Shown here: piece by piece, positions 1-64,000 of the stretch | Position numbering within the stretch: the stretch's first letter is position 1 | Layout of the letters: each line of letters begins with the position of its first letter | DNA from: Polycladidibacter stylochi | Lineage (GTDB): Bacteria; Pseudomonadota; Alphaproteobacteria; Rhizobiales; Stappiaceae | Direction: 5' to 3' | DNA: 64,000 nucleotides | Assembly: GCF_001562055.1 (NCBI RefSeq) | Contig: NZ_LLWE01000032.1 | Span: forward strand, 1-64,000 | Notes under the pieces: model-generated | Told to the model about the DNA's origin: nothing | The model's input: the letters and a program-made list of their open reading frames with translations, nothing else | Database searches by the model: none | Position numbers and translations under genes: made by a program

Positions 1-2
1 GT

Positions 3-50
3 CTAAGCGCCTTCGCCCAATGGAAAAACGCTGCCATGATTGATGCCTGA
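3..50 (+). CDS. 3' tail of an unidentified gene cut by the window start
   Basis: An open frame runs from the window edge to a TGA at 48-50 and reads LSAFAQWKNAAMIDA. Its length and composition could be the C-terminus of a protein encoded upstream on the plus strand. Fifteen residues are too few to name a family. It could also be chance. Confidence 0.3.
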   Translation, partial: LSAFAQWKNAAMIDA

Positions 51-145
51 GGCATAAGGTGAAAAGCTTCTTCCGGCTCTTTCAAGTTAACCTGTCAAAA
101 CCAATAATTTGAACCCATCAAATGTCGCATTGTGATTCCCTTAGG

Positions 146-173
146 TAGCTCAATTGCGTCTGCAATTGAGCTA
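146..173. other. Perfect 12-bp stem-loop downstream of the M20 gene
   Basis: TAGCTCAATTGC (146-157), loop GTCT, then the exact reverse complement (162-173). It lies just past the end of the minus-strand amidohydrolase gene and past the plus-strand tail at 50, so it could end transcription from either side. There is no clear T-run on either strand, so it is listed as a hairpin rather than a canonical terminator. Confidence 0.6.
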
Positions 174-217
174 ATGCTAAGACCTATTACCCGCAAAGCA
201 ACATAAACGCCACGCTT

Positions 218-1378
218 CTAGCTTGCTTGTGGAAGCTGGTCTTTCACAAGTTCTTGCCAAAAGTTTACGCCTGTCATTAGAATATCATCATTAAAATCGT
301 AGTAAGGTTTATGCAGGGCTGTACCGCCCTTTTCACCTTCCGCACCATTACCAACCAGAATGTAACAGCTGGGGGCCTGGCGCTGCATGAAGGAGAAATC
401 CTCGGAAATTGTGAAAGGTTTTGCGGCACCATCCACTTTATCCGCACCGACCAGTTTGGTGGCGACACGAACTGCCACAGCGGTCTCACTCGGTGTGTTG
501 ATGGTGGACAGGAAACCATTGTGGAACTTGTAACGGTATTCCACTCCAGCCGATGCACAAATTCCCGCTGCCACACGTTCCATGGCGGCTTCGATCTTGT
601 GCAAAGCATCGTCTGTAAAGCAGCGGGTGTCGCCTTTGAGCGTTACAGATGAGGGAATAACATTGGTTGTGCCATTGGTATTGAATTCTGTTACCGAAAT
701 GACAGCAGGTTCGTGAATGGAGCTGAGGTTCCGGCTGGTGATGTTTTGCAAGCCAAGGACGATTTGTGCCCCAACAACAATTGGGTCTGTGCCCATATGC
801 GGCAATGCGGCATGCCCACCAGTGGCAAGAATTTCGATTTCGAATGCGCTTTCGGCAGCCATGATTGGGCCGGGATTGGTGACAAAGTGCCCCTCTGGGA
901 CGCCGGGCAGGTTGTGCATGGCGTAAACGGCATCAATGTTCCAGCGGACAAACAGCCCATCTTCGATCATGGCCTTGGCGCCGACACCGTGTTCTTCGCC
1001 AGGTTGGAAAATGAAGTAGACGGTGCCGTCAAAATCTTTTGTGCGTGCCAGCTCGTGGGCGGCACCGAGCAACATGGCGGTATGTCCATCATGGCCGCAA
1101 GCATGCATAAGGCCCTTGTGAGTGGAAGCGTGAGCAAAATCGTTCAGCTCTAATACTTTTAGAGCATCCATATCGGCGCGTAGGCCAATAGAACGATCAC
1201 TATCACCGCATTTCAAAATGCCAACAACGCCGGTTTTGCCAACATTGCGATGCACCTCAAGCCCAAATTCCTCGAGTTTATCAGCAACAAACTTGGAGGT
1301 TTGTTCTTCTTCAAAGCCGAATTCAGGGTGTTTGTGAATGTGATGGCGCCAGGCTTTGACTTGTTCTTCGATGGACAT
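218..1378 (-). CDS. M20 family metallo-amidohydrolase (HipO-like)
   Basis: A 386-residue cytoplasmic zinc amidohydrolase of the M20D group (hippurate hydrolase, N-acyl amino acid and indoleacetyl-amino acid hydrolases). Visible motifs are MHACGHDGHT near residue 92 (metal ligands), GEEHG (catalytic Glu pair), AMHNLPG, the dimerisation-domain GGHAALPH and the C-terminal ALHKPYYDFND with a metal-binding His. Full length for the family. A GGAAG ribosome site precedes the ATG. It is last in a minus-strand set after an M24 hydrolase and a BCCT transporter, which suggests it removes an acyl or peptide-like group from an imported nitrogenous compound. The true substrate cannot be read from sequence. 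Confidence 0.88.
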   Translation of the reverse strand: MSIEEQVKAWRHHIHKHPEFGFEEEQTSKFVADKLEEFGLEVHRNVGKTGVVGILKCGDSDRSIGLRADMDALKVLELNDFAHASTHKGLMHACGHDGHTAMLLGAAHELARTKDFDGTVYFIFQPGEEHGVGAKAMIEDGLFVRWNIDAVYAMHNLPGVPEGHFVTNPGPIMAAESAFEIEILATGGHAALPHMGTDPIVVGAQIVLGLQNITSRNLSSIHEPAVISVTEFNTNGTTNVIPSSVTLKGDTRCFTDDALHKIEAAMERVAAGICASAGVEYRYKFHNGFLSTINTPSETAVAVRVATKLVGADKVDGAAKPFTISEDFSFMQRQAPSCYILVGNGAEGEKGGTALHKPYYDFNDDILMTGVNFWQELVKDQLPQAS

Positions 1379-1404
1379 AACTTCCTACCCATTTATTATT
1401 AAGG

Positions 1405-1429
1405 AAGGGCGGCTATATATGCCGCCCTT
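1405..1429. other. Intercistronic stem-loop
   Basis: AAGGGCGGC (1405-1413), a 7-nt AT loop, then GCCGCCCTT (1421-1429), a perfect 9-bp GC-rich stem between the BCCT and M20 genes. It may stabilise or partly terminate the minus-strand transcript and lower expression of the M20 gene. Confidence 0.6.
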
Positions 1430-1477
1430 TGCATATGAGGTGATGCGAAGTCTTATTTCAGCATTGCAACTGACTTT

Positions 1478-3010
1478 TTACTTCGAGTCAAACTCCTGAC
1501 GGAACATCTTGAATGTGCTGATTATTGCAACGAACAAGACGAACATCAATGGCAGAGCAAAGATCAGGCTGATGGATTGCAACAGATCGATACCGGACTT
1601 TGTTGCCAGCATCAGGGTCAGAGCCATGGCACCTTGTGCGATGGTCCACATGATCTTCTGTTTGTTGCTTGGGTTCAGCGAACCATCTTCACTCATGGAG
1701 CTCAGGGTGAAGGTCGAGCTGTTCATGGAAGTGATGAAGCAGGTGAACAGCGCGATTACAACACCGATGGAGATTACAGTACCCATTGGGAAGCCTTCAA
1801 GCACGATGAAGGTTGCAGCTTTTGAAGAGGCTGCAGCGGCTTTCAGGGCTTCAGGTTCTGCTTCCAGACCAATGGTGCCGAAGAAAGCAACCCAGAGGAA
1901 GATGCCAAGGCATGGCAAGATCATCGAGCCAAGGATGAACTCGCGAACAGTGCGGCCTTTGGAAACACGCGCGATGAACGGACCAACAAATGGTGCCCAT
2001 GCAATGGCCCATGCGTAGTAGTAAATAGGCCAGCCGCCAATCCAAGAGGTTTCTTTGTCTGCAGCAAAGGTCGGCAACATCAACGCATCGGTGAAGAAGT
2101 CGTTCATGTAGTTGCCCATGGTGTCAAAGTAGACGTTGATCATCTGGGTGGTAGGACCCAGTGCGCCAACCAGAACAATCAGGCCAACAAGGAGGTAGGC
2201 GTTGTAATCGGACAGAAGTTTGATGCCCTTTTCCAGACCTGTAGTAGTACAAAGGATGGTGATTAGCGTAATTGAGCCCACCAGAATAATTTTGGTTATC
2301 GCGCCATCAGGTGTACCGATGAGGTAGGATGACGAGATGGACAAAGACAGGCCAGTTTGACCAAGCGAGGTGGAGATACCGGCGATTGCGCCAAATACAC
2401 AGATGAGGTTAACAAGTTTGCCCCAACCACCATTGGCTTTATCACGGCCCCAAGGCAGCAAGATATTACTGATAAGACCGCTTTCACCTTTGCGGTACAT
2501 CAGGTATCCAAGAATGAGACCCACGACAGAGAACGCAGCCCAAGCCTGAATGCCTTGGTGGATGAAGCTCTGTTTCATGGCAAATTCGGCAGCTTCTGGA
2601 GTTTGCGCAGCGATGCCGGTGGTTTCTAGCGGATTGATGTAGTGGTAAACCGGTTCTGCAACACCCCAGTAGAGCATAACTGTACCCATACCAGCAGAGA
2701 ACAACATCGCAATCCAAGAAAACGTGCTGAATTCTGGCTTGGCATCGTCCGGGCCAAAGCGGATATTGCCGTATTTACTGAAGGCGAAATAGAACATCAC
2801 CATGACATAGGCAAAAGAGCCTGCCATGTAGATCCAACCGAATTTATCAGTCAGGTAATTCATGGTGCCGACGCCGACATCATAAAGCGTATCGGGGAAC
2901 ATAATCCCGGAAAGCACAACGATGACGATAAAGGCCATAGTGCTGGTAAACAGCATTTTGCCCTGTTTTAGCTCGGGGACTGCCCCTGCTGTATTTTCTT
3001 GGTTACTCAT
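1478..3010 (-). CDS. BCCT family transporter (betaine/carnitine/choline type)
   Basis: A 510-residue inner-membrane protein with about twelve hydrophobic segments. The BCCT signature GMGTVMLYWGVAEPVYHY near residue 107 and the later segment AWAPFVGPFIARVSKGRT with VREFI are characteristic of the BetT/OpuD/CaiT family, which imports quaternary ammonium compounds or related zwitterions with Na+ or H+ or by exchange. There is no long regulatory C-terminal tail, so a catabolic role is more likely than an osmosensing one. GGGGAG precedes the ATG. It sits between two hydrolase genes, so it probably brings in their substrate. Confidence 0.92.
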   Translation of the reverse strand: MSNQENTAGAVPELKQGKMLFTSTMAFIVIVVLSGIMFPDTLYDVGVGTMNYLTDKFGWIYMAGSFAYVMVMFYFAFSKYGNIRFGPDDAKPEFSTFSWIAMLFSAGMGTVMLYWGVAEPVYHYINPLETTGIAAQTPEAAEFAMKQSFIHQGIQAWAAFSVVGLILGYLMYRKGESGLISNILLPWGRDKANGGWGKLVNLICVFGAIAGISTSLGQTGLSLSISSSYLIGTPDGAITKIILVGSITLITILCTTTGLEKGIKLLSDYNAYLLVGLIVLVGALGPTTQMINVYFDTMGNYMNDFFTDALMLPTFAADKETSWIGGWPIYYYAWAIAWAPFVGPFIARVSKGRTVREFILGSMILPCLGIFLWVAFFGTIGLEAEPEALKAAAASSKAATFIVLEGFPMGTVISIGVVIALFTCFITSMNSSTFTLSSMSEDGSLNPSNKQKIMWTIAQGAMALTLMLATKSGIDLLQSISLIFALPLMFVLFVAIISTFKMFRQEFDSK

Positions 3011-3088
3011 AAATTCTCCCCTGAGTTAACCAGAACGGGAAAACCACAGACAGGTAGCTCCCGCACCTGCCTGTAATCTTCTGCCCAA

Positions 3089-4252
3089 TTAAATGATAAT
3101 AAGTTCCGGTGCTGCGCGCTCTGACAGCCATTCAGCACCATCTTCGGTGATGACGATGTTTTCTTCATGCACCATTTGTTTGCCCGGTGCGTAGTTCATG
3201 CCTGGCTCAAGTGTGAGCACCATACCTGGACGCAGCAGCGTGTTGTCGGTTGCGGTGTTAGATGGGCGCTCTGTCAGCTCCATGCCGAGGCCGTGGCCAA
3301 TGCGGCCTACATCGTTGCCGAGGGCTCCGGCTTCTTCCAGCACCGACCACATGGCGTTGTAGATGTCGGTTGTGGTGTTGCCCGGTTTCGCGGCTTCAAA
3401 GCCTTTGGTGGTGGCTTCATAGGTGGCGCGGTAAGCGGCTTTGGTTTGCTCGCTGGCATCACCAAAGGCCCAGTTGCGGTCAAAATCCGAGAAGTACCCG
3501 TCACGCACAGCACCCGTATCGATGATGAGCAAATCGCCGTGTTCGATAACCCGATCCGTTGGCCCCATGATAATACTGTCATAACCATCTGGACCTGAGC
3601 CTGCGATAATATAAGGGCACTCATCTGCACCCTCACGCAGCATGTCGATACGGAATTGTTTACAGATATCCCGCTCACTCATGCCCGTTTTTGCATAGCT
3701 TGGAATAAGGTCGAATGCTTTATTGGTAATACGGCAGATTTCACGGGTTTTGGCGATTTCCGCTGGAGACTTGATAGTGCGTAGATCGTGAATTTCGAGC
3801 GCAACATCAACAATTTCACTCGATACGTTCTCACGCAGTTGCAAGAAGTTGTTTACCGGCATTCGCAAATGAGACTCGATACCCAGTGTCGCACCAATTC
3901 GGCCAAACTTTTTAGGCAACTCTTCCAAGGCGGCTGTTAATAGGGAGATACCGTCATCTTCAGGACAAGGAGAGGCCCAGGTGCGAATATCTTCAACCCA
4001 AGTGGAGGCCATGCCGGTAGCACCAATTTCTGGAATAACCGCAATAGGTTTACCGCTCGCTGGAACTACAAGGAACCAAGGGCGGGTGGGGCTATGCCAG
4101 AATTGTGTAAAGAAACCGCTGAAATAGCGAACATTGGGCTCGGTTGTAAAAAATACAGCGTCTAGCTCTTTTTCACGCATCAGCGTTTGCAGGCGAGCTG
4201 TACGGTTTTCAAATTCTTCGGTGTTGAAACCACGTGCTGAAGGACTTGTCAT
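3089..4252 (-). CDS. M24 family metallohydrolase (creatinase/prolidase-like)
   Basis: 387 residues with an N-terminal creatinase-type domain (about 1-150) and a C-terminal pita-bread domain. The five metal ligands are present: the two Asp in DTGAVRDGYFSDFDR, His in GHGLGME, Glu in TLEPGM and Glu in VHEENI. The family covers Xaa-Pro dipeptidases, creatinase and ectoine hydrolase DoeA. Pairing with an M20 deacylase-type enzyme recalls ectoine breakdown, but the N-terminal half lacks features I associate with DoeA, so the substrate stays open. It starts the minus-strand set (M24, BCCT, M20) and is divergent from the regulator gene. Confidence 0.88.
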   Translation of the reverse strand: MTSPSARGFNTEEFENRTARLQTLMREKELDAVFFTTEPNVRYFSGFFTQFWHSPTRPWFLVVPASGKPIAVIPEIGATGMASTWVEDIRTWASPCPEDDGISLLTAALEELPKKFGRIGATLGIESHLRMPVNNFLQLRENVSSEIVDVALEIHDLRTIKSPAEIAKTREICRITNKAFDLIPSYAKTGMSERDICKQFRIDMLREGADECPYIIAGSGPDGYDSIIMGPTDRVIEHGDLLIIDTGAVRDGYFSDFDRNWAFGDASEQTKAAYRATYEATTKGFEAAKPGNTTTDIYNAMWSVLEEAGALGNDVGRIGHGLGMELTERPSNTATDNTLLRPGMVLTLEPGMNYAPGKQMVHEENIVITEDGAEWLSERAAPELIII

Positions 4253-4587
4253 TATTATTCTCCCAAGTGATGGAGGTTAGCCTCCTTGGCGCTACGCGAA
4301 TCTTAAAAGTTAAAAATATTCACCTATGCGCCTTGCGGTTAAATAAAGTGCACCAAACACATAAAGTCAAATAAATTTTACCATATAGGTTGCATTACGC
4401 ACATAATCGGGCTCTCATCCTACGTATTTCGCAGAAAAGTTCCCGGATTTTATCATTTTGGAACACTTTTCGACAATATAGTGAAATATATGTAACTTTC
4501 CTATTGAAATAGAGCTATATCACCGGTAAGTATGGCGCATATTAAGTTCACTAAAGTAGCCTATGAGGTTGTCGAAAGGTGATTCCA
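4253..4587. promoter_or_regulatory. Divergent promoter region between M24 and regulator genes
   Basis: About 335 bp of AT-rich DNA without a gene, driving the M24-BCCT-M20 set leftward and the regulator-ridA-dpaL set rightward. It holds an imperfect inverted repeat, AAAAGTTCC at 4435-4443 and GGAACACTTTT at 4460-4470, that could be the operator of the adjacent regulator. No operator is known to me for this family here, so this is inference. Confidence 0.5.
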
Positions 4588-5292
4588 ATGAATGCGAATG
4601 CCATCAATTCTCTTATTAAGAGTCTTAGCGAGAGCGATCATGTAACGCTTCGCAACTATTTTCATGTGGCGGATACAATTGCCGATTTAATAGGACCTCA
4701 TTGCGAGGTCGTCGTGCATTCATTTGCGAGCCTAGATAATTCAGTAGTAAAAATATCCAATGGTCACCTTACGGGACGCACTGTTGGCTCACCAATCACC
4801 GATTTGGGGTTGAAGGTGATGCAGGAGTACCTTCAAACCGGGGACACCACACCTAGTGCTTACTACACGCAAACATCTGACGGACGTCAATTAAAGTCCA
4901 GTACAACAATTTTGCTTGGAGAGAACGGGCGCGCTATTGGCATGCTATGTGTCAACATTAACCTGTCAGCCCCCTTTTCAGATATTGTTAAAACTTTTGT
5001 CGCGCCGCAGCAGGTGCGGCCATCTGAAATTGCTAGCGAGAATTTCAGTACAAATGTAAACGACGTTATTCAGCAAGCACTTAACCTCGCAATTGTCGAT
5101 GCTGAGGCTAACCCCGCAGTATCACAAAAAACCCGAAACAAAGAAGTGACCCGCCTGTTATTCGAGCGGGGAATTTTTGAGTTCAAAGAAGCAACTGTTC
5201 TGGTTTCAGAACACCTCGGTATCACTCGCCATGCAATTTACAAGTACATTCGCGAGTTTAAAGCACAAAACAAAAATGGAGAAAACCAATGA
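4588..5292 (+). CDS. YheO/DauR-type PAS-HTH transcriptional regulator
   Basis: A 234-residue DNA-binding regulator. The N-terminal half is a YheO-like PAS domain (roughly 10-125, with the GPHCEVVVHSF start and the GMLCVNINLS end). The C-terminal part carries the DauR-type helix-turn-helix (TRLLFERGIFEFKEA then ITRHAIYKYIREF). Members such as DauR control D-amino acid catabolism and typically sit next to the genes they regulate. I prefer ATG 4588 because AAGGTG lies six bases upstream; an in-frame GTG at 4579 overlaps that ribosome site. Its stop overlaps the ridA start by ATGA, so the two are co-translated. Confidence 0.85.
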   Translation: MNANAINSLIKSLSESDHVTLRNYFHVADTIADLIGPHCEVVVHSFASLDNSVVKISNGHLTGRTVGSPITDLGLKVMQEYLQTGDTTPSAYYTQTSDGRQLKSSTTILLGENGRAIGMLCVNINLSAPFSDIVKTFVAPQQVRPSEIASENFSTNVNDVIQQALNLAIVDAEANPAVSQKTRNKEVTRLLFERGIFEFKEATVLVSEHLGITRHAIYKYIREFKAQNKNGENQ

Positions 5293-5672
5293 AAAAAGTA
5301 ATCGACACTGCAAAAGCTCCAGCTGCAATTGGCCCTTACTCCCAAGGTATGATTTTTGACCAACTTGTTTTTACATCAGGTCAACTTCCTTTAGTGCCAG
5401 AAACAATGGCGTTTCCTGAAGGCGGTATTAAAGAACAATCCAAGCAATCACTGGCGAACTTGAAAGCTGTTTTGGAAGAAGCAGGCGCTGGCATTGACAG
5501 CGTAATTAAAACTACTTGTTTCCTTGGGAAAATGGAAGACTTTGCTGCATTTAACGAAGTATACACTGAAGTATTTGGCACAGAAGCAGCCCCTGCCCGC
5601 TCCTGCATTCAAGCAGGGCGTTTACCAAAAGATGCTTTGGTAGAAGTCGAAGCAATCGCTTACATCAAATAG
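5289..5672 (+). CDS. ridA: RidA family reactive enamine/imine deaminase
   Basis: 127 residues, the standard RidA length, with APAAIGPYSQG at the N-terminus, TSGQLPL in the core and PARSCIQAGRLPKDALVEVEA at the C-terminus, where the Arg binds the carboxylate. RidA proteins hydrolyse 2-aminoacrylate and other enamines released by PLP-dependent lyases. That fits its place directly before a diaminopropionate ammonia-lyase, whose reaction makes 2-aminoacrylate. It overlaps the regulator gene by four bases. Confidence 0.93.
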   Translation: MKKVIDTAKAPAAIGPYSQGMIFDQLVFTSGQLPLVPETMAFPEGGIKEQSKQSLANLKAVLEEAGAGIDSVIKTTCFLGKMEDFAAFNEVYTEVFGTEAAPARSCIQAGRLPKDALVEVEAIAYIK

Positions 5673-5690
5673 TCCCCCACCCTATAACAA

Positions 5691-5724
5691 TGCGCACCTG
5701 AATGATTAATAGCTTAGGTGCGCA
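5691..5724. other. Stem-loop between ridA and dpaL
   Basis: TGCGCACCT (5691-5699) and AGGTGCGCA (5716-5724) form a perfect 9-bp stem with a 16-nt loop. There is no T-run after it, so read-through into the lyase gene is likely; it may act as an mRNA processing or stability element. Confidence 0.5.
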
Positions 5725-5760
5725 CAACACTTCCCTCATCGAATTGCTAAAGAGATCCAG

Positions 5761-6942
5761 ATGCTAAAACTGCACAGCAATCGTTTCCGCACAGGCGAAA
5801 CCAGCCCGTTGTTTTCAGTGGAAGTTGCCAAGAAAACTCGTGGCTTTCATAATCAGATTGACGGGTATCAACCGACACCACTCGTGAGCTTGCCAGCATT
5901 GGCCAATAAGTTGGGTGTTAAAGCTATACTGGTTAAGGATGAATCTTTCCGTTTTGGATTGAACGCCTTTAAAGTGCTGGGTGGCTCATACGCATTGGGC
6001 CGGTTGCTTGCGAAAAAGCTTGGTCTGGATATCAGCGAAATTAACTTACAGACCGTTTCTGAAAAATTTCCCGAACCAATGGTTTTTGCAACAGCCACCG
6101 CTGGTAACCATGGCACCGGTGTTGCTTGGGCGGCCCGCACAATGGGGCAAAAGGCCGTTGTTTATATGCCAAAAGGATCGCCGCAATCTGCTGTTGAGCG
6201 TATTCGCGGGCTTGGTGCAGAGTGCATAGTCACCGATGTCAACTATGACGATACCGTACGTTTGGCAAACAAAACCGCCAATGAAAATGGCTGGGAGCTG
6301 GTGCAAGACACGGCTTGGGAAGGTTATGAAGAAATTCCAACCTGGATTTCTCAGGGCTACATGACAATGGCAAGTGAAGTCACCGATCAGATTGAAGAAA
6401 TGGCTTTGCCACAGCCAACTCACGTAATGCTTCAAGCTGGTGTTGGCGCCATGGCCGGCGGTGTTCTTGGTTACCTAGCAGACCACTACGGCTCTGATAG
6501 TTTTACAACTATTATTAGTGAACCACGGGCAGCCGATTGCCTTTACCGCTCTGTTTTGAGCGAAAACGGTGAGATGACCGCAGTTGAAGGCGATTTAACA
6601 TCTATCATGGCCGGTCTTGCTTGCGGCGAACCCAACCCCGTAACATGGCCAACCCTAAGAAATTGCGGCGACTTTTTCGTCTCCGCTGAAGATCGTATTG
6701 CAGCAACTGGCATGCGCATTCTTGGCAACCCGTTACATGGTGATGAGGCCGTGACAGGTGGCGAGTCGGGTGCTTTGAATATTGGCGTACTATATGCCAT
6801 GCGCACAAAGGAAGAATTTACCGAACTGGCGCAAAGCACTGGCTTAAATGAAGATAGCGTGGTGATGATCTACAGTACTGAGGGTGACACCAACCCAGAG
6901 CGTTATAGAAAAATCGTATGGGAAGGCGCATTACCGCTTTAG
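5761..6942 (+). CDS. dpaL: 2,3-diaminopropionate ammonia-lyase
   Basis: A 393-residue fold-type II PLP enzyme (YgeX/DpaL) that converts 2,3-diaminopropionate to pyruvate and two ammonia. The PLP lysine lies in NAFKVLGGSYA near residue 74, preceded by VKDESFRFG. The PLP phosphate and ring are held by ATAGNHGTGVAWAAR, and VGAMAGGVLGYL gives the glycine loop. Length matches E. coli YgeX (about 398). It ends the regulator-ridA-dpaL unit. Together with the divergent M20/M24/BCCT genes it suggests catabolism of a diaminopropionate-containing or related diamino compound, with RidA clearing the aminoacrylate intermediate. Confidence 0.9.
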   Translation: MLKLHSNRFRTGETSPLFSVEVAKKTRGFHNQIDGYQPTPLVSLPALANKLGVKAILVKDESFRFGLNAFKVLGGSYALGRLLAKKLGLDISEINLQTVSEKFPEPMVFATATAGNHGTGVAWAARTMGQKAVVYMPKGSPQSAVERIRGLGAECIVTDVNYDDTVRLANKTANENGWELVQDTAWEGYEEIPTWISQGYMTMASEVTDQIEEMALPQPTHVMLQAGVGAMAGGVLGYLADHYGSDSFTTIISEPRAADCLYRSVLSENGEMTAVEGDLTSIMAGLACGEPNPVTWPTLRNCGDFFVSAEDRIAATGMRILGNPLHGDEAVTGGESGALNIGVLYAMRTKEEFTELAQSTGLNEDSVVMIYSTEGDTNPERYRKIVWEGALPL

Positions 6943-7026
6943 TATACGACTCTTTGAGGGTTTAGAGCTTGTTGTAACACAGTATAAGAAAGAGCTCATA
7001 AAATTCTTACAAGCGAGACTAGAAAA

Positions 7027-7056
7027 TGCTCCTTCAGCTTTTTTGCTGAAGGAGCA
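7027..7056. terminator. Bidirectional terminator between convergent dpaL and MFS genes
   Basis: TGCTCCTTCAGC, a TTTTTT loop, then GCTGAAGGAGCA: a perfect 12-bp stem. On the minus strand it is followed by TTTTC, and on the plus strand by a short AT-rich tract. It stands between two converging genes, as expected of a shared terminator. Confidence 0.85.
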
Positions 7057-7087
7057 CAATTTAATGAACTCTAATGATCAAGTTACA

Positions 7088-8473
7088 TTAGGTAGTTGAT
7101 TTAGACTCATTATCGATGAGTTCTGTTAAGGTTTTCTCTTCGCCTTTTAACCCTAACCTTCTATCAACTTCAGCCATTTTCTCAGCGATTCTCTTCGCAG
7201 CGCCATTCGCAATACGCCTCTTAAGAATAGTTGCAATAATTGCACCGACGATGGAAATGACGAGCAGAATACCGAATACAACATTATATCCAGATACACC
7301 CTCATACTTGTCTATTATTACCCCCCAAAGGCCGTAGGCAAAAGTTGCTGGTAAGTAAATTATAAAAGCTGCGATGGCTATTGCTGAACCTGAAAAGCGG
7401 GGTGGTAAGCCCATCTCTCCGTAAGGAGCAAAATACAACGAGCGCATGAAGAAGTAAGTGAAAGCCATCATCACAAGTATAATCATAGCTGGTATAGCAA
7501 AGGCTTCATTTTTTGGTAGTAGTATCATTGCAATACTAAGTATAGCGATAGCTACAAGGCCAGCACGCATACCGCCACTAGGACCACCAAAGAAACGCTC
7601 GGCGATAAAACCTGCTGGCAATGCTACTGTTATACGTCCTCCAGAGGTAGAAAGTATGCCAAATATTGAAACAGCAAGTACAGGTAATATATATACATCC
7701 TTCAGGAAAGTTAGGAAAAATGGTGTTGTAGTGTAACACATAAACACAACGAACCCAACAAACCCTGCTAACCATAGCTCTGGTAAACGCATGGTTACTT
7801 TAATACCTTCTTTAACCTCTGCATTCGCCTTTTTAGAATCTTCACCAGATTTAAGGAGCGTTTCGCGTGGCAAGATAAACCAAGCGATTACGCCTAGTAA
7901 AATCATGATACCGGCATTGACCATAAACGCAACTTCTAAACCAAGAACACTATAGCCAAGATAAGCATATAAACCAACGACAAATGAGTTTTGCAAAAAC
8001 TCAACAACACCACGGCCACCTTCCAGTAGACCAAATATTTTGCCTTGGTTACTGTCTGATGTCGTTTTTCTAACAGACGCCAAAACAGCTGGCCAGAAAG
8101 CACCTTCACACCACAAAGACAGCATCACAAACAAGAAGCATAGTGTTGTGAAGTCTGAGGTTTTACCAAGAAAATAAGTTGTTAGCCCACCAAGAATCAT
8201 ATTCACAGGAATAAGTACCCGTGGGGAAAATCTGTCTTGTGCCCATGAGCAAGCTAAGTAAAAAATATTGTGCACTATGCCATAAATGGACATCAAAATG
8301 CCAAACTCTGTCATAGAGATATCCCACATCTCTAACATTTGAGGAAGTAGAACTCCTTTCATAGCAAGTAATGAAAATGCGAATTGTGCGCATGCAACCA
8401 GTACGATGAAGTTCAAAAACACTCTAGGAGAACTAAATAGAGGTTTTCCATCTTTTCCCTTAAGCCATTCCAT
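7088..8473 (-). CDS. MFS transporter
   Basis: A 461-residue inner-membrane protein with twelve predicted segments and a central cytoplasmic loop rich in Lys and Glu. The N-terminal half resembles anion/organic-acid:cation symporters (MSIYGIVHNIFYLACSWAQDR in the first loop region). I start it at ATG 8473, which has GGGAG eight bases upstream; an earlier in-frame GTG at 8488 would run through that site. The FAD oxidoreductase gene ends 14 bases before it, so the two form one operon. Substrate unknown, probably that of the oxidoreductase. Confidence 0.85.
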   Translation of the reverse strand: MEWLKGKDGKPLFSSPRVFLNFIVLVACAQFAFSLLAMKGVLLPQMLEMWDISMTEFGILMSIYGIVHNIFYLACSWAQDRFSPRVLIPVNMILGGLTTYFLGKTSDFTTLCFLFVMLSLWCEGAFWPAVLASVRKTTSDSNQGKIFGLLEGGRGVVEFLQNSFVVGLYAYLGYSVLGLEVAFMVNAGIMILLGVIAWFILPRETLLKSGEDSKKANAEVKEGIKVTMRLPELWLAGFVGFVVFMCYTTTPFFLTFLKDVYILPVLAVSIFGILSTSGGRITVALPAGFIAERFFGGPSGGMRAGLVAIAILSIAMILLPKNEAFAIPAMIILVMMAFTYFFMRSLYFAPYGEMGLPPRFSGSAIAIAAFIIYLPATFAYGLWGVIIDKYEGVSGYNVVFGILLVISIVGAIIATILKRRIANGAAKRIAEKMAEVDRRLGLKGEEKTLTELIDNESKSTT

Positions 8474-8487
8474 TTGGTGATCTCCCA

Positions 8488-9867
8488 CTAATTTATTCTA
8501 ACACCTTGTTCGGTGAGTTTTTCTTGTAATTGATTTATTGGAACGTTATTGGATGCTACATTTAACCTGCTTCCAATACTTGCTGCAACACCTGCAGCTT
8601 GCCCCGTAGCAGCACAACACATCATGTTACGTGTAGATGAGTGAGCAGCTTTGTCACCTGCAACAGCACGACCGGCTACCCATAAGTTATCGACATCCTT
8701 AGGCACTAGAATCCCGTAGGGTATCTGAAAGTACCTACCAGTTGTTGGAAGCACAACGAGCCCATAACCGTCTAAAAATTCTGGGAATATTCCAACAGAA
8801 TTTTCTGTCCTTCCTTCACCCGTTACATAGCTGCCATCAATTGTTTCGACTCCTATTATTTTTCTAGAGTCCCTTGTACCTACAGTCATTCCGAAGTTGC
8901 GAAGCTTAGCGTTTTCAAACCCTGGTACATAGGCCCTTAGAGCCGTAATTGCATGCATGCAGTTCTTACGACCTTCGACTTCACCTTTTGTGAGGTCTTC
9001 AACGCTAGTACAATCCAAGCCACGTATAGTTACTAAGTTCAATTGAGTAGCTTCGCCGTGTTCAGAAAATGTTGAGTAAGTCCCACATACTTTGGCATCT
9101 TGAGGAATTAAACCGTCCTCCTTAGCACGTTTAAATGGCTCTTCTAAATATGGGCTAAACATATTGTCCTCTTTACGAGAGGTCGCTATGCCACCGCTTT
9201 TATTAGACCAATCACTAAAGCCCGTTCCCCAATCGCCATATGTTGGCTTTACTTCGTCAATGTATTCTTGGAATTTGGCAACATCTACACCAACACAATT
9301 AAGCATTACTGTAAGGCCTAGCATTTCATTTTTCGGGCGAGTTTCCATCTCACAACCTGAAAAATACGCAATATCACCATCCGCAGAGCAATCAACGACA
9401 GAATTTGCAAGAATAACTTTGCGACCACTTTTACTTTCAGTAATTACGCCTTTGATTCTATTAGAATCTTTAATAACACCAACTGCCCAGCAATGGAAAA
9501 TACTACGGACACCAGACTCTTCCATTAACTGATCTGCTACATACTTAAATGCTTCAGCATCAATTGCATGACTATTCGATTGAGGCTCAGCTCTCGCAGC
9601 ATTACCTCGAATTGCTTTTTCTTCCAATTCGCGACCAATGCCACCCGCTTCAATCGTTCCTTCATGCCGGTACCAAGCATACCCCTCACAACCAACTGTT
9701 GTTAGAACACCGCCAAGGCAACCAAACCTTTCTAATATTATTGTGTTAGCACCATCTCTTGCTGCTCCAAGTGCAGCTGCCATTCCTGCAGGTCCTCCGC
9801 CAACAACAAGCACATCACAACTTGCGAGAACCTCTAATTCACGGCTTGGTTCGAGTATTTTTTTCAA
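8488..9867 (-). CDS. FAD-dependent oxidoreductase (FAD_oxidored family)
   Basis: 459 residues. The N-terminal dinucleotide fold VVGGGPAGMAAALGAARDG at about 20-38 and ERFGCLGG bind FAD. The C-terminal NLWVAGRAVAGDKAAHSSTR with MMCCAATGQAAGVAAS is the second FAD-contact region typical of PF12831-type proteins. The family is mostly uncharacterised and acts on diverse organic substrates in the cytoplasm. No signal peptide is visible. It is first in a two-gene minus operon with an MFS transporter, so it likely oxidises or reduces the imported compound. The link to the neighbouring diamino-acid genes is only positional. Confidence 0.82.
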   Translation of the reverse strand: MKKILEPSRELEVLASCDVLVVGGGPAGMAAALGAARDGANTIILERFGCLGGVLTTVGCEGYAWYRHEGTIEAGGIGRELEEKAIRGNAARAEPQSNSHAIDAEAFKYVADQLMEESGVRSIFHCWAVGVIKDSNRIKGVITESKSGRKVILANSVVDCSADGDIAYFSGCEMETRPKNEMLGLTVMLNCVGVDVAKFQEYIDEVKPTYGDWGTGFSDWSNKSGGIATSRKEDNMFSPYLEEPFKRAKEDGLIPQDAKVCGTYSTFSEHGEATQLNLVTIRGLDCTSVEDLTKGEVEGRKNCMHAITALRAYVPGFENAKLRNFGMTVGTRDSRKIIGVETIDGSYVTGEGRTENSVGIFPEFLDGYGLVVLPTTGRYFQIPYGILVPKDVDNLWVAGRAVAGDKAAHSSTRNMMCCAATGQAAGVAASIGSRLNVASNNVPINQLQEKLTEQGVRIN

Positions 9868-9966
9868 ACCCGCCTCCCTTTTTTTTATTATATCAGCCTA
9901 TAACGCACACTATTTATTAGATTTGTACTTTGTGTTACTTACCCCTTGTCCTTTGTTGTTATGTTA

Positions 9967-12396
9967 TTATGCGCTTTCGCACTCCCTTATTTTTGCCTTT
10001 AGTTTGGGCAGTAGCTTGCCCGAGGCGGAAAGTTTGCTAAGGCCTGCATGCAGCAAGAGCTGGGTTACTTCGGTGTCTCCTGCCATTTCTCCGCACATGC
10101 TCACCGGTATCCCGGCCCGCATGCCTGCTGCACATGTCAACTCAATAGCTTTTATGACAGCAGGCTCATGATAGTTCACCAGTTCGGCCACCTGCGGGTT
10201 GCCCCGATCTGCTGCCATGACATACTGGGTTAAATCGTTAGTCCCGATCGAAAAGAAGTCGGCTTCTTGTGCCAGAGCATCGGCATTCAGCACCGCTGCC
10301 GGTACTTCAATCATTATGCCGAGTGCCATAGGCACACTTTTTGCAGGCATATTCAGCTCTTCACGGCACACTTCGACCAATGCCTTAACCGCGAGTAACT
10401 CGCTAAGGCTGGCAATCATCGGCACCATCATCTGGATATTGGGCTGTTCAGCAGCAGCGCGAATTAAGGCGCGGATTTGGGTTTTGAACAACTGCGGGTC
10501 CGACAAGCACATGCGCACACCGCGGTGGCCAAGAAACGGGTTTTCCTCCTGTGCCATTGGGTAACTATCCAGCGGCTTATCCCCGCCCACATCAAGGGTT
10601 CTTATCGTTACCGGCTGATCCCCAAATGCGGCTGCAATACGCTTATACTCTTCATATTGCATTTGCTCATCTGGAAGATCGCTACGCGATTGGAACAAAA
10701 ACTCCGTACGCAGCAGCCCCACACCTTCCGCACCGCCTTTTAATGCTGCATCAACATCTTGCATGCCACCAATATTCGCCTGAACAGGGAAATGCACCCC
10801 ATCTGTGGTTATGGCAGGTTCTTTCGCCATCTCCTCAGTTGCCTTAGTGCTCTCTACCCATGCCTTACATCGCTCTGTAAGTTCTGCATGAATATTAGCC
10901 GGTGCATCTGTCCATAGATTCCCCGCAAAACCATCAAGAATTACTTCTTGCCCTGGCTGTACTTGTGTCATGACATTAGATGCCCGCACAATTGCCGGAA
11001 TACCCATAGCCCGTGCAATGATAGCGCTGTGTGAAGTTTTGCCACCGCCCGACAGGCAGATACCCTTTACAATTTCAGGATCAATCTTTGCTGTATCAGA
11101 AGGTGAAAGATCCTCGGCAATCAGAATAGAGTCTGGTTCTAATGCAATTCTTTGCTCACTCTCGCCTGTTAAGCTCAGCATCACTTGGCGTGTAATGTCC
11201 AGCACGTCACTCACACGCTCGCGCATATATTCACTGGCACTTTGTGCATATTGCTCTTTCAATGCATCCATCACCTGCATCCAGGCAGCTTCAGCAATTG
11301 CACCTTCTTGCACATGCGCAATAATTTGCGGCTCCAGCTCAGGATCACTCAGCATGGCAATATGTGCGGCATAAATATCTGCTTTTAGCTTATCTTTCGC
11401 TGCCTGAGCCTGAGCAGCGTTGTCTTTTAGACCATCAAGTACGCTTTGAACGGCCGTTTGATAGTGATTAACCTCAAAATCAATACCTTGGCTTTCCCGC
11501 TGTGGTATCTTTGGCATTTCAGCGCTTAAGAATACTGCCTTGCCAAATGCAATGCCACTAGACGCTGGTAGGCCTGCAATTGCACCGTCAATTTGTGTTT
11601 CTACCTCTTTGGCTTCTTCCAGATCGTTCGCAACAGCAGGCTCGCCTGTCACATCTTCGCCAAAACCGTCCTCTGCCAGCACTCTAAATGCATCAATGGC
11701 TTGTTCTGCATCTACACCAATCGCCTCAACGGTAATTTCATCTTGTCGCTTTACTCCAAGTACAGCAATCGCATTCAGGCTTTTGGCATTAGCACACTCG
11801 CCATTCATACGAATTGTAACACTGGCCGAAAACGGCGCTAGTGCGCCAACAATACTGGCTGCGGGTCGTGCATGCAGGCCATTATGGTTTAAAACCATAC
11901 AGTTGAAAGAGGCTGTTTGTTGCCCGCATGCACTATGCTCGGCTGACGCCAAGTCTTCTTGTACTTCTGTCGCGCTTTCTTGTTTTTCTGTACCTAAATG
12001 CTTTTGCTTGGCTGCCAATGCTGCCATGGCTTCGGCTTTAACATCGGCTAATGGCAAACCGGATGCCGCGGCAACGGCTGCTGCCAGTGTGCCTTCAACC
12101 AATGGCGCCGCGCACATTTCAATGTTGGCTGCCCATTCAGGATCAAGCAGCTCAATCGCCATTTCGGTACTCATCAAAGCGCTGCCCAAATCCATCAGGA
12201 CCAAAACACCGCTATCACGATATACCGTTTCAATAGCTCCCATCACAGCTACGGGGTCTGTGCCAATTGGGTTTTCGGGGTCATCAATACCGCCACAAAC
12301 AGCAAGAGCCCCTTTTCCCTGCGTCATTTGTTCTGCCAATTCGGCAACACCTTGCGCCAATTGGGCACTGTGCGAAACAACAACAATACCAACCAC
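9967..12396 (-). CDS. dhaM: DhaM phosphoryl donor fused to HPr and complete Enzyme I
   Basis: An 809-residue PTS fusion that phosphorylates the DhaL-bound nucleotide for dihydroxyacetone kinase. Domains are a DhaM/mannose-type EIIA (1-130, active His9 in VVVSHSAQ), a linker, HPr (165-255, His175 in GLHARPAAS) and Enzyme I (about 275-809, phospho-His456 in GGKTSHSAIIARAMG). Unlike E. coli DhaM, whose Enzyme I part is truncated, the PEP-binding C-terminal domain is here: EGVGLLRTEFLF, IRTLDVGGDKPL and FLGHRGVRMCL. It could therefore draw phosphate from PEP on its own. GTG start with GGAG nine bases upstream. It is last in gldA-dhaK-dhaL-dhaM, four bases after dhaL. Confidence 0.93.
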   Translation of the reverse strand: MVGIVVVSHSAQLAQGVAELAEQMTQGKGALAVCGGIDDPENPIGTDPVAVMGAIETVYRDSGVLVLMDLGSALMSTEMAIELLDPEWAANIEMCAAPLVEGTLAAAVAAASGLPLADVKAEAMAALAAKQKHLGTEKQESATEVQEDLASAEHSACGQQTASFNCMVLNHNGLHARPAASIVGALAPFSASVTIRMNGECANAKSLNAIAVLGVKRQDEITVEAIGVDAEQAIDAFRVLAEDGFGEDVTGEPAVANDLEEAKEVETQIDGAIAGLPASSGIAFGKAVFLSAEMPKIPQRESQGIDFEVNHYQTAVQSVLDGLKDNAAQAQAAKDKLKADIYAAHIAMLSDPELEPQIIAHVQEGAIAEAAWMQVMDALKEQYAQSASEYMRERVSDVLDITRQVMLSLTGESEQRIALEPDSILIAEDLSPSDTAKIDPEIVKGICLSGGGKTSHSAIIARAMGIPAIVRASNVMTQVQPGQEVILDGFAGNLWTDAPANIHAELTERCKAWVESTKATEEMAKEPAITTDGVHFPVQANIGGMQDVDAALKGGAEGVGLLRTEFLFQSRSDLPDEQMQYEEYKRIAAAFGDQPVTIRTLDVGGDKPLDSYPMAQEENPFLGHRGVRMCLSDPQLFKTQIRALIRAAAEQPNIQMMVPMIASLSELLAVKALVEVCREELNMPAKSVPMALGIMIEVPAAVLNADALAQEADFFSIGTNDLTQYVMAADRGNPQVAELVNYHEPAVIKAIELTCAAGMRAGIPVSMCGEMAGDTEVTQLLLHAGLSKLSASGKLLPKLKAKIRECESA

Positions 12397-12400
12397 AGAA

Positions 12401-13024
12401 CTATACTCCGACCACGGTATCTTTAAGCGCTTTCACCATCAACATAGATGAGGTCGCCCCGGCATCTTGATGCCCCACAGAACGATCGCCAAGGTAAGAT
12501 GCCCGCCCCTTTTTGGCTCGCATATCCACCGTTGCTTGAACGCCCTTTTCGGCGGCTTCCACCATGTCAGAAAGAGCCTTTTCCAAAGTATCGGCTGTCT
12601 TTGCAGCTGCTAAAACCGGCCACCAGACATCACACATGGTTTTATCGTCAGGTTCTGCCTTGCCACGTGCAACAACCCCGGCAATCGCCATTTCCAGTAG
12701 AGCAATTAAATCAGCAAGTGTGAGCTCTTCTTTCCCTTTGGCAGCTGCGGCCGCGCGGATAAAAAACGTGCCGTAAAGGGGACCGGAAGCACCGCCAATA
12801 GAAGACATCAAGGCCATGCCGGTGTTTTTCAAAATGGCATCAATGGGTTGCCCTTCAAAACTTGGTAGTTTCTCAGCAACCTTTTCAAAACCCCGGTTCA
12901 TGTTGATGCCATGGTCGGCATCACCAATTTCCTTGTCAAGCTCCGTTAGCATATCGCGTTGCTCTGCAAATACAGCACGACACGTTTTCAACCAGCCTAG
13001 GATTTGCTCTTGTTTTATTGTCAT
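12401..13024 (-). CDS. dhaL: Dihydroxyacetone kinase, ADP-binding subunit DhaL
   Basis: 207 residues, the normal DhaL size. The Mg-ADP site is seen in DKEIGDADHGINMNRGF, and GGASGPLYGTFF and GRASYLGDRSVGHQDAGA complete the nucleotide pocket. DhaL carries the ADP that DhaM rephosphorylates and passes phosphate to dihydroxyacetone bound on DhaK. Start chosen at ATG 13024 with AAGGAA upstream; a longer frame upstream has no ribosome site. It sits between dhaK and dhaM. Confidence 0.94.
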   Translation of the reverse strand: MTIKQEQILGWLKTCRAVFAEQRDMLTELDKEIGDADHGINMNRGFEKVAEKLPSFEGQPIDAILKNTGMALMSSIGGASGPLYGTFFIRAAAAAKGKEELTLADLIALLEMAIAGVVARGKAEPDDKTMCDVWWPVLAAAKTADTLEKALSDMVEAAEKGVQATVDMRAKKGRASYLGDRSVGHQDAGATSSMLMVKALKDTVVGV

Positions 13025-13052
13025 TTTTTTTCCTTGGAATCTCAGGTTGGTT

Positions 13053-14117
13053 TTATTTTCCCCAGCGAAGTGAAGGCGCATTTACTGGCGCATCCCAGAG
13101 CTTGAGTATTTGTTCATCAGCTTTAACAAGTGTTATTGAAAAGCCTTGCATATCGAGTGCGGTACAATAGTTACCAATTAGGTTTCGAGCTATTTTGAAG
13201 CCTTTTGCTTCTAGTGACTTGTGTAACTTTGCGTAAGCACCAAACAATTCGCCTTCGGTGGTAGCGCCAAGTCCATTCACCATTACAATCAGTTGGTCAG
13301 AGGGACTAAACTCTTCAATGGCAACTTCTGCCTCGTCAAAGCTCCCGGTATCGCGGTTAAAGCTGCGGACGACACGGCTATAGGGGCTGTTGTCTAAAAG
13401 CTCGTCCAGCATTTGTTCAACAAGTGAATCCAGGTCTTTGTATTCGCGGCGTTCAATGCCGGGCTCACCATGAATACCAACACCAAATTCTAGTTCATTC
13501 TCTGCCAGTTCAAACGAAGGCTTACCTGCAGCCGGTACTGTGCAAGCATTCAGGGCCACACCAAAAGAGCGTGAACGGTTGCTTAATTGTTGTGCCAAAG
13601 CAGTGGTTGCATCCAGATCAACGCCATTTTCAATAGCTGCACCGACAAGCTTTTCGATGATAACTGTAGCACCAACACCGCGCCTGCCCGCGGTATACAG
13701 GCTGTCTTTAACAGCCACATCATCGTCAATAGTCACTGTGGCAACGGGAATATCATCAAAGTGCAACAGTTCTGCTGCCGCTTCGAAGTTTAAAACATCA
13801 CCCGTGTAGTTTTTGATAAGCAGCAAAACACCCTTGCCGGTATTTACAGTCTTACCGCATTCGTACATTTGATCAGGGGTTGGTGAAGTGAACATTTGTC
13901 CAGGACATGCAGCGCGCAGCATACCCTCGCCAATAAAGCCTGCATGCAATGGTTCATGACCAGATCCTCCACCGGAAATCATGGCGACTTTATCCTCCGC
14001 AATTTCTCGGTAAATAAAGCTTGGTTCATCAGAAAACTTTAATTCTGGATGCGCCAGTGCCAGTCCCTCTAGCTGTTCCCTCACAACATCATCAACTTTA
14101 TTAATTAGTTTTTTCAT
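13053..14117 (-). CDS. dhaK: Dihydroxyacetone kinase, substrate subunit DhaK
   Basis: 354 residues, matching PTS-dependent DhaK. MKKLINKVDDVVREQLEGLA is the classic N-terminus. MISGGGSGHEPLHAGFIGEGM forms the substrate pocket, and the His in GVGIHGEPGIERR is the residue that binds dihydroxyacetone covalently as a hemiaminal. It works with DhaL and DhaM to make dihydroxyacetone phosphate. ATG 14117 is chosen over an upstream in-frame ATG because homology begins here. It lies 94 bases after gldA. Confidence 0.94.
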   Translation of the reverse strand: MKKLINKVDDVVREQLEGLALAHPELKFSDEPSFIYREIAEDKVAMISGGGSGHEPLHAGFIGEGMLRAACPGQMFTSPTPDQMYECGKTVNTGKGVLLLIKNYTGDVLNFEAAAELLHFDDIPVATVTIDDDVAVKDSLYTAGRRGVGATVIIEKLVGAAIENGVDLDATTALAQQLSNRSRSFGVALNACTVPAAGKPSFELAENELEFGVGIHGEPGIERREYKDLDSLVEQMLDELLDNSPYSRVVRSFNRDTGSFDEAEVAIEEFSPSDQLIVMVNGLGATTEGELFGAYAKLHKSLEAKGFKIARNLIGNYCTALDMQGFSITLVKADEQILKLWDAPVNAPSLRWGK

Positions 14118-14211
14118 TGTACTGGTCCCTATTGTTCTTATTGTTGCTGCAGGCTTTATTGAGCGATTGTTTGCCACCCCCCACCTCATCAGCGGGAGGT
14201 GACAGCCTTCA

Positions 14212-15297
14212 TCAGCGGCTGCCCAACTCATGGGCTGAAAGCATTGCCGTAAACACCATGGAAGGTGTTACAGGGAATGGCATATTATGAATTGTCTCAC
14301 CTTCCGCACAGGAGGCCTTGGCTACTTCCATCAAGGCATCGCGGTTGATTTCTTTCACACCCATATCGAAAAGATTGGTTGGCAAACCCACAGAGCGGCA
14401 GAAACCAATAACAGTTTCAATTTCTTCCATCGGAGCATTCTCAAGCAGCAAATGGGTAAGCGTGCCAAAAGCAACTTTTTCGCCATGGTAAAGATGGTGG
14501 CATTCTTCCAGCTTTGTCAGGCCATTGTGAATGGCATGCGCTGCCGCAAGCCCTGATGATTCAAAACCAATACCTGATAGGTAGGTGTTGGCTTCGATAA
14601 TGTTCTCAACCGCCTTGTCCGAGAGGTTATTATCAACCGCAACCTTAGCTTTAACGCCGTCTTCCAGCAGGGTTTCAAAGCACAGCTCAGCAAGAGCCAA
14701 TGCCGCTTTTGTCGAAGCACCGCCTGCCATTGTTGCATTGCCTGAAGCCGCATTGGAACGTGCTTCAAAGTAGGTTGAAAGTGCATCCCCCATACCGGCA
14801 ACCAAGAGCCGGGAAGGCGCACCGGCAATGATTGCCGTATCCATAAGAACCATATTAGGGTTCGAAGGGAACATTAGGTACTCGGAAAACTCGCCTTCCG
14901 GCGTATAGATAACCGCAAGGGCAGAAGTTGGTGCATCGGTTGAAGCAATTGTTGGCACAACAACAACCGGAATTTTACAATAATAACCGATTGATTTTGC
15001 AGTATCGAGTGTTTTCCCGCCACCAATACCAACAATAACGTTAGCTTTCGCAGCCCGGACAATTTCCAACAAGCGCTCTATCTCTGGTCGAGAGCATTCG
15101 CCATTGAACTTTTCAAGCTGAACCGGCGTCTCAACCGCTGCAAAGCTGCTCTGCACCGTTTCGCCAACAAGAGAGGTAACAAACTCATCGGCAATAGCTA
15201 CCGCTTTATCACCAAATGGCTTAACATACTCACCAATCTTGGTTATCGTACCTTCGCCTTGAACATATTTACTTGGAGAGATGATAATTTTATCCAT
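14212..15297 (-). CDS. gldA: Glycerol dehydrogenase (GldA-type)
   Basis: 361 residues of the iron/zinc alcohol dehydrogenase family. GIGGGKTLDTAKSIGYY is the NAD-binding loop, and VPTIASTDAPTSALAVIY is the GldA hallmark. Metal ligands are the Asp in MGDALSTYFEAR and the His residues in AAHAIHNGL and YHGEKVAFG. It interconverts glycerol (or related vicinal diols) and dihydroxyacetone with NAD. Directly upstream of dhaKLM, it completes an oxidative glycerol route glycerol, dihydroxyacetone, dihydroxyacetone phosphate. It could also reduce methylglyoxal or hydroxyacetone. Confidence 0.9.
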   Translation of the reverse strand: MDKIIISPSKYVQGEGTITKIGEYVKPFGDKAVAIADEFVTSLVGETVQSSFAAVETPVQLEKFNGECSRPEIERLLEIVRAAKANVIVGIGGGKTLDTAKSIGYYCKIPVVVVPTIASTDAPTSALAVIYTPEGEFSEYLMFPSNPNMVLMDTAIIAGAPSRLLVAGMGDALSTYFEARSNAASGNATMAGGASTKAALALAELCFETLLEDGVKAKVAVDNNLSDKAVENIIEANTYLSGIGFESSGLAAAHAIHNGLTKLEECHHLYHGEKVAFGTLTHLLLENAPMEEIETVIGFCRSVGLPTNLFDMGVKEINRDALMEVAKASCAEGETIHNMPFPVTPSMVFTAMLSAHELGSR

Positions 15298-15352
15298 TTT
15301 CTCTTTCCTTTATACCAAGTGATGCAGAAACGAACCACAGTTTTACTTGCAG

Positions 15353-16624
15353 CTACGAAGCGTCGCCATTAATCAAAATAGCGCGAAAATCATTGACATT
15401 CGTGCGGGTTGGCCCCGTTATCACGCTATCGCCTAAGGCTTCGAAGAAGCCGTGGCCATCGTTATTTTCGAGGGATTTTCGGGGGTTTATTCCTTTTTGC
15501 CATGCGCGGGATATCGTACTGGGATCACAAATCGCACCTGCAATTTCTTCAATGCCATCAACCCCGTCCGTATCACCAGCTAGCGCATATACGCCTTCTT
15601 GCCCGTTCATTGCTAATGCAAATGAAAGTAAAAATTCGACATTTCGCCCGCCACGCCCATCACCTTTTAAGGTAACAGTTGTCTCACCCCCTGAAAGCAA
15701 AACACACGGATAACTAAAGGGTTGTGATTTATTTGCTATTTGCTTAGAAATACCCGCTATTACTGTAGCAACATCCGCAGCCTCACCTTCAATACTATCA
15801 CCAAGTATATATGTTGGATAACCTTCTTTCCGACAAATACTTGCGGCGGCTTCAAGTGCTAGTTGCGGTGTAGCAATGAGATGAGTTGAAATATCTACAC
15901 CGCTAATATCTACAGCTTCTTCTCTTAGTGCTTTACTATCCAAGTATTTCTTTGCGGAATCGGGAAGACTAATTTTATAGCGCTCAATAATTGCCAGTGC
16001 ATCACTCAAGTTTGTTTTGTCTTGAACAGTTGGCCCACTTGCAATGTTACAAGGTTCGTCCTCAGGCACATCAGAAATGAGGAGATTGATGATTTTGGCG
16101 GGGTGGATAGCTTTTGCCAGCCGGCCACCGCTTATTTGGCTCAAGTTGCGGCGTACACAATTCATTTCATTAATCGTTGCGCCGCAAGAAAGTAATTCTT
16201 TATTGATTGCCTGTAGATCTTCCAAGCTCATATTCTCGGGAGGCAGTGACATTAAGGCTGAGCCGCCGCCGGAAATCAGGCATAATACCGTATCATCTTT
16301 CCCAAGATCCTTAACATACTCAAGAATTCTGCGCCCTGCTGTAACACTTGCTGTGTCTGGCACAGGATGCGCAGCCTCAATTATCTCTATTTTCTCGCAG
16401 GGTACATTGTAGCCATAACGGGTAACTACCAAGCCTTTCAATTCACCTTCATAATTGTCTTCTACAGCTTTCGCCATGGCAGCAGATGCCTTACCGGCAC
16501 CAATAACAATCAGCTTTCCCTCCACTTTTTTGGGCAAAAATGGCGGCAGGCAAAGAGCCGGCTGGGCAGAAGCTACAGCCGCTTCAAACAAACTTCTAAG
16601 TAGTTCTTTAGGATTTTTCGACAT
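15353..16624 (-). CDS. Glycerate 2-kinase, MOFRL family (TtuD/GckA)
   Basis: 423 residues. The N-terminal glycerate-kinase domain shows VIGAGKASAAMAKAVE, LISGGGSALMSLP and LLISDVPED, and the C-terminal MOFRL domain shows LLSGGETTVTLKGDGRGGR then ALAGDTDGVDG. The enzyme phosphorylates glycerate to 2-phosphoglycerate. I start at ATG 16624 with GGAG upstream. It follows the tartronate semialdehyde reductase gene, whose product it consumes, so carbon from glyoxylate enters lower glycolysis here. Confidence 0.9.
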   Translation of the reverse strand: MSKNPKELLRSLFEAAVASAQPALCLPPFLPKKVEGKLIVIGAGKASAAMAKAVEDNYEGELKGLVVTRYGYNVPCEKIEIIEAAHPVPDTASVTAGRRILEYVKDLGKDDTVLCLISGGGSALMSLPPENMSLEDLQAINKELLSCGATINEMNCVRRNLSQISGGRLAKAIHPAKIINLLISDVPEDEPCNIASGPTVQDKTNLSDALAIIERYKISLPDSAKKYLDSKALREEAVDISGVDISTHLIATPQLALEAAASICRKEGYPTYILGDSIEGEAADVATVIAGISKQIANKSQPFSYPCVLLSGGETTVTLKGDGRGGRNVEFLLSFALAMNGQEGVYALAGDTDGVDGIEEIAGAICDPSTISRAWQKGINPRKSLENNDGHGFFEALGDSVITGPTRTNVNDFRAILINGDAS

Positions 16625-16740
16625 AGGTCCAACTCCAAGGAGATATGCCCAGAATGCCCGGCACAAGGGTATGAAACTGAAAGCCGTTATTCGCCGGTAC
16701 TTCAAATCAGATAGAAGCACCGGCACTTGATAGTGTTTAC

Positions 16741-17631
16741 TTATGCGTCTTCGGCAACCTTGTGATTGGCCAAAAGCTCTAGAGCTTTAACCATGCCGGA
16801 ATGATCCCATTGCGAACCACCATTGGCCGTACAAGCGTTAAATAGCTCTTGCGCTGTGGCTGTATTTGGCAATGAAAGGCCCATAGACTTGGCGTTGGAA
16901 AGAGCCAAATTCAAATCCTTCTGGTGTAACTCGATACGGAAACCCGGGTTAAATGTGCGCTTCACCATGCGCTCGCCATGGATTTCCAAAATTTTAGATG
17001 ATGCAAACCCGCCCATCAGTGCTTGGCGTACTTTTTCCGGATCCGCCCCAGCTTTTGAGGCAAACAACAGCGCTTCGCCAACGGCTTCGATATTCAGCGC
17101 CACAATAATCTGGTTCGCAACTTTGGCCACCTGCCCGTCACCTGCTTCACCAACCAGAGTAATGTTTTTACCCATCAGCTCAAAGAAGGGTTTTACCTTG
17201 GCAAACTCTGCTTCGTTGCCACCCGCCATAATAGAAAGAGTTGCATTAATGGCACCAACTTCACCACCAGAAACCGGGCCATCAACATAACCACAGCCCA
17301 AATCGGCAATCTTTTTGGCAAAATCTTTCGTAGCCAGTGGTGAAATCGAAGACATATCGACAACGGTTTTGCCAGCACTCAAGCCTGCGGCAACGCCGTC
17401 TTCACTAAACAAAACAGCTTCCACATGCGGTGTATCGGGTACCATAATAAAAATGATATCCGCTTTTTGCGCAACATCACGCCCGCACTCACACGCTATT
17501 CCACCCTTTTTTACCAAATCATCAGGTATTGATGGAATTGAGTGCAAGTAAACCTCATTGCCAGCAGCTATTAAATGCTCTGCCATTGGCTTTCCCATAA
17601 TGCCAAGGCCAATAAATCCAAGCTTTGTCAT
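16741..17631 (-). CDS. glxR: Tartronate semialdehyde reductase (2-hydroxy-3-oxopropionate reductase)
   Basis: 296 residues of the beta-hydroxyacid dehydrogenase family. GFIGLGIMGKPMAEHLIAAG binds NAD(P), DGPVSGGEVGAINATLSIM binds substrate, and the catalytic Lys is in VAKVANQIIVALNI. It reduces tartronate semialdehyde to glycerate. The length equals GlxR/GarR (about 292-296). It lies 11 bases after hyi and follows gcl, which fixes its role in the glyoxylate route; garR is an equally valid family name. Confidence 0.93.
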   Translation of the reverse strand: MTKLGFIGLGIMGKPMAEHLIAAGNEVYLHSIPSIPDDLVKKGGIACECGRDVAQKADIIFIMVPDTPHVEAVLFSEDGVAAGLSAGKTVVDMSSISPLATKDFAKKIADLGCGYVDGPVSGGEVGAINATLSIMAGGNEAEFAKVKPFFELMGKNITLVGEAGDGQVAKVANQIIVALNIEAVGEALLFASKAGADPEKVRQALMGGFASSKILEIHGERMVKRTFNPGFRIELHQKDLNLALSNAKSMGLSLPNTATAQELFNACTANGGSQWDHSGMVKALELLANHKVAEDA

Positions 17632-17642
17632 GTTTTTATTCC

Positions 17643-18419
17643 TTACTTTATGCGTGTAAACCAGCTCAAACCATCTGTTGTACTGTTTGCCGGATTGTAT
17701 TCAGCCCCAACCCAGCCCTTGTAGCCAATGTCGTCTAGGAATCTGAACAAGAAGTCGTAGTTTAACTCACCGGTTCCGGGCTCATGTCGGCCCGGATTAT
17801 CGGCTATCTGGATATGCGCAATGCTATCCAAATTATCGCTAATCGTGCGGGCAACGTTACCTTCCATAATTTGCATATGGTAGATATCAAACTGGAAGCG
17901 GATGTTTTTGCTACCGGTTGCTTCAATAATTTTTAGCACTTGTGCTGAATTGTTCACGCAAAATCCTGGCATGTCTTGCGTATTGCAAGCTTCGAGCAAG
18001 AGTAAAATCCCCTCACCTTCAAGCTTATCCGCCGCAAAGCGCAGATTTTCTACAAGTACTTTTTCAGCAGTTTCTTGACTAACCGTTTCCGGTACCAAGC
18101 CAGAAAGACAATTTACTTGCTTACAGCCCAAAGTCTTGGCGTATTCGATAGCTTTGTCAACACCAACACGGAATTCTTCAACCCGATCAGGCAAACAAGC
18201 AATGCCCCGCTCGCCACTAGCAAAATCACCAGCAGGTAAATTAAACAGAACCTGCTGCAAACCATTGCTATCAAGCTCTTTTTTAATGTCTTCCATTGGG
18301 AAGTCATAGGGGAATAGATATTCGACAGCTTTAAAACCTGCATTTGCCGCAGCTTCAAAGCGCTGCATAAAGTCTACCTCTTTAAAAAGCATAGACAAAT
18401 TGGCCGTAAATCTAGGCAT
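17643..18419 (-). CDS. hyi: Hydroxypyruvate isomerase
   Basis: 258 residues, the same length as E. coli Hyi, with a xylose-isomerase-like TIM barrel. The start is ATG 18419 (MPRFTANLSMLFKE), with GAGGTGC just upstream. Metal-binding acidic residues appear in LLLEACN, FQFDIYHMQIMEG and GAEYNP; HIQIADNPGRHEPGTGE is a family block. It interconverts hydroxypyruvate and tartronate semialdehyde. It is 11 bases downstream of gcl and upstream of glxR. Confidence 0.93.
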   Translation of the reverse strand: MPRFTANLSMLFKEVDFMQRFEAAANAGFKAVEYLFPYDFPMEDIKKELDSNGLQQVLFNLPAGDFASGERGIACLPDRVEEFRVGVDKAIEYAKTLGCKQVNCLSGLVPETVSQETAEKVLVENLRFAADKLEGEGILLLLEACNTQDMPGFCVNNSAQVLKIIEATGSKNIRFQFDIYHMQIMEGNVARTISDNLDSIAHIQIADNPGRHEPGTGELNYDFLFRFLDDIGYKGWVGAEYNPANSTTDGLSWFTRIK

Positions 18420-18430
18420 TTGCACCTCTA

Positions 18431-20179
18431 TTATTCTTGTATTTCCAGATCCAGTTCGCCGCCCCATTCATTGATGGCGTTAATATCTGGGCCCATAGCA
18501 ACTTCTGTTTTCCGTTCGACAACAAACTCAACAACAACCGGAACGCGGAACTCATCGCGTAATTTCCGTGCTTTCTCGAGAGCACCTTTGATTTCATTGG
18601 GATCAAAAACTCGAATTGCTTTACAGCCCAAGCCCTCGATGACTGATTTAAAATCAACGCCGTAACCACCCGTCGGACTGTTGATGTTTTCAAAGCCTAA
18701 ATCGAGGCAATAGTCGATATTGAAAGCCTTTTGCGACATTCGAATGAGCCCGAGATAGGCATTGTTAATCAGCACGTGGATATAGGGGATGTTGAACTGT
18801 GCCGCCACTGCCAGCTCTTCGAGTAAGAATTGGAAATCATAGTCCCCTGAAACGGCAACGACTTCTTTTTCCGGTTCAGCTTTGGCAGCACCTATGGCAG
18901 CCGGCATTGTCCAGCCCAGTGGTCCAGCTTGAGCGGCATTAATCCAATGACGCGGCTTTTGAACATGTAGCATTTGCGCCGCTTGAATTTGTGTATTGCC
19001 GATTGTGGCAACATAACGAGTTTCGCCGTCAAAGACTCCATTCATCTCCTTGAAAACACGTTGTTGCTTAATAGGCGTTTGATCATAATCATTACGACGT
19101 TTCATGGTGCGCTTGCGCATATTGCATTCACCAACCCAGGCACTTCGATCCTTAAGCTGTCCGCTCTCTTTCATTTCCTTGGCGATTTGTACAAATAGCT
19201 CAAGAGCTGCTTTCGCATCTGATGCAATGCCAAGGTCAGGTGAGAAAATGCGGCCAATTTGGGTCGGCTCTACATCTACATGAATGAACTTGCGACCTTT
19301 CTGGTATGTTTCCAGCTTGCCCGTATGGCGGTTGGCAAAGCGGTTGCCGATACCAAATATGAAATCACTTTCAAGGAAATTCGCATTACCGTAACGGGTG
19401 TTGGTCTGCATACCCATTTGGCCAATCATAAGCTCATGCGCATCTGGAATCGCGCCCCAACCGCGAAGTGTTGGTATAACTGGCACACCTGTAATCTCGG
19501 CAAACTCTACCAGTAAATCCGCAGCACCGGCTGAAATAACCCCGCCACCAGTAACAATTATAGGCTTGTCTGCCTCATTTAGCATTTCCAGCGCTTTAGC
19601 AGCTTGTGCCCGTGTTGCCTTGGGTTTGGAAGGTTCTAGCGGTTCATAGAGATCGATATCGAATTCAATTTCTTGCATTTGCACATCAAGCGGCAAATCG
19701 AGCAAAACAGGTCCGGGGCGATTGGAACGCATTTCATAAAATGCCCGCTGGAAGTAACCCGGCATTTGAGCGCCATCACGAATAGTTTTTGCAAGTTTGG
19801 CTACCGGTTTAGCAATCGATTCAATATCTACAGCCTGGAAGTCTTCCTTATCCAACTTAGCAACAGGGGCCTGACCAGTTAGGCAAAGAATTGGAATAGA
19901 ATCAGCAGCTGCGGCATATAAACCTGTAAGCATATCAGTGCCAGCAGGACCAGATGTACCTACGCAAAGGCCAATATTGCCTTGTTTGGCACGTGTATAC
20001 CCCTCGGCCATGTGGCTGGCACCTTCCACATGACGGCAAATAATATGCTCAATACCACCAAGTTTTTCCATAGCTGCGTAAAATGGATTGATGGCTGCGC
20101 CAGGTACACCAAAAGCAACACTAACGCCTTCTTTTTTAAGAATTTGCACAGCTGCTTCAATAGCTCTTAGTTTTGGCAT
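18431..20179 (-). CDS. gcl: Glyoxylate carboligase
   Basis: 582 residues of the thiamine-diphosphate acetolactate-synthase family. It joins two glyoxylate molecules to tartronate semialdehyde plus CO2. The hallmark is Val51 in CRHVEGASH, where almost all other ThDP enzymes have Glu; Gcl is known for this. The cofactor motif reads [15 protein letters not shown] with the closing NN. Start set at ATG 20179, since GGAGAA precedes it and Val then falls at 51 as in E. coli. It opens the gcl-hyi-glxR-glycerate kinase operon under a divergent GntR regulator. Confidence 0.95.
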
Positions 20180-20557
20180 GAATTTCTCCATTATTATTTA
20201 TATATTGAAAAGACATTCTCTCAATTACTTTTCTTGTTCGTTTTTATTAGCAATGAGTGCTTCTGTATTCTCACCAATAGATTGGTCTTACCTAGAGAAA
20301 GAATCGACCAACCTCACTTGGTATGTATGAATGTATCATCTAACATTTCAGATGTAAGATAGCGTAAGTACCTATAGGTAAATTAAAGACTCTCATTTAT
20401 GATGATTAATGAATATGCAGTTGAAAAGTGTTTTGAAAAATGTTCAGTACACTGAAATCACTCTAAAATTATCAAATGGCACCGCAAAACGGCAACCAAT
20501 CATCTCCCAAGCAATGTGTTTGTTATTAAGAGTTGAGAAGACAAAAAAGAGAAAACA
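20180..20557. promoter_or_regulatory. Divergent promoter region gcl / gntR
   Basis: About 378 AT-rich bases without a gene. It carries a perfect 12-bp palindrome TACCTATAGGTA at 20369-20380 and an inverted pair TTGGTC (20282-20287) and GACCAA (20306-20311). Either could be the operator of the neighbouring GntR protein. Neither matches a site I can name. Confidence 0.5.
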
Positions 20558-21196
20558 ATGGAAATAATAAAGCGGCCGCCGTCACTTGCAGAAATCGCTA
20601 CAAGTAAACTTAGAAAAGCAATTATTACCGGCGAGCTGAAACTAGGTGACATTCTTTCAGAAAACGACTTAGCTGATCGCCTGTGCGTTAGCAAAACGCC
20701 CATTCGCAATGCCATTGGGCAAATGAAAGTAGAGGGGTTGGTAGAGGTTATACCGCAAAAGGGAACCTACGTGTTTTCGCTCGATAATGTGCGTCTGCAG
20801 CGCTTTTCTGAGCACAGGATTGTTTTGGAACAAGCTGCACTAAAGTTATCGGCAGAGCGAAATTTACAAGCCCTGCAACAAAAGCTAGCGCAAATAATTG
20901 AAAAAATGCCAGCCGCCCACGAAAGTGGTTCCATGAACGAGTTTCTCTCGCTTGACATGGAGTTTCATCAAGCCTTTTTCGATTACTCTGGAAACATTTA
21001 CCTCTCCGAAAGCTACGCTATGATTGCCGCAAAAAACTGTGCCATTTGTGCTCATCTAGGAGAAAATATAGTTCAAATTGACATGGCCCGCCAAGAACAT
21101 GCCTTACTACTTGATTTATTGTGCCAAAACAAAATAACAAAAGCCGTTCAGCTTCTTGAGCTGCACATTAAGCACTGCACGAATACGGTATATTAA
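20558..21196 (+). CDS. GntR family transcriptional regulator (FCD/FadR type)
   Basis: 212 residues. The N-terminal winged helix-turn-helix reads IATSKLRKAIITGELKLGD, LSENDLADRLCVSKTPIRNA and GLVEVIPQKGTYV. The C-terminal helical FCD domain has DMEFHQAFFDYSGN and the late ELHIKHC, which often bind a metal and an organic acid. It is transcribed away from gcl, so it probably controls the glyoxylate operon in answer to an acid such as glyoxylate or a precursor. Convergent with the RpiR gene. Confidence 0.88.
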   Translation: MEIIKRPPSLAEIATSKLRKAIITGELKLGDILSENDLADRLCVSKTPIRNAIGQMKVEGLVEVIPQKGTYVFSLDNVRLQRFSEHRIVLEQAALKLSAERNLQALQQKLAQIIEKMPAAHESGSMNEFLSLDMEFHQAFFDYSGNIYLSESYAMIAAKNCAICAHLGENIVQIDMARQEHALLLDLLCQNKITKAVQLLELHIKHCTNTVY

Positions 21197-21223
21197 AGTA
21201 CTCACCGCACTAAGGTTTACAAC

Positions 21224-22090
21224 TTAAGGAAAGCCTGTTGCCCTGACATCCGACAGGGTACGCTTCATTTCAATAATCTTGTCCTGATGCTCGTCTGTTA
21301 GTCGCATACTCACAAGTGTTGAAATGATATCTATTACAATCATTGCCGCTATTCGGCTAATGGTTGGTGTGTACAGATCAGTATTTTCAAGTGTTTCAAT
21401 TACAATAGGGCAATCGCAGCGCTGCGCTAAAGGCTTGTCTAAACTACCTGAAAGCCCGATGACTTTCGCGCCTTGCATTTGCGCAACACGGCAGGCCTGC
21501 AAAATTTCACGGGTTGCACCCGTATTCGATATTGCAATTACCACATCGCCAGGGCGCAACATCGCCGCCGTAACTATCATTTGGTGGCTATCTGTTACAG
21601 CCCCACATGGTTTGCCAAATAGCGGAAACTTTTGTTGGGCATCAATCGCCGAAATACCCGAAGCACCTAGGCCAAAAAACTGTATTTGTTGCGCTGTCGT
21701 TATAATGTCGACGGCGCTTAGAATTTGCTCTTCTGACAGCTTTGATCGAACCCGGTTTAAGCTGTGCATGTTAAAGTCAAAAATTTTAGCGATAACTTCA
21801 TCAGGACCGTCATCTGCAGAAATAGCACTATGCGAGGCAGTGCTTGCGTAAGCAAGTGATTTTGCAATCTCGATTTTTAACTCTTGAAAACCACTATAAC
21901 CTACAGATACACAAAACCTGATAACCGAAGGTTCGCTTACTTCTGCTTTCGCGGCGATGTCAGAGAGTCGTAGATTCGTAACTTCCTCTGGATTTGAAAG
22001 CACAAAATGCGCAACTTTTTCTTGCGAACGCTTTAAGCTTGGCAGCTTTTGTTCGATAATATCAAGTATGTTTTCGCTATTTTCGTTCAT
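21224..22090 (-). CDS. RpiR/MurR family transcriptional regulator
   Basis: 288 residues with an N-terminal RpiR helix-turn-helix (LRLSDIAAKAEVSEPSVIRF) and a C-terminal SIS sugar-phosphate domain (FFGLGASGISAIDAQQKF, VVIAISNTGATREILQACR, VIGLSG). Such regulators sense phosphosugars. It is the last gene of the minus operon that begins with the cupin isomerase, nine bases after the lactonase gene, so it likely controls that operon and the divergent TRAP operon through feedback by a phosphorylated intermediate. Confidence 0.9.
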   Translation of the reverse strand: MNENSENILDIIEQKLPSLKRSQEKVAHFVLSNPEEVTNLRLSDIAAKAEVSEPSVIRFCVSVGYSGFQELKIEIAKSLAYASTASHSAISADDGPDEVIAKIFDFNMHSLNRVRSKLSEEQILSAVDIITTAQQIQFFGLGASGISAIDAQQKFPLFGKPCGAVTDSHQMIVTAAMLRPGDVVIAISNTGATREILQACRVAQMQGAKVIGLSGSLDKPLAQRCDCPIVIETLENTDLYTPTISRIAAMIVIDIISTLVSMRLTDEHQDKIIEMKRTLSDVRATGFP

Positions 22091-22099
22091 TGGTCACAC

Positions 22100-22918
22100 T
22101 TAAACTATTTCGATGCAATCTAATGCAATCGGCACGAGAGGGGAAGGCAAATCTATTGTCAAAGACGCGTATTCCTGCTTGAGTAATGCAAAATCTTCCT
22201 CCGTTGCACTATTAAATTCAAACATTCCGAAATGATGCGCAATTAAATGCGATATCTCACAATGAAGGCACAATTTTACAGCTTCTGATGCACTCATGTT
22301 TCCCGGCACACCGTTATCAGCTCTTTCTTTGTCCCTGCCATTCACTGGCAAAAACGCAATATCAGGCTTTACCCGTGAGAGCTCATTGTATAGCTCTGGG
22401 TCAGCAACACTATCACCAGAATGATACAGACAAGTATTACCATCGGAAATTGCATATCCGAGATAATAATCCTGCCCCTTGTCGTTTTGCTTACGTACTT
22501 CATGATAGGAAGGCAAAACCGAAACCTCAAGCTTGCCAAACGTCAAAACATCTCCTGCACTAGCAAAATAAATTTTGGCGTCGCGTCCTATACGTTCGCG
22601 TGCTTTTTGTGCTTCAGCTGCCGGTACCACAAACGCAACATCATGATGTTGCTCTGCGATATGAGATAAGGTCTCGCCATCCATATGGTCTGTATGTGCA
22701 TGTGTTATGAGCACAACATCAGGACATGGTAAGTCTTGTGGCTTAACTGGTATGGGCATCATACGCTGGTGCGGAAACTTGGTACCTGCATATTTCACAG
22801 CCAAGCTATCACTCAAGTAAGGATCAATGAGCAATCGTGTCCCAGAAAAGTCGATCCAGAACCCTGCTTGTCCGCACCAATATGCTTGGTTTTTGTTTAT
22901 TTTCTGAGGAATTTTCAC
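22100..22918 (-). CDS. Metallo-beta-lactamase fold hydrolase (UlaG-like lactonase)
   Basis: 272 residues. The metal site is HAHTDHMDG near residue 73, with further ligands in HSGDSVADP and IAHHFGMFEF. The overall pattern (CGQAGFWIDFSGTRLLIDPYL at the start) matches the UlaG group, which opens L-ascorbate-6-phosphate lactone. A GTG start has AAGGTG six bases upstream and lies three bases after the dehydrogenase gene. In context it may hydrolyse a sugar lactone produced by one of the adjacent dehydrogenases. The substrate is inference. Confidence 0.82.
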   Translation of the reverse strand: MKIPQKINKNQAYWCGQAGFWIDFSGTRLLIDPYLSDSLAVKYAGTKFPHQRMMPIPVKPQDLPCPDVVLITHAHTDHMDGETLSHIAEQHHDVAFVVPAAEAQKARERIGRDAKIYFASAGDVLTFGKLEVSVLPSYHEVRKQNDKGQDYYLGYAISDGNTCLYHSGDSVADPELYNELSRVKPDIAFLPVNGRDKERADNGVPGNMSASEAVKLCLHCEISHLIAHHFGMFEFNSATEEDFALLKQEYASLTIDLPSPLVPIALDCIEIV

Positions 22919-22921
22919 GAT

Positions 22922-23854
22922 TTACACCTTACAGTCCTTGAGTAGGTTATCGACGCTCACCTGCGTCACTCGTTCCACGCTTTGCGCTGTAAATCCGCCG
23001 ATATGCGATGTGAGGATACACCTTTCATGGGCCAGCAATTCACTGGGCTGCGGCGGCTCGGTGTCGAACACATCGGTGGCATATGCAGCCACCCGTGCCT
23101 GGTTCATTGCCTTCAGCAGTTCATTTTGGTCGACAAGGCCGGCACGCGCGGTGTTCACGATTACCGCACCCGGTTTGAGTTGCTGCAAAACCTTGGCATC
23201 GAGAACCGGTTGGGCATTTTCAGGCAGTGGCATATGTAAGCTCAGCGCATCACATTCACGCAAAATCGGCTCGATCTGATCGTACTGCTCAAATGTACCG
23301 AACTGCTTGAGTTCTTCACCATCGCTATAAGGATCATAACCAATCACCCTTGCGTTGAGTTTCAAGAGCTTTTGCGCCACCAGCTTGCCAATAGCCCCCA
23401 GCCCCAACACCGCAACTGTAGATCCGGCGATTTCGCAGCCACGAATGCGCGGCCAGGCCCCATCGCGTATTCCCCGATCGCTTGCCGGAATATGGCGCAA
23501 TGCAGCCAGCATTAATGCCAGTGTCAACTCGGCCACACCATTTGCATTGGAACCAACAGCGCGTTCGACCCGAATGTTGTTTTCTTCCAAAAGCTTGATG
23601 GGCAGGTTATCAACACCAACCCCGTTACGCGAGATCACTTGCAAGGATTTCGCGGCATGGATAACTTTTGGCGATACCGGCTCCACACCGGCAATCCACC
23701 CCCAGCAGTCAGGCACCGCCGCAATCAACTCCGCCTCCGAAGGGATTTTGCCAGGTGTTGGTATCACCAGTTCAAAGCCCTCGTCTTCGAGCTTGCGAAG
23801 GGCGGGCGGTACGCTCTGTGTCATTGAGCGCGGTGTCACAAGAATACGTTTCAT
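22922..23854 (-). CDS. D-2-hydroxyacid dehydrogenase (phosphoglycerate dehydrogenase-like)
   Basis: 310 residues, the short form without an ACT domain. VLGLGAIGKLVAQKLLKL binds NAD; the catalytic Arg is in NTARAGLVDQ, Glu in DVFDTEPPQ and His in TSHIGGFTAQS. It would oxidise or reduce a 2-hydroxy acid with NAD. It overlaps the AroE-like gene by four bases (ATGA), so they are translationally coupled. Because it is embedded in a sugar-acid operon, serine biosynthesis is not its likely job. Confidence 0.85.
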   Translation of the reverse strand: MKRILVTPRSMTQSVPPALRKLEDEGFELVIPTPGKIPSEAELIAAVPDCWGWIAGVEPVSPKVIHAAKSLQVISRNGVGVDNLPIKLLEENNIRVERAVGSNANGVAELTLALMLAALRHIPASDRGIRDGAWPRIRGCEIAGSTVAVLGLGAIGKLVAQKLLKLNARVIGYDPYSDGEELKQFGTFEQYDQIEPILRECDALSLHMPLPENAQPVLDAKVLQQLKPGAVIVNTARAGLVDQNELLKAMNQARVAAYATDVFDTEPPQPSELLAHERCILTSHIGGFTAQSVERVTQVSVDNLLKDCKV

Positions 23855-24804
23855 GATGCACGCCCACTTGCTTTTTTCGCAATATTGGAGAGTTCGTCAA
23901 ACTGCGGCCCGGATGTGGGAATTGCCACATCAAACACCTCGGCAATCACTTGTGTCCAACCGTGCAAGAAGTAACTCCAGCCGTTTTCAACCTGCAACCC
24001 TTTCGCCTCTTTTTGCCCGTTGGCCTGATCAAGGAACACAAGATCGCCGCGGTAATTCAACTCCCATACAACCGCCGCTTCAGGCAATTGCACAGCATCG
24101 GTGAAGGGCGATCCGGGTGCATCCTTACCCAGGCCGGTGGCATTGATAATGAGCGAACCTGAAGGTAGGGCGGCGGCAATCCGGTCGTTATCGCCAGGGG
24201 TCGGTGCCAGACAATAGGACACGGGAATATCGATCCCCATTTCCTCATGGATTGCCTTGATATGATCCAACCGCTTTTGCGAGCGGTTCGAGACAATGAT
24301 TTGCGCCGGGCGGTTGTTTGCAGCCATGGCTTTAATCGCATGCCAGGTAATGGCAATTGTTGAGCCACCAGCCCCCATGGAAAGTAAATGGCCCGCAGTA
24401 TTGGCAAAGTGGTTTGGCGCTAAAAAGCCATCTATTGCCAACCCCGAGGAAATGGGGTCTTTGGCATGGGCAATCAGCTTGCCATCGCGCTTGGAGATAC
24501 ACGATACCTCACTCATCAAGGTCGCATGGGGATCGATTTCATCGAACATATCCTTACATGCTTCGAACAAGTCCAGCTTGTGGGTGGTTACCAGTGCCCC
24601 CATGGAATGGGGATCATCACGAATAAAAGCAACCGCTTCGCGATAGCGCTGCGGGTCATCATGAAGGGCAAAGTCCATCCCGCGAATAAGCGCATTGTCA
24701 AGCCCGAGATATTCGGCCCAAGCCGGGAATACCTTCATGATCGAGCTTTGCGCCGTGGTCACGCCGATAAAGTAAAGTGTTGGCTGTTGTGCCGGACTAT
24801 ACAT
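23851..24804 (-). CDS. AroE-like (shikimate dehydrogenase fold) oxidoreductase
   Basis: 317 residues. The N-terminal substrate domain keeps the catalytic Lys in ALVTTHKLDLF and an Asp in AHAKDPISSGL, and the Rossmann part shows SMGAGGSTIAITWHAI and VSNRSQKRLDHI, then INATGLGKDAPGSP. It is longer and more divergent than biosynthetic AroE and carries an extended C-terminus. The start ATG 24804 has GGGAGG seven bases upstream and overlaps the aldolase gene by eight bases. In this operon it probably oxidises a polyol, sugar acid or cyclic hydroxy compound. Quinate or shikimate are possible but unproven. Confidence 0.78.
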   Translation of the reverse strand: MYSPAQQPTLYFIGVTTAQSSIMKVFPAWAEYLGLDNALIRGMDFALHDDPQRYREAVAFIRDDPHSMGALVTTHKLDLFEACKDMFDEIDPHATLMSEVSCISKRDGKLIAHAKDPISSGLAIDGFLAPNHFANTAGHLLSMGAGGSTIAITWHAIKAMAANNRPAQIIVSNRSQKRLDHIKAIHEEMGIDIPVSYCLAPTPGDNDRIAAALPSGSLIINATGLGKDAPGSPFTDAVQLPEAAVVWELNYRGDLVFLDQANGQKEAKGLQVENGWSYFLHGWTQVIAEVFDVAIPTSGPQFDELSNIAKKASGRAS

Positions 24805-25453
24805 TTTTTTCCTCCCGTAACGCACGCAGGCACGCAACAGCATCACGTGCATTTTGCGTAATTCTCGCCCAATTGCCTTCAGCAATATCCTGGCGCGTTG
24901 CAATCCAGGTGCCGCCAATACCGCGTACGTTGGGCATGCTCAGCCACTGAGCCATGTTATCCGGGTTCACCCCACCGGTAGGGTTAAAGCCCACATCCAA
25001 ATGCGCAAATGGTGCCGAAATGCTCTTCAGCATCGCAGGCCCACCCAGCTGCTCTGAAGGAAAGAATTTCAAAAACCTGCAACCATGGCGCAAAGCGATC
25101 TGCAAATCTGAAGGCGTGGCAACCCCGGGCGCATAAGGCAAGTTGGCGCGCTTGGCGGCCTCAATCAACGTTGCATCCGTGCCAGGCGCCAACGCAAACT
25201 CGGCCCCCGCCTTGGCGGCACTTTGAACCTGTTCTTCACTGATAACGGTGCCAGCCCCCACCAGGAAATCCGCACGTTTGCTGGCGATTTGCGCAATAGC
25301 CTCTTGCGCTGCCTGTGTGCGATAGGTGATCTCGGCAACCGGTAAGCCGCCCTCAGCCAAAGCATCGGCAAGATCGAGGGCCTTGTCCGCTGTATCGATG
25401 GCAACAACAGGTATCACGCCAATACTGGCAAGTCGGTCAAATACATTCATCAC
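24797..25453 (-). CDS. KDPG/KHG-type class I aldolase
   Basis: 218 residues of the Eda family. The general-acid Glu41 is in PVAEITYRT, and the Schiff-base Lys129 is in CRFLKFFPSEQLGG; GAGTVIS and FNPTGGVNPDN complete the barrel. These enzymes split 2-keto-3-deoxy sugar acids (or their phosphates) into pyruvate and an aldehyde. It is directly after the cupin isomerase gene. GTG 25453 is chosen because AAGGGC precedes it; ATG 25450 is an alternative. A dehydratase in the divergent operon could supply its 2-keto-3-deoxy substrate. Confidence 0.9.
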   Translation of the reverse strand: MMNVFDRLASIGVIPVVAIDTADKALDLADALAEGGLPVAEITYRTQAAQEAIAQIASKRADFLVGAGTVISEEQVQSAAKAGAEFALAPGTDATLIEAAKRANLPYAPGVATPSDLQIALRHGCRFLKFFPSEQLGGPAMLKSISAPFAHLDVGFNPTGGVNPDNMAQWLSMPNVRGIGGTWIATRQDIAEGNWARITQNARDAVACLRALREEKNV

Positions 25454-25455
25454 AT

Positions 25456-26076
25456 TTAGCCCTTGGTTGCGTAAATTGCTTTTATCTGCTCAGCCCCACG
25501 TGGCTGATAAGAAGCGTTGGGGACCTCTTTCCAGCCTGTGCCATCGGCAACAATTCTGGAGCGCATGCCAAAGGTCTGGGCAATAACCCCATAGTCCTGC
25601 CCGGAATCGGAAGGGTAGGTAAAGCTCATCACAAAGGGTGTTGCGCCGGTATTTACGGAGCGGTGAATCCAAAACGGTGGCACATAGCAAAGTACCCGTG
25701 GCTTGATTTCGATAACGCGGGTCTCGCCCTCCGGCGATTCCATCAGCATGACGCCCTCGCCGCTTTCGCCATAGTAGATTTCAGGGCGGTTGGCGATTGC
25801 ATGAATATGGCCGCGGGTTAAAAAGTACTCATCGCCAATACGCCCGGGCTGCATGTAGGTCACACCAAAGATGAGATCACCGCGCTGTTGCTCCGGGTGC
25901 TGGTCTTGCACTTGATATACAATACGATCGCCTTGCTCTTGCACAGCCTGCTCGAAGGCTTCGCTATCGGCGTAGAGCTGTGTCAGGTCACGCAGTTTTT
26001 TTTGATAGGTTCGCCCGCAATTCCCCAATTTCCCGTTTATTGGGTCAACCAAATGTGCGGAGGGTTCTTTGATCAC
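25456..26076 (-). CDS. Cupin-type phosphoglucose isomerase family protein
   Basis: 206 residues of the archaeal/bacterial cupin PGI family (PF06560). The metal site reads TRGHIHAIANRPEIYYGESG with His, His and Glu ligands, and the third His lies in VPPFWIHRSVNTG. Such enzymes interconvert aldose and ketose phosphates with Fe or Zn. GTG start with GGGAG six bases upstream. It is first in the minus operon and is most likely an isomerase for the pathway sugar phosphate rather than the housekeeping glycolytic enzyme. Confidence 0.85.
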   Translation of the reverse strand: MIKEPSAHLVDPINGKLGNCGRTYQKKLRDLTQLYADSEAFEQAVQEQGDRIVYQVQDQHPEQQRGDLIFGVTYMQPGRIGDEYFLTRGHIHAIANRPEIYYGESGEGVMLMESPEGETRVIEIKPRVLCYVPPFWIHRSVNTGATPFVMSFTYPSDSGQDYGVIAQTFGMRSRIVADGTGWKEVPNASYQPRGAEQIKAIYATKG

Positions 26077-26217
26077 AACTAACTCCCAAAATTAAGTTTT
26101 ACTAACATTTATTCGTTCATAAACATGATTTTTCGCAGAGTCAATCAAAAAAATGATTGCAAACTCTCAATAAATTGATACTTTGATAATAACAAAAACA
26201 AAAAATGGGAGACCAAT
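26077..26217. promoter_or_regulatory. Divergent promoter between isomerase operon and TRAP operon
   Basis: 141 AT-rich bases feed two divergent operons. CAATCA (26142-26147) and TGATTG (26154-26159) form a perfect inverted repeat around a run of A, a plausible operator for the RpiR regulator encoded at the end of the leftward operon. The shared promoter suggests joint control. Confidence 0.55.
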
Positions 26218-26763
26218 ATGAACACTATCCTGCGGGGAGTTTGCGGGGCCGTGTCTCTAATCCTATTCACTTTAATGATCGCAATGGTAATCATCGTGAA
26301 TAGTGTCGTTGTTACTCGCTATGCCTTCTCGTTTTCACCTAGTTGGACTGAAGAAATCACTCGCTACGCTATGGTATGGATGGTCATGCTTGGCGCCGCG
26401 GTCATTGGTTTGTTTGAAGACCATATTGGCTTGTACTTGCTTCGATCAAAGATCAGCCCGCGTCTATACATTCTATTACAGAATATCATTAGGTTGTTGT
26501 CTGCAGCTGTTGCCGCACTCATTGCCTGGACCGGCTTCAAGTTTGCCTTTTCATTGGCAAACATTTTTGCGCCAGGTAGCCAAATTTCAATGATGATTCC
26601 GACACTAGCAGTACCTGTAGGGGCTACCTTGCTTTCTGTTTTTAGTCTCGTTCTCGTTTGTAATGATCTGCGCCTGATAATGGGTATGAAACGTATGCAC
26701 TTACCAGAACAGGCCCACTTCATGGACGGTTCATTCAACGCTGAGCCTGATGAAGGAAATTAA
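26218..26763 (+). CDS. TRAP transporter small membrane subunit DctQ
   Basis: 181 residues with four membrane segments. VVTRYAFSFSPSWTEEITRY followed by WMVMLGAAVIGLFEDHIGL is the DctQ pattern (W-x-E-E-x-x-R). It pairs with the large subunit encoded four bases downstream to form a secondary, Na+-driven uptake system for organic acids. GGGAG precedes the ATG. No gene for the periplasmic DctP binding protein is present anywhere in this window, which is unusual for a TRAP operon. Confidence 0.9.
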   Translation: MNTILRGVCGAVSLILFTLMIAMVIIVNSVVVTRYAFSFSPSWTEEITRYAMVWMVMLGAAVIGLFEDHIGLYLLRSKISPRLYILLQNIIRLLSAAVAALIAWTGFKFAFSLANIFAPGSQISMMIPTLAVPVGATLLSVFSLVLVCNDLRLIMGMKRMHLPEQAHFMDGSFNAEPDEGN

Positions 26764-26766
26764 AAT

Positions 26767-28056
26767 ATGTCTCTTGAAATTGTTCTAGTACTGTTCTGTG
26801 GCATGGTCCTTGTGGGGGTACCAATCGGCTTTGCTATGGTTTCTATTTCGGCTGGCTACTTCCTTATGGGACCGATACCGACTTTTATTAACTTGATACC
26901 ACAAAAGTTGTTCGAGGGTATCGATGTTATCGTGCTCACGGCAATTCCATTCTTTTTATTAGCTGGAGAGCTGATGAACAGATCAGGTATGGCTAAGCGA
27001 TTAATGCACTTCGCCAATCTAATTGTCGGGCGTGTGCGTGGCGGCTTTGCCTATGTCAACGTTTTAGCTAGTTTGCTGTTTTCGGGCTTAACTGGTGTGG
27101 CAGTTGGTGACATTGCTGCATTGGGTAAAGTTGAAATCAAAGCAATGGAGCAAGCCGGTTATCCGCGTGCTTTTGCTGCTGCAGTAACAGCCTCTTCATC
27201 ACTTGTAGGCACCATCATCCCTCCAAGCGGGTTGATTATCCTTTATTGTGCCATCATGAACGTCTCGGTCGGGGCAATGTTCCTTGCAGCATTAATACCC
27301 GGTGTCCTAATGGCAGTTGCTGATATGATTGTTATTGGCATTCAGGCAAAAAAACGTGGCTTTCCCAAATCTGAAGTAAAAAGAACCCTGCCTGAAATCG
27401 TTACGGGTACAAAAGACGCTTCACTCGCTCTGTTCATGCCGTTTTTGCTAATTGGCGGTATTGTTGGCGGCATCATGACACCAACAGAAGCTGCTGCGGT
27501 ATCTGTGCTTTACGCACTGGGAATCAGTTTATTCGTTTACCGTGCACTTTCTTTGAAAGAGATATACCGAATACTGGTCTCTTCCTCCTATGATGCCGCG
27601 CGCTTGTTGTTCATGATCGGTGCCGCGTTGACCATGACATGGATTTTCGCACTTGAAGACCTTGCAGGCCAAGTAAGCATGCTGTTTTCCCATGTGGAAA
27701 GCTCGCCCTTACTGACAATTCTCATGATCAATGCTGTTTTCCTTATTCTCGGCATGTTCATGGACTCATCAATTGCACTGATCCTGTTTGCACCAGTGGT
27801 AGCGCCCGTTGCTTACGGTGTTGGTGTAAGCCCGACACAACTTGGTATCATGCTGATCATTAATGTTGTTGTTGGTCTGGCTACGCCACCAATCGGCAAT
27901 GTCTTGTTTGCAATATGTGGTGTTGTGCAACTGCGCTTTAGCGATTTGGTTCGCGAGCTTTTCCCATTCATCGCAATCAAGTTTGTTTTGTTGTTGCTGA
28001 TCGGAATGATCCCTTTCCTAACAACCGCAATACCAAGCTACTTCGGTTTCAGTTAA
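26767..28056 (+). CDS. TRAP transporter large permease DctM
   Basis: 429 residues with about twelve hydrophobic segments. Family blocks are VPIGFAMVSISAGYFLMG, AIPFFLLAGELMNRSGMAKR, SGLTGVAVGDIAALG, ASSSLVGTIIPPSGLIILY and VVVGLATPPIGNVLFAICG. It is the translocating subunit. Gene order DctQ, DctM, dehydratase implies the imported substrate is the sugar acid handled by the dehydratase or a precursor. The DctP partner must be encoded elsewhere. Confidence 0.93.
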   Translation: MSLEIVLVLFCGMVLVGVPIGFAMVSISAGYFLMGPIPTFINLIPQKLFEGIDVIVLTAIPFFLLAGELMNRSGMAKRLMHFANLIVGRVRGGFAYVNVLASLLFSGLTGVAVGDIAALGKVEIKAMEQAGYPRAFAAAVTASSSLVGTIIPPSGLIILYCAIMNVSVGAMFLAALIPGVLMAVADMIVIGIQAKKRGFPKSEVKRTLPEIVTGTKDASLALFMPFLLIGGIVGGIMTPTEAAAVSVLYALGISLFVYRALSLKEIYRILVSSSYDAARLLFMIGAALTMTWIFALEDLAGQVSMLFSHVESSPLLTILMINAVFLILGMFMDSSIALILFAPVVAPVAYGVGVSPTQLGIMLIINVVVGLATPPIGNVLFAICGVVQLRFSDLVRELFPFIAIKFVLLLLIGMIPFLTTAIPSYFGFS

Positions 28057-28083
28057 TCGCATCCAATTAAAAAAGGTAAGAAA

Positions 28084-29298
28084 ATGAAGATCGTATCCGC
28101 TGAAATATCCATCCTCGACTTACAATTTTCACAGGAGTTTGCCGAAACTCAGGGCTCTTGGCATCCCGTTCTCTTAAAATTGGTCACCGACGAAGGATTG
28201 GTAGGTCTTGGGGAAGCTGGCTTGGCATATGGCGTTGGCCATAATGGCGCTGTCGGAATGCTAAAAGACTTTGTCGAAACATTTATCATCGGGGCAAATC
28301 CATTTGATCGCGAAGTCATCTGGAATAAAATGCAACGATTTTCTTTCTGGGGGGGCTCTTGTGGACCTGTTGTAAACGCTTGTATGAGCGCTATTGATAT
28401 AGCCCTTTGGGATATCGCTGGTAAGGCACTTAACCAGCCAATCTGGCAAATGCTTGGTGGCCGCGTACAAGATGAGCTTCGTTGCTATGCCAGCCAATTA
28501 CAGTTTGGTTGGGATAAAGAAGGCGTAACATGGTACAACCTTAAAGATCCTGAGGAATACGCCAATGCTGCTATTGCAGCCATCAATGATGGTTACACAG
28601 CGGTGAAAGTCGATCCAATCATGATCGATGAACAAGGCACGATTGAAAACCCAAACAAGCTCAAAGGCGCTCTCGATAAGAAAATCGTCAACCGTGCAGT
28701 TACACGTGTTGCAGCTATTCGTGAAGCTGTTGGTCCTGATACGGACATTATTCTTGAGCTACACTCGCTAACATCTTTGACCGGTGGCCAAAAGCTGGCC
28801 GAAGCATGTGCGCAGTTCGATCTGTTCATGGTTGAAGAGGCTGTCAACTATAACTCCTCCGGCCCTGCAGAAACTTTGAAAAAACGTATGCCAACGACAC
28901 CAATGGCCGGTGGCGAAAGGGTGTTCACACGCTGGCAGTACAAAACATACCTGGAAACCGCTTGTTTTGACATGATCCAGCCAGACTTCTGTCTTGCCGG
29001 CGGTATTACTGAGGGCAAAAAAATCTGCGACATGGCGCATACTTATGAAGTTGGTGTGCAAGGGCATGTTTGCGGTTCACCAATATCTGCAGCTGCAGCA
29101 ATTCACGTTTCAACGGCCATCCCGAATTTTGAAATCTACGAACACCACACCAACGCCAATACCCGCGCTAACAGGAATATTTGCATACAAGACCAGCAGC
29201 CAGAAAACGGCCTGCTCGTTGCAACAGATGCACCTGGTCTTGGCATTGACCTCAACGACGAATTCGTAGCGAAAAACGGACAAACAATCAGGGTTTAA
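28084..29298 (+). CDS. Enolase-superfamily acid-sugar dehydratase (mandelate racemase/mannonate dehydratase-like)
   Basis: 404 residues. A capping domain (1-130) with ALWDIAGKALNQPIWQMLGG precedes a TIM barrel. By eye the metal ligands are Glu225 in ILELHS, Glu251 in MVEEAVN and Glu278 in AGGERV. Lys175 is in TAVKVDP. Asp301 in IQPDFCLAGG and His328 in QGHVCG resemble the Asp-His dyad of mandelate racemase. The E-x-H at 225-227 recalls the D-x-H of mannonate/gluconate dehydratases. It likely removes water from a sugar acid to give a 2-keto-3-deoxy acid. The substrate is unknown. Confidence 0.87.
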   Translation: MKIVSAEISILDLQFSQEFAETQGSWHPVLLKLVTDEGLVGLGEAGLAYGVGHNGAVGMLKDFVETFIIGANPFDREVIWNKMQRFSFWGGSCGPVVNACMSAIDIALWDIAGKALNQPIWQMLGGRVQDELRCYASQLQFGWDKEGVTWYNLKDPEEYANAAIAAINDGYTAVKVDPIMIDEQGTIENPNKLKGALDKKIVNRAVTRVAAIREAVGPDTDIILELHSLTSLTGGQKLAEACAQFDLFMVEEAVNYNSSGPAETLKKRMPTTPMAGGERVFTRWQYKTYLETACFDMIQPDFCLAGGITEGKKICDMAHTYEVGVQGHVCGSPISAAAAIHVSTAIPNFEIYEHHTNANTRANRNICIQDQQPENGLLVATDAPGLGIDLNDEFVAKNGQTIRV

Positions 29299-29305
29299 GC
29301 GAACA

Positions 29306-30124
29306 ATGAGCCTTTCTAATACCATAAACGAAAGCTTTCGACTTGTCGCGCAGCTTCAGGTGACAGACCTTTCGAAAGCTGCCTGGACATTAACAGACCG
29401 ATTTGGCTTCAAATCTGAATCTGGTTACGAAGATGTACGCAACATACCTGAGGATACTCGTACCCTCCGAATGCGCCGCCTTAACCAGGTCATTGAACTG
29501 TCGAAAACCGATCAAGCAATATCTCAGGGAAATAGTACATTTGACCACCTTTCTCTGAAAACCAACAATGTTGATGCTGCTGTGATGGCATTTCGGGCAA
29601 AATGGGCAAAGCTTGACCCAATGAACACGCCAGATGGTGCTGTAGACTTGCCAACATTCTGGAGCCAAGGTGTACGCATTGCATTCATTCTCGGGCCAGA
29701 AGATGCCCGCTTTGAATTATGTGAAAACCTTGCACCCAAAGAAGACCCCTGTTCTTTGCAATTTGTAAACCTTGGTGGACACGACCACTTTGGTGTGCGC
29801 TGCCGTGACGTTGAAGAAGCCGCGCAATTCTATGCACAATTCGGCTTTGAAACCGCTCATGAAACGGAAATCCAAACACCTGACGGCGCAATTGAAATTC
29901 GTTTTGTCCGTTGCGGGAATTATTTGCTGGAGATTGCATCAACACCGGAAACACGTGCCAAATCACACGCGTTTTCTACCCACCCGGCGTGGTCAAAAAT
30001 CATTATCGAAACGAACGATCCCGGAGCCAAATCGCAAGAGTACAAAGGCCCTAATGGCGAACGCGTTGAGGTGCGTGCCTCTATCCCAAGTGCAGCCTTT
30101 AAATTTGATAGGGAGTTAGCATAA
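29306..30124 (+). CDS. VOC (glyoxalase/dioxygenase superfamily) protein, four modules
   Basis: 272 residues made of four beta-alpha-beta3 modules forming two vicinal-oxygen-chelate domains. Candidate metal ligands are His in FDHLSLKT with Glu in RFELCEN, and His in DHFGVRC with Glu in YLLEIAST. The superfamily includes extradiol dioxygenases, HPPD-like enzymes, isomerases and epimerases. In a sugar-acid operon an isomerase or epimerase is possible, but no function can be assigned. Its TAA overlaps the next ATG by one base. Confidence 0.8.
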   Translation: MSLSNTINESFRLVAQLQVTDLSKAAWTLTDRFGFKSESGYEDVRNIPEDTRTLRMRRLNQVIELSKTDQAISQGNSTFDHLSLKTNNVDAAVMAFRAKWAKLDPMNTPDGAVDLPTFWSQGVRIAFILGPEDARFELCENLAPKEDPCSLQFVNLGGHDHFGVRCRDVEEAAQFYAQFGFETAHETEIQTPDGAIEIRFVRCGNYLLEIASTPETRAKSHAFSTHPAWSKIIIETNDPGAKSQEYKGPNGERVEVRASIPSAAFKFDRELA

Positions 30125-30849
30125 TGATTGGAAGCTATGTAACTGACCCGCGCGTTCAAGCCTTTGCCAGCATTTTCCATTTTGGTGTTCTTGGTGAAGA
30201 AAAAAGACTGGAAGATGTCCTTGTTGAAGCACGTAGACTGCGCAAATCAGGGCTGAATATTGAAGCCTTCGATTGTGAAGCATGCATGGTAGAAGCCGTT
30301 CGAGACACATTGGGTGGCTATGCAAAAATACATGTTCCGATTGGCTACCCTGCTGGTAATGCGCTGGTTAAACAAAAGCTTGTTCAACTTGAACAGCTTT
30401 TAAAACTAGAAATCGATGATAGCTGTTACTGTCTTGACTATTCAAATCTGATTGATGGCAATTGGGATGCGGTCACAGCTGAAACCCGCAAAGTCATGGA
30501 TATCTGCGAAGGGCGACTGCCAATAGCTATGGTTATTCAAGCGACACTACTTGATGACCGCCAAATTGTTGCTGCATGCGAGGCAATTTTGGCAGGCGGA
30601 GCAAACCGCGTGAAAATGAATACCGGCTATGGCTGGGGCACATCAGCAGAAGACGTTGACTTGGTGCACCGCCATTTTAACAGCCGTATAGATATTCACC
30701 CCTCAGGGAATGTACGCAATCTGGCACAAGTCGAACATTTTCTGTCGCGCGGTATTGGCATAGTCCATTCTGCTTCGGTCTTCGAGATCATTGAAGCCTA
30801 CGCACAACGCCTGGGCCTTATCACTGACGAAAAGGGAGCGGTCTCATGA
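30124..30849 (+). CDS. DeoC/FbaB-type class I aldolase with Schiff-base lysine
   Basis: 241 residues, TIM-barrel aldolase related to deoxyribose-phosphate aldolase. Lys164 in NRVKMNTGYGWGTS matches the DERA Schiff-base Lys167 block VKTSTGFG. By eye, the two other DERA catalytic residues are replaced: Asp102 aligns with Cys101 and Lys201 with His192 (IDIHPSGNVRN). This points to a different substrate or mechanism from DERA. It overlaps the next gene, a related protein, by ATGA. It may cleave a phosphorylated sugar made by the kinase downstream. Confidence 0.83.
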   Translation: MIGSYVTDPRVQAFASIFHFGVLGEEKRLEDVLVEARRLRKSGLNIEAFDCEACMVEAVRDTLGGYAKIHVPIGYPAGNALVKQKLVQLEQLLKLEIDDSCYCLDYSNLIDGNWDAVTAETRKVMDICEGRLPIAMVIQATLLDDRQIVAACEAILAGGANRVKMNTGYGWGTSAEDVDLVHRHFNSRIDIHPSGNVRNLAQVEHFLSRGIGIVHSASVFEIIEAYAQRLGLITDEKGAVS

Positions 30850-31502
30850 TTTCACCTAATAAAATCATCGCTGCCAGCTTACACTTAGAACCCAATACAG
30901 CTGCCATTGTACGCGATGTTCATCGAGCCGAAAAACTGGGCTTAAAACAGCTATTGCTGAACGAGAACATGGTTCAGCTTGCAATGGATGAGGTTAAGAG
31001 AGCCGACTTTTCTTTGTCTGTCAGCGGCATTGTTGGCTACCCCATAGGACAGTGGGGCTGGTCTGCCAAAAAGGTAGCCGTTGAGGAGCTTGCAAAGATA
31101 CAAAACGGTCCTGCCTGTATCATGCACGCAGTTGGTCCCTGGTTAGATGAAACACCAGCTTCAGCCGAAGAGTTTGACGCACTCGCTTCCTTGACCGAAG
31201 AAGTATGGCTACTGACTTCATTAGCTGCAATTCCCGCAGAACGGGTTGAAAAGCTTGCCAACGATATTGCCCGTGCAGGCACAAAACTGCTCATTCTATC
31301 AAATGGTGTGGCTGCCTCTGGCTTACCATTACCTGACGAGAAACAGATCGCGTTAGTTAAAAAATACGCTAATGGCCGCTTTGAAATAGCAGCTATGGCC
31401 CCACCAGGCACACCAGCCACCGAAATTAACAACTGGCTACATGCGGGCGCAGATAAAGTTGTTTGCTCGGACTTTTGGTCATTGACATGTGAAGAGGAGT
31501 AA
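30846..31502 (+). CDS. DeoC-like protein lacking the Schiff-base lysine
   Basis: 218 residues, weakly similar to its upstream neighbour: same barrel order, with GIVGYPIGQWG aligning to IGYPAG and LLILSNGVAASG aligning to the VKxSTG block. The lysine position is Ile150 here, so it cannot form the usual imine at that place. Conserved WSAKKVAVEE (Lys75, Lys76) follows the glycine turn. It could be a non-catalytic partner subunit of the upstream aldolase, or an aldolase/isomerase using another residue. The four-base overlap argues for a fixed-ratio partnership. Confidence 0.7.
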   Translation: MISPNKIIAASLHLEPNTAAIVRDVHRAEKLGLKQLLLNENMVQLAMDEVKRADFSLSVSGIVGYPIGQWGWSAKKVAVEELAKIQNGPACIMHAVGPWLDETPASAEEFDALASLTEEVWLLTSLAAIPAERVEKLANDIARAGTKLLILSNGVAASGLPLPDEKQIALVKKYANGRFEIAAMAPPGTPATEINNWLHAGADKVVCSDFWSLTCEEE

Positions 31503-31506
31503 AGCC

Positions 31507-33024
31507 GTGGGCGAAGTTTTAATTGGTATTGATATTGGTACCACAGGTGTAAAAGTCGCTATGTTTGATACGGCAGGTGAGCTGGTTGCCTCTTCTTATC
31601 AGCCTCACGACACAAGCTATCCAGCGCCGGATCATGTAGAACAGCGTCCTCAAGACTGGATTGACGGCACTTTAGAGGGCCTGCGCAAAGTCTTGGCTCA
31701 AAGTGCTATCGACCCCAAATGTGTGGCAGGTATTTCTTTTTCGGGCCAGATGATGGGGCAAATCCCCATTGATTGTAACGGCAACCTTTTGGAAGAAAGT
31801 GTGCCTATTTGGGCAGACCAACGGGCAAAGGCTGAAGCCGCCCGTTTTCTGGAAGACTTTGGCGGCCATGAGGCCTATTACGATATTACCTACCAGGGGC
31901 ACCCAGTGCATATGACATCCATTTTTCGGATGATGTGGTATGCCAAAAACAAACCAGAGGTTTTTGCCAGGGCCGTTAAGTGGCTACACGCTAAAGAGTA
32001 TGTACTTTATTTCCTCACAGGTGCAATGGCCACCGAACCAACGGACCAATGTCTTGGCGGGGCCTTTGACCTTAAAGCAGGTAAGCACAGCGCACAAATT
32101 CTAAGTTGTGCCAACCTATCGGCCGATTTATTTCCCGATATGGTAGAAAGCACAGATGTTGCAGGAAAAATATCGCCAAAAATTGCCGAATTAACCGGCT
32201 TGCAAGCAGGTACTCCTGTTTCAGTTGGTGCTGGTGATGGCCCTTGCGCTGCAGCCGGTTCTGCCGCCATAGCTGAGGGCGATGCTTATTTCTATCTCGG
32301 TTCAGCCCTTTGGGGCGGTACAATTGAATCACAACCCTTTGGGGACTTCTCCTCAAGAATGATTTGTTATCGCCACCTCATCCCGGGCCTATACCACAGC
32401 CAGTATGTTAGTTTTACAGGTGCCATAGGTCAGCAATGGTTCGTTGAAAATTCCTACAGTGAGCTCGAAGGTGCCGACGCCTACGAGCGGGCACTTGCTG
32501 AAGTCGCGGCTATTGGTGATGAAGCCACTCCTATGTTTCTACCATTCTTGAGACCCGGGGGAGCGCCCCACCAACACGGCAATGCTTCCGGTGTGTTTTA
32601 TGGCTTGAGAAACGAACACAAACGTGCACATTTATACAAATCTGTTGTCATGGGCATCGCTCATTCATTGCAGGTATTGTACGATGACGTAACTCGAGTT
32701 ACCGGCAGAAAAATAGATGAATTGACCATTATTGGCGGTGGCGCACGCAATCCGCTATTGATGCAGTCAGTTTCAAGTGGCCTGGGTATTCCGGTTCAAT
32801 TGTTGGCGGACCAAGAAGCAAACTGCCTGGCCGCAGCTCTTTGTGCCGGTGTTGGTGTAGGCATTTGGCCAAACGCAAGCGCTGCAAAGGAAAGTGGCAT
32901 ATTCCAGCGTACCGCTCGTTACCAACCAGACCCCGCGAAAAAAGAAGAATTGGCACTTGCACAAGCCAAGTTCCGCACTTCTATCGAAATCGCCAAGCAA
33001 CTTTGGAGCCTTGAGCCAAATTGA
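31507..33024 (+). CDS. FGGY family carbohydrate kinase (xylulokinase-like)
   Basis: 505 residues. The N-terminal phosphate loop IGIDIGTTGVKVAMFD, ISFSGQMMGQIPID and WADQRAKAEA, and the C-terminal TIIGGGARNPLLMQ are FGGY hallmarks, closest to xylulokinase. It phosphorylates a ketose or polyol with ATP. GTG 31507 is preferred because GAGGAG is eight bases upstream; an upstream GTG at 31489 would sit inside the previous gene and over the ribosome site. It closes the TRAP operon, followed by a terminator. The phosphorylated product is a candidate inducer for the RpiR regulator. Confidence 0.9.
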   Translation: MGEVLIGIDIGTTGVKVAMFDTAGELVASSYQPHDTSYPAPDHVEQRPQDWIDGTLEGLRKVLAQSAIDPKCVAGISFSGQMMGQIPIDCNGNLLEESVPIWADQRAKAEAARFLEDFGGHEAYYDITYQGHPVHMTSIFRMMWYAKNKPEVFARAVKWLHAKEYVLYFLTGAMATEPTDQCLGGAFDLKAGKHSAQILSCANLSADLFPDMVESTDVAGKISPKIAELTGLQAGTPVSVGAGDGPCAAAGSAAIAEGDAYFYLGSALWGGTIESQPFGDFSSRMICYRHLIPGLYHSQYVSFTGAIGQQWFVENSYSELEGADAYERALAEVAAIGDEATPMFLPFLRPGGAPHQHGNASGVFYGLRNEHKRAHLYKSVVMGIAHSLQVLYDDVTRVTGRKIDELTIIGGGARNPLLMQSVSSGLGIPVQLLADQEANCLAAALCAGVGVGIWPNASAAKESGIFQRTARYQPDPAKKEELALAQAKFRTSIEIAKQLWSLEPN

Positions 33025-33137
33025 GCGATATTGGCTCAACTAGGCACCTCACTTAACTCATGACCCCTGCCAGATTTGGAGGATTGAGAGGCTTCGATTG
33101 AGCCACAAGTAGTGGTTTAGCTAGCCTTTGAAGCGTG

Positions 33138-33180
33138 GAGCAATTACCCTTAAAGATTCTGGGTAATTGCTCGCTATTTT
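33138..33180 (+). terminator. Terminator after the FGGY kinase
   Basis: GAGCAATTACCC (33138-33149), an 11-nt loop and the exact reverse complement (33161-33172), followed by GCTATTTT. It ends the TRAP-dehydratase-kinase operon 110 bases past the kinase stop. Confidence 0.85.
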
Positions 33181-33257
33181 AATAATTTTCAGCAAAACTC
33201 AAGACTGAAGATGTTAAGTTTTTGTTGCCTGTTTCAAGCATTTTTTTAAGGAAGAGA

Positions 33258-33671
33258 ATGTACATCGCGACAATTCATAAAGATGAAGATACAGCCTACA
33301 GCGTCGGCTTTCCTGATGTAATGGGCTGCATATCCTATGGAGATAACTACGAAGAAGCGCAGGCAAATGCGGCCGAAGCGCTCTCACTGCATCTCAATGC
33401 GATGCTTGAACATGGCGAACCGTTGCCGGTACCAAGAGCGCTTGATGAATTACAAGTGGCAGCAAAAACGGATGAAGTAATTGCCGGATTGCTTGAAGGT
33501 GCCGTGTGTGTTGGCATCCCTTATTTGGCTGATCTCGCCAAAACAACGCGGATAGAGATAGAGGTGGATGCTGGCCTGCTGGCAGCCGTTGATAGCTATG
33601 CACAAAGCTATAACATCTCTCGCGCCGCTTTATTCTCAAGTGCGGTAAGGGAAAAGATTTCTTTTGTTTAA
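33258..33671 (+). CDS. HicB-like antitoxin family protein, no HicA neighbour
   Basis: 137 residues. The N-terminal partial RNase H fold shows MYIATIHKDEDTAYSVGFPD then GCISYGDNYEEAQANAAEAL, which is typical of HicB. The C-terminal part (EIEVDAGLLAAVDSYAQSYN then ISRAALFSSAVREK) is a ribbon-helix-helix DNA-binding domain. AAGGAAGAG precedes ATG 33258. HicB normally neutralises the HicA RNase encoded next to it, but no HicA-like frame is seen on either side. It may be a solitary regulator or a relic. Confidence 0.85.
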   Translation: MYIATIHKDEDTAYSVGFPDVMGCISYGDNYEEAQANAAEALSLHLNAMLEHGEPLPVPRALDELQVAAKTDEVIAGLLEGAVCVGIPYLADLAKTTRIEIEVDAGLLAAVDSYAQSYNISRAALFSSAVREKISFV

Positions 33672-33983
33672 TGTAAAGTCGACATTATTCGAAAAATAAA
33701 TACCTGCTTTTGGGTATGAATACGCATTAAAATAAAAGGCTAATACAGTTCGAAATCCTCCATGAAATTGCAAGCTGCTTTAGTTCTTTTACGAAACGAC
33801 ACCCAAACCCAATAAGCCCAAACCCACCCAACAAAAAGGCCCCCCAAGTACTGGAGGGCCTTTTGTTTTTGGCAAGTGCCTATTGCGTTTGTTTATACTC
33901 ATGCTCTAGGCTCAAGCTTTAATTTGCAGCGCATTCTTGTCGTTTGGTTTTATCCAACCAAACAGAACAGGCTCTAGCAAAAC
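33672..33983. other. Intergenic region between hicB and napC
   Basis: 312 bases with no convincing gene and no HicA-like frame. It holds the bidirectional terminator listed separately. The rest is AT-rich with no further structure that I could see. Confidence 0.6.
33834..33870. terminator. Bidirectional terminator between hicB and nap operon
   Basis: AAAAGGCCCCCC, a short AAGTACT loop, then GGAGGGCCTTTT and TTTTGTTTTT on the plus strand. One C/A mismatch interrupts the stem. The upstream A-run gives T residues on the minus strand, so it can also end the nap transcript. Confidence 0.85.
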
Positions 33984-34637
33984 CTACTGCTTATTGTGGT
34001 AAACATCAGTAATGCGGGTTTTGTACTCTTTGTAGGCATTGGCTGGCAGCGAGTGAGCAATACCCTGGTGACAGTCAATACAGGTTTTACCTTCCTTAAA
34101 GCCTTTAGAGTGCTCTTTAGCAGCACGTGTACCTTGAACCACGAAATCCATAGATTGCATATCGTGACAGTTGCGGCACTCGCGGCTATTGGTGGTTTTC
34201 ATCGCCTTCCAAACGTTGGTTGCCAACTGCAAACGCTTGGCCTCGAATTTCTCCGGCGTATCGATACTACCCAATACTTTATGCAGAACTTCGTTGGATG
34301 CCTGAATTTTACGCAGCATTTTATGGCCCCATTCTTTGGGGACATGGCAATCGGAACACACAGCGCGCACACCACTGGCATTATTGTAGTGTACAGTTTC
34401 CTTGTATTCTTGATAAACGTTTTCACGCATTTCGTGGCAGCCAATACAAAACTCTTCAGTATTGGTCATTTCCATGGTCCAGTTAAACCCGCCCCAGAAA
34501 ATAATACCGGCAATAATACCGCCGCCCACCAGAAAGCCAAAAGAAAGTGTGGCACTGGGCTTGCGTAGAAAACGCCAGCAACGCTGAATAATGTTGCCCT
34601 TTTTAGCCGTTTCTGGCTTCTCGTTCTTTGTGTTCAT
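33984..34637 (-). CDS. napC: Tetraheme quinol dehydrogenase NapC
   Basis: 217 residues. One N-terminal membrane anchor (about 28-52) is followed by a periplasmic domain with four heme-binding motifs CIGCH, CSDCH, CRNCH and CIDCH. NapC oxidises menaquinol or ubiquinol and passes electrons to NapB and NapA. Its length equals typical NapC. It is last in napFDAGHBC and is followed by the shared terminator. Confidence 0.95.
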   Translation of the reverse strand: MNTKNEKPETAKKGNIIQRCWRFLRKPSATLSFGFLVGGGIIAGIIFWGGFNWTMEMTNTEEFCIGCHEMRENVYQEYKETVHYNNASGVRAVCSDCHVPKEWGHKMLRKIQASNEVLHKVLGSIDTPEKFEAKRLQLATNVWKAMKTTNSRECRNCHDMQSMDFVVQGTRAAKEHSKGFKEGKTCIDCHQGIAHSLPANAYKEYKTRITDVYHNKQ

Positions 34638-34664
34638 AGGGGTTTCCTCTCCTCTGCTTGCCCG

Positions 34665-35108
34665 CTAGCGTTCGCTGGAGGATTTGAACTCGTTTTCTAC
34701 CAGTGGTTCGGCATTCACCTGTGGCACATGGCACTGGGTACAGAACCAGCGGTTGCCCGCAACCGCATCTGTTTGCTTGCCATCCCTATCGGTGTAGTGC
34801 GTCATAGAAAGCGTGGGGGCATTATGATCGCCCGCATTAGACCAATCATGACAATTCAGGCACTGGTTCACTTTCAAATCAATTTGGTATGGTGCCACCT
34901 TGTGGGGGACAAGTGGTGGCTGCTGCCGATAAGCACGTTGCATGCGCTCGTTTTTAGGGCGCGCAGTTGGCTCCATAACCACTGGTTCGTCTACTTGTAC
35001 ACCGCGCAGGGACTGTACTTCATCGGCGCCGGCACTAAGGGCTGTTAAGCCGGAAATTGCCATAACCGCCATAATGGTGATCGCCTTCCAAGGCACTCCC
35101 GTTTTCAT
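34665..35108 (-). CDS. napB: Diheme cytochrome NapB, small subunit of periplasmic nitrate reductase
   Basis: 147 residues. The signal peptide (about 1-28, ending ALSAGADE) is followed by two heme sites, CLNCHDW and CTQCHVP. NapB carries electrons from NapC to the molybdenum subunit NapA in the periplasm. It overlaps napH by four bases. Confidence 0.95.
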   Translation of the reverse strand: MKTGVPWKAITIMAVMAISGLTALSAGADEVQSLRGVQVDEPVVMEPTARPKNERMQRAYRQQPPLVPHKVAPYQIDLKVNQCLNCHDWSNAGDHNAPTLSMTHYTDRDGKQTDAVAGNRWFCTQCHVPQVNAEPLVENEFKSSSER

Positions 35109-36028
35109 TGTTGAGCTCCCTTTGCAAAACTTGTGACCGGATCAACGCGCCCCGGTTCGTTTTCGTTGTGATGGTTGATTTTCGTGTTAAAGCGATGGGT
35201 AAATTCAAAGACGTTCAGGTCACAAACGTCGATGCAACGGCCGCAATCGGTGCAATCGCGGCTCAGGATAAGGGGTGTCTGCTCGCCCTTACCACGCAAG
35301 GCAGGCGAGATAACATGATTTTCGGGGCATACCTCGAAGCAGTCCATGCAGTCGTCACAAGCTTCACGATTGGAAGCAGAAACGCGCAGCAAACTTTTGT
35401 GGTTCAGCAAGCCATAAAACGCGCCCATGGGGCACAAATGGCCACACCAGCCATGGCGCGAGACGAAAGTGTCAAACAAGAACACTATCACCACAACGCC
35501 CCACACAAACCCCATGCCAAAAACGAGGCCGCGGTGCAGCATGGTGACCGGGTTCACCAGCTCATAAGCCAGCGATCCGGTGCCCATGGCTAACAGCATT
35601 ACTGTTACCAGCATGTATAGGCGGGTTTGGCGTTTGGGCTGCCAACCTTTTTTCAAGTCCAGCTTGCGATGCAACCAGCCAGCGGCATCGGTAACTATGT
35701 TCATGGGGCAAACCCAGGAACAATAAAGCCGACCACCCAGCACCATATAGGCGAGCACCACAATAACGCCGCCCAAAAGCCCTGTCAGCTCTGGCCAGTG
35801 ACCGGTGAGCATGGTTTGCAAAAGCAAAAACGGGTCGGTTAAGGGCAATATGTCCAGTGTTAAGCTACCAGACAATGTGCCCTTCACCAGCCATATGCCT
35901 GCCCATGGTCCGGCCAGAAACAAGCCTAGAAAGAAGACTTGCGTTAAACGGCGCAGGATGAGAAAGCGGTTTTGTTGCCAAAGTGAACGCTTGATATGTT
36001 CGCGTGATTCCGACCGCTGTTTCTTCAT
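35105..36028 (-). CDS. napH: Quinol dehydrogenase membrane protein NapH
   Basis: 307 residues with four or five membrane segments, cytoplasmic Cys motifs (SWVCPMNIV and CGHLCPMG) and two C-terminal 4Fe-4S sites, [13 protein letters not shown] and [13 protein letters not shown]. With NapG it makes a second quinol oxidation route to NapA. It overlaps napG and napB by four bases each (ATGA-type coupling). Confidence 0.94.
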
Positions 36029-36837
36029 GGTTTACCCTTTCCAGGATTAAACAGAGGTTTGAAATCTGGGACAGATGATGCGTCTTCCGGCATGCGGTCG
36101 GGCAAGTCGATCAGGCCAGGCACCAGCGCGTTACCGGCTTTGGCCTTTTCTTCCCAACCCAAGCGGTAATGCTCGGCACCTTTCACCCGTGCCAAACGGG
36201 TGGGCAGCACCTTAATTGCCGGTTCAGGCAGTACGCAGGCTTTTTCGCACTTACCGCAGCCGGTGCAAGCATCGGCATAAACGGTCGGGGCAAAAACAGC
36301 GTGACTGCCAGTACGGGTGTTGGGGGTCATGACCAACTTAATGGCCTCGTCAATAACCGGGCAAACGCGGTAACACACGTCACAGCGCAAGCCCAAATAG
36401 TTGAGGCAATGTTCTTGGTCAATGAGCACCGCAACGCCCATATCCGCTTTGTCTATCTGTTTGAGCGAATGGTCTAGAGCGCCGGTAGGGCACGCCTCAA
36501 TGCAAGGAATATCCTCGCACATTTCACAGGGCACATCGCGCGCTATGAAGTAAGGTGTACCGGTTGCCGGTCCGCCATCACCCAAATCCGCCAGCTTCAA
36601 AGTGTCATAGGGACAATCGCGCACGCACAGGCCGCAGCGTATGCACGCGGCCAGAAAATCTTCCTCCGGTAAAGCGCCCGGCGGTCTGATGGCGTCAGGT
36701 GGCATTGCCTTTACCTGAACCTGGTAAACCGTGAGAAATGTGGCCGTGACAGCGCAGCCGCAAGCAATGCGGGCCACGTCGCCAAGAAACTGGCGACGCT
36801 TGACACTGATGAGACCTGATTTCTTAAGGTCAGACAT
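36025..36837 (-). CDS. napG: Periplasmic ferredoxin-type protein NapG
   Basis: 270 residues. A twin-arginine signal is visible as [12 protein letters not shown] with a hydrophobic stretch to about residue 44. Four iron-sulfur sites follow: [35 protein letters not shown] and [11 protein letters not shown]. It relays electrons from NapH in the periplasm. Gene order and overlap with napH agree. Confidence 0.94.
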
Positions 36838-36866
36838 GGAATTGTTCCATTCGTGCGGGTTTGTCT

Positions 36867-39359
36867 TTAAACGGCTTCGACTTTACAAGCGCATTTTTTG
36901 TAGTCCGTTTCCTTGGAAAGCGGACAGGTGGCATCAAGCGTAAGCTTGTTGACCAACTGGCTTTCGTCGAACCACGGCATGAACACCAAACCTTTTGGCA
37001 CCTTGTTGCGGCCACGGGTTTCGATACGGGTAACAACTTCACCACGGCGGGTGGAGATGGTGACCTCTTGACCACGACGCAGACCACGTTCACGGGCATC
37101 TTGCGGATGCATAAACAACACAGCTGCCGGGAATGCACGGTGCAGCTCAGGCACGCGGCGTGTCATGGAACCGGAGTGCCAATGCTCCAGCACACGGCCG
37201 GTACATAGCCACAGATCGTATTCGTTATCCGGTTCTTCAGCCGCTGGCTCGTAAGGCGCAAAGATGATGTTGGCGCGGCCATCGGGCTTACCGTAGAAGC
37301 GAACGCCTTCACCTTTTTTCACGTATGGGTCGTAACCTTCGCGGAAGCGGTAAAGGGTTTCTTTGCCATCCACCACTGGCCAGCGCAGGCCGCGGGCTTT
37401 GTGGTAGGTGTCAAACGGTGCCAAATCGTGGGCATGGCCACGACCAAAGGAAGCATATTCCTCGAACAGGCCTTTTTGTACATAGTAGCCGAAATCGCTG
37501 GATTCTTGGTTGTCAAAGCCCTCGGCAACTTCAGATGTCGGGAACTTGTCAACCTGACCATTACGGAACAACACTTCGTAAAGTGTCTTGCCGCGCAGCT
37601 CCGGCTTTTTCGCTAGCAGCTCCTCAGGCCATACTTCATCGGTAGTGAAGCGCTTGGAGAATTCCATGATCTGCCAAAGGTCAGAGCGGGCTTGACCCGG
37701 TGCGCTCACCTGCTGACGCCAGAACTGGGTACGGCGCTCGGCGTTACCATAAGCCCCTTCCTTTTCTGCCCACATGGCAGTTGGCAAAATCAAGTCGCCA
37801 GCCATAGCAGTCACTGTTGGATAAGGGTCGGACACAACGATGAAGTTTTCCGGGTTACGGTAGCCCGGCCAGCCTTCTTCGTTCATGTTTGGTGCGGCTT
37901 GCATGTTGTTGTTACACTGCACCCAGTAAGCGTTCAGCTCGCCGTCTTTCAGCTTGCGGTTTTGCAACACAGCATGGAAACCGGGTTTTGCTGGAATGGT
38001 GCCTTCTGGCAGACCCCAAGTATCCTCACAGATTTTGCGGTGTTTCGGGTTTTTAACCACCATGTCCGCTGGCAGACGGTGAGCAAATGTACCCACCTCA
38101 CGGGCGGTACCACAAGCCGATGGCTGACCGGTGAGCGAGAACGGGCCGTTGCCCGGCTCGGAAATCTTACCGGTGAGCAAGTGCACGTTGTAGCACAAGC
38201 TGTTCACCCAGCTGCCGCGGGTGTGCTGGTTAAAGCCCATGGTCCACAAGGACATCACCTTGCGGTTCGGATCGGCATAGGCTTGTGCCAGTTTCAACAA
38301 TTGCTCTTCTGGCACGCCGGAAAGCTTGGAGGTTTTTTCAAGCGTATATTCGGAAACCAGTTTGGCGTATTCGTCAAAATCGATTTTGCTGAGTTTACCA
38401 GAACCAGGATGCTCGGCTTCCTGCTCACGCGGGTCACTGGCACGCAGACCATAACCGATATCGGTTTCGGTTTTGGTGATGTTAACGTGTTTATTCACGA
38501 AGTCCCAGTTTACCGCATCATTTTCGATGATGTAGTTGGCAATAAAGTTCAGGATTGCCAAGTCGGTTTGCGGGTTGAAAACAATGCCGTTATCGGCCAG
38601 CTCGAAGTTGCGGTTTTCGAAAGTGGAGAGTACCTGCACTTCACAGCCAGGACGTGTGAGGCGTGTATCGGTGATGCGTGACCACAAAATCGGGTGCATC
38701 TCGGCCATGTTGGAGCCCCACAACACGAAAGTATCGGCGTGCTCCAAGTCATCATAGCAACCCATTGGCTCGTCAATACCAAAGGTACGGATAAAGCCAA
38801 CAACGGCCGATGCCATACAGTGGCGGGCGTTCGGGTCGAGGTTGTTAGAGCGCAGGCCCGCTTTCATAAATTTAGAAGCGGCATAACCTTCCCAAATGGT
38901 CCACTGGCCAGAGCCGAACATACCAACCGAGGTCGGGCCTTTTTTCTTCAAGGCATCCTTGAACTTCTCTTCCATAATATCAAAGGCTTCGTCCCATGAT
39001 ACGGGCTCGAATTCACCGTTCTTGTCGTAAACGCCATTGCTTTTACGCAGTAGCGGCGTTGTCAGACGGTCCTTACCGTACATGATTTTGGAAAGGAAAT
39101 AGCCTTTAATACAGTTGAGGCCACGGTTCACCGGTGCGTCCGGATCACCCTGTGTTGCCACAACGCGGTCGTTTTTCACACCAACAAGCACAGAACAGCC
39201 GGTACCACAAAAGCGGCAGGCTGCCTTATCCCAGCGGATTTTGTCGTTTGATGGGGCTGCGTGTGCTGCAGCTTGTGGCAGGGCAATGCCAGCCGCCGAT
39301 GCGGTGGCCGTTACAGCTGCGGATTTTATGAAGTCTCTACGACTTGCTTTAATTGTCAT
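36867..39359 (-). CDS. napA: Periplasmic nitrate reductase catalytic subunit NapA
   Basis: 830 residues, the usual NapA length. The Tat signal [19 protein letters not shown] leads the protein out folded. One 4Fe-4S cluster is bound by Cys48, Cys51, Cys55 and Cys83, and Cys181 in [10 protein letters not shown] ligates molybdenum in the bis-MGD cofactor. It reduces nitrate to nitrite in the periplasm. A GGGAGG ribosome site precedes the ATG. It lies between napD, its Tat-proofreading chaperone, and napG. Long frames on the opposite strand inside it are shadows. Confidence 0.97.
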
Positions 39360-39372
39360 AGGGGGCCTCCCG

Positions 39373-39633
39373 TTAGGCGATCTTTAGCTCTGGTTCGTCT
39401 AATTCTTCGAATGAATGATAGGTCAGACCAGCCGACACCACACCAGGAGTGCGGTGAATGGCCAAGACTTGCTCATCGGCTTTTGTTGTTGGGGTGTCTT
39501 CTACTGTAACAATGAGTTGATGCGCCTTCTCTTCAACATGGTGCACTTCAACACCATCGAGAGAGGATAAAGTCTCGCTCATTTCCAGGGTCTTGCCTGG
39601 CATACAGTTGACGAGAACGCCACATATATTCAT
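39373..39633 (-). CDS. napD: NapD chaperone
   Basis: 86 residues of the NapD fold ([20 protein letters not shown] at the start, [19 protein letters not shown] in the middle). NapD binds the NapA twin-arginine signal and holds export until the cofactor is in. AGGAGGAAG gives a strong ribosome site. It is 13 bases upstream of napA. Confidence 0.9.
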
Positions 39634-39675
39634 TTCTTCCTCCTAGGTAGCTTTTGGCTGCCTGTTTCGTTCTTC

Positions 39676-40155
39676 TTAGGTGGCTGTGGGCTGCCTGATC
39701 ATTTCGATCGAATTATTCGGACATATATAAAAACAGGCACCGCATCCGTTGCAGGCCTGCGTATCTAATTGCGGTATTTGCTTTCCCTGGGTTGCTAGGT
39801 GAAAGCGTATGGCGCTTTGCTCGCAGTATTCTGCACAGCTTCGGCAAGTAATTCCTTGGTAAGATAGGCAAGAAGGTGTGATTTGCGCTTTAACAGGTAA
39901 TGGCTTGGCGTTTTCTATTGTTAAGGCTCCGGCCTCGCACGCAACGGCACATTGCGTACAGTAACTACAACTACCTTGAGTAAAATCTAGGTGGGGTCGT
40001 TGGTTAGTCGGCGATTTAACAAGTACATTTTCTGGACACGCCTGTATACAATCGCCACAAGAAACGCACTTTTCCGCATAATCTTCCGCAGTTTTGGTAT
40101 AAGGCGGTAAAATTTCAGCTTTATTCTCATTATTGCGTTTAAATAAGTGGCGCAT
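39676..40155 (-). CDS. napF: Cytoplasmic ferredoxin-type protein NapF
   Basis: 159 residues with four iron-sulfur motifs, CVSCGDCIQACPE, CSYCTQCAVACE, a partial CRSCAEYCEQ and CNGCGACFYICP. NapF interacts with NapA before export and is thought to help load its cluster. It opens the nap operon. The upstream region has an FNR box. Confidence 0.92.
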   Translation of the reverse strand: MRHLFKRNNENKAEILPPYTKTAEDYAEKCVSCGDCIQACPENVLVKSPTNQRPHLDFTQGSCSYCTQCAVACEAGALTIENAKPLPVKAQITPSCLSYQGITCRSCAEYCEQSAIRFHLATQGKQIPQLDTQACNGCGACFYICPNNSIEMIRQPTAT

Positions 40156-40235
40156 TCAACCCTCTTCTCAAATATTACTCGCTTGGCAAATAATACTTAC
40201 AGAGGAGAAATATCATTCTTTATAAAAAAACTACT

Positions 40236-40249
40236 TTGATAAAAATCAA
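40236..40249 (-). promoter_or_regulatory. FNR/ANR box of the nap operon
   Basis: TTGATAAAAATCAA is a perfect TTGAT-N4-ATCAA site, palindromic in its arms. It lies about 85 bases before the napF start. A weak -10-like hexamer GATATT (40209-40214, minus strand) lies at the distance expected for a class II FNR promoter with the site near -41.5. This predicts oxygen-controlled nap expression. Confidence 0.85.
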
Positions 40250-41514
40250 GAGCTAGCTGAAATTACTATAAGGGTTAACGCAAGTATCTACTAATGGTAG
40301 TCATTCTTAAATAAGTAACATCTAATTTACCGAGAAATACTTAAAGTATTCACTAGTACACAATAAGGTTAACCCCTACAAAAACTACTAATTACAAGAG
40401 GATAGATAACTTTAAGGTAGCTTCACAGGTGCAGAGATCGAACTTAAGAAAAGAACATAAACGCAAAATATAAATATACATCTGAAATGTACATTAATTG
40501 AAGAATAGTTGAAAGCTGTGGACTACATTTGGTGACGTAAAGTCATTAATACGTATTTGGATTGGTAACAGAAGAAAATAGAGGGAGCGGCATACGAGGC
40601 AATGTATGACGCTCCCTATATGGCAGCAAAGCCTGGAGGAAAGGCAAGCTGCAACACCAGAAATGGATAGGGGAGAAGGCGGGTTAAGGGTTTTGCGCCT
40701 TCCATTTCCGATGAGTTGTGTGGCATTAATTGGGGTGGAGTGCTGCCACACGCAGTTTAATAGGCTTAACTATTGCATGTCTTAAATTTGTAACTTTCGG
40801 ATAGTATTAATTCCGAAAGAACAAGCAACATAACAACTCCATAAAGGGTGGGTACGAAGTATTATGTGGGCACTGCTTGTTTTTAGCAAGTATAACTAAA
40901 GACATTGAACAGCTTCATCAATTATTTTTAGGAACCTCCCAGTTCGTTTCTATAATTCTAAGATAATCCTTTTTTTGCGGATGTAAACGAAAAAATGTAA
41001 TCGTTTACATTATTTTGTTTCATTGCGTAATGGTAAAATAATTCCGTCTAGCTAAGTCATTCTTGCAGTTGAGTTAGTCTAAGAAAATAAATGTCGTAAG
41101 GATATAATTAATGCCCTACCGCCTGTGTAGAATAAAGAAAAGTTGCTTTTGCAAATACGTCTACACAAAGAGAATAGGCACACTAAACGAACAGCTAATG
41201 AGAATCATGATCGAAAAGAGAATTATTAGTAGTTGATTATAATAGCTGGAAAATAAGTAAGCGCTTTCCGCTTATTGGGGAGACCAATTGCCAACTGCTA
41301 GCGATCCCGTTTTTCAAATAAAACAGTATTTGCTTCTCTTATAAAGAATAGAACCTTGTTTTCTCCCTATTATAAGTACCTCAGGTACCTAGTGTTTTGC
41401 CATTTATGTGAAGATGGGGTGTTCTCAACCACGAACTGTGGAGAGAAGTTATTTATTGGCAAAACCGCTTGACTTGAAAACCAAAATCCTGCAAATACCC
41501 CTCACCACGAAGCT
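40250..41514. other. Gene-poor region between nap promoter and tRNA-Ser
   Basis: About 1.26 kb, AT-rich, with no frame that looks like a real protein. Four perfect or near-perfect stem-loops lie within 450 bases: 40583-40616 (13-bp stem with one mismatch, 8-nt loop), 40718-40751 (GTGTGGCA, 18-nt loop), 40794-40819 (CTTTCGGA, 10-nt loop) and 40981-41010 (listed separately). A short odd palindrome GTACCTCAGGTAC lies at 41376-41388. This density suggests a non-coding RNA or a decayed regulatory/mobile segment. Confidence 0.55.
40981..41010. promoter_or_regulatory. LacI/cre-like inverted repeat
   Basis: ATGTAAACGA and TCGTTTACAT are exact reverse complements, 10 bp each, with a 10-nt spacer. The right half contains TGTAATCGTTTACA, a near-palindrome with a central CG that fits the general LacI-family operator form. 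A T-rich stretch follows, so a terminator is the alternative reading. No LacI-family gene is in the window. Confidence 0.5.
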
Positions 41515-41604
41515 GGAGAGGTGGCAGAGTGGTTGAATGCACCGGTCTTGAAAACCGGCGGGCGTGGAAGCGTCTCGTGGGTTCGAATCCCACCCTCTCC
41601 GCCA
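41515..41604 (+). tRNA. tRNA-Ser(UGA)
   Basis: A 90-nt serine tRNA. The acceptor stem GGAGAGG (41515-41521) pairs with CCTCTCC (41594-41600), followed by discriminator G and encoded CCA. The anticodon loop CTTGAAA gives anticodon TGA, which reads UCA/UCG-type serine codons. The long variable arm and the GTTCGAATCC T-arm are present. Confidence 0.97.
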
Positions 41605-41632
41605 CTATCATATTGATAGTAGAATAAAAATA

Positions 41633-41656
41633 GCCCGCTCTCGAGCGGGCTTTTTT
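41633..41656. terminator. Terminator after tRNA-Ser, shared with the transaminase gene
   Basis: GCCCGCT, loop CTCG, AGCGGGC then TTTTTT. The upstream AAAAATA gives T residues on the minus strand, so it can also terminate the convergent transaminase gene. Confidence 0.92.
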
Positions 41657-41697
41657 ATGCCTTTTATTGCCTAAAGTAGGCCTTGAACCCATCGGCT

Positions 41698-43020
41698 TTA
41701 TGCGTCCAGATCATCCTTCAATATGCTTTTTAGGACATCAAATAGCTGATCTATATGTGATTTTTCAATTATAAGCGGCGGGCTAAGTGCAATAATATCA
41801 CCGGTGGTGCGGATCATAATCCCCTTTTCAAAAGCTTTGGTGAATGCATTGAATGCCCGTTTGGTCGGCGCACCTGCAATCGGCTCCAGCTCTATCGCGC
41901 CAACGAGGCCCATATTTCGAATATCGATGACATGCGGCAAGCCCCTAAGGCTATGAAGGGCTTCCTCCCAATAGCGCGCAATTTCGGCTGCTCGTTGGAA
42001 CAATCCTTCCTTTCTATAAATTTCAAGCGTAGCGAGTGCAGCCGCAGAAGCGATAGGGCTGCCGGAACATGTGTAGCCGTGGAACAATTCAATCAGGTAT
42101 TCCGGCCCCTGCATAAAGGCATCATGGATTTTCTTAGTCGTGAAAACGGCCCCCATGGGTATGACCCCGTTGGTTAAACCTTTGGCGGTGGTCATCATAT
42201 CCGGCATAACATTGAAATGCTCGGCGGCAAAGCTGGAGCCAAGGCGGCCAAAGCCGGTAATAACCTCATCAAATATCAGCAGGATACCGTGTTTAGTGCA
42301 TATTTCCCGCAGGCGCTCCAGGTAGCCTTTAGGGGGCAGCAAAACCCCTGTGGATCCAGCAATCGGCTCAACAATGCAAGCGGCTATGGTTTCACTGCCA
42401 TGCAGCGCAATCAGGCGTTCCAGATCATCGGCCAAGTATGCTCCGTGTTCCGGCTGGCCACGGGATAATGCATTGAGCTCGGGTAAATGCGTGTGGCGTA
42501 TATGGTCAACACCATTTAACAGACCGCCAAAAGCCCGCCGGTTATTGACAATACCACCCACAGATATGCCGCCGAAATTAACGCCATGGTAGCCGCGCTC
42601 TCGTCCGATAAGGCGTGTGCGGTTACCCTCTCCACGTGCTTTATGATAGGCGATGGCAATTTTAAGTGCAGTTTCGACCGATTCTGAACCGGAATTGGTA
42701 AAGAAAAAATGCTCCATTGATGATGGTGCGATGCCTCGCAACCGGTTTGCAAGCTCAAAGGCCTTCGGGTGGCCCATTTGAAAAGCTGGAGCATAATCCA
42801 GTGTTTGCGCTTGTTCATAGATGGCATTTGTTATTTCAGTACGGCCATGACCGGCATTGCAGCACCACAAGCCGGCAGTGGCATCCAGTATATTCCGCCC
42901 ATCCTCGGATTTATAATAGATACCCTCAGCACCAACGATCATTCTTGGTGATTTTTTAAACTGACGATTTGCCGTAAATGGCATCCAGAAAGCAGAAAGA
43001 TCATTCGGTGTATAAGCCAT
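41698..43020 (-). CDS. Class III aminotransferase, beta-alanine/omega-amino acid:pyruvate type
   Basis: 440 residues. AFWMPFTANRQFKKSPRM at the N-terminus and LDATAGLWCCNAGHGR are typical of omega-amino acid:pyruvate transaminases. The PLP site includes NSGSESVETALK, IFDEVITGFGRLG and the Schiff-base Lys in TTAKGLTNG. It would move the amino group of beta-alanine or a similar omega-amine to pyruvate. It stands alone between the tRNA and an intergenic repeat, with no partner semialdehyde dehydrogenase nearby. Confidence 0.9.
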   Translation of the reverse strand: MAYTPNDLSAFWMPFTANRQFKKSPRMIVGAEGIYYKSEDGRNILDATAGLWCCNAGHGRTEITNAIYEQAQTLDYAPAFQMGHPKAFELANRLRGIAPSSMEHFFFTNSGSESVETALKIAIAYHKARGEGNRTRLIGRERGYHGVNFGGISVGGIVNNRRAFGGLLNGVDHIRHTHLPELNALSRGQPEHGAYLADDLERLIALHGSETIAACIVEPIAGSTGVLLPPKGYLERLREICTKHGILLIFDEVITGFGRLGSSFAAEHFNVMPDMMTTAKGLTNGVIPMGAVFTTKKIHDAFMQGPEYLIELFHGYTCSGSPIASAAALATLEIYRKEGLFQRAAEIARYWEEALHSLRGLPHVIDIRNMGLVGAIELEPIAGAPTKRAFNAFTKAFEKGIMIRTTGDIIALSPPLIIEKSHIDQLFDVLKSILKDDLDA

Positions 43021-43399
43021 ATTTTCTTTTCCATGATTAGTTAGCTTGCCAAGCTACCGAAGCGTTAATGCGTAGATGTGCCACAATTGCATATGTTGTT
43101 CTGGGTAAGATATTAGACTTATTTCCTCTTGCCATATCTATAAAAAGAGCTTTGAGAAACCGATAGGAATCCATTAATTCTATTAGCAACAATAGGTCAG
43201 CCTGTTTTTATTGATTTATCATTTTTGCTTGGAAATTGGTGCCATGTTGCCTAAATCTGTCTTTGCCGATACGGCGGTCCTCAGCCCGCAGGCTACGTCT
43301 GAGCCAACGGACGCGATAAGGACATTCTTGCTATTCAAGAAGGCGGAAGAAGGGTGAGGCAAAAGCAAAGATTGGTGGTACTGTTCTCAACAAAATGAC
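43021..43399. other. Intergenic region upstream of the transaminase
   Basis: No gene is seen. It includes the transaminase promoter side and leads into the 43400 repeat. Nothing else stands out. Confidence 0.5.
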
Positions 43400-43494
43400 G
43401 CGCATCGTACTTCCCACGTTCGAGCGCGGCAATTTGCTTGAGTTTAAATGGATATGAGCGCGTTGTAGGTTCAATTTGCTTTAGGTAACATGGC
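43400..43494. repeat. Dispersed repeat copy A1
   Basis: A 95-base stretch that matches 44199-44293, starting GCGCATCGTAC and ending TAACATGGC. The first about 52 bases differ at only a few positions and the last about 22 are nearly identical; the middle is more diverged. The two copies bracket the gene at 43511-44044 in direct orientation. Confidence 0.8.
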
Positions 43495-43510
43495 TAACAT
43501 TAGCAAAACA

Positions 43511-44044
43511 TCAGATTTTCGTAAGTTTAGAGAGATCATCTCGTAACTGCTCGGCAGCGACTTCAAACTGTGTTGCAGCATACATTGCCGCATTGTCTTG
43601 CTTGCTGAAGTCTGGCGAGGCAGTCACGGCCGCCAATGCATCAACTCCTTTTTTAGCTCGCCATAATGCACCTCTTATACTCGCAGGAAACATTATTCGC
43701 CGTTCATTTAGTATCTCTTCTTGACTGGCATTCTCATCCTCATCGTCTTCAAACACCCATAATTGATCTTTAGGATCAAAGGAAGAAAAATCCCTATATA
43801 CCTTTCCTTCCTGCTCTTTCAGAGAATAAAACTCAGAAATACTGTTTAGCTCTATAAGAATATCCTTGCGGTTTTCAGGGATCATATCCCAGGCAAACCG
43901 ATTTGCCCGGGCTACTCGCCTAATATTTTCCAGCGCAAACTGGTAATAGTCATCAAAGGTGTTATTTCGATGCAAAATGTCTTGCAGTTCATCAAGTACC
44001 ACTGCAATTTCTTCAATCATGTCTTGTTGCGTTACATCCGACAT
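43511..44044 (-). CDS. Hypothetical protein, no recognised family
   Basis: 177 residues, acidic and largely helical by eye (MSDVTQQDMIEEIAVVLDEL at the start), with a strongly acidic patch FEDDEDENASQEE in the middle. No signal peptide or membrane segment. GGGGAG lies five bases before the ATG, so translation is plausible. It is flanked by copies of a dispersed repeat, which suggests a small inserted unit. I do not recognise it. Confidence 0.7.
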   Translation of the reverse strand: MSDVTQQDMIEEIAVVLDELQDILHRNNTFDDYYQFALENIRRVARANRFAWDMIPENRKDILIELNSISEFYSLKEQEGKVYRDFSSFDPKDQLWVFEDDEDENASQEEILNERRIMFPASIRGALWRAKKGVDALAAVTASPDFSKQDNAAMYAATQFEVAAEQLRDDLSKLTKI

Positions 44045-44132
44045 GTGCTCTCCCCTTACAATTCAACACAAGATATCTAAGTAAACTCAAAACTTTAAAG
44101 GAATCAAACGTTTTCCCTTATAAGTTGCGCCA

Positions 44133-44180
44133 TCTTGGTGGTGTCACCATCTGGATTGAGATGAGCGCTCGTGACGGCTG
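44133..44180. repeat. Dispersed repeat copy B1
   Basis: 48 bases (TCTTGGTGGTGT to GTGACGGCTG) that recur at 47794-47841 with three mismatches. It contains CCATCTGGATTGAGATGA, a stem-loop-like core. It lies next to repeat A2, and together B1 and A2 look like one longer element. Confidence 0.85.
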
Positions 44181-44198
44181 GTTTTCTCCTGCAAAAAA

Positions 44199-44293
44199 GC
44201 GCATCGTACCTCCCACGTTCGAGCGCGGCAATGTGCTTGAGTTTAAATGGGTAAGGGCAAGCTGGTAACTCAATTTGCTTTAGGTAACATGGC
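44199..44293. repeat. Dispersed repeat copy A2
   Basis: Direct-repeat partner of 43400-43494. It follows the B1 repeat by 18 bases. Read on the minus strand B1-A2 gives a short frame rich in Lys and Arg, but its match to the other copies is at DNA level with shifts, so I treat it as a repeat rather than a gene. Confidence 0.8.
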
Positions 44294-44384
44294 CGATCTG
44301 AAGTCATGCTGCCCAACAACCAATCGGAACTGGAGCCGAAGTTAAGTTGATAGCACCCAAATTACTGTTGCACATCGATTGCTC

Positions 44385-44410
44385 ATATAATATACCCCCC
44401 TATATTATAT
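44385..44410. promoter_or_regulatory. DmeR/RcnR-type operator with C6 tract
   Basis: ATATAATATA, CCCCCC, TATATTATAT: perfect 10-bp arms around six C. RcnR/DmeR-type repressors bind a G/C tract flanked by AT inverted repeats. It sits 12 bases before the dmeR start, overlapping the likely promoter, so metal-free DmeR should repress its own operon here. Confidence 0.85.
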
Positions 44411-44422
44411 AGGGAGAGTGAA

Positions 44423-44695
44423 GTGTCCCATCTCAGTCATGACAACACCAAACTCATTGCCCGTTTGCGGCGTATAAAAGGACAAGTTGAAGGCGTGGAA
44501 CGCGCCTTAGAGGCCAAAACCAATTGTACCGAGGTGCTGCGGCAGATTGCGTCCATTCGCGGTGCAATGGCTGGGCTGACAAACGAGCTTCTCGCCGAGC
44601 ACCTTCTCAGCCACGTGGCCGAGGAGGGATCACAACTCAAGCGAGAGGCTGCAGCAAATGAAATGATCCAGATTTTGAAGACCTACCTCAAGTAA
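44423..44695 (+). CDS. dmeR: Ni/Co-responsive repressor of the CsoR/RcnR family (DmeR)
   Basis: 90 residues, all-helical metal sensor. The residues His3, Cys35, His60 and His64 are exactly the RcnR/DmeR metal-site set for nickel or cobalt, unlike the Cys-His-Cys of copper CsoR. RLRRIKGQVEGVERALE is the DNA-contact helix. GTG start with GGAGAG upstream. It precedes dmeF, as in rhizobia where DmeR represses dmeRF until Ni or Co is in excess. Confidence 0.9.
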   Translation: MSHLSHDNTKLIARLRRIKGQVEGVERALEAKTNCTEVLRQIASIRGAMAGLTNELLAEHLLSHVAEEGSQLKREAAANEMIQILKTYLK

Positions 44696-44725
44696 ACGCG
44701 CTTTCTTTAGGCAAGAGGATGTAGC

Positions 44726-45658
44726 ATGCGCAACCGAGATACCTTAAGCTTTTCCCATGACCATTCATTTTTAAGCGCACATCAAGAGCGTAACGAAAAA
44801 CGGGTGTGGCTGGTTATTGCTCTCACAGCAGCGATGATGGTGATTGAAATTGCAGCTGGACACTGGTTTGGTTCCATGGCGCTTATTGCAGATGGGTGGC
44901 ATATGTTAACCCATGCAGGGGCGATGCTAATTGCCGTGCTGGCCTATCGTTTCGCCCGAAAAAACATTGACAATCGAAGCTTCAGTTTTGGAACAGGAAA
45001 AGCTGGCGACCTTGCAGGATTTGCAAGTGCGATACTTTTGCTTTTGATTGCGCTATTGATCGGCTGGGAAAGCGTGATGCGCTTGGTGAGCCCCGTGGAT
45101 ATTAGCTTTGAGCAAGCCATCTTGGTGGGGATCATTGGGCTTGTTGTTAACTTGGCTTGTGCGTGGTTATTGCGGGATAACCATCACCATCACTATCACC
45201 CACATGATCACACCCATCATAGTCATAGCCGTGATAGTAACCTTCGGGCCGCTTATTTACATGTCTTGGCGGACGCACTCACCTCGGTGCTCGCAATAGT
45301 GGCGCTGCTTGTTGGGCGTACTTATGGATGGTTTTGGGCGGACCCTTTCATGGGGGTTGTTGGGGCGGTTGTGATTACGCGTTGGTCCTGGGGGCTCATT
45401 CGAGAAACAGCTGCGGTTCTTTTAGATCGTGTCCCCCAAGGCAATGATCTTGAAAACAAAGTGATAAGCGCAATTACGACTGATCAGGACAGAATTTCTG
45501 ATCTTCATCTATGGCAGATAGGCCCGGGCCACTACTCACTAATTTTGTCAATAATTTCACAAGCTCCCAAAACTGCAGAGCAATACAAAGCCCGTTTGGC
45601 CGAATTTGCTCATTTGTCGCACATCACTGTAGAAGTGCATCAAGTTCAAGAGATTTGA
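44726..45658 (+). CDS. dmeF: CDF family Ni/Co efflux protein DmeF
   Basis: 310 residues with six membrane segments. DGWHMLTHA in the second segment and HVLADALTSVLA in the fifth hold the metal-site Asp/His residues in the DmeF pattern. A His-rich loop (HHHHYHPHDHTHHSHS near residue 152) precedes segment five. The protein exports Co2+ or Ni2+ from the cytoplasm in exchange for protons. It follows the repressor gene by 30 bases. Confidence 0.92.
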   Translation: MRNRDTLSFSHDHSFLSAHQERNEKRVWLVIALTAAMMVIEIAAGHWFGSMALIADGWHMLTHAGAMLIAVLAYRFARKNIDNRSFSFGTGKAGDLAGFASAILLLLIALLIGWESVMRLVSPVDISFEQAILVGIIGLVVNLACAWLLRDNHHHHYHPHDHTHHSHSRDSNLRAAYLHVLADALTSVLAIVALLVGRTYGWFWADPFMGVVGAVVITRWSWGLIRETAAVLLDRVPQGNDLENKVISAITTDQDRISDLHLWQIGPGHYSLILSIISQAPKTAEQYKARLAEFAHLSHITVEVHQVQEI

Positions 45659-45664
45659 TTTCTT

Positions 45665-46045
45665 ATGCAGGCTAGACAACGAACAAAATCGGTTAGAAAA
45701 GTCTTGGCGCACTGTCAGAGGATTGCTGCGAGTTGCATTTGCCTGACCGTTCTCCTGTGGTTGTTTATGCCTGCATTCACCCATGCGCCCACTTTGGTTC
45801 AAACGCATGTAGAGCATCAGAAAGTCATTGAGAGCCACGGGCATTCTCATGGGTTGGAACAGGACAGATTTTGGGCTTTTCATGGACATCACCATGACGT
45901 TGATGATCATGATCACAGTCAAACTTTCCTAATCCCACCCCGCAACACTAGTAGTTTGCGAATGAATAATGAGGTATGGCCTTTATTAAAGGAAAGACGC
46001 CTGTCTGACCTGAACTTTAGAATAGAACGCCCTCCACGCAGGTAG
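45665..46045 (+). CDS. Small His-rich exported or anchored protein
   Basis: 126 residues. An N-terminal hydrophobic segment (about 22-42) behaves as a signal or anchor, followed by a His/Asp-rich stretch (VEHQKVIESHGHSHG and FHGHHHDVDDHDHSQ) likely to bind Ni or Co in the periplasm. The C-terminus is basic. No named family recognised. It lies six bases after dmeF and in the same operon as HupE, so a periplasmic metal-trapping role is reasonable but inferred. Confidence 0.72.
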   Translation: MQARQRTKSVRKVLAHCQRIAASCICLTVLLWLFMPAFTHAPTLVQTHVEHQKVIESHGHSHGLEQDRFWAFHGHHHDVDDHDHSQTFLIPPRNTSSLRMNNEVWPLLKERRLSDLNFRIERPPRR

Positions 46046-46103
46046 ACGGCGAAACGCAGCCATTGCGTGTTTTTCTACCTATCAACACAAGTGGAGTATT
46101 CCC

Positions 46104-46820
46104 ATGATTACCTTTGTTCAGGGCTTCTTGAGCAAGCTATTTCGGCTTGTCACCCTGTTGGTTGCAATGCTTGCCTTCACAAGCAGCATTTCCTTTGCAC
46201 ACGACGTCACCGCTGGTGATGCCGGTTATATCCAAGAGATATGGGGGGTCCAAATCATCCCATTCATCTATTTGGGCGCTAAACATATGATCACCGGCTA
46301 TGATCATATTCTGTTTCTATTGGGCGTTGTTTTCTTTCTTTATCATAAGAAAGATGTTGCGATTTACGTCAGCCTTTTTGCACTCGGCCATTCCGTCACC
46401 ATGTTGCTTGGCGTTTGGCTGGGCTGGGGTATAAATGCCTATATTATTGACGCAATTATCGGCCTGTCTGTCGTCTACAAGGCACTTGATAACCTCGGCT
46501 ATCTGCGTAAATGCTTTGGTTTTCAACCAAACACCAAAGTTGCCACATTAATCTTTGGTCTGTTCCATGGCACTGGCCTTGCCTCCAAGATCCTAGAATA
46601 CCGAATAGACCCTGAAGGGCTGCTCGCAAACTTGCTTGCTTTCAACCTCGGGGTTGAAATTGGTCAACTATTGGCGTTGTTCTCGATTTTGATCGTAATG
46701 GGATATTGGCGGCATCACCCTAAGTTTTTCAAGCAGGCCACATATGCCAACGTCATCTTGGCTAGCCTTGGCCTTTTCCTGACCTTTAAACAAATTTCCG
46801 GTTTTATCGCCAGCGTCTAG
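46104..46820 (+). CDS. HupE/UreJ family membrane protein
   Basis: 238 residues. A signal-like N-terminus to about residue 33 is followed by HDVTAGD and six membrane segments with GAKHMITGYDHILFLLG, HSVTMLLG and LIFGLFHGTGLASKIL, the HupE/UreJ_2 signature His and Asp motifs. HupE imports nickel in hydrogenase-containing rhizobia. Here it stands behind dmeRF, so it is likely a Ni or Co permease with a counter-balancing role. Could serve urease. Confidence 0.85.
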   Translation: MITFVQGFLSKLFRLVTLLVAMLAFTSSISFAHDVTAGDAGYIQEIWGVQIIPFIYLGAKHMITGYDHILFLLGVVFFLYHKKDVAIYVSLFALGHSVTMLLGVWLGWGINAYIIDAIIGLSVVYKALDNLGYLRKCFGFQPNTKVATLIFGLFHGTGLASKILEYRIDPEGLLANLLAFNLGVEIGQLLALFSILIVMGYWRHHPKFFKQATYANVILASLGLFLTFKQISGFIASV

Positions 46821-46835
46821 AGAGTGGAGATATAA

Positions 46836-47450
46836 ATGCACAACACGCCTACACCCAAGCAGGAAGAACTCCCCTCAAAGGCACAGTTGTTCCGAGCATC
46901 AATTTTAGCTTGCCTCAGCGCAGTATTGATAGGCATATCCATATTCTTGCCAGCTGAGTATGGAGAGGATCCAACCGGCATTGGCAGTTATCTTGGCTTA
47001 ACAGAAATGGGCGAGATTAAACAACAGCTTGCGGCTGAAGCCCACGCAGATGCAGAGGCAAACAAAACTAGCGATGATACGTCTTTCCTTCTAGATCCTT
47101 CGGGTTGGCTAATCTCCTCCGCACATGCGCAGGAAACATGGACGGACGAAATCGAATTCACGCTCGGCCCTGATGAATGGTTCGAAATAAAGGCCACTAT
47201 GAAATCAGGAGAGCATCTCTCCTTTGCCTGGACAGCGGCAGGGGGGCGCATCAACTTTGATCTGCATGGTCACGCGGGTGGTCAAAATGTCTCCTATGAG
47301 AAAGGACGCGGGAAGCGCTCTGGCGAAGGTAGCTTTACAACACCTTTTGCCGGAGACCATGGATGGTTTTGGCGCAACCGGGATGACACAGCTGTAACAG
47401 TAACGCTCAAGTTGCGCGGTGAATATAGCGCAATTGTTCGGAGCGATTAG
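46836..47450 (+). CDS. Membrane-anchored periplasmic protein of the Ni/Co operon
   Basis: 204 residues with one N-terminal membrane segment (about 22-40), an acidic linker and a C-terminal beta-rich domain (EWFEIKATMKSGEHLSFAW, FDLHGHAGGQNVSYEKG, GDHGWFWRNRDDTAVTV). It resembles proteins annotated as transmembrane anchor protein beside CDF exporters. The function is unknown. It closes the operon, followed by a terminator. Confidence 0.72.
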   Translation: MHNTPTPKQEELPSKAQLFRASILACLSAVLIGISIFLPAEYGEDPTGIGSYLGLTEMGEIKQQLAAEAHADAEANKTSDDTSFLLDPSGWLISSAHAQETWTDEIEFTLGPDEWFEIKATMKSGEHLSFAWTAAGGRINFDLHGHAGGQNVSYEKGRGKRSGEGSFTTPFAGDHGWFWRNRDDTAVTVTLKLRGEYSAIVRSD

Positions 47451-47457
47451 AGACAGC

Positions 47458-47497
47458 GAAAGCACACCTTGTTAGAAATGAGGTGTGCTTTCATTTT
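47458..47497 (+). terminator. Terminator of the dmeR operon
   Basis: GAAAGCACACCT, an 11-nt loop and AGGTGTGCTTTC, a perfect 12-bp stem followed by ATTTT. It lies seven bases after the last gene. Confidence 0.8.
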
Positions 47498-47927
47498 GAC
47501 GTGAATTTACCCTAGAAATAGAGGGTGTCGTGAACTTAACCTGAACTTCGCGGCAAGAGCTTTCACTAAGCGGATTTCAAGCGTGAAGCATAGCAGCCTG
47601 AATCGATTATGAGAAAGCGTTGATGCGATGGGACGTTGTTACATAAATCTGTAAGTGAGGTAGTTTGGCCTGATATTTTCCTTTTTGAAGACGTTTTCCA
47701 TGTCATTTAAATATAATGCCGAACGCGTCACAAGTTTAGTAAAGCAAGATACAAGTTGTCGAACTGGCCTGAGTATAATGAGAGCCTGCACCGTCTTGGT
47801 GGTGTAGCCATCTGGATTGAGATGGGCGCTCGTGACGGCTGATATTTGCTGCATTAGCGGGCCTTACTTGCAGCTATCAAGTATGTCCCTTAGGCTCCGA
47901 CAAAAAGCCTAAGAGTTTTCTTGAAAC
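47498..47927. other. Gene-free region carrying a repeat
   Basis: 430 bases with repeat copy B2 (47794-47841) and a 7-bp stem-loop CTTAGGC/GCCTAAG at 47889-47913. The only open frame spans the repeat and is not convincing as a gene. Confidence 0.55.
47794..47841. repeat. Dispersed repeat copy B2
   Basis: 48 bases that match 44133-44180 at 45 positions. The core CCATCT-GGATTG-AGATGG is a perfect stem-loop here. It has no A-type partner next to it, so the element is fragmented. Confidence 0.85.
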
Positions 47928-47956
47928 AAAAATGCCCGCAATGAGCGGGCATTTTT
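47928..47956 (-). terminator. Terminator of the SulP gene
   Basis: AAAAATGCCCGC, 5-nt loop, GCGGGCATTTTT. On the minus strand the stem is followed by T residues, 15 bases beyond the SulP stop. Structure works on both strands. Confidence 0.9.
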
Positions 47957-47971
47957 ACTGGTACTTCGCTT

Positions 47972-49729
47972 TTACAAAGACGATATAGCCTGGTGGTGGC
48001 TTAAAAAGACTTGGCCGCTGAGCTCGTCGAGTAGCTCGGTCTTTTGTAACCTGTCCATCACAGGTCCCTTAATTTCGGTAAGATGTAGCATGATTCCAGC
48101 GTCATGAAGGCGGTGGTTCAGTGCTTCGAGTGACTCCAGCGCGCTGGCATCAATAAAGTTTACTGCCGAGCACATAAGCACCACATGTTTGGTCGCGGCA
48201 CTTTGAGTTGCCAAATCATAAACGGCATCCTCCAGGTAGCGAGCGTTGGCAAAGTACAGGCTTTCATCCACCCGAATGCTGATTAAGTCTTCACGGGTTT
48301 CCACATTATGGCGCAAAATATTGCGGAAATGTTCGGTGCCTGCAACGCGGCCAACAACAGCAATATGCGGTTTGCTGGTGCGGTATAAATAAAGCCCGAT
48401 AGACACCAGTAGCCCGGCCGTTACGCCCTCTTCCACGCCACGTGTGAGGGTGAGCAAGATCGTAATCAGCACAGCAGCAAAATCGGCCTTGGAGTAAGCC
48501 CAAGTGCGTTTCAATACGCTAAAATCGACCAGTGTTAGTACAGCAACAATAATTGTGGCGGCCAAGGTTGCTTTGGGCAAGAAGTAGAGAAGCGGCACCA
48601 AAAATACGGTAGCTAGACCAATTCCAGCAGCGGTAAATAAACCGGCGGCTGGTGTGGCTGCGCCTGCATCATAATTGACAATCGAGCGGGCAAAACCACC
48701 GGTCACCGGATAACCGCCTGTGAAAGCCGCACCCACATTGGCCGCCCCCAAAGCAAGTAGCTCTTGGTTCGGGTCAATTTGCTGGCGTTTGCGTGCAGCC
48801 AACGTTTGCGCCACACTTACCGATTCAACAAAACCGATAATACTGATGAGAATAGCTGGACCGATGAGCATTTGCACCAGCTCCATATCCCAGGCAGGAA
48901 GGGAGAACCCCGGCAATGCATTGGGGACATTACCCACAATGGCAACGCCTTGCTCTTCTAGTGAAAACAATGCTGTTACCAGTGTGGTGGCAAATACTGC
49001 AAATACCGGCCCCGCGCGGGTAACAGCGGCTGCAACACCTTCGGAAAGGCCTAAACGTTTGAGCAATGGTTTAAAGTGTTTACGCACCCAAAACAGAAAC
49101 GCCAAAGCACTAAAACCAAGCCCAGCTGTGGTCCAGTTGACATCTGACAACCCCTGCCAAAGGCTATGCAAGACCTCGACCAAGGTGTGGCCGTGTGCTG
49201 AAATGCCCAAAATATGCTTGAGCTGACTGGCGGCAATAAGCAAGCCACTTGCGGTAATAAAACCGGATATAACAGGATGGCTAAGGAAGTTGGCCAAAAA
49301 GCCAAGGCGCAACAAGCTAAGCCCTAGCAAAAACAAACCGGAAAGCAGCGCAAGTAATAGAGCGGCACCCCAATAGGCTTGCGGGCTATCAAGTGATAGT
49401 GCTCCTATGGAGGCGGCTGTCATGAGCGACACCACAGCCACAGGCCCTACAGCGAGTGCCCGGCTGGTGCCAAACAGCGCATAGGCCAGCAAAGGTGCCA
49501 TTGACGCGTAAAGGCCCGCTTGCGGCGGTAAACCAGCAAGTAGAGCGTATGCCAGCGATTGGGGAATAAGCATTATGGTGACAATAATAGCGGCGATAAA
49601 ATCGGCGCTAAAGGTGCCCCTATTATATTCTCGCCCCCAAGCGAGAATGGGCAAATATTTGGCAGGCCCATGTGCCCGCTTTGGGCTGGCGGCTGGTACG
49701 TGAACGGGCGTTTCACTGGTACTGGTCAT
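47972..49729 (-). CDS. SulP family anion permease with STAS domain
   Basis: 585 residues. The membrane part (about 25-440) shows the signature IPQSLAYALLAGLPPQAGLY and the block GPVAVVSLMTAASIG. A cytoplasmic STAS domain (about 465-585) has MCSAVNFIDASALESLEAL. These transporters take up sulfate, bicarbonate or similar anions with H+ or Na+. No fused carbonic anhydrase. I take ATG 49729 rather than a TTG four codons upstream. Near the persulfide dioxygenase operon, sulfate or sulfite transport is likely. Confidence 0.9.
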   Translation of the reverse strand: MTSTSETPVHVPAASPKRAHGPAKYLPILAWGREYNRGTFSADFIAAIIVTIMLIPQSLAYALLAGLPPQAGLYASMAPLLAYALFGTSRALAVGPVAVVSLMTAASIGALSLDSPQAYWGAALLLALLSGLFLLGLSLLRLGFLANFLSHPVISGFITASGLLIAASQLKHILGISAHGHTLVEVLHSLWQGLSDVNWTTAGLGFSALAFLFWVRKHFKPLLKRLGLSEGVAAAVTRAGPVFAVFATTLVTALFSLEEQGVAIVGNVPNALPGFSLPAWDMELVQMLIGPAILISIIGFVESVSVAQTLAARKRQQIDPNQELLALGAANVGAAFTGGYPVTGGFARSIVNYDAGAATPAAGLFTAAGIGLATVFLVPLLYFLPKATLAATIIVAVLTLVDFSVLKRTWAYSKADFAAVLITILLTLTRGVEEGVTAGLLVSIGLYLYRTSKPHIAVVGRVAGTEHFRNILRHNVETREDLISIRVDESLYFANARYLEDAVYDLATQSAATKHVVLMCSAVNFIDASALESLEALNHRLHDAGIMLHLTEIKGPVMDRLQKTELLDELSGQVFLSHHQAISSL

Positions 49730-49792
49730 GGAATGTTCCAATTTCGGAAGTAATTTCAGCTTTGAGTTTGCAAGAATATGCGCTGCATTCTA

Positions 49793-49826
49793 CCTATCGA
49801 TAGGCAATGGCTTGTGTCGATAGGCA
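49793..49826. promoter_or_regulatory. Direct repeat/palindrome upstream of the SulP gene
   Basis: CCTATCGATAGG (49793-49804) is a perfect palindrome, and TCGATAGGCA occurs twice, at 49797-49806 and 49817-49826, exactly two helical turns apart. It lies 64-97 bases before the SulP start, a good place for a regulator site. The protein is unknown. Confidence 0.6.
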
Positions 49827-49862
49827 TTATTTTGCGCCAATGGTCTTTGGCTAAACTTCGCT

Positions 49863-49959
49863 GATAGAAAACTATCGTTCCTGAGAATGTGGGAACCTCT
49901 CAAAAGAGGCGGGCAGACAATGACCCCTTTTGAGAGGGGAGCCTCTGTAGACAGAGGCT
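49863..49959. other. Array of stem-loops between the Blh operon and SulP
   Basis: Four hairpins in under 100 bases: GATAG/CTATC (49863-49876), CCTCT/AGAGG (49896-49909), CCCCT/AGGGG (49924-49939) and AGCCTCTGT/ACAGAGGCT (49940-49959). The second and third can also pair with each other over 14 bases with one mismatch, giving mutually exclusive folds. It follows the end of the DUF442 gene on the minus strand, so it could end that operon or attenuate read-through into SulP. Confidence 0.6.
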
Positions 49960-49996
49960 TACACACGATGTTGTGTTTTAATCGGCAATGAATACG

Positions 49997-50377
49997 CTAC
50001 TTTGCTGCTTGCCAAATGGTAGAAGAACGCGCACCCGAACGGCAATAAGCCAAAATGGGTCCGGGTAGTTTTTGGAGTGCTTCAGCCATTTTTTGGGTCG
50101 CCTCAGCCGGGTCTTCACCATGGCTTACCGGGACATAAGCAGAAGCAATACCCAGCTTTTCAGCGGCCCCGCTCAGTTCGTAAAAACTCACCTGGCCTGG
50201 GGCTTCGTTATCAGGGCGGTTACAAATAATGGCATTAAAACCCATTTGTTTTATCTGCTCGAGATCTTCCAGGCTCGGCTGGCCGCAAACTGAAAAATTG
50301 TCATCGAGTTTGGAGACGCGCAGACCACCGCCACCGCCAAACAAAGCAGAAACCTTAGACATGAAATTAGAGGACAT
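49997..50377 (-). CDS. DUF442/Blh-associated phosphatase-like protein (TIGR01244 type)
   Basis: 126 residues with a protein-tyrosine-phosphatase fold. AYCRSGARSS is the C-x5-R active loop, and SVCGQPSLEDLEQIKQMGF is the typical beginning. In Blh-type proteins this domain, often with rhodanese-like function, is fused to the persulfide dioxygenase. Here it is separate and overlaps that gene by 11 bases. A sulfur-transfer role is likely. An internal ATG at 50362 is an alternative start. Confidence 0.85.
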   Translation of the reverse strand: MSSNFMSKVSALFGGGGGLRVSKLDDNFSVCGQPSLEDLEQIKQMGFNAIICNRPDNEAPGQVSFYELSGAAEKLGIASAYVPVSHGEDPAEATQKMAEALQKLPGPILAYCRSGARSSTIWQAAK

Positions 50378-51251
50378 TGACTGGAACCTTTAAATATACT
50401 GTACCATTATTTTCTTTATCAGGCAGATCACCTGCCCGCATATTTACCTGAATGGAGGGGACGATCAGGTTGGGCATATCCAAAGTCGCATCGCGTTCGC
50501 TACGCATTTGGACAAACTTTTGTTTATCAGTGCCTTGAGCTACGTGAATGTTTTTCTTTTTCTCGTCAGCCACAGTGGTTTCGAACATTATTTCGCGTCC
50601 GCCTGGCGCGTAGTCATGGCACATGAACAAACGCATTTCGTCTGGAAGGCTTAAAACCTTTTGAACAGATTCAAAGAGTGTTTCTGCATCCCCACCAGGA
50701 AAATCAGCACGTGCGGTGCCGCTATCCGGCATAAAAATGGTGTCGCCAACGAATGTAGCATCACCGATCACGTGTACCATACATGCTGGCGTATGGCCTG
50801 GTGTATGCATTGCAAACGCTTTAAGAGAGCCAATTTCGTAGCTGTCACCATCTTGGAACAAACGGTCGAACTGGCTGCCATCACGTTGGAATTCGGTACC
50901 GGCATTGAATACTTTGCCGAAAACTTCTTGTACGGTTTTTACATGCTCGCCAATACCGATTTTACCGCCCAATTGCTTTTGGATGTAAGGAGCGGCGGAT
51001 AAATGGTCCGCATGCACGTGGGTTTCAATTAACCACTCAAGCTTAAGTTCATTCTCTTTAATGTATTTGATGATCTCATCAGCATGTTCAAAGCTAATAC
51101 GCCCTGCCGCATAATCAATATCCATTACAGAATCAATAATTGCACAGGATTTGCTTTGCGGGTCTTGAACTACATAAGAAATTGTATTGGAAATTGGGTC
51201 GAAAAAATCTTTTACAAGCGGCTTTTGCTGCATGTCCACGGTATAGGTCAT
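50367..51251 (-). CDS. Persulfide dioxygenase (metallo-beta-lactamase fold, Blh/ETHE1-like)
   Basis: 294 residues. The metal site is THVHADHLSAA, with further ligands in MHTPGHTPACM, VGDTIFMPDSGTARADFPGG and MCHDYAPGGRE. The Asp in ADFPGG and the overall block are typical of ETHE1/Blh enzymes, which oxidise glutathione persulfide to sulfite with O2 and one iron. Its operon with YeeE/YedE genes is the BigR-regulon pattern for sulfide detoxification in Proteobacteria. Confidence 0.9.
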   Translation of the reverse strand: MTYTVDMQQKPLVKDFFDPISNTISYVVQDPQSKSCAIIDSVMDIDYAAGRISFEHADEIIKYIKENELKLEWLIETHVHADHLSAAPYIQKQLGGKIGIGEHVKTVQEVFGKVFNAGTEFQRDGSQFDRLFQDGDSYEIGSLKAFAMHTPGHTPACMVHVIGDATFVGDTIFMPDSGTARADFPGGDAETLFESVQKVLSLPDEMRLFMCHDYAPGGREIMFETTVADEKKKNIHVAQGTDKQKFVQMRSERDATLDMPNLIVPSIQVNMRAGDLPDKENNGTVYLKVPVNVL

Positions 51252-51291
51252 GGTTATTCTCCACTAAACGATGTCATTCATTTATAAAAAG

Positions 51292-51360
51292 GGTTACAGA
51301 TATCAAACCAGTAGGGAGGCGCTCCCTGAACCTGGAGGAAGTGGGTTTCAACCTGTAACC
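51292..51360. ncRNA. Compact structured element between the persulfide dioxygenase and YeeE genes
   Basis: Nested stems: GGTTACAG (51292) with CTGTAACC (51353), AAACC (51305) with GGTTT (51344), and inner AGGGAG-GCG-CTCCCT (51313-51327). A T-run follows on both strands (GTTTTTTT on plus, CTTTTTATA on minus). It could be a bidirectional terminator, an attenuator or a small RNA. No family recognised. Confidence 0.5.
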
Positions 51361-51368
51361 AAGTTTTT

Positions 51369-51788
51369 TTAAGCACGAAGCATGATAATGCGTGCCAGTA
51401 TCATGCCGACAGCCATGGCAATGGCAAAAACAAAAAAGCTGCTCGATGTGGCTATGGTCAGAGCGCTGATCGCCGGCCCCGGGCACAAACCACCCAACCC
51501 CCAACCGATACCAAACAGCCCAGAGCCGATAATCAGCCGGTTATCAAGGGCGATTTTTGTTGGCAAGCGAAAGTCGTCGCATGCCAGTGGAGTACCCATA
51601 CGCTGCGCCAAACGAAAGAACGGGAAGGCAACGACAATTGCGCCGCCCATAACGAATGCCAGTGAGGGGTCCCAGTTACCTGCAATGTCCAAGAAGTTCT
51701 GCACTTTTGCAGGGTTAATCATATCGGCAATTGTAAGGCCGGCGCCAAAGGAAAGACCGGCGAGTAAGCCGTAAAAAGCTCTGAGCAT
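51369..51788 (-). CDS. YeeE/YedE family membrane protein, half 2
   Basis: 139 residues with four membrane segments. GLLAGLSFGAGLTIADMINP and GGLCPGPAISALTI are YeeE/YedE blocks with the conserved Cys in the CPGP loop. With the adjacent half it forms a full transporter for thiosulfate-like or sulfur-carrying compounds. Start ATG 51788 with GGAGG upstream. One base separates it from the upstream partner gene, showing tight coupling. Confidence 0.88.
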   Translation of the reverse strand: MLRAFYGLLAGLSFGAGLTIADMINPAKVQNFLDIAGNWDPSLAFVMGGAIVVAFPFFRLAQRMGTPLACDDFRLPTKIALDNRLIIGSGLFGIGWGLGGLCPGPAISALTIATSSSFFVFAIAMAVGMILARIIMLRA

Positions 51789-51789
51789 G

Positions 51790-52224
51790 CTAGCCTCCAA
51801 ACACGTGCTTAAGGAAATAGACAGTAATGGCACCTGTGCTCATAAAGCTTGCCGTTGCGGCCATGGAACGCTTCGAAAAGCGGGTTAATCCGCAAACACC
51901 ATGGCCACTTGTACACCCACCGCCAATCACAGCACCGAAGCCGACCAACAGGCCAGCAGCACCGACCACCCACCAATTGGCAGAGACTGCGACATTTGCA
52001 CTGGTATCGGTGAGGAAGAAATAGAGTATAGGGGCCAAAAGCAAACCAATAACAAAGGAAATCTCCCAGGGCAGTTCTTCCTTGTTATGCGCTGGCACCA
52101 TTATGCGGCTCAAAATTCCGCTAATTCCTGCTATTCGCCCGTTTACAACAAGCAAAATAACGGCTGAAAAACCAATGAGGGCCCCGCCAATCAGGGCATT
52201 TATTGGTGTAAACTCTGTTATCAT
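51790..52224 (-). CDS. YeeE/YedE family membrane protein, half 1
   Basis: 144 residues with four membrane segments. [21 protein letters not shown] leads and [18 protein letters not shown] holds two conserved Cys that in YeeE/TsuA guide thiosulfate by S-H-S contact. It opens the YeeE-YeeE-persulfide dioxygenase-DUF442 operon. Such split pairs (PmpA/PmpB-like) are common in Proteobacteria. GGGGAC precedes the ATG. Confidence 0.88.
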
Positions 52225-52278
52225 TTTGTCCCCACATGAACGATCTGATTTAGACCTTTGTAGTAAGCTTGATCTAAT

Positions 52279-52332
52279 TTAGTTATAACTAATATAAGGA
52301 AATACAAAAACTTGCAAGCGATTTAGCTAAAT
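52279..52332. promoter_or_regulatory. Two palindromes upstream of the sulfur operon
   Basis: TTAGTTATAACTAA (52279-52292) and ATTTAGCTAAAT (52321-52332) are perfect palindromes sharing the TTTAG-type core, about four helical turns apart. A third GATTTAG occurs near 52246. They lie 55-108 bases before the first YeeE gene. AT-rich dyads like these are typical ArsR-family operators; BigR/SqrR would be the expected regulator, but no such gene is in the window. Confidence 0.6.
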
Positions 52333-52370
52333 GTACTTACGCCTGTTTAAAAGCTGTTTCTAATCAAGAT

Positions 52371-52399
52371 AATGAATACGATATCATGTTGTATTCATT
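52371..52399. other. Stem-loop upstream of the YeeE operon
   Basis: AATGAATAC and GTATTCATT form a perfect 9-bp stem with an 11-nt loop, followed on the plus strand by an AT-rich tract. It may insulate the pspA and YeeE transcription units. The remaining stretch to 52553 shows no gene. Confidence 0.55.
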
Positions 52400-52553
52400 T
52401 ATTAATTTTCAGGGGAGGATGCCGTTGGCCAACTGTTTTTGAGTGATGGCTGCACAAATACAAAGTCAATATTGCAGGTTTTGCCGCCTGGGGTTTCTTG
52501 TCGCTCGCCCAGGCAGCTGTTCTTGAAATAAACGCGCAATTGCGTGCTAAGGC

Positions 52554-53225
52554 TTAAAGTGCAGCAAGCAGTTTTTGGACATCGGTCTGATTTGGTTGAT
52601 CCAGTTGCTTGATCCGATCTTCCAAATCTGTACCTGCTTCAACACGAGCTTCATGCTCTGCAGCATCAAGCATGGCTTGCTGTTCTTGTTGACGCTTTTC
52701 AAGCCTTTCTAGACTGTCCATCGCGCTTGCAAGCTTCCCGTTAGAAGCAAGCGTGCTGGTCGAAGAAGCTTTTTGAGCTCTGATAAGCGCCTCGGTAGCC
52801 TTGGAGCTATCCATTTTGCGTTTCAGGTTCTCAATTCGCCCCTGTGCTTGACGGATCGTAGCATCCATCTTCTTTTCAGTGGCAATATACTTATCGGCCA
52901 TCTCTTGTTCAGAAAGAATTTTTTCTTTGATTTTGAGAATGCTCTCGATAATTTCTACAGCCAGATCCTCATCACCCACCAGCTTGGCTTTACGGGCAGC
53001 TTCTTTACGTCTGCGAATTTCCTCGGCCAATTCGCCAATCAAGCGCTCTTTCAAAACGCGATTGGCAGTCATCTTCGATTTCTCGCTTTTGGCTTCGCCG
53101 ATAGATTTTTTAGCTTCACGTATTTCCTGCTCCAAAATCACCATCAAGTTTGAATCTTGAATAGAATCTGCTGCATTGTGGACGTGGCCTTTAAAAGCGG
53201 AAAATAGTTTATCCCAAAGACTCAT
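52554..53225 (-). CDS. PspA/IM30 family membrane-stress protein (YjfJ-like)
   Basis: 223 residues, almost wholly coiled coil with many Lys/Glu/Arg. MSLWDKLFSAFKGHVHNAAD is the membrane-binding start, and the C-terminal part has NGKLASAMDSLERLEKRQQE. PspA/IM30 proteins form rods or rings that support the inner membrane. The start is ATG 53225, with GGAAG upstream. The YjfI-type gene 15 bases upstream marks it as the YjfJ branch rather than the sigma54-controlled PspA. Confidence 0.88.
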   Translation of the reverse strand: MSLWDKLFSAFKGHVHNAADSIQDSNLMVILEQEIREAKKSIGEAKSEKSKMTANRVLKERLIGELAEEIRRRKEAARKAKLVGDEDLAVEIIESILKIKEKILSEQEMADKYIATEKKMDATIRQAQGRIENLKRKMDSSKATEALIRAQKASSTSTLASNGKLASAMDSLERLEKRQQEQQAMLDAAEHEARVEAGTDLEDRIKQLDQPNQTDVQKLLAAL

Positions 53226-53240
53226 CAATTACTTCCTATA

Positions 53241-53681
53241 TTATGCGGTGGCTTTTGGACCCAGTTCACGAGCAAGCTCAATGGCGTTATCAGCAATTAC
53301 CCTAAATTCAGCAATTATTTCTGAAAGGGGAGAGGTCGCGGACATGGCACCGAACAATTCGTAGTATTCACGCTCACCAATTTGTCCGATAGAAAGTGCA
53401 CTTAATGGCATAAGGGCACGGTGCGAACGCAGCATTAATGCTTCAAAGGCATTGGGATCACTCATTTCTTCACGGGCCCAAAGCACTGTTGTTGTCGTGA
53501 TTTGCTCCTCGCTCACAACAATAAACAACAAGGTGTCACCAGCAGCTTTCATCCGCACTTCAAACACATCATCGGTTTTATCGGGATTAGAAATTTCCAT
53601 TTCCTCAGATGTAATTTGCCCTGATACTTCTAGTGCTTTGGCAAGGCTAGAAGCGGTCCAGTGTGGCACAGGCTCGCTCAT
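53241..53681 (-). CDS. YjfI family protein (DUF2170)
   Basis: 146 residues. WTASSLAKALEVSGQIT then FEVRMKAAGDTLLFIVVSEEQI and LMPLSALSIG match the DUF2170/YjfI family, known mainly as the neighbour of PspA-like YjfJ. No catalytic motif seen. It lies upstream of pspA in one operon. A role in membrane stress with PspA is inferred from that conserved pairing. Confidence 0.82.
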   Translation of the reverse strand: MSEPVPHWTASSLAKALEVSGQITSEEMEISNPDKTDDVFEVRMKAAGDTLLFIVVSEEQITTTTVLWAREEMSDPNAFEALMLRSHRALMPLSALSIGQIGEREYYELFGAMSATSPLSEIIAEFRVIADNAIELARELGPKATA

Positions 53682-53974
53682 AGTTATGAACTCCGATTAA
53701 ATATAATATACAACTTATGATTGTTACAAAACTATTTTTAAATATAAACCGCCTGTTTCGTCAAATATTTATTTATATAAATAAGATGTGATTCTAGATA
53801 TATTCATTAGGTGCTGCATAATATTGATAAACCAAAAGCGGTAATTTTATGATGAATAAATTTAACTAATACCAGTTGAATTGAGTACGTTATTAATCCC
53901 TAATTTTACTCATCAAGCTTGAAAATTGAGAATATCAAATGACTTTACGTAAGTCTAAAAATTTACCTAAAACT

Positions 53975-54850
53975 TCACGCCTTTTTACGCTTCAGCTCCA
54001 AGAAGAAATTTTCTAGTGTTTCTTTGCCATAATGGGGAGCGCTCATATCGTTTTTCATGGCTTCATGAAAAAACTCGAAAGGCCCCCAAAAGCGCTGTGG
54101 TGTCATAGAGCTCACCACACCTAACAACGCCGTAATAAGCCATTCAGGAATGTGGCTCGTTTTACTTTTTTGCCCCAGGACAGAAAAAGCCAACTTGGCG
54201 ATATCGTCTTGGGTAATGGTTTGCGGCCCCCCCACGGTAATATCACGCTGTCCTTTCAAAAGTGCGCGTACCACTTCTTTAGCCAGATCTCTCGGATGAA
54301 TAGGGGTTACGGGCTGTTGACCATTTCCTATCAACCATACACGCCCCTTTTGCGCCATGGTAAACACTTCTGCCAAATCACTAAAAAAGCCGCTCGGGCG
54401 TACTACGTAACTTTCGATTGGGCTTTGCTGCAAGCTATCGACAAAGGCTTGTTTCGCGGTGAATAACTGGCTACCATTTTGCTGCGCATTTCCAATGACA
54501 TGAACATAACTAAAAAACTGTAGGTGCGCATCTATCGCCATTTGCAGCAGATGGCTGTTGGCACCATAATCCACCTGCCAATAGTTTTGTTTATCTGCTT
54601 GGCGGGTTTTACCGAGCGCAGAAATACACCCATGTACGCCTTTAAACAGCCCCTCCAAACTTTCCAGTTCAGTTGCCTGCGCTTCAAAATATTCAATCGC
54701 ATTCGAAAACTCAAAAAGAGACGCTTTATTTATATCGCGCAACAGTACCCGTGGCTTTGCGCCCACATTCAATAATTCTTCAACAATATTTCGACCAAGT
54801 GTGCCTGTGGCCCCAGCCACAACAATCGTTTTTCCTTGTAATTGTAACAT
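53975..54850 (-). CDS. NmrA/SDR-like NAD(P)-binding protein
   Basis: 291 residues of the atypical short-chain dehydrogenase group. IVVAGATGTLGRNIVEELL is the Rossmann loop, followed by ARVLLRD-like RVLLRDINK. YVVRPSGFFSD takes the place of the usual active-site segment. No clear YxxxK. Such proteins act as redox-sensing regulators or as reductases. It stands alone between pspA and the fec genes. Confidence 0.8.
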   Translation of the reverse strand: MLQLQGKTIVVAGATGTLGRNIVEELLNVGAKPRVLLRDINKASLFEFSNAIEYFEAQATELESLEGLFKGVHGCISALGKTRQADKQNYWQVDYGANSHLLQMAIDAHLQFFSYVHVIGNAQQNGSQLFTAKQAFVDSLQQSPIESYVVRPSGFFSDLAEVFTMAQKGRVWLIGNGQQPVTPIHPRDLAKEVVRALLKGQRDITVGGPQTITQDDIAKLAFSVLGQKSKTSHIPEWLITALLGVVSSMTPQRFWGPFEFFHEAMKNDMSAPHYGKETLENFFLELKRKKA

Positions 54851-54993
54851 GAGAATACCTAGCTTTAAAATGACTATGCGGTCATTATAAAGCTATTTCT
54901 AAATGAAGCAAGATTAAAATAACTTTAGATTGCAACTTGCGTTACTATTAAACTTGACAAAGTAAGTCATATTAAAGCATTTAAGTGCGATTA

Positions 54994-55012
54994 ATAATGA
55001 TAATCAATATCA
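54994..55012. promoter_or_regulatory. Fur box of the fec operon
   Basis: AATAATGATAATCAATATC matches the 19-bp consensus GATAATGATAATCATTATC at 17 positions. It lies 15 bases before fecB, overlapping the likely promoter, so iron-loaded Fur should repress the operon. Confidence 0.88.
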
Positions 55013-55027
55013 AGCTAGGGAATGAAC

Positions 55028-55969
55028 ATGGGGCGTTTTTTATCTCTAATGATTGCTGGTTTTACGTTTATCGCAAGCACTCAAGGGCTTGCAGCGCGTG
55101 AAGTGCAGCACGAACTGGGCACAACAACAGTTGCAGATCAACCAAAGCGGATTGTTGCTTTGGAATTTTCGTTTGTCGATAGTTTAGCTGCTGTTGGGGT
55201 TTCACCCGTTGGGCTAACCGATGACAATAAACCTGAGCGTATTACCAAAGAATACCGCGATATTATTGGTAATGATTTTGTCTCGGTTGGCGCACGCAAA
55301 TCCCCAAGTCTTGAGCTGATTGCCAGCTTACAACCCGATCTGATTATTGCCGATAAAACCCGCCATAGCAGCGCATATAAAGCGCTGTCAGCGATTGCAC
55401 CAACCATTGTGCTCGACAGTTTGACCGGTAATTACCAAAGCGCACTTAAGCAAGCGCAAGTCATTGGCGATGCTATCGGTAAAGGCAAGGAAATGACGGC
55501 CCGCATTGCTGCACACAAAGCACGCTTTGAAGAGGTAAAGGCAAAAGTAGCAACCGCGAAAAAACAGGGCCGGACATTCCAGTTCGGTGTTGTTAGCTCT
55601 CGCGGACTGTATCTGCATGCGCCGCACTCTTACAACGGCTCCCTACTACAGGCCCTTGACTTGCCACTGGCTCTTTCTGCCAATGGTGAAGGGGTTAGTT
55701 ACGAGAGTGCTTATGTGAAAACAACTCTTGAACAACTCTCGCAAATTAACCCGGGTGTTTTGCTGCTTGGCCGCTATTCTACGCCTGCATTGACTGATGA
55801 TTGGGCCGATGAAGCGCTCTTTAAATCTATCGATGCCGTAAAGAATGACCAAGTCTATTATGTCAGCGGCCATACCTGGGCACGCCTTCGTGGTGTTGTT
55901 GCCGCCGAAGTTACCTTTGACGAACTCGTCAACGCCATGGATCAAGTTGCAAAAAAAGATGCAAAATAA
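55028..55969 (+). CDS. fecB: FecB-like periplasmic ferric-citrate binding protein
   Basis: 313 residues. A signal peptide (about 1-20, ending GLAAREV) precedes a class III binding-protein fold. PKRIVALEFSFVDSLAAVGV, ASLQPDLIIADKTRHSSAYK and TWARLRGVVAAE resemble E. coli FecB closely. ATG 55028 is favoured because AGG sits seven bases before it; ATG 55022 has the ribosome site too close. Fur box upstream. It opens fecBCDE. The outer-membrane receptor and FecIR are not in the window. Confidence 0.88.
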   Translation: MGRFLSLMIAGFTFIASTQGLAAREVQHELGTTTVADQPKRIVALEFSFVDSLAAVGVSPVGLTDDNKPERITKEYRDIIGNDFVSVGARKSPSLELIASLQPDLIIADKTRHSSAYKALSAIAPTIVLDSLTGNYQSALKQAQVIGDAIGKGKEMTARIAAHKARFEEVKAKVATAKKQGRTFQFGVVSSRGLYLHAPHSYNGSLLQALDLPLALSANGEGVSYESAYVKTTLEQLSQINPGVLLLGRYSTPALTDDWADEALFKSIDAVKNDQVYYVSGHTWARLRGVVAAEVTFDELVNAMDQVAKKDAK

Positions 55970-56965
55970 ATGATAGTCAAGTCCTTTCAATGGCTGACAT
56001 TATTGGTAGCACTGCTCCTTGGGGCGGTGCTATCTTTACATGTGGGGGGGCGAGCTGATGTGGGTATTGCCGATTTACTTGCTGTTATTACCCATTGGGA
56101 CTCCCCAAGTCTTAGCCAATCCATAATGGTAGATATTCGGCTACCACGTACACTTATTGCGGGGTTACTTGGCATCAATATGGGTCTTTCCGGCTTAATA
56201 CTGCAAGCAATCACCCGTAATAATCTTGCCTCACCTTCCATATTGGGTATTAACCAAGGAGCTGCGTTGGGGATGACGCTCGCCATTATGCTTCCTGGCT
56301 TCTTTCCAATTGCAGACGAGGCCATGGCCGTTTTGGGCGCTTTATTTGCAGGCATACTGACGTTTAGCTTTGCTGGAGGCTTGCGGGCGAAAGTCAGCCC
56401 CTTGCGGCTCATATTGTCTGGCGTTGCCGTTGGGGCTTTTTCCTTTGCCATGGTCCGTTTTTCTTTCACGCTTGATGATGAAGTCTCGCGGGATGTCATT
56501 TTATGGACAACGGGCGATGTCGCCGGAGTGCGCTGGCATGACACCCCGTTACTTTTGGCACTAAGCCTTTTTGGCATTATCGCCAGCGTATTGCTTGCGC
56601 ATCGCTTCAACTTGCTGGCACTGGGCGAAGCGGCTTCACAGGGCGTGGGCGCAAACCCGCATATTACGTTGGTACTCGGCGCGCTGATTGCGGCCACTTT
56701 AACCGGCATTAGCGTAAGTGTGGCAGGCCCCATTGCTTTTGTCGGCTTGGTGATACCGCATTTATGCCGTGCAATGATTGGCAGTAACCACCGTCAATTG
56801 GTGCCAGCGGTTGCACTTGGTGGTGCAGCTTTAATGCTTTATGCCGAAGCGTTTTCGAAAATCGTAATTACTGGCGAAGAACTGCCGCTTGGTGTTATCG
56901 CTGCAATTATAGGTGCGCCATATTTTGTGTATCAGGCGCTGTTCTCTAAGGAGATGGGCCTATGA
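55970..56965 (+). CDS. fecC: Iron(III) dicitrate/siderophore ABC permease FecC
   Basis: 331 residues with about nine to ten membrane segments of the FecCD/BtuC family (LRLPRTLIAGL-like IRLPRTLIAGLLGINMGLSG, then ASPSILGINQGAALGM, and VAGPIAFVGLVIPHLCR). It starts on the base after the fecB stop and overlaps fecD by four bases. With FecD it makes the channel for ferric citrate across the inner membrane. Confidence 0.9.
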   Translation: MIVKSFQWLTLLVALLLGAVLSLHVGGRADVGIADLLAVITHWDSPSLSQSIMVDIRLPRTLIAGLLGINMGLSGLILQAITRNNLASPSILGINQGAALGMTLAIMLPGFFPIADEAMAVLGALFAGILTFSFAGGLRAKVSPLRLILSGVAVGAFSFAMVRFSFTLDDEVSRDVILWTTGDVAGVRWHDTPLLLALSLFGIIASVLLAHRFNLLALGEAASQGVGANPHITLVLGALIAATLTGISVSVAGPIAFVGLVIPHLCRAMIGSNHRQLVPAVALGGAALMLYAEAFSKIVITGEELPLGVIAAIIGAPYFVYQALFSKEMGL

Positions 56966-57978
56966 GCGCACTCATTTCTTCGAGCCTGCAGCAGCGCAGT
57001 GTTATTTATCTTATCTTGCTCAGTGCGCTGGTTCTCTCTTGCATCTGGGGCCTCAAAATAGGTGCAATTGCCATCAGCCCGCAAGTGTTGGCCAACACGC
57101 TATTTAACCTGGATGGACCTCAGCAAAAGTACATACTGCTCACATCACGTGCACCACGCATTGTACTTGCACTGCTTACCGGTGGCGCGCTTGCCATTGC
57201 CGGTAGTCTCATTCAGGCGGTTATTCGCAACCCGCTTGCCAGTCCCAAAGTCGTGGGCATTAACTCTGGCGCAGCATTTGCCACTTGTTTAATGATCGCG
57301 TTGTTCCCCACAATGACGCTCACCAACATTCCCGTAGTTGCAACTCTTGGCGGGGCACTGGCAGCGACAATTGTTTTGCTTGGGGCCCATTGGCGGGGGT
57401 TATCTCCTGTGCGTTTGGCCTTGGTTGGCGTTGCTGTTGGCATGTTGTTTGATAGCGGCGTTGATTTTTACCTTGTAGCCAACACCTCGCCCGAAAAAGC
57501 GGCTCCGATGATGTGGCTAACCGGTTCACTGTGGAGCCGGACATGGTCGCACGTTGAGGCTGTATGGCTTCCGATTGTATTGCTCAGTGGCCTTGCTTTT
57601 AGTCTCTCGTATCAGCTGGATATTTTGCGTTTGGGAGATGAAACAGCCATAGGCTTGGGGCAAAGGCCCGCTCTAATGCGGTTTATTGCGTTACTTACCG
57701 CCACAGTGCTTGCCAGCATTTCTGTAGGTGTTGTGGGTGTGTTGGGCTTTGTCGGCCTTATGGCACCGCACATGGCAACGCGGCTGGTTGGCGGGCAAAC
57801 ACGCCATATGCTGCCTTGTGCCATGCTCGTTGGTATGTTGCTGGTTGTGCTTGCCGATTGCGTGGGCCGTGCCCTTGCACCGCCAATCGAGGTTTCGGCC
57901 GGTGTTTTGACAGCGTTATTCGGCGCGCCTTTCTTTATTGTTCTTATGCTTAAAAGTGATCGGGAGACAACCGGATGA
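56962..57978 (+). CDS. fecD: Iron(III) dicitrate/siderophore ABC permease FecD
   Basis: 338 residues, second FecCD-family permease, with RAPRIVLALLTGGALAIAGS, LASPKVVGINSGAAFAT and GVLGFVGLMAPHMATRLVG. It forms a heterodimer with FecC. The start overlaps fecC and the stop overlaps fecE (ATGA), showing translational coupling along the operon. Confidence 0.9.
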   Translation: MSALISSSLQQRSVIYLILLSALVLSCIWGLKIGAIAISPQVLANTLFNLDGPQQKYILLTSRAPRIVLALLTGGALAIAGSLIQAVIRNPLASPKVVGINSGAAFATCLMIALFPTMTLTNIPVVATLGGALAATIVLLGAHWRGLSPVRLALVGVAVGMLFDSGVDFYLVANTSPEKAAPMMWLTGSLWSRTWSHVEAVWLPIVLLSGLAFSLSYQLDILRLGDETAIGLGQRPALMRFIALLTATVLASISVGVVGVLGFVGLMAPHMATRLVGGQTRHMLPCAMLVGMLLVVLADCVGRALAPPIEVSAGVLTALFGAPFFIVLMLKSDRETTG

Positions 57979-58808
57979 CAATTCGCCTCGCAAACATACG
58001 TGCCGGTTACGAAAACTTTGCTTTACAAAACATCAACCTGCACATTGAAACAGGCAGTTTTACCTGTCTTATCGGACCCAATGGTTGTGGCAAGTCCACC
58101 CTCTTAAAAACAATCGGCCGCATTTTAAAAGCACAAAGCGGACAAATAGAGGTGGCGGGCTTGGATATTCTGGCCAGCTCAAGCAAAGAGGTTGCCCGCA
58201 AAATTGCCTTCTTGCCTCAAAACCCTGCGGTTCCGGCTGCCATAACGGTAGAACAACTGGTGGGGTATGGGCGTGCCCCCTATCAGGGCCTATTTGGATT
58301 TGCCAGCCAGGAAGACCGGGAGAAGGTCGCCGAAGCCATAACACAAACCGGTTTGGAAGCCCTGAAAGACCGCCGCTTGAGCGAACTTTCTGGCGGGCAA
58401 CGGCAACGGGCTTTTATTGCCATGGCACTGGCGCAAGATACGCCTTACATCATGTTAGATGAGCCAACATCGTTTCTGGATTTAAAATACCAGTACGAAA
58501 CGTTGGAGCTGCTGGCAAAGCTCCATGCCAAAGGGCGGACCTGCATTGTTGTGCTTCATGATATTGCGCAGGCGGCCCGCTATGCCAGTGACCTTGTGGT
58601 GATGAAGGAAGGGCAGATTTTCGCAAAAGGAAAGCCTGAAGAAGTGATATCACCGCAAATGTTGACAGCTGTCTACGGTATTCGCGCTTGTGTTTATGCC
58701 GATCCGGTGAGCAACAGCCCGGTTGTATCGCCCCTCCCCCAACTCGCCGTAGATGGCACACGCAGTAATACGTCGGCACCTAAGGCCGGGCTACTCGCCG
58801 CCGAATAA
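57975..58808 (+). CDS. fecE: Ferric-citrate ABC transporter ATPase FecE
   Basis: 277 residues. Walker A is GPNGCGKSTLLK, the signature LSGGQRQRAFIAMAL, Walker B IMLDEPTSFLD and the switch His in VVLHDIAQAA. It drives uptake through FecCD. A short C-terminal tail of low complexity exceeds the usual length of about 255. Last gene of the operon, followed by a terminator. Confidence 0.93.
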   Translation: MTIRLANIRAGYENFALQNINLHIETGSFTCLIGPNGCGKSTLLKTIGRILKAQSGQIEVAGLDILASSSKEVARKIAFLPQNPAVPAAITVEQLVGYGRAPYQGLFGFASQEDREKVAEAITQTGLEALKDRRLSELSGGQRQRAFIAMALAQDTPYIMLDEPTSFLDLKYQYETLELLAKLHAKGRTCIVVLHDIAQAARYASDLVVMKEGQIFAKGKPEEVISPQMLTAVYGIRACVYADPVSNSPVVSPLPQLAVDGTRSNTSAPKAGLLAAE

Positions 58809-58814
58809 AACAAG

Positions 58815-58857
58815 CAACGCACTGCACCAAACCCGTTACGTGTAGTGCGTTGTTTTT
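58815..58857 (+). terminator. Terminator of the fec operon
   Basis: CAACGCACT and AGTGCGTTG form a perfect stem with a 20-nt loop, followed by TTTTT. Seven bases after fecE. Confidence 0.9.
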
Positions 58858-58884
58858 GAGGTGCTGTAGGTTAAATTGATCACT

Positions 58885-59523
58885 CTAAAACACATAGTCA
58901 CGCGCTGGTATTTCCAGCCCGCCGCAATCGCGTAAAAATGCCAGCACCTCATCAACCCCACTACCGGTTTTCATATCTGTAAAACAATAGGGCCGCTCCG
59001 CCCGTTGTGCTTTGGCATCTTTATCCATCACTGCAATACTTGCCCCCACATGCACCGCTAAATCTGCCTTATTGATTACCAGCAGGTCCGAACGGGTGAT
59101 GCCCGGTCCACCTTTGCGCGGAATTTCTTCGCCCTGACACACCGAAATCACATAGAGGGTGATATCGGCCAGATCCGGCGAGAAAGTCGCCGCCAGATTG
59201 TCGCCACCAGATTCAATCAACACCATATCCAAATCCGGAAACCGTTTAACCAGTTCGTCAATAGCCCGCAAGTTGAGCGAGGCGTCCTCACGAATGGCTG
59301 TGTGCGGGCAACCGCCCGTCTCAACGCCAATAACCCGATCCGAGCTGAGCGCTTGGGCACGGACCAACGCCTCGGCGTCTTCCTTGGTGTAAATATCGTT
59401 GGTAATCACCGCCAGCGACAAATGATCTCGCAGTAAGCGGCAAAGCTGCTCGGTTAGTGCGGTTTTACCAGAGCCAACCGGCCCGCCAATGCCCACACGC
59501 AAGGGGCCACGTTCTGTTTTCAT
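58885..59523 (-). CDS. ureG: Urease accessory GTPase UreG
   Basis: 212 residues. The P-loop [58 protein letters not shown] and VINKADLA are the UreG GTPase motifs. It supplies nickel and energy for urease activation with UreE, UreF and UreD. It overlaps ureF by four bases and ends the operon. Confidence 0.96.
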
Positions 59524-60251
59524 GTGCGGTAAATCCTTGTTGTTTCATCACTATGTGCCATGGCGCATAAATCGCTCATCAATGCGCAGCCCCCTAAATC
59601 ATCAAGGCTACTCGTGGAAAGTGCGGCGATCACCTCTTCCAACTCGCGTAATAGAGCGGCCAGCGTTTGCATGGCATCCACTTGGCCCATGGGCAGGGCA
59701 CGTTGTAAAATGCTAATCAAGTTGCCTAAAAAGCCATGGGCATATGCGGCCAGTACCGCAGTTAGTTCTACCCCGCACAACTGCGCAGTTACACCCGCGG
59801 CAACCGGCTGTGTCCAGCTATCATCCTCCAGCACAATCTTGTGGTCTGCGGGCAGCCATGCTTGGGCCGCAGCCCAAAACGCCTCCCCCTGATTACAGGT
59901 TTCGCTCAGGCGCTCTTTACAGGGGGCCAGCGCCAATGCCAGCTGGTTAATGGTATTCAGCTCTGCAATGTCTTGCGTAGCTGTGGCCTGCCATGCTGCT
60001 TGCAGCAGCAGCAAATCATTCCATAAACTGCCATAGCGACTTAGGTCACTTAGCCAGTTTTGGGCATCTGTTACACTAGCTACCAGCCCGGCATTAATGG
60101 CGGTTTCCAGCCCATGGCTATAAGCAAAACTGCCAATAGGAAACAATGGCGAGAACCAGCTTTGTAACAGCAATTGCTGTGCTAGCATTGGGGTGTTGAG
60201 TGTAGTCCCCTCTCCCACCACGTGCTTAATGCGATAGCCGCCTTCATCCAT
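59520..60251 (-). CDS. ureF: Urease accessory protein UreF
   Basis: 243 residues, all helical. [21 protein letters not shown] near the N-terminus is the UreF hallmark, followed by [15 protein letters not shown]. UreF links UreD to UreG and guards the GTPase. I choose ATG 60251, which overlaps the ureE end by eight bases; earlier ATGs lie inside the His-rich ureE tail. The start is not certain. Confidence 0.92.
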
Positions 60252-60786
60252 GGCTATGACCGTGTTCATGCTCATGACTATGGCCGTTATGATGCGCATG
60301 GTGATGGCTGTGCGCTGTGTTGCTGGAGTGGTAGGCTCCGCGCAGCGGGGTAAAGCGGGCCTCTACCTCTTCCAGTTGCGCCCCCAGCCCCTGTAACATT
60401 TGCGCAATAACATGGTCTCGCAGGATCAGGATATGATCAAGCGCGATCTGACAGGCAAGGTGACGGTTGCCCAAATGCCAGCATAGCTGCGCATGGTGCA
60501 GGGCATCTCTTGCCCGCACCTTCAACAGCGGTTCACTTGCCGCCTTAACCAGTAAAACAACGCCCTCGCCCACCAGCATATCGCCATGTTGCAGCTGCTT
60601 CGCCTTGGGCAGGTCTACCAGCACCCGCAATGTGGGCACATCAGATGCGCCGATAGCAGCCACTTGCAGCCCCTTACGGCGTAAATGACGGCCATCATGG
60701 TCTAGCGCGATGATATGCGTCGGGTTAATTTGCAAAACCTTGGCATCCAGTTGCCTCGCTTCAATAAGTGTATCGAGCCTAATCAT
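60244..60786 (-). CDS. ureE: Nickel chaperone UreE with His-rich tail
   Basis: 180 residues. [13 protein letters not shown] begins the protein; a longer upstream frame is only the antisense of ureC. The N-terminal peptide-binding domain and the C-terminal metal domain (GNRHLACQIALDHILILRD) are present. A tail with many His (AHSHHHAHHNGHSHEHEHGH) can hold several nickel ions. It overlaps the ureC stop by one base (TGATG). Confidence 0.95.
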   Translation of the reverse strand: MIRLDTLIEARQLDAKVLQINPTHIIALDHDGRHLRRKGLQVAAIGASDVPTLRVLVDLPKAKQLQHGDMLVGEGVVLLVKAASEPLLKVRARDALHHAQLCWHLGNRHLACQIALDHILILRDHVIAQMLQGLGAQLEEVEARFTPLRGAYHSSNTAHSHHHAHHNGHSHEHEHGHSHG

Positions 60787-62498
60787 CAGAATAAGAAATA
60801 CCTTTGTGCCATAGGAACAGTTTTCGCCGGTTCGCAGGTGAGCAACTCGCCATTGGCCCGCACCTCGTAGGTTTCCGGGTCTACCTGCATATGAGGTGTT
60901 GCTGTATTGAGCTTCATGCTGGCTTTGGAGATATCGGATCGGCAATTCTCCACTGCAACCATTTGTTTTTCTGTGCCTAATTGGTATGGTAAACCCACAT
61001 CCAGCGCGGCTTGAGAAACAAAAACCACCGAGGAGTTGGTGCGGCTCTTGCCATAACTGGCAAACATGGGCCGCAAATACACCGGCTGGGGGGTGGGAAT
61101 TGACGCGTTGGGGTCGCCCATTTGTGCATGGGCAATGGAGCCGCCCAACAGCACCAATTCGGGCTTGACCCCGAAAAACGCAGGGGACCACAGCACAAGA
61201 TCAGCACGTTTGCCTACTTCCAGCGAACCGATTTCCTTCGATAACCCATGGGCAATGGCGGGATTGATGGTGTATTTGGCGATATAGCGCTTAACCCGTT
61301 CGTTATCGTTATCGCCGTTTTCTTCTGGTAATGCCCCGCGCTGCTTTTTCATTTTGTCAGCTGTTTGCCATGTGCGAATAAGCACTTCGCCCACCCGTCC
61401 CATCGCCTGACTGTCGGAAGCAATGATGGAAAACGCCCCCATATCGTGCAAAATGTCTTCAGCTGCTATGGTTTCCTTACGAATGCGGCTTTCCGCAAAA
61501 GCCACATCCTCGGGTATGTTGGTATCCAGATGGTGACAAACCATCAGCATATCCAAATGCTCTGCCACCGTGTTCACCGTGTAGGGCCGTGTGGGGTTGG
61601 TAGAGGCGGGCAGGACATTGTCAAAGCCGCATATTTTGATGATATCCGGTGCATGGCCGCCCCCTGCCCCTTCGGTATGGAAAGCGTGAATAGTGCGCCC
61701 GCCGATGGCCTCCAGCGTGCTTTCAACAAAACCGCTTTCGTTCAAGGTGTCTGTATGAATCATAACCTGAACGTCCATGGCATCGGCCACTTGCAAACAG
61801 GTGTTAATGGCAGAGGGCGTGGTGCCCCAATCCTCGTGCAATTTCAATGCACAAGCGCCGCCCTTTACCATTTCTTCCAGTGCTTGCGGCTCGCTGGCAT
61901 TGCCCTTACCGGCAAAGGCAAGGTTCATGGGAAAAGCATCTGCCGCCTCTATCATCCGCGCAATTTGCCAAGGACCGGGGGTGCAGGTGGTTGCCAGTGT
62001 GCCATGAGCCGGACCAGTGCCCCCGCCAAGCATGGTGGTGACGCCCGAGGCCAACGCCTCTTCAATTTGCTGCGGGCAGATAAAGTGAATGTGCGAGTCC
62101 ATTCCGCCAGCTGTGAGAATTTTGCCCTCGCCCGCAATAGCCTCGGTGCCGGGGCCGATAATAATATCAACGCCCCCTTGCATATCCGGGTTGCCCGCTT
62201 TGCCAATGGCATGAATACGCCCGCCCTTCAGGCCTACATCTGCCTTGTAAATGCCGGTGTAATCTACAATCAGCGCATTGGTAATAACCGTATCCACCGC
62301 CCCTTGCGCGCGTGAGAGTTGGCTTTGCCCCATTCCATCGCGAATAACCTTACCACCGCCAAACTTGACCTCCTCACCATAGGTGGTGAAGTCTTTCTCA
62401 ACTTCGATTATCAAATCGGTATCGGCAAGGCGCACCTTGTCTCCCGTAGTTGGACCAAACATATCGGCATAGGCAGCCCGAGAGAGTGTTGTTGCCAT
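60786..62498 (-). CDS. ureC: Urease alpha subunit UreC
   Basis: 570 residues, the normal size. Nickel ligands His136 and His138 are in SHIHFICP, the carbamylated Lys219 is in [12 protein letters not shown], further His in [11 protein letters not shown] and [12 protein letters not shown], and the catalytic flap is [13 protein letters not shown]. It hydrolyses urea to ammonia and carbamate in the cytoplasm. It follows ureB and precedes ureE. The long antisense frame inside it is a shadow. Confidence 0.97.
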
Positions 62499-62507
62499 GG
62501 AAACCTC

Positions 62508-62822
62508 CTAGCCTTTATTCGTTATTTGAAAGCCGCAGATTCGCGCCTTGCCACCAATTTCAATCAGGTTGACTTCTCGCTCCTGCCCCGGTTCAAATCG
62601 CACCGCTGTACCAGGCGCAATATCCAGCCGTTTGCCCTGCGCTTTTTCGCGATCAAAGCTAAGTGCTTTATTTACCTCAGCAAAATGGTAGTGACTGCCC
62701 ACTTGCACCGGCCTATCGCCGGTATTGGCAACCCGCAATATGGTGCTTGATCGGTCAGCATTCATAGTAATATCGCCGCTAGCGGGTATCACCTCACCGG
62801 GAATGAAAGGGGTAGAACTCAT
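62508..62822 (-). CDS. ureB: Urease beta subunit UreB
   Basis: 104 residues. [19 protein letters not shown] followed by [19 protein letters not shown] and [14 protein letters not shown] are UreB signatures. It forms the UreABC trimer with the other subunits. It overlaps the DUF1272 gene by four bases. Confidence 0.95.
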
Positions 62823-63058
62823 TTGCAGCCCCCAGCTTTCAAGATACGCTTACTAACCGCCGGAAACTGAATTAGCTTTGCGGTTGGCCGTAATGGGCGG
62901 GGAATGAGCTTACCGCCGCAATTTGGGCAATCGTAATGCAGCGTATTCTCAGCGCAATCTTGACAAAAAGTACATTCAAAGCTGCAAATAAAGGCACCTT
63001 CTTTATCGGCTGGCAGGTCTTTATCACAACACTCACAGCCCGGACGCATTTCTAGCAT
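62819..63058 (-). CDS. DUF1272 Cys-rich protein inside the urease operon
   Basis: 79 residues with ten Cys, mostly in [16 protein letters not shown] and CPNCGG, matching the DUF1272 zinc-ribbon-like family. It may bind zinc or nickel. Its place between ureA and ureB, overlapping ureB by four bases, is unusual. No function known. A small metal-handling or regulatory role in urease assembly is possible. Confidence 0.85.
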
Positions 63059-63071
63059 AGTTCTTCCTCCC

Positions 63072-63374
63072 TCAGCGAATTGGTTCGTGTACGGTCACCA
63101 GCTTCACCCCGTCGGGGAATGTGGCCTCTACCTGAATGTCATGGATCATCTCTGGTATGCCCTCCATCACATCCTCCCGGCTAATAACATGCGCACCAGC
63201 CTCCATAAGCTCAGCCACTGAGCGGCCATCACGCGCACCTTCAACAACAAAATCAGTAATAATTGCAATAGCTTCTGGATGGTTGAGCTTTACGCCGCGC
63301 GCATGGCGGTTGCGTGCGACCATAGCAGCCATCGCAATAAGCAACTTGTCTTTTTCACGGGGTGTTAAATTCAT
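63072..63374 (-). CDS. ureA: Urease gamma subunit UreA
   Basis: 100 residues. [20 protein letters not shown] is the classic start and [20 protein letters not shown] the core. With UreB and UreC it makes the three-chain urease typical of most bacteria. It begins immediately after the ureD stop. Confidence 0.96.
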
Positions 63375-64000
63375 CTACAAGCTCCAATATTTGGGTAGTG
63401 CCAACTCGGGGCGCAAAACTTCTAGCAAGGGGCGCAATTTTTGCCGCAAGCGAAAACTGTCTTGCGCAAGCACCCGCACAACAATTTTATGGGGCATGGC
63501 ACAAACACTTATAAACTGTTGCATCTGTGCTTTAGCGTTGGTCAAACCAAGCTTTACTTTCAGCGATTGTACAGTGGCATTTAACTGGTCCTGACACTCA
63601 GGACCCACATAAACGATTGTTGCACAAGCACTTAGGTTATTTATAAGCGAACGCCCCGCTAGCTGGTGCACCACATTGCCTTGCAACTTAAAGTTTTCGG
63701 CATGGCATAGTTTATTGCCACGGTGTATGCGCCATATGTCGCTAATTTGCGTATTGGTTATATGCTCGCCCATGTGCTGACGACCAAAAACAAAGCTCTC
63801 AATGGCAAGAAACCTTGCCGTTTCATCTAGCTGCACATTTAAACCGCGTTTTATTTTGCTGTTATTGCAAACGATTGTCTCCTGCGGCAACCAATGCACC
63901 TCAGCCCCCGCACCAAGAAGTAGACAGCTGTCAACTTTTGCTGCTGGCGCATCACTTGTGGCCGCATATAGCTTTTCGCAGGCTTGAGTAGTGATGCAGA
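63375..64000 (-). CDS. ureD: Urease accessory protein UreD, 5' end beyond the window
   Basis: At least 207 residues of UreD are present; the frame stays open to the window edge and about 70-80 N-terminal residues are missing. ITTQACEKLY and LLGAGAEVHWLPQETI are UreD hallmarks. An apparent GTG start at about 63899 lies inside this conserved block, so it is not the real start. UreD is the scaffold that docks UreF-UreG onto urease. It opens the cluster as seen here. Confidence 0.93.
   Translation of the reverse strand, partial: CITTQACEKLYAATSDAPAAKVDSCLLLGAGAEVHWLPQETIVCNNSKIKRGLNVQLDETARFLAIESFVFGRQHMGEHITNTQISDIWRIHRGNKLCHAENFKLQGNVVHQLAGRSLINNLSACATIVYVGPECQDQLNATVQSLKVKLGLTNAKAQMQQFISVCAMPHKIVVRVLAQDSFRLRQKLRPLLEVLRPELALPKYWSL

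Follow-up and report, generated by a model that had tools for sequence, protein, structure and literature searches.

A conserved six-gene module on a plasmid of Polycladidibacter stylochi and its possible role in a dehydratase-free, Entner-Doudoroff-like sugar pathway

An 85-kb repABC plasmid of Polycladidibacter stylochi carries two compact operons that diverge from each other; which pathway they encode is the question addressed here by analyzing a window of 64,000 nucleotides (the whole stretch of DNA studied). All predicted open frames were confirmed at their coordinates, and the gaps between adjacent genes within the operons ranged from -14 to +27 bp (Table 1). A preliminary description had counted twelve genes sharing a 141-bp promoter; the divergence from this region, in which just one inverted repeat, a weak one, was seen, was borne out, but the genes number thirteen (six on the minus strand and seven on the plus strand). 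Its reading of the locus as carbohydrate catabolism looks supported, and profile matches agreed with its labels for the RpiR regulator, UlaG-like MBL hydrolase, PGDH-like 2-hydroxyacid dehydrogenase, KDPG/KHG-type aldolase, cupin isomerase (PF06560), enolase-superfamily dehydratase, VOC protein, and FGGY kinase. The TRAP transporter was recovered in part: DctM and, weakly, DctQ were matched, but no DctP is present in the cluster (one is encoded on this contig at a distance of approximately 50 kb). The suggested DeoC pair was reduced to one DeoC-like gene, the second (30846-31502) giving no hit to Pfam or to NCBIfam at E 0.001; as judged from a weak hhalign alignment, the latter possibly lacks the Schiff-base lysine.

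Table 1. Features of the two divergent operons and of the neighboring operon
Feature	Coordinates	Strand	Evidence
Glycerate 2-kinase	15353-16726	-	NCBIfam, 243.5 bits, below cut-off 550
Tartronate semialdehyde reductase	16741-17631	-	NCBIfam, above curated cut-off
Hydroxypyruvate isomerase	17643-18467	-	NCBIfam, above curated cut-off
Glyoxylate carboligase	18431-20191	-	NCBIfam, above curated cut-off
RpiR/HexR-type regulator with SIS sugar-phosphate domain	21224-22090	-	PF01418, PF01380; HexR model 227/296 bits
MBL-fold hydrolase, UlaG/UPF0173 kind; proposed 6-phospho-lactonase	22100-22918	-	PF12706/PF13483
PGDH-like D-2-hydroxyacid dehydrogenase; proposed 6-phosphoaldonate 2-dehydrogenase	22922-23854	-	PF02826/PF00389
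AroE-like NADP dehydrogenase; proposed aldose-6-phosphate 1-dehydrogenase	23851-24804	-	52-69% identity to copies in 15 plasmid records
KDPG/KHG-type aldolase, divergent subfamily; proposed 2-keto-6-phosphoaldonate aldolase	24797-25453	-	TIGR01182 235.4 bits, above cut-off 156.05
Cupin-type phosphoglucose-isomerase homologue; proposed ketose-6-P/aldose-6-P isomerase	25456-26076	-	PF06560 183.7 bits, above cut-off 20.7
Divergent promoter region, 141 bp	26077-26217		Sequence
TRAP small permease DctQ	26218-26763	+	YiaM model 26.6/260 bits
TRAP large permease DctM	26767-28056	+	TIGR00786 373 bits, above cut-off 268.45
Enolase-superfamily sugar-acid dehydratase	28084-29298	+	PF13378/PF02746
VOC-superfamily protein	29306-30124	+	PF00903 41.5 bits, cut-off 20.6; none found in plasmids at E 1e-5
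DeoC-like aldolase, Schiff-base lysine kept	30124-30849	+	TIGR00126 71.4 bits, cut-off 117.3; alignment
Possible DeoC-fold paralogue without catalytic lysine	30846-31502	+	hhalign probability 46% to DeoC profile
FGGY carbohydrate kinase; proposed ketose phosphate supplier	31489-33024	+	XylB model 282.8 bits, cut-off 380.25

More specific identities were tried for several of these proteins. The AroE-like protein, whose start was placed at 24804 instead of 24918 by N-terminal homology, was rejected as shikimate dehydrogenase AroE (33.1 bits, cut-off 200.2), and a true AroE (226.9 bits) is encoded separately in the same genome; its VT[T/A]HK motif was kept in 102 of 105 copies, and AKDP and GAGG in all 105. 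SerA was rejected for the PGDH-like protein (213.8 bits against an equivalog cut-off of 454, and 310 aa against a 525-position model), in which the catalytic R, E, and H motifs are all present, and so was L-ascorbate-6-phosphate lactonase UlaG for the MBL hydrolase (34.9 bits, cut-off 306), whose HxHxDH motif was kept in 90 of 90 matched stretches. The cupin isomerase passed both the PF06560 cut-off and the metal-site motif test, with both motifs in the window copy, and aligns with solved phosphoglucose isomerases such as 1j3p. On the plus strand, deoxyribose-phosphate aldolase DeoC (30124-30849) and xylulokinase XylB (FGGY kinase) were rejected on the scores in Table 1. No specific equivalog was assigned to the dehydratase, all listed equivalog scores being under their cut-offs (e.g., 223.7 bits against 311 for galactonate dehydratase), and its nearest solved structures (4e6m, 2gl5, 2o56, and 2ox4) are titled only putative dehydratase or putative mandelate racemase.

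As judged by sequence comparison, the six minus-strand genes form a conserved module whose order is beyond chance. Among 82 usable loci, every one found via the AroE-like gene and most of them from Alphaproteobacteria and Burkholderiales, 47 have the AroE-like gene next to the full set of isomerase, MBL hydrolase, PGDH-like, and aldolase genes; individually, the isomerase (GPI) was present at 76, MBL at 73, PGDH at 62, the aldolase (Eda) at 52, and RpiR at 75. The six-gene order was found in all five annotated plasmid records first examined, and a plasmid search with the MBL protein (>47% identity) returned the same 15 records as that with the AroE-like protein. In one of these five records, L009, no frame is annotated for the isomerase, which was matched there in two pieces. 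At 77 of the 82 loci, an FGGY kinase is encoded no more than 9 kb from the AroE-like gene, and at Kaistia, Bosea, and Rhizobium loci the kinase and importer diverge from the module in a layout similar to that of the window.

With a confidence just short of even, we propose that the minus-strand operon encodes an oxidative pathway for phosphorylated sugars that is Entner-Doudoroff-like and dehydratase-free. The FGGY kinase would supply a ketohexose-6-phosphate and the cupin isomerase would convert it to the aldose-6-phosphate, from which the AroE-like enzyme would form a 6-phospholactone in an NADP-dependent step; the UlaG-like hydrolase would open this lactone to the 6-phosphoaldonate, and the PGDH-like enzyme would oxidize the 2-hydroxyl to give a 2-keto-6-phosphoaldonate. 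Since a 2-hydroxyacid dehydrogenase would stand in place of the dehydratase, the KDPG-type aldolase would yield glyceraldehyde-3-phosphate and hydroxypyruvate, for which the adjacent hydroxypyruvate isomerase, tartronate semialdehyde reductase, and glycerate kinase may serve as a sink here. Gene content, conservation, the integrity of catalytic motifs, and gene replacements were observed directly; we infer all of the reactions, a rare ketohexose or hexitol as the substrate, and any connection with the plus-strand operon, in which the dehydratase, the VOC protein, and the two DeoC-like proteins could not be assigned a step.

This pathway is supported by the conservation of the module and by its aldolase, which retains E45, R49, T73, K133, PTGG, and the phosphate-site motifs of KDPG aldolases together with subfamily-specific changes that the chromosomal aldolase lacks. 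It is also supported by the four-gene hydroxypyruvate-to-glycerate operon adjoining the module (15353-20191, minus strand), which contains the only hydroxypyruvate isomerase copy in the genome. Gene loss in relatives, nested in step order, points the same way: with the sequence isomerase > lactonase > 2-dehydrogenase > aldolase, fixed before the violations were counted, there were 17 nesting violations over the 82 loci, the fewest among 24 orders, although relatedness among loci weakens this argument; in 5000 column shuffles the number averaged 38.9 and never fell below 27, and the best order coincides with the plain frequency order. Loci that lack the PGDH-like gene often have a GlcD-type FAD oxidase close by (at most 6 kb away at 8 of the 14 loci with MBL but without PGDH, versus 3 of 59 with both; Fisher p 2.8e-5, also weakened by relatedness); Paraburkholderia and Caballeronia account for five of the eight oxidase-bearing loci, and at the other six of the 14 none was present. 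Further support comes from psicose-3-epimerase-like genes 5-9 kb from AroE at six loci (L021, L031, L040, L042, L067, and L122, the last scoring 145/300 bits), with weaker matches at L045 and L066. A galactitol-1-phosphate-5-dehydrogenase-like gene (278/550 bits) was found in a divergent module copy.

Several points count against the proposed pathway. To our knowledge, no AroE-family enzyme oxidizes the anomeric carbon of a sugar. Hydroxypyruvate genes are rare beside the module elsewhere (104 loci: GckA 0, Gcl 0, GlxR 1, Hyi 5 weak). Not every cupin isomerase is accompanied by AroE (of the 63 plasmid records matched, 47 are from Sinorhizobium, and the module is absent at the single pSymA locus examined), the isomerase is missing at six of the 82 loci, the AroE-like gene stands alone at one (L133), and the kinase of the divergent module copy mentioned above, from Shinella, is of the genuine glycerol-kinase type (775 bits, cut-off 498). 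In the window, the cluster contains neither a psicose epimerase nor a polyol SDR, and the kinase is unlike the usual partner.

This kinase shares 35% identity with a DeoC-adjacent Sinorhizobium kinase but 26% with the kinase that usually accompanies the module in rhizobia, for which the best match in the genome reaches 29%. The latter two values would fit two unrelated catabolic operons lying side by side on the plasmid, the plus strand encoding a TRAP-fed sugar-acid pathway (dehydratase, kinase, and DeoC-like aldolase) and the minus strand serving another substrate or idling without its own kinase. We consider this unlikely, even though the plus operon is absent from the module loci opened or scanned and its second DeoC-like gene was matched by its own genome alone among 397 and among 385 genomes and has no relative in plasmids. 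Against it stand the divergent layout around a shared 141-bp region, as at the Kaistia, Bosea, and Rhizobium loci, and the FGGY-DeoC pair, the only part of the plus operon with counterparts, at 12 of the 82 loci. Co-conservation of the operons, to which the preliminary description had tied its joint scheme, thus fails for the whole plus operon but holds for the arrangement.

That scheme, with a 2-keto-3-deoxy acid formed by the dehydratase and then split into pyruvate and an aldehyde by the KDPG-type aldolase, is very unlikely. Both gene types are in the window and the aldolase truly belongs to its family, but in Rhizobium, Sinorhizobium, Marinovum, and Lichenicola it travels with the other module enzymes (isomerase, AroE-like, PGDH-like, and MBL) in records listing no enolase-superfamily dehydratase, distant homologues of which (25-34%) were detected only at L015, L027 (and its duplicate L120), L091, and L126. 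Enolase-superfamily dehydratases act on unphosphorylated acids, whereas the aldolase keeps its phosphate-site motifs. More favorable to the scheme are two Marinovum loci (L011 and L058), the only ones among 104 scanned with that protein, where an unrelated IlvD/Edd-type gene (annotated dihydroxyacid/phosphogluconate dehydratase) and a TRAP operon adjoin the module, so a dehydratase step may occur there, a point that also counts against the dehydratase-free reading. It is also conceivable, but improbable, that the AroE-like enzyme oxidizes a hydroxyl group on the ring of a carbocycle or of some other polyol that is not a sugar, after which the MBL hydrolase would open the ring and the other enzymes would act on the resulting open-chain acid. 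The AroE family acts on shikimate and quinate, and the catalytic Lys and Asp motifs are kept in nearly all copies; however, the phosphoglucose-isomerase homologue, FGGY kinases, sugar-type ABC importers, and psicose-epimerase-like genes suggest linear sugars or polyols.

Among known systems, the Entner-Doudoroff pathway (Zwf, Pgl, Edd, and Eda) resembles the proposed one in its order of isomerase, 1-dehydrogenase, lactonase, C2 chemistry, and KDPG-type aldolase releasing glyceraldehyde-3-phosphate, and the module has a HexR-like regulator. The aldolase satisfies the KDPG/KHG profile with its catalytic residues kept, but neither Edd/IlvD among the six minus-strand genes nor a Zwf-family glucose-6-phosphate dehydrogenase in the operon was found; by predicted reaction, the AroE-like, MBL, and 2-hydroxyacid dehydrogenase proteins would replace Zwf, Pgl, and Edd, respectively, and hydroxypyruvate would replace pyruvate as product. 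The Ula pathway for L-ascorbate shares an MBL-fold phospho-lactonase; its other enzymes include UlaD, UlaE, and UlaF, none of which is among the families matched in the cluster. Galactonate and gluconate pathways with enolase-superfamily dehydratases have the dehydratase and TRAP permeases in common with the plus strand, but the window's dehydratase is under equivalog cut-offs and outside the conserved module. In Agrobacterium, D-altritol and galactitol catabolism reportedly (Wichelecki and colleagues, 2015) uses an ABC importer, polyol dehydrogenase, and kinase to reach ketohexose phosphates, a similarity to the route proposed here; we know of no AroE-like/PGDH-like/MBL/aldolase module in that pathway. 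This catabolism is also covered by PMC12193009.

In agreement with the preliminary description, a narrow search of open-licence literature found no matching named pathway. It is possible, although we hold it tentatively and below an even chance, that Alphaproteobacteria and Burkholderiales share a widespread, undescribed route for rare ketohexoses or hexitols, with an AroE-family 1-dehydrogenase, a 2-hydroxyacid dehydrogenase replacing the dehydratase, and hydroxypyruvate as a product. The six-gene set, whole or partial, is common to many soil and marine bacteria. If the reading is right, the few central routes for splitting sugars would gain a branch and the shikimate dehydrogenase family a new kind of substrate, and genes annotated 'shikimate dehydrogenase', 'phosphoglycerate dehydrogenase', and 'glucose-6-phosphate isomerase' in many rhizobial, roseobacter, and Burkholderia-group genomes would be explained.

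The gene set of the preliminary description proved to be real, its genes being confirmed in two divergent operons separated by 141 bp, but these hold 13 genes rather than the 12 first counted. Neighbouring genes within both operons overlap or lie no more than 27 bp apart, and a search of the 141-bp region for a regulator palindrome yielded nothing beyond one weak inverted repeat. In this genome of 3.68 Mb, the window is the first 64,000 nt of contig C5 (85,002 bases); because this contig encodes RepA, RepB, and RepC, each above its curated cut-off, a repABC plasmid is its most likely identity, which would make the whole window plasmid-borne. A napC gene and a urease alpha gene are probably carried on the plasmid with the rest of the window.

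Positions of the features discussed (window coordinates unless a stretch is named; L158 is a stretch of contig C5)
Feature	Position	Strand or remark
Cupin isomerase	25456-26076	minus
KDPG/KHG-type aldolase	24797-25453	minus
AroE-like dehydrogenase	23851-24804	minus
PGDH-like dehydrogenase	22922-23854	minus
MBL hydrolase	22100-22918	minus
RpiR regulator	21224-22090	minus
DctQ		plus
DctM		plus
Enolase-superfamily dehydratase		plus
VOC protein		plus
DeoC-like aldolase		plus
Second possible DeoC-fold protein	30846-31502	plus
FGGY kinase		plus
Glycerol dehydrogenase and Dha genes	9967-15297	
napC	33984-34637	
Urease alpha	60786-62498	
Lone TRAP DctP	L158:5648-6640 (C5 ~77.6-78.6 kb)	adjoins GntR-type gene
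RepA, RepB, RepC	L158:8580-12578	
DeoC and one FGGY subtype beside module	L010, L017, L027, L038, L043, L044, L060, L065, L072, L115, L119, L126	12 loci
Marinovum pMaD8 dehydratase and TRAP transporter	L011:16428-21219	
Sinorhizobium meliloti Ak57 pSymA locus	L152:1420-8624	

The strongest claim of this analysis is that the six-gene minus-strand module is a conserved catabolic unit. A search of plasmids with the AroE-like protein gave 15 records (52-69% identity), and the order isomerase-aldolase-AroE-PGDH-MBL-RpiR was found in five inspected records from Rhizobium (two), Sinorhizobium, Marinovum, and Lichenicola. Because the MBL protein as bait recovered the identical 15 records at more than 47% identity, with no other above 39% among the matches listed, the linkage in plasmids is independent of the AroE bait. 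In Rhizobium CC-CFT758 (stretches L009/L033), the isomerase frame just upstream of eda is unannotated, was matched as two pieces, and looks disrupted. Parts of the module also occur elsewhere: the isomerase matched 63 plasmid records, 47 of them from Sinorhizobium, and the single pSymA locus inspected for it lacks the module. The module is likewise absent around an MBL relative of Alicyclobacillus, located among sugar genes (RpiB, DhaK, DhaL, and a sugar-phosphate isomerase), and around one of Klebsiella, which adjoins a hexuronate transporter; the gene context of the Deinococcus and Paenibacillus relatives appears unrelated.

Scanning a single genome for each species contributed 80 further AroE loci, the best 80 of 576 relatives and a choice favouring close ones, and sampling of the window's order added 19 more with larger stretches. 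Altogether, 105 loci including the window were gathered, and removal of six duplicates (last 200 residues identical) and 17 loci with less than 5 kb on a side left 82, again including the window, among which near-identical strains (e.g., L010/L065 and L019/L020) remain. One of the 82, L048, is an Inquilinus-like copy of the cluster in a record titled Mycobacterium sp. KBS0706, probably a mislabelled assembly to which no weight is given here. At 77 of the 82 loci, an FGGY kinase is encoded no more than 9 kb away, and sugar ABC importers as well as polyol oxidoreductases of the SDR or glycerol-dehydrogenase-like kind were frequently seen nearby. At an E-value of 1e-30, the AroE-like gene was detected in 20 of the order's 397 sampled genomes, own genome included, and in none of the 19 other genomes of the same family in the sample; its absence from these relatives suggests that it was gained horizontally.

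The module enzymes look catalytically competent as judged from their motifs. Counted per matched stretch with duplicates included, the AroE-like copies retain the Lys motif in 102 of 105 cases and the Asp and NADP motifs in all 105, HxHxDH is present in 90/90 MBL copies, and the aldolases keep the Schiff-base motif (62/63) and PTGG (63/63); strict patterns for the isomerase metal site (63 of 96 stretches) and the PGDH arginine (64/81) both match the window copy. Since the genome has its own true AroE elsewhere, the module AroE-like copies are extra. The module aldolase constitutes a distinct subfamily, in which L48 is replaced by F in 61 of 62 copies (Y in the window), S184 is replaced by T in 62/62, and two residues are inserted ahead of the phosphate loop, whereas the aldolase encoded on this organism's chromosome shows none of these changes.

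The plus-strand operon is not conserved together with the module. The window kinase shows 35% identity to a DeoC-paired kinase of Sinorhizobium, and its identity to the partner kinase usual in rhizobia is 26%. A Sinorhizobium-type DeoC gene was found at 12 of the 82 loci, always with a Sinorhizobium-subtype kinase of at least 569 bits, and therefore the window pair has counterparts at other module loci; the remaining kinases assigned to this subtype score at most 507 bits (484 for the window), and no such DeoC gene is present at their loci. The Kaistia and Bosea loci resemble the window in layout, the module being flanked on one side by the kinase, DeoC, and importer genes. The proposed DeoC pair was half sustained; the second protein bears a weak DeoC likeness, lacks a lysine at the Schiff-base place, and is an orphan in the samples searched (own genome only among 397 and 385 genomes; no plasmid). 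The VOC gene also had no plasmid match, and structure predictions from single sequences were too poor for use for both proteins (mean pLDDT 49 for the second DeoC-like protein and 35.5 for the VOC protein).

No close counterparts of the dehydratase, VOC, and second DeoC-like genes were found at module loci, and the suggestion that the dehydratase feeds the KDPG-type aldolase seems to have joined the wrong enzymes. Relatives of this dehydratase inspected in Sulfitobacter, Salmonella, Sporomusa, Sinorhizobium, and Caballeronia plasmids (the Caballeronia record carrying no annotation) are accompanied by varied transporters, i.e., TRAP across a transposase gene, MFS, TTT, and ABC. With regard to import, DctP has 14 matches in the genome and none in this cluster; contig C5 has exactly one DctM (that of the window) and one DctP, about 50 kb apart with DctP at 77.7 kb, and this lone DctP is likely the partner of the window DctM.

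In the reading proposed here, a ketose-6-phosphate would be converted to an aldose-6-phosphate, then to a 6-phospho-lactone, a 6-phospho-aldonate (with the MBL hydrolase as proposed lactonase), and a 2-keto-6-phospho-aldonate, which would be cleaved to glyceraldehyde-3-phosphate and hydroxypyruvate. Of the readings considered, this one best fits the module's parts and gene losses, and we give it a chance slightly short of even. If later steps can draw on housekeeping enzymes, nested gene loss from the pathway end is expected. All of isomerase, MBL, PGDH, and aldolase are present at 47 of the 82 loci, the first three at 9, the first two at 13, the isomerase only at 5, and none at 1; seven loci break the order, three of which lack only the isomerase. 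Among 24 orders compared, the proposed one has the lowest number of violations, at 17 (5000 shuffles: mean 38.9, minimum 27), a count that ignores kinship and in which the best nesting order is always the frequency order; the pathway order was set before this count, when the optional status of aldolase, PGDH, and MBL had already been seen. A GlcD-type FAD-linked oxidase (PF01565 and PF02913) lies within 6 kb at 8 of 14 loci with MBL and without PGDH (five Paraburkholderia/Caballeronia, and Paracoccus, Amaricoccus, and Lichenibacterium) versus 3 of 59 with both, kinship again being ignored, and none was found within 6 kb at the other six (L046, L122, L123, L129, L131, and L132). Because the GlcD family oxidises 2-hydroxy acids, this oxidase looks like a replacement for the PGDH-like enzyme. 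Independent-pairs tests on the AroE tree, for both loss order and oxidase replacement, met few well-supported branches and hence too few supported pairs for a decision.

Two observations weigh against parts of this reading. In Marinovum pMaD8 (L011), a gene annotated as dihydroxyacid/phosphogluconate dehydratase and a full TRAP transporter stand right beside a module that is otherwise complete, and a dehydratase gene is similarly placed in Marinovum L058 (the annotation stands in L011), which counts against a route free of dehydratase; among the 104 loci covered by the scan, this type was confined to these two. As for hydroxypyruvate, glyoxylate carboligase, hydroxypyruvate isomerase (its sole match in the genome), tartronate semialdehyde reductase, and a glycerate 2-kinase homologue lie past the RpiR and GntR genes, followed by glycerol dehydrogenase, DhaK, DhaL, and DhaM fused to an enzyme-I-like part. 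Glyoxylate carboligase exceeded its cut-off in 3 of 41 relatives, own genome included. The ordinary role of this neighbouring operon in glyoxylate use counts against its being a hydroxypyruvate sink, and so does the situation at other module loci, where neighbouring hydroxypyruvate genes gave only weak matches.

Regarding the substrate of the proposed ketose-phosphate route, six loci have psicose-3-epimerase-like genes at a distance of 5-9 kb from AroE, and two further loci gave weaker matches; the three genes checked, one in L122 (145 bits) and two in L157, all fall below the 300-bit NCBIfam cut-off. The window's hydroxypyruvate isomerase was weakly matched in this search (29 bits), suggesting that the two enzymes may share a fold family. 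A divergent module copy of Shinella zoogloeoides contains two epimerase-like genes, a galactitol-1-phosphate 5-dehydrogenase-like gene, and a glycerol-kinase-type kinase. The rhizobial binding protein has 4ry9 as its closest solved structure, whose ligand we take to be D-talitol; no solved relatives were found for the Marinovum and Kaistia binding proteins (E-values 1e-10 and 1e-20). The pSymA locus of Sinorhizobium meliloti Ak57, seen here as a related polyol locus, encodes a binding protein 68% identical to the rhizobial one and combines an importer, FGGY kinase, galactitol-1-phosphate-dehydrogenase-like gene, and cupin isomerase without an AroE-like gene. In combination, these clues suggest a ketohexose or hexitol as the module substrate. 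Narrow queries of the open-licence literature brought up no published pathway that matches the gene set, which is weak evidence of absence. The module may tentatively be regarded, at odds that we would place somewhat below even, as an undescribed pathway in which an AroE-family protein would act as sugar-phosphate 1-dehydrogenase, a 2-hydroxyacid dehydrogenase would replace the dehydratase, and hydroxypyruvate would be a product.
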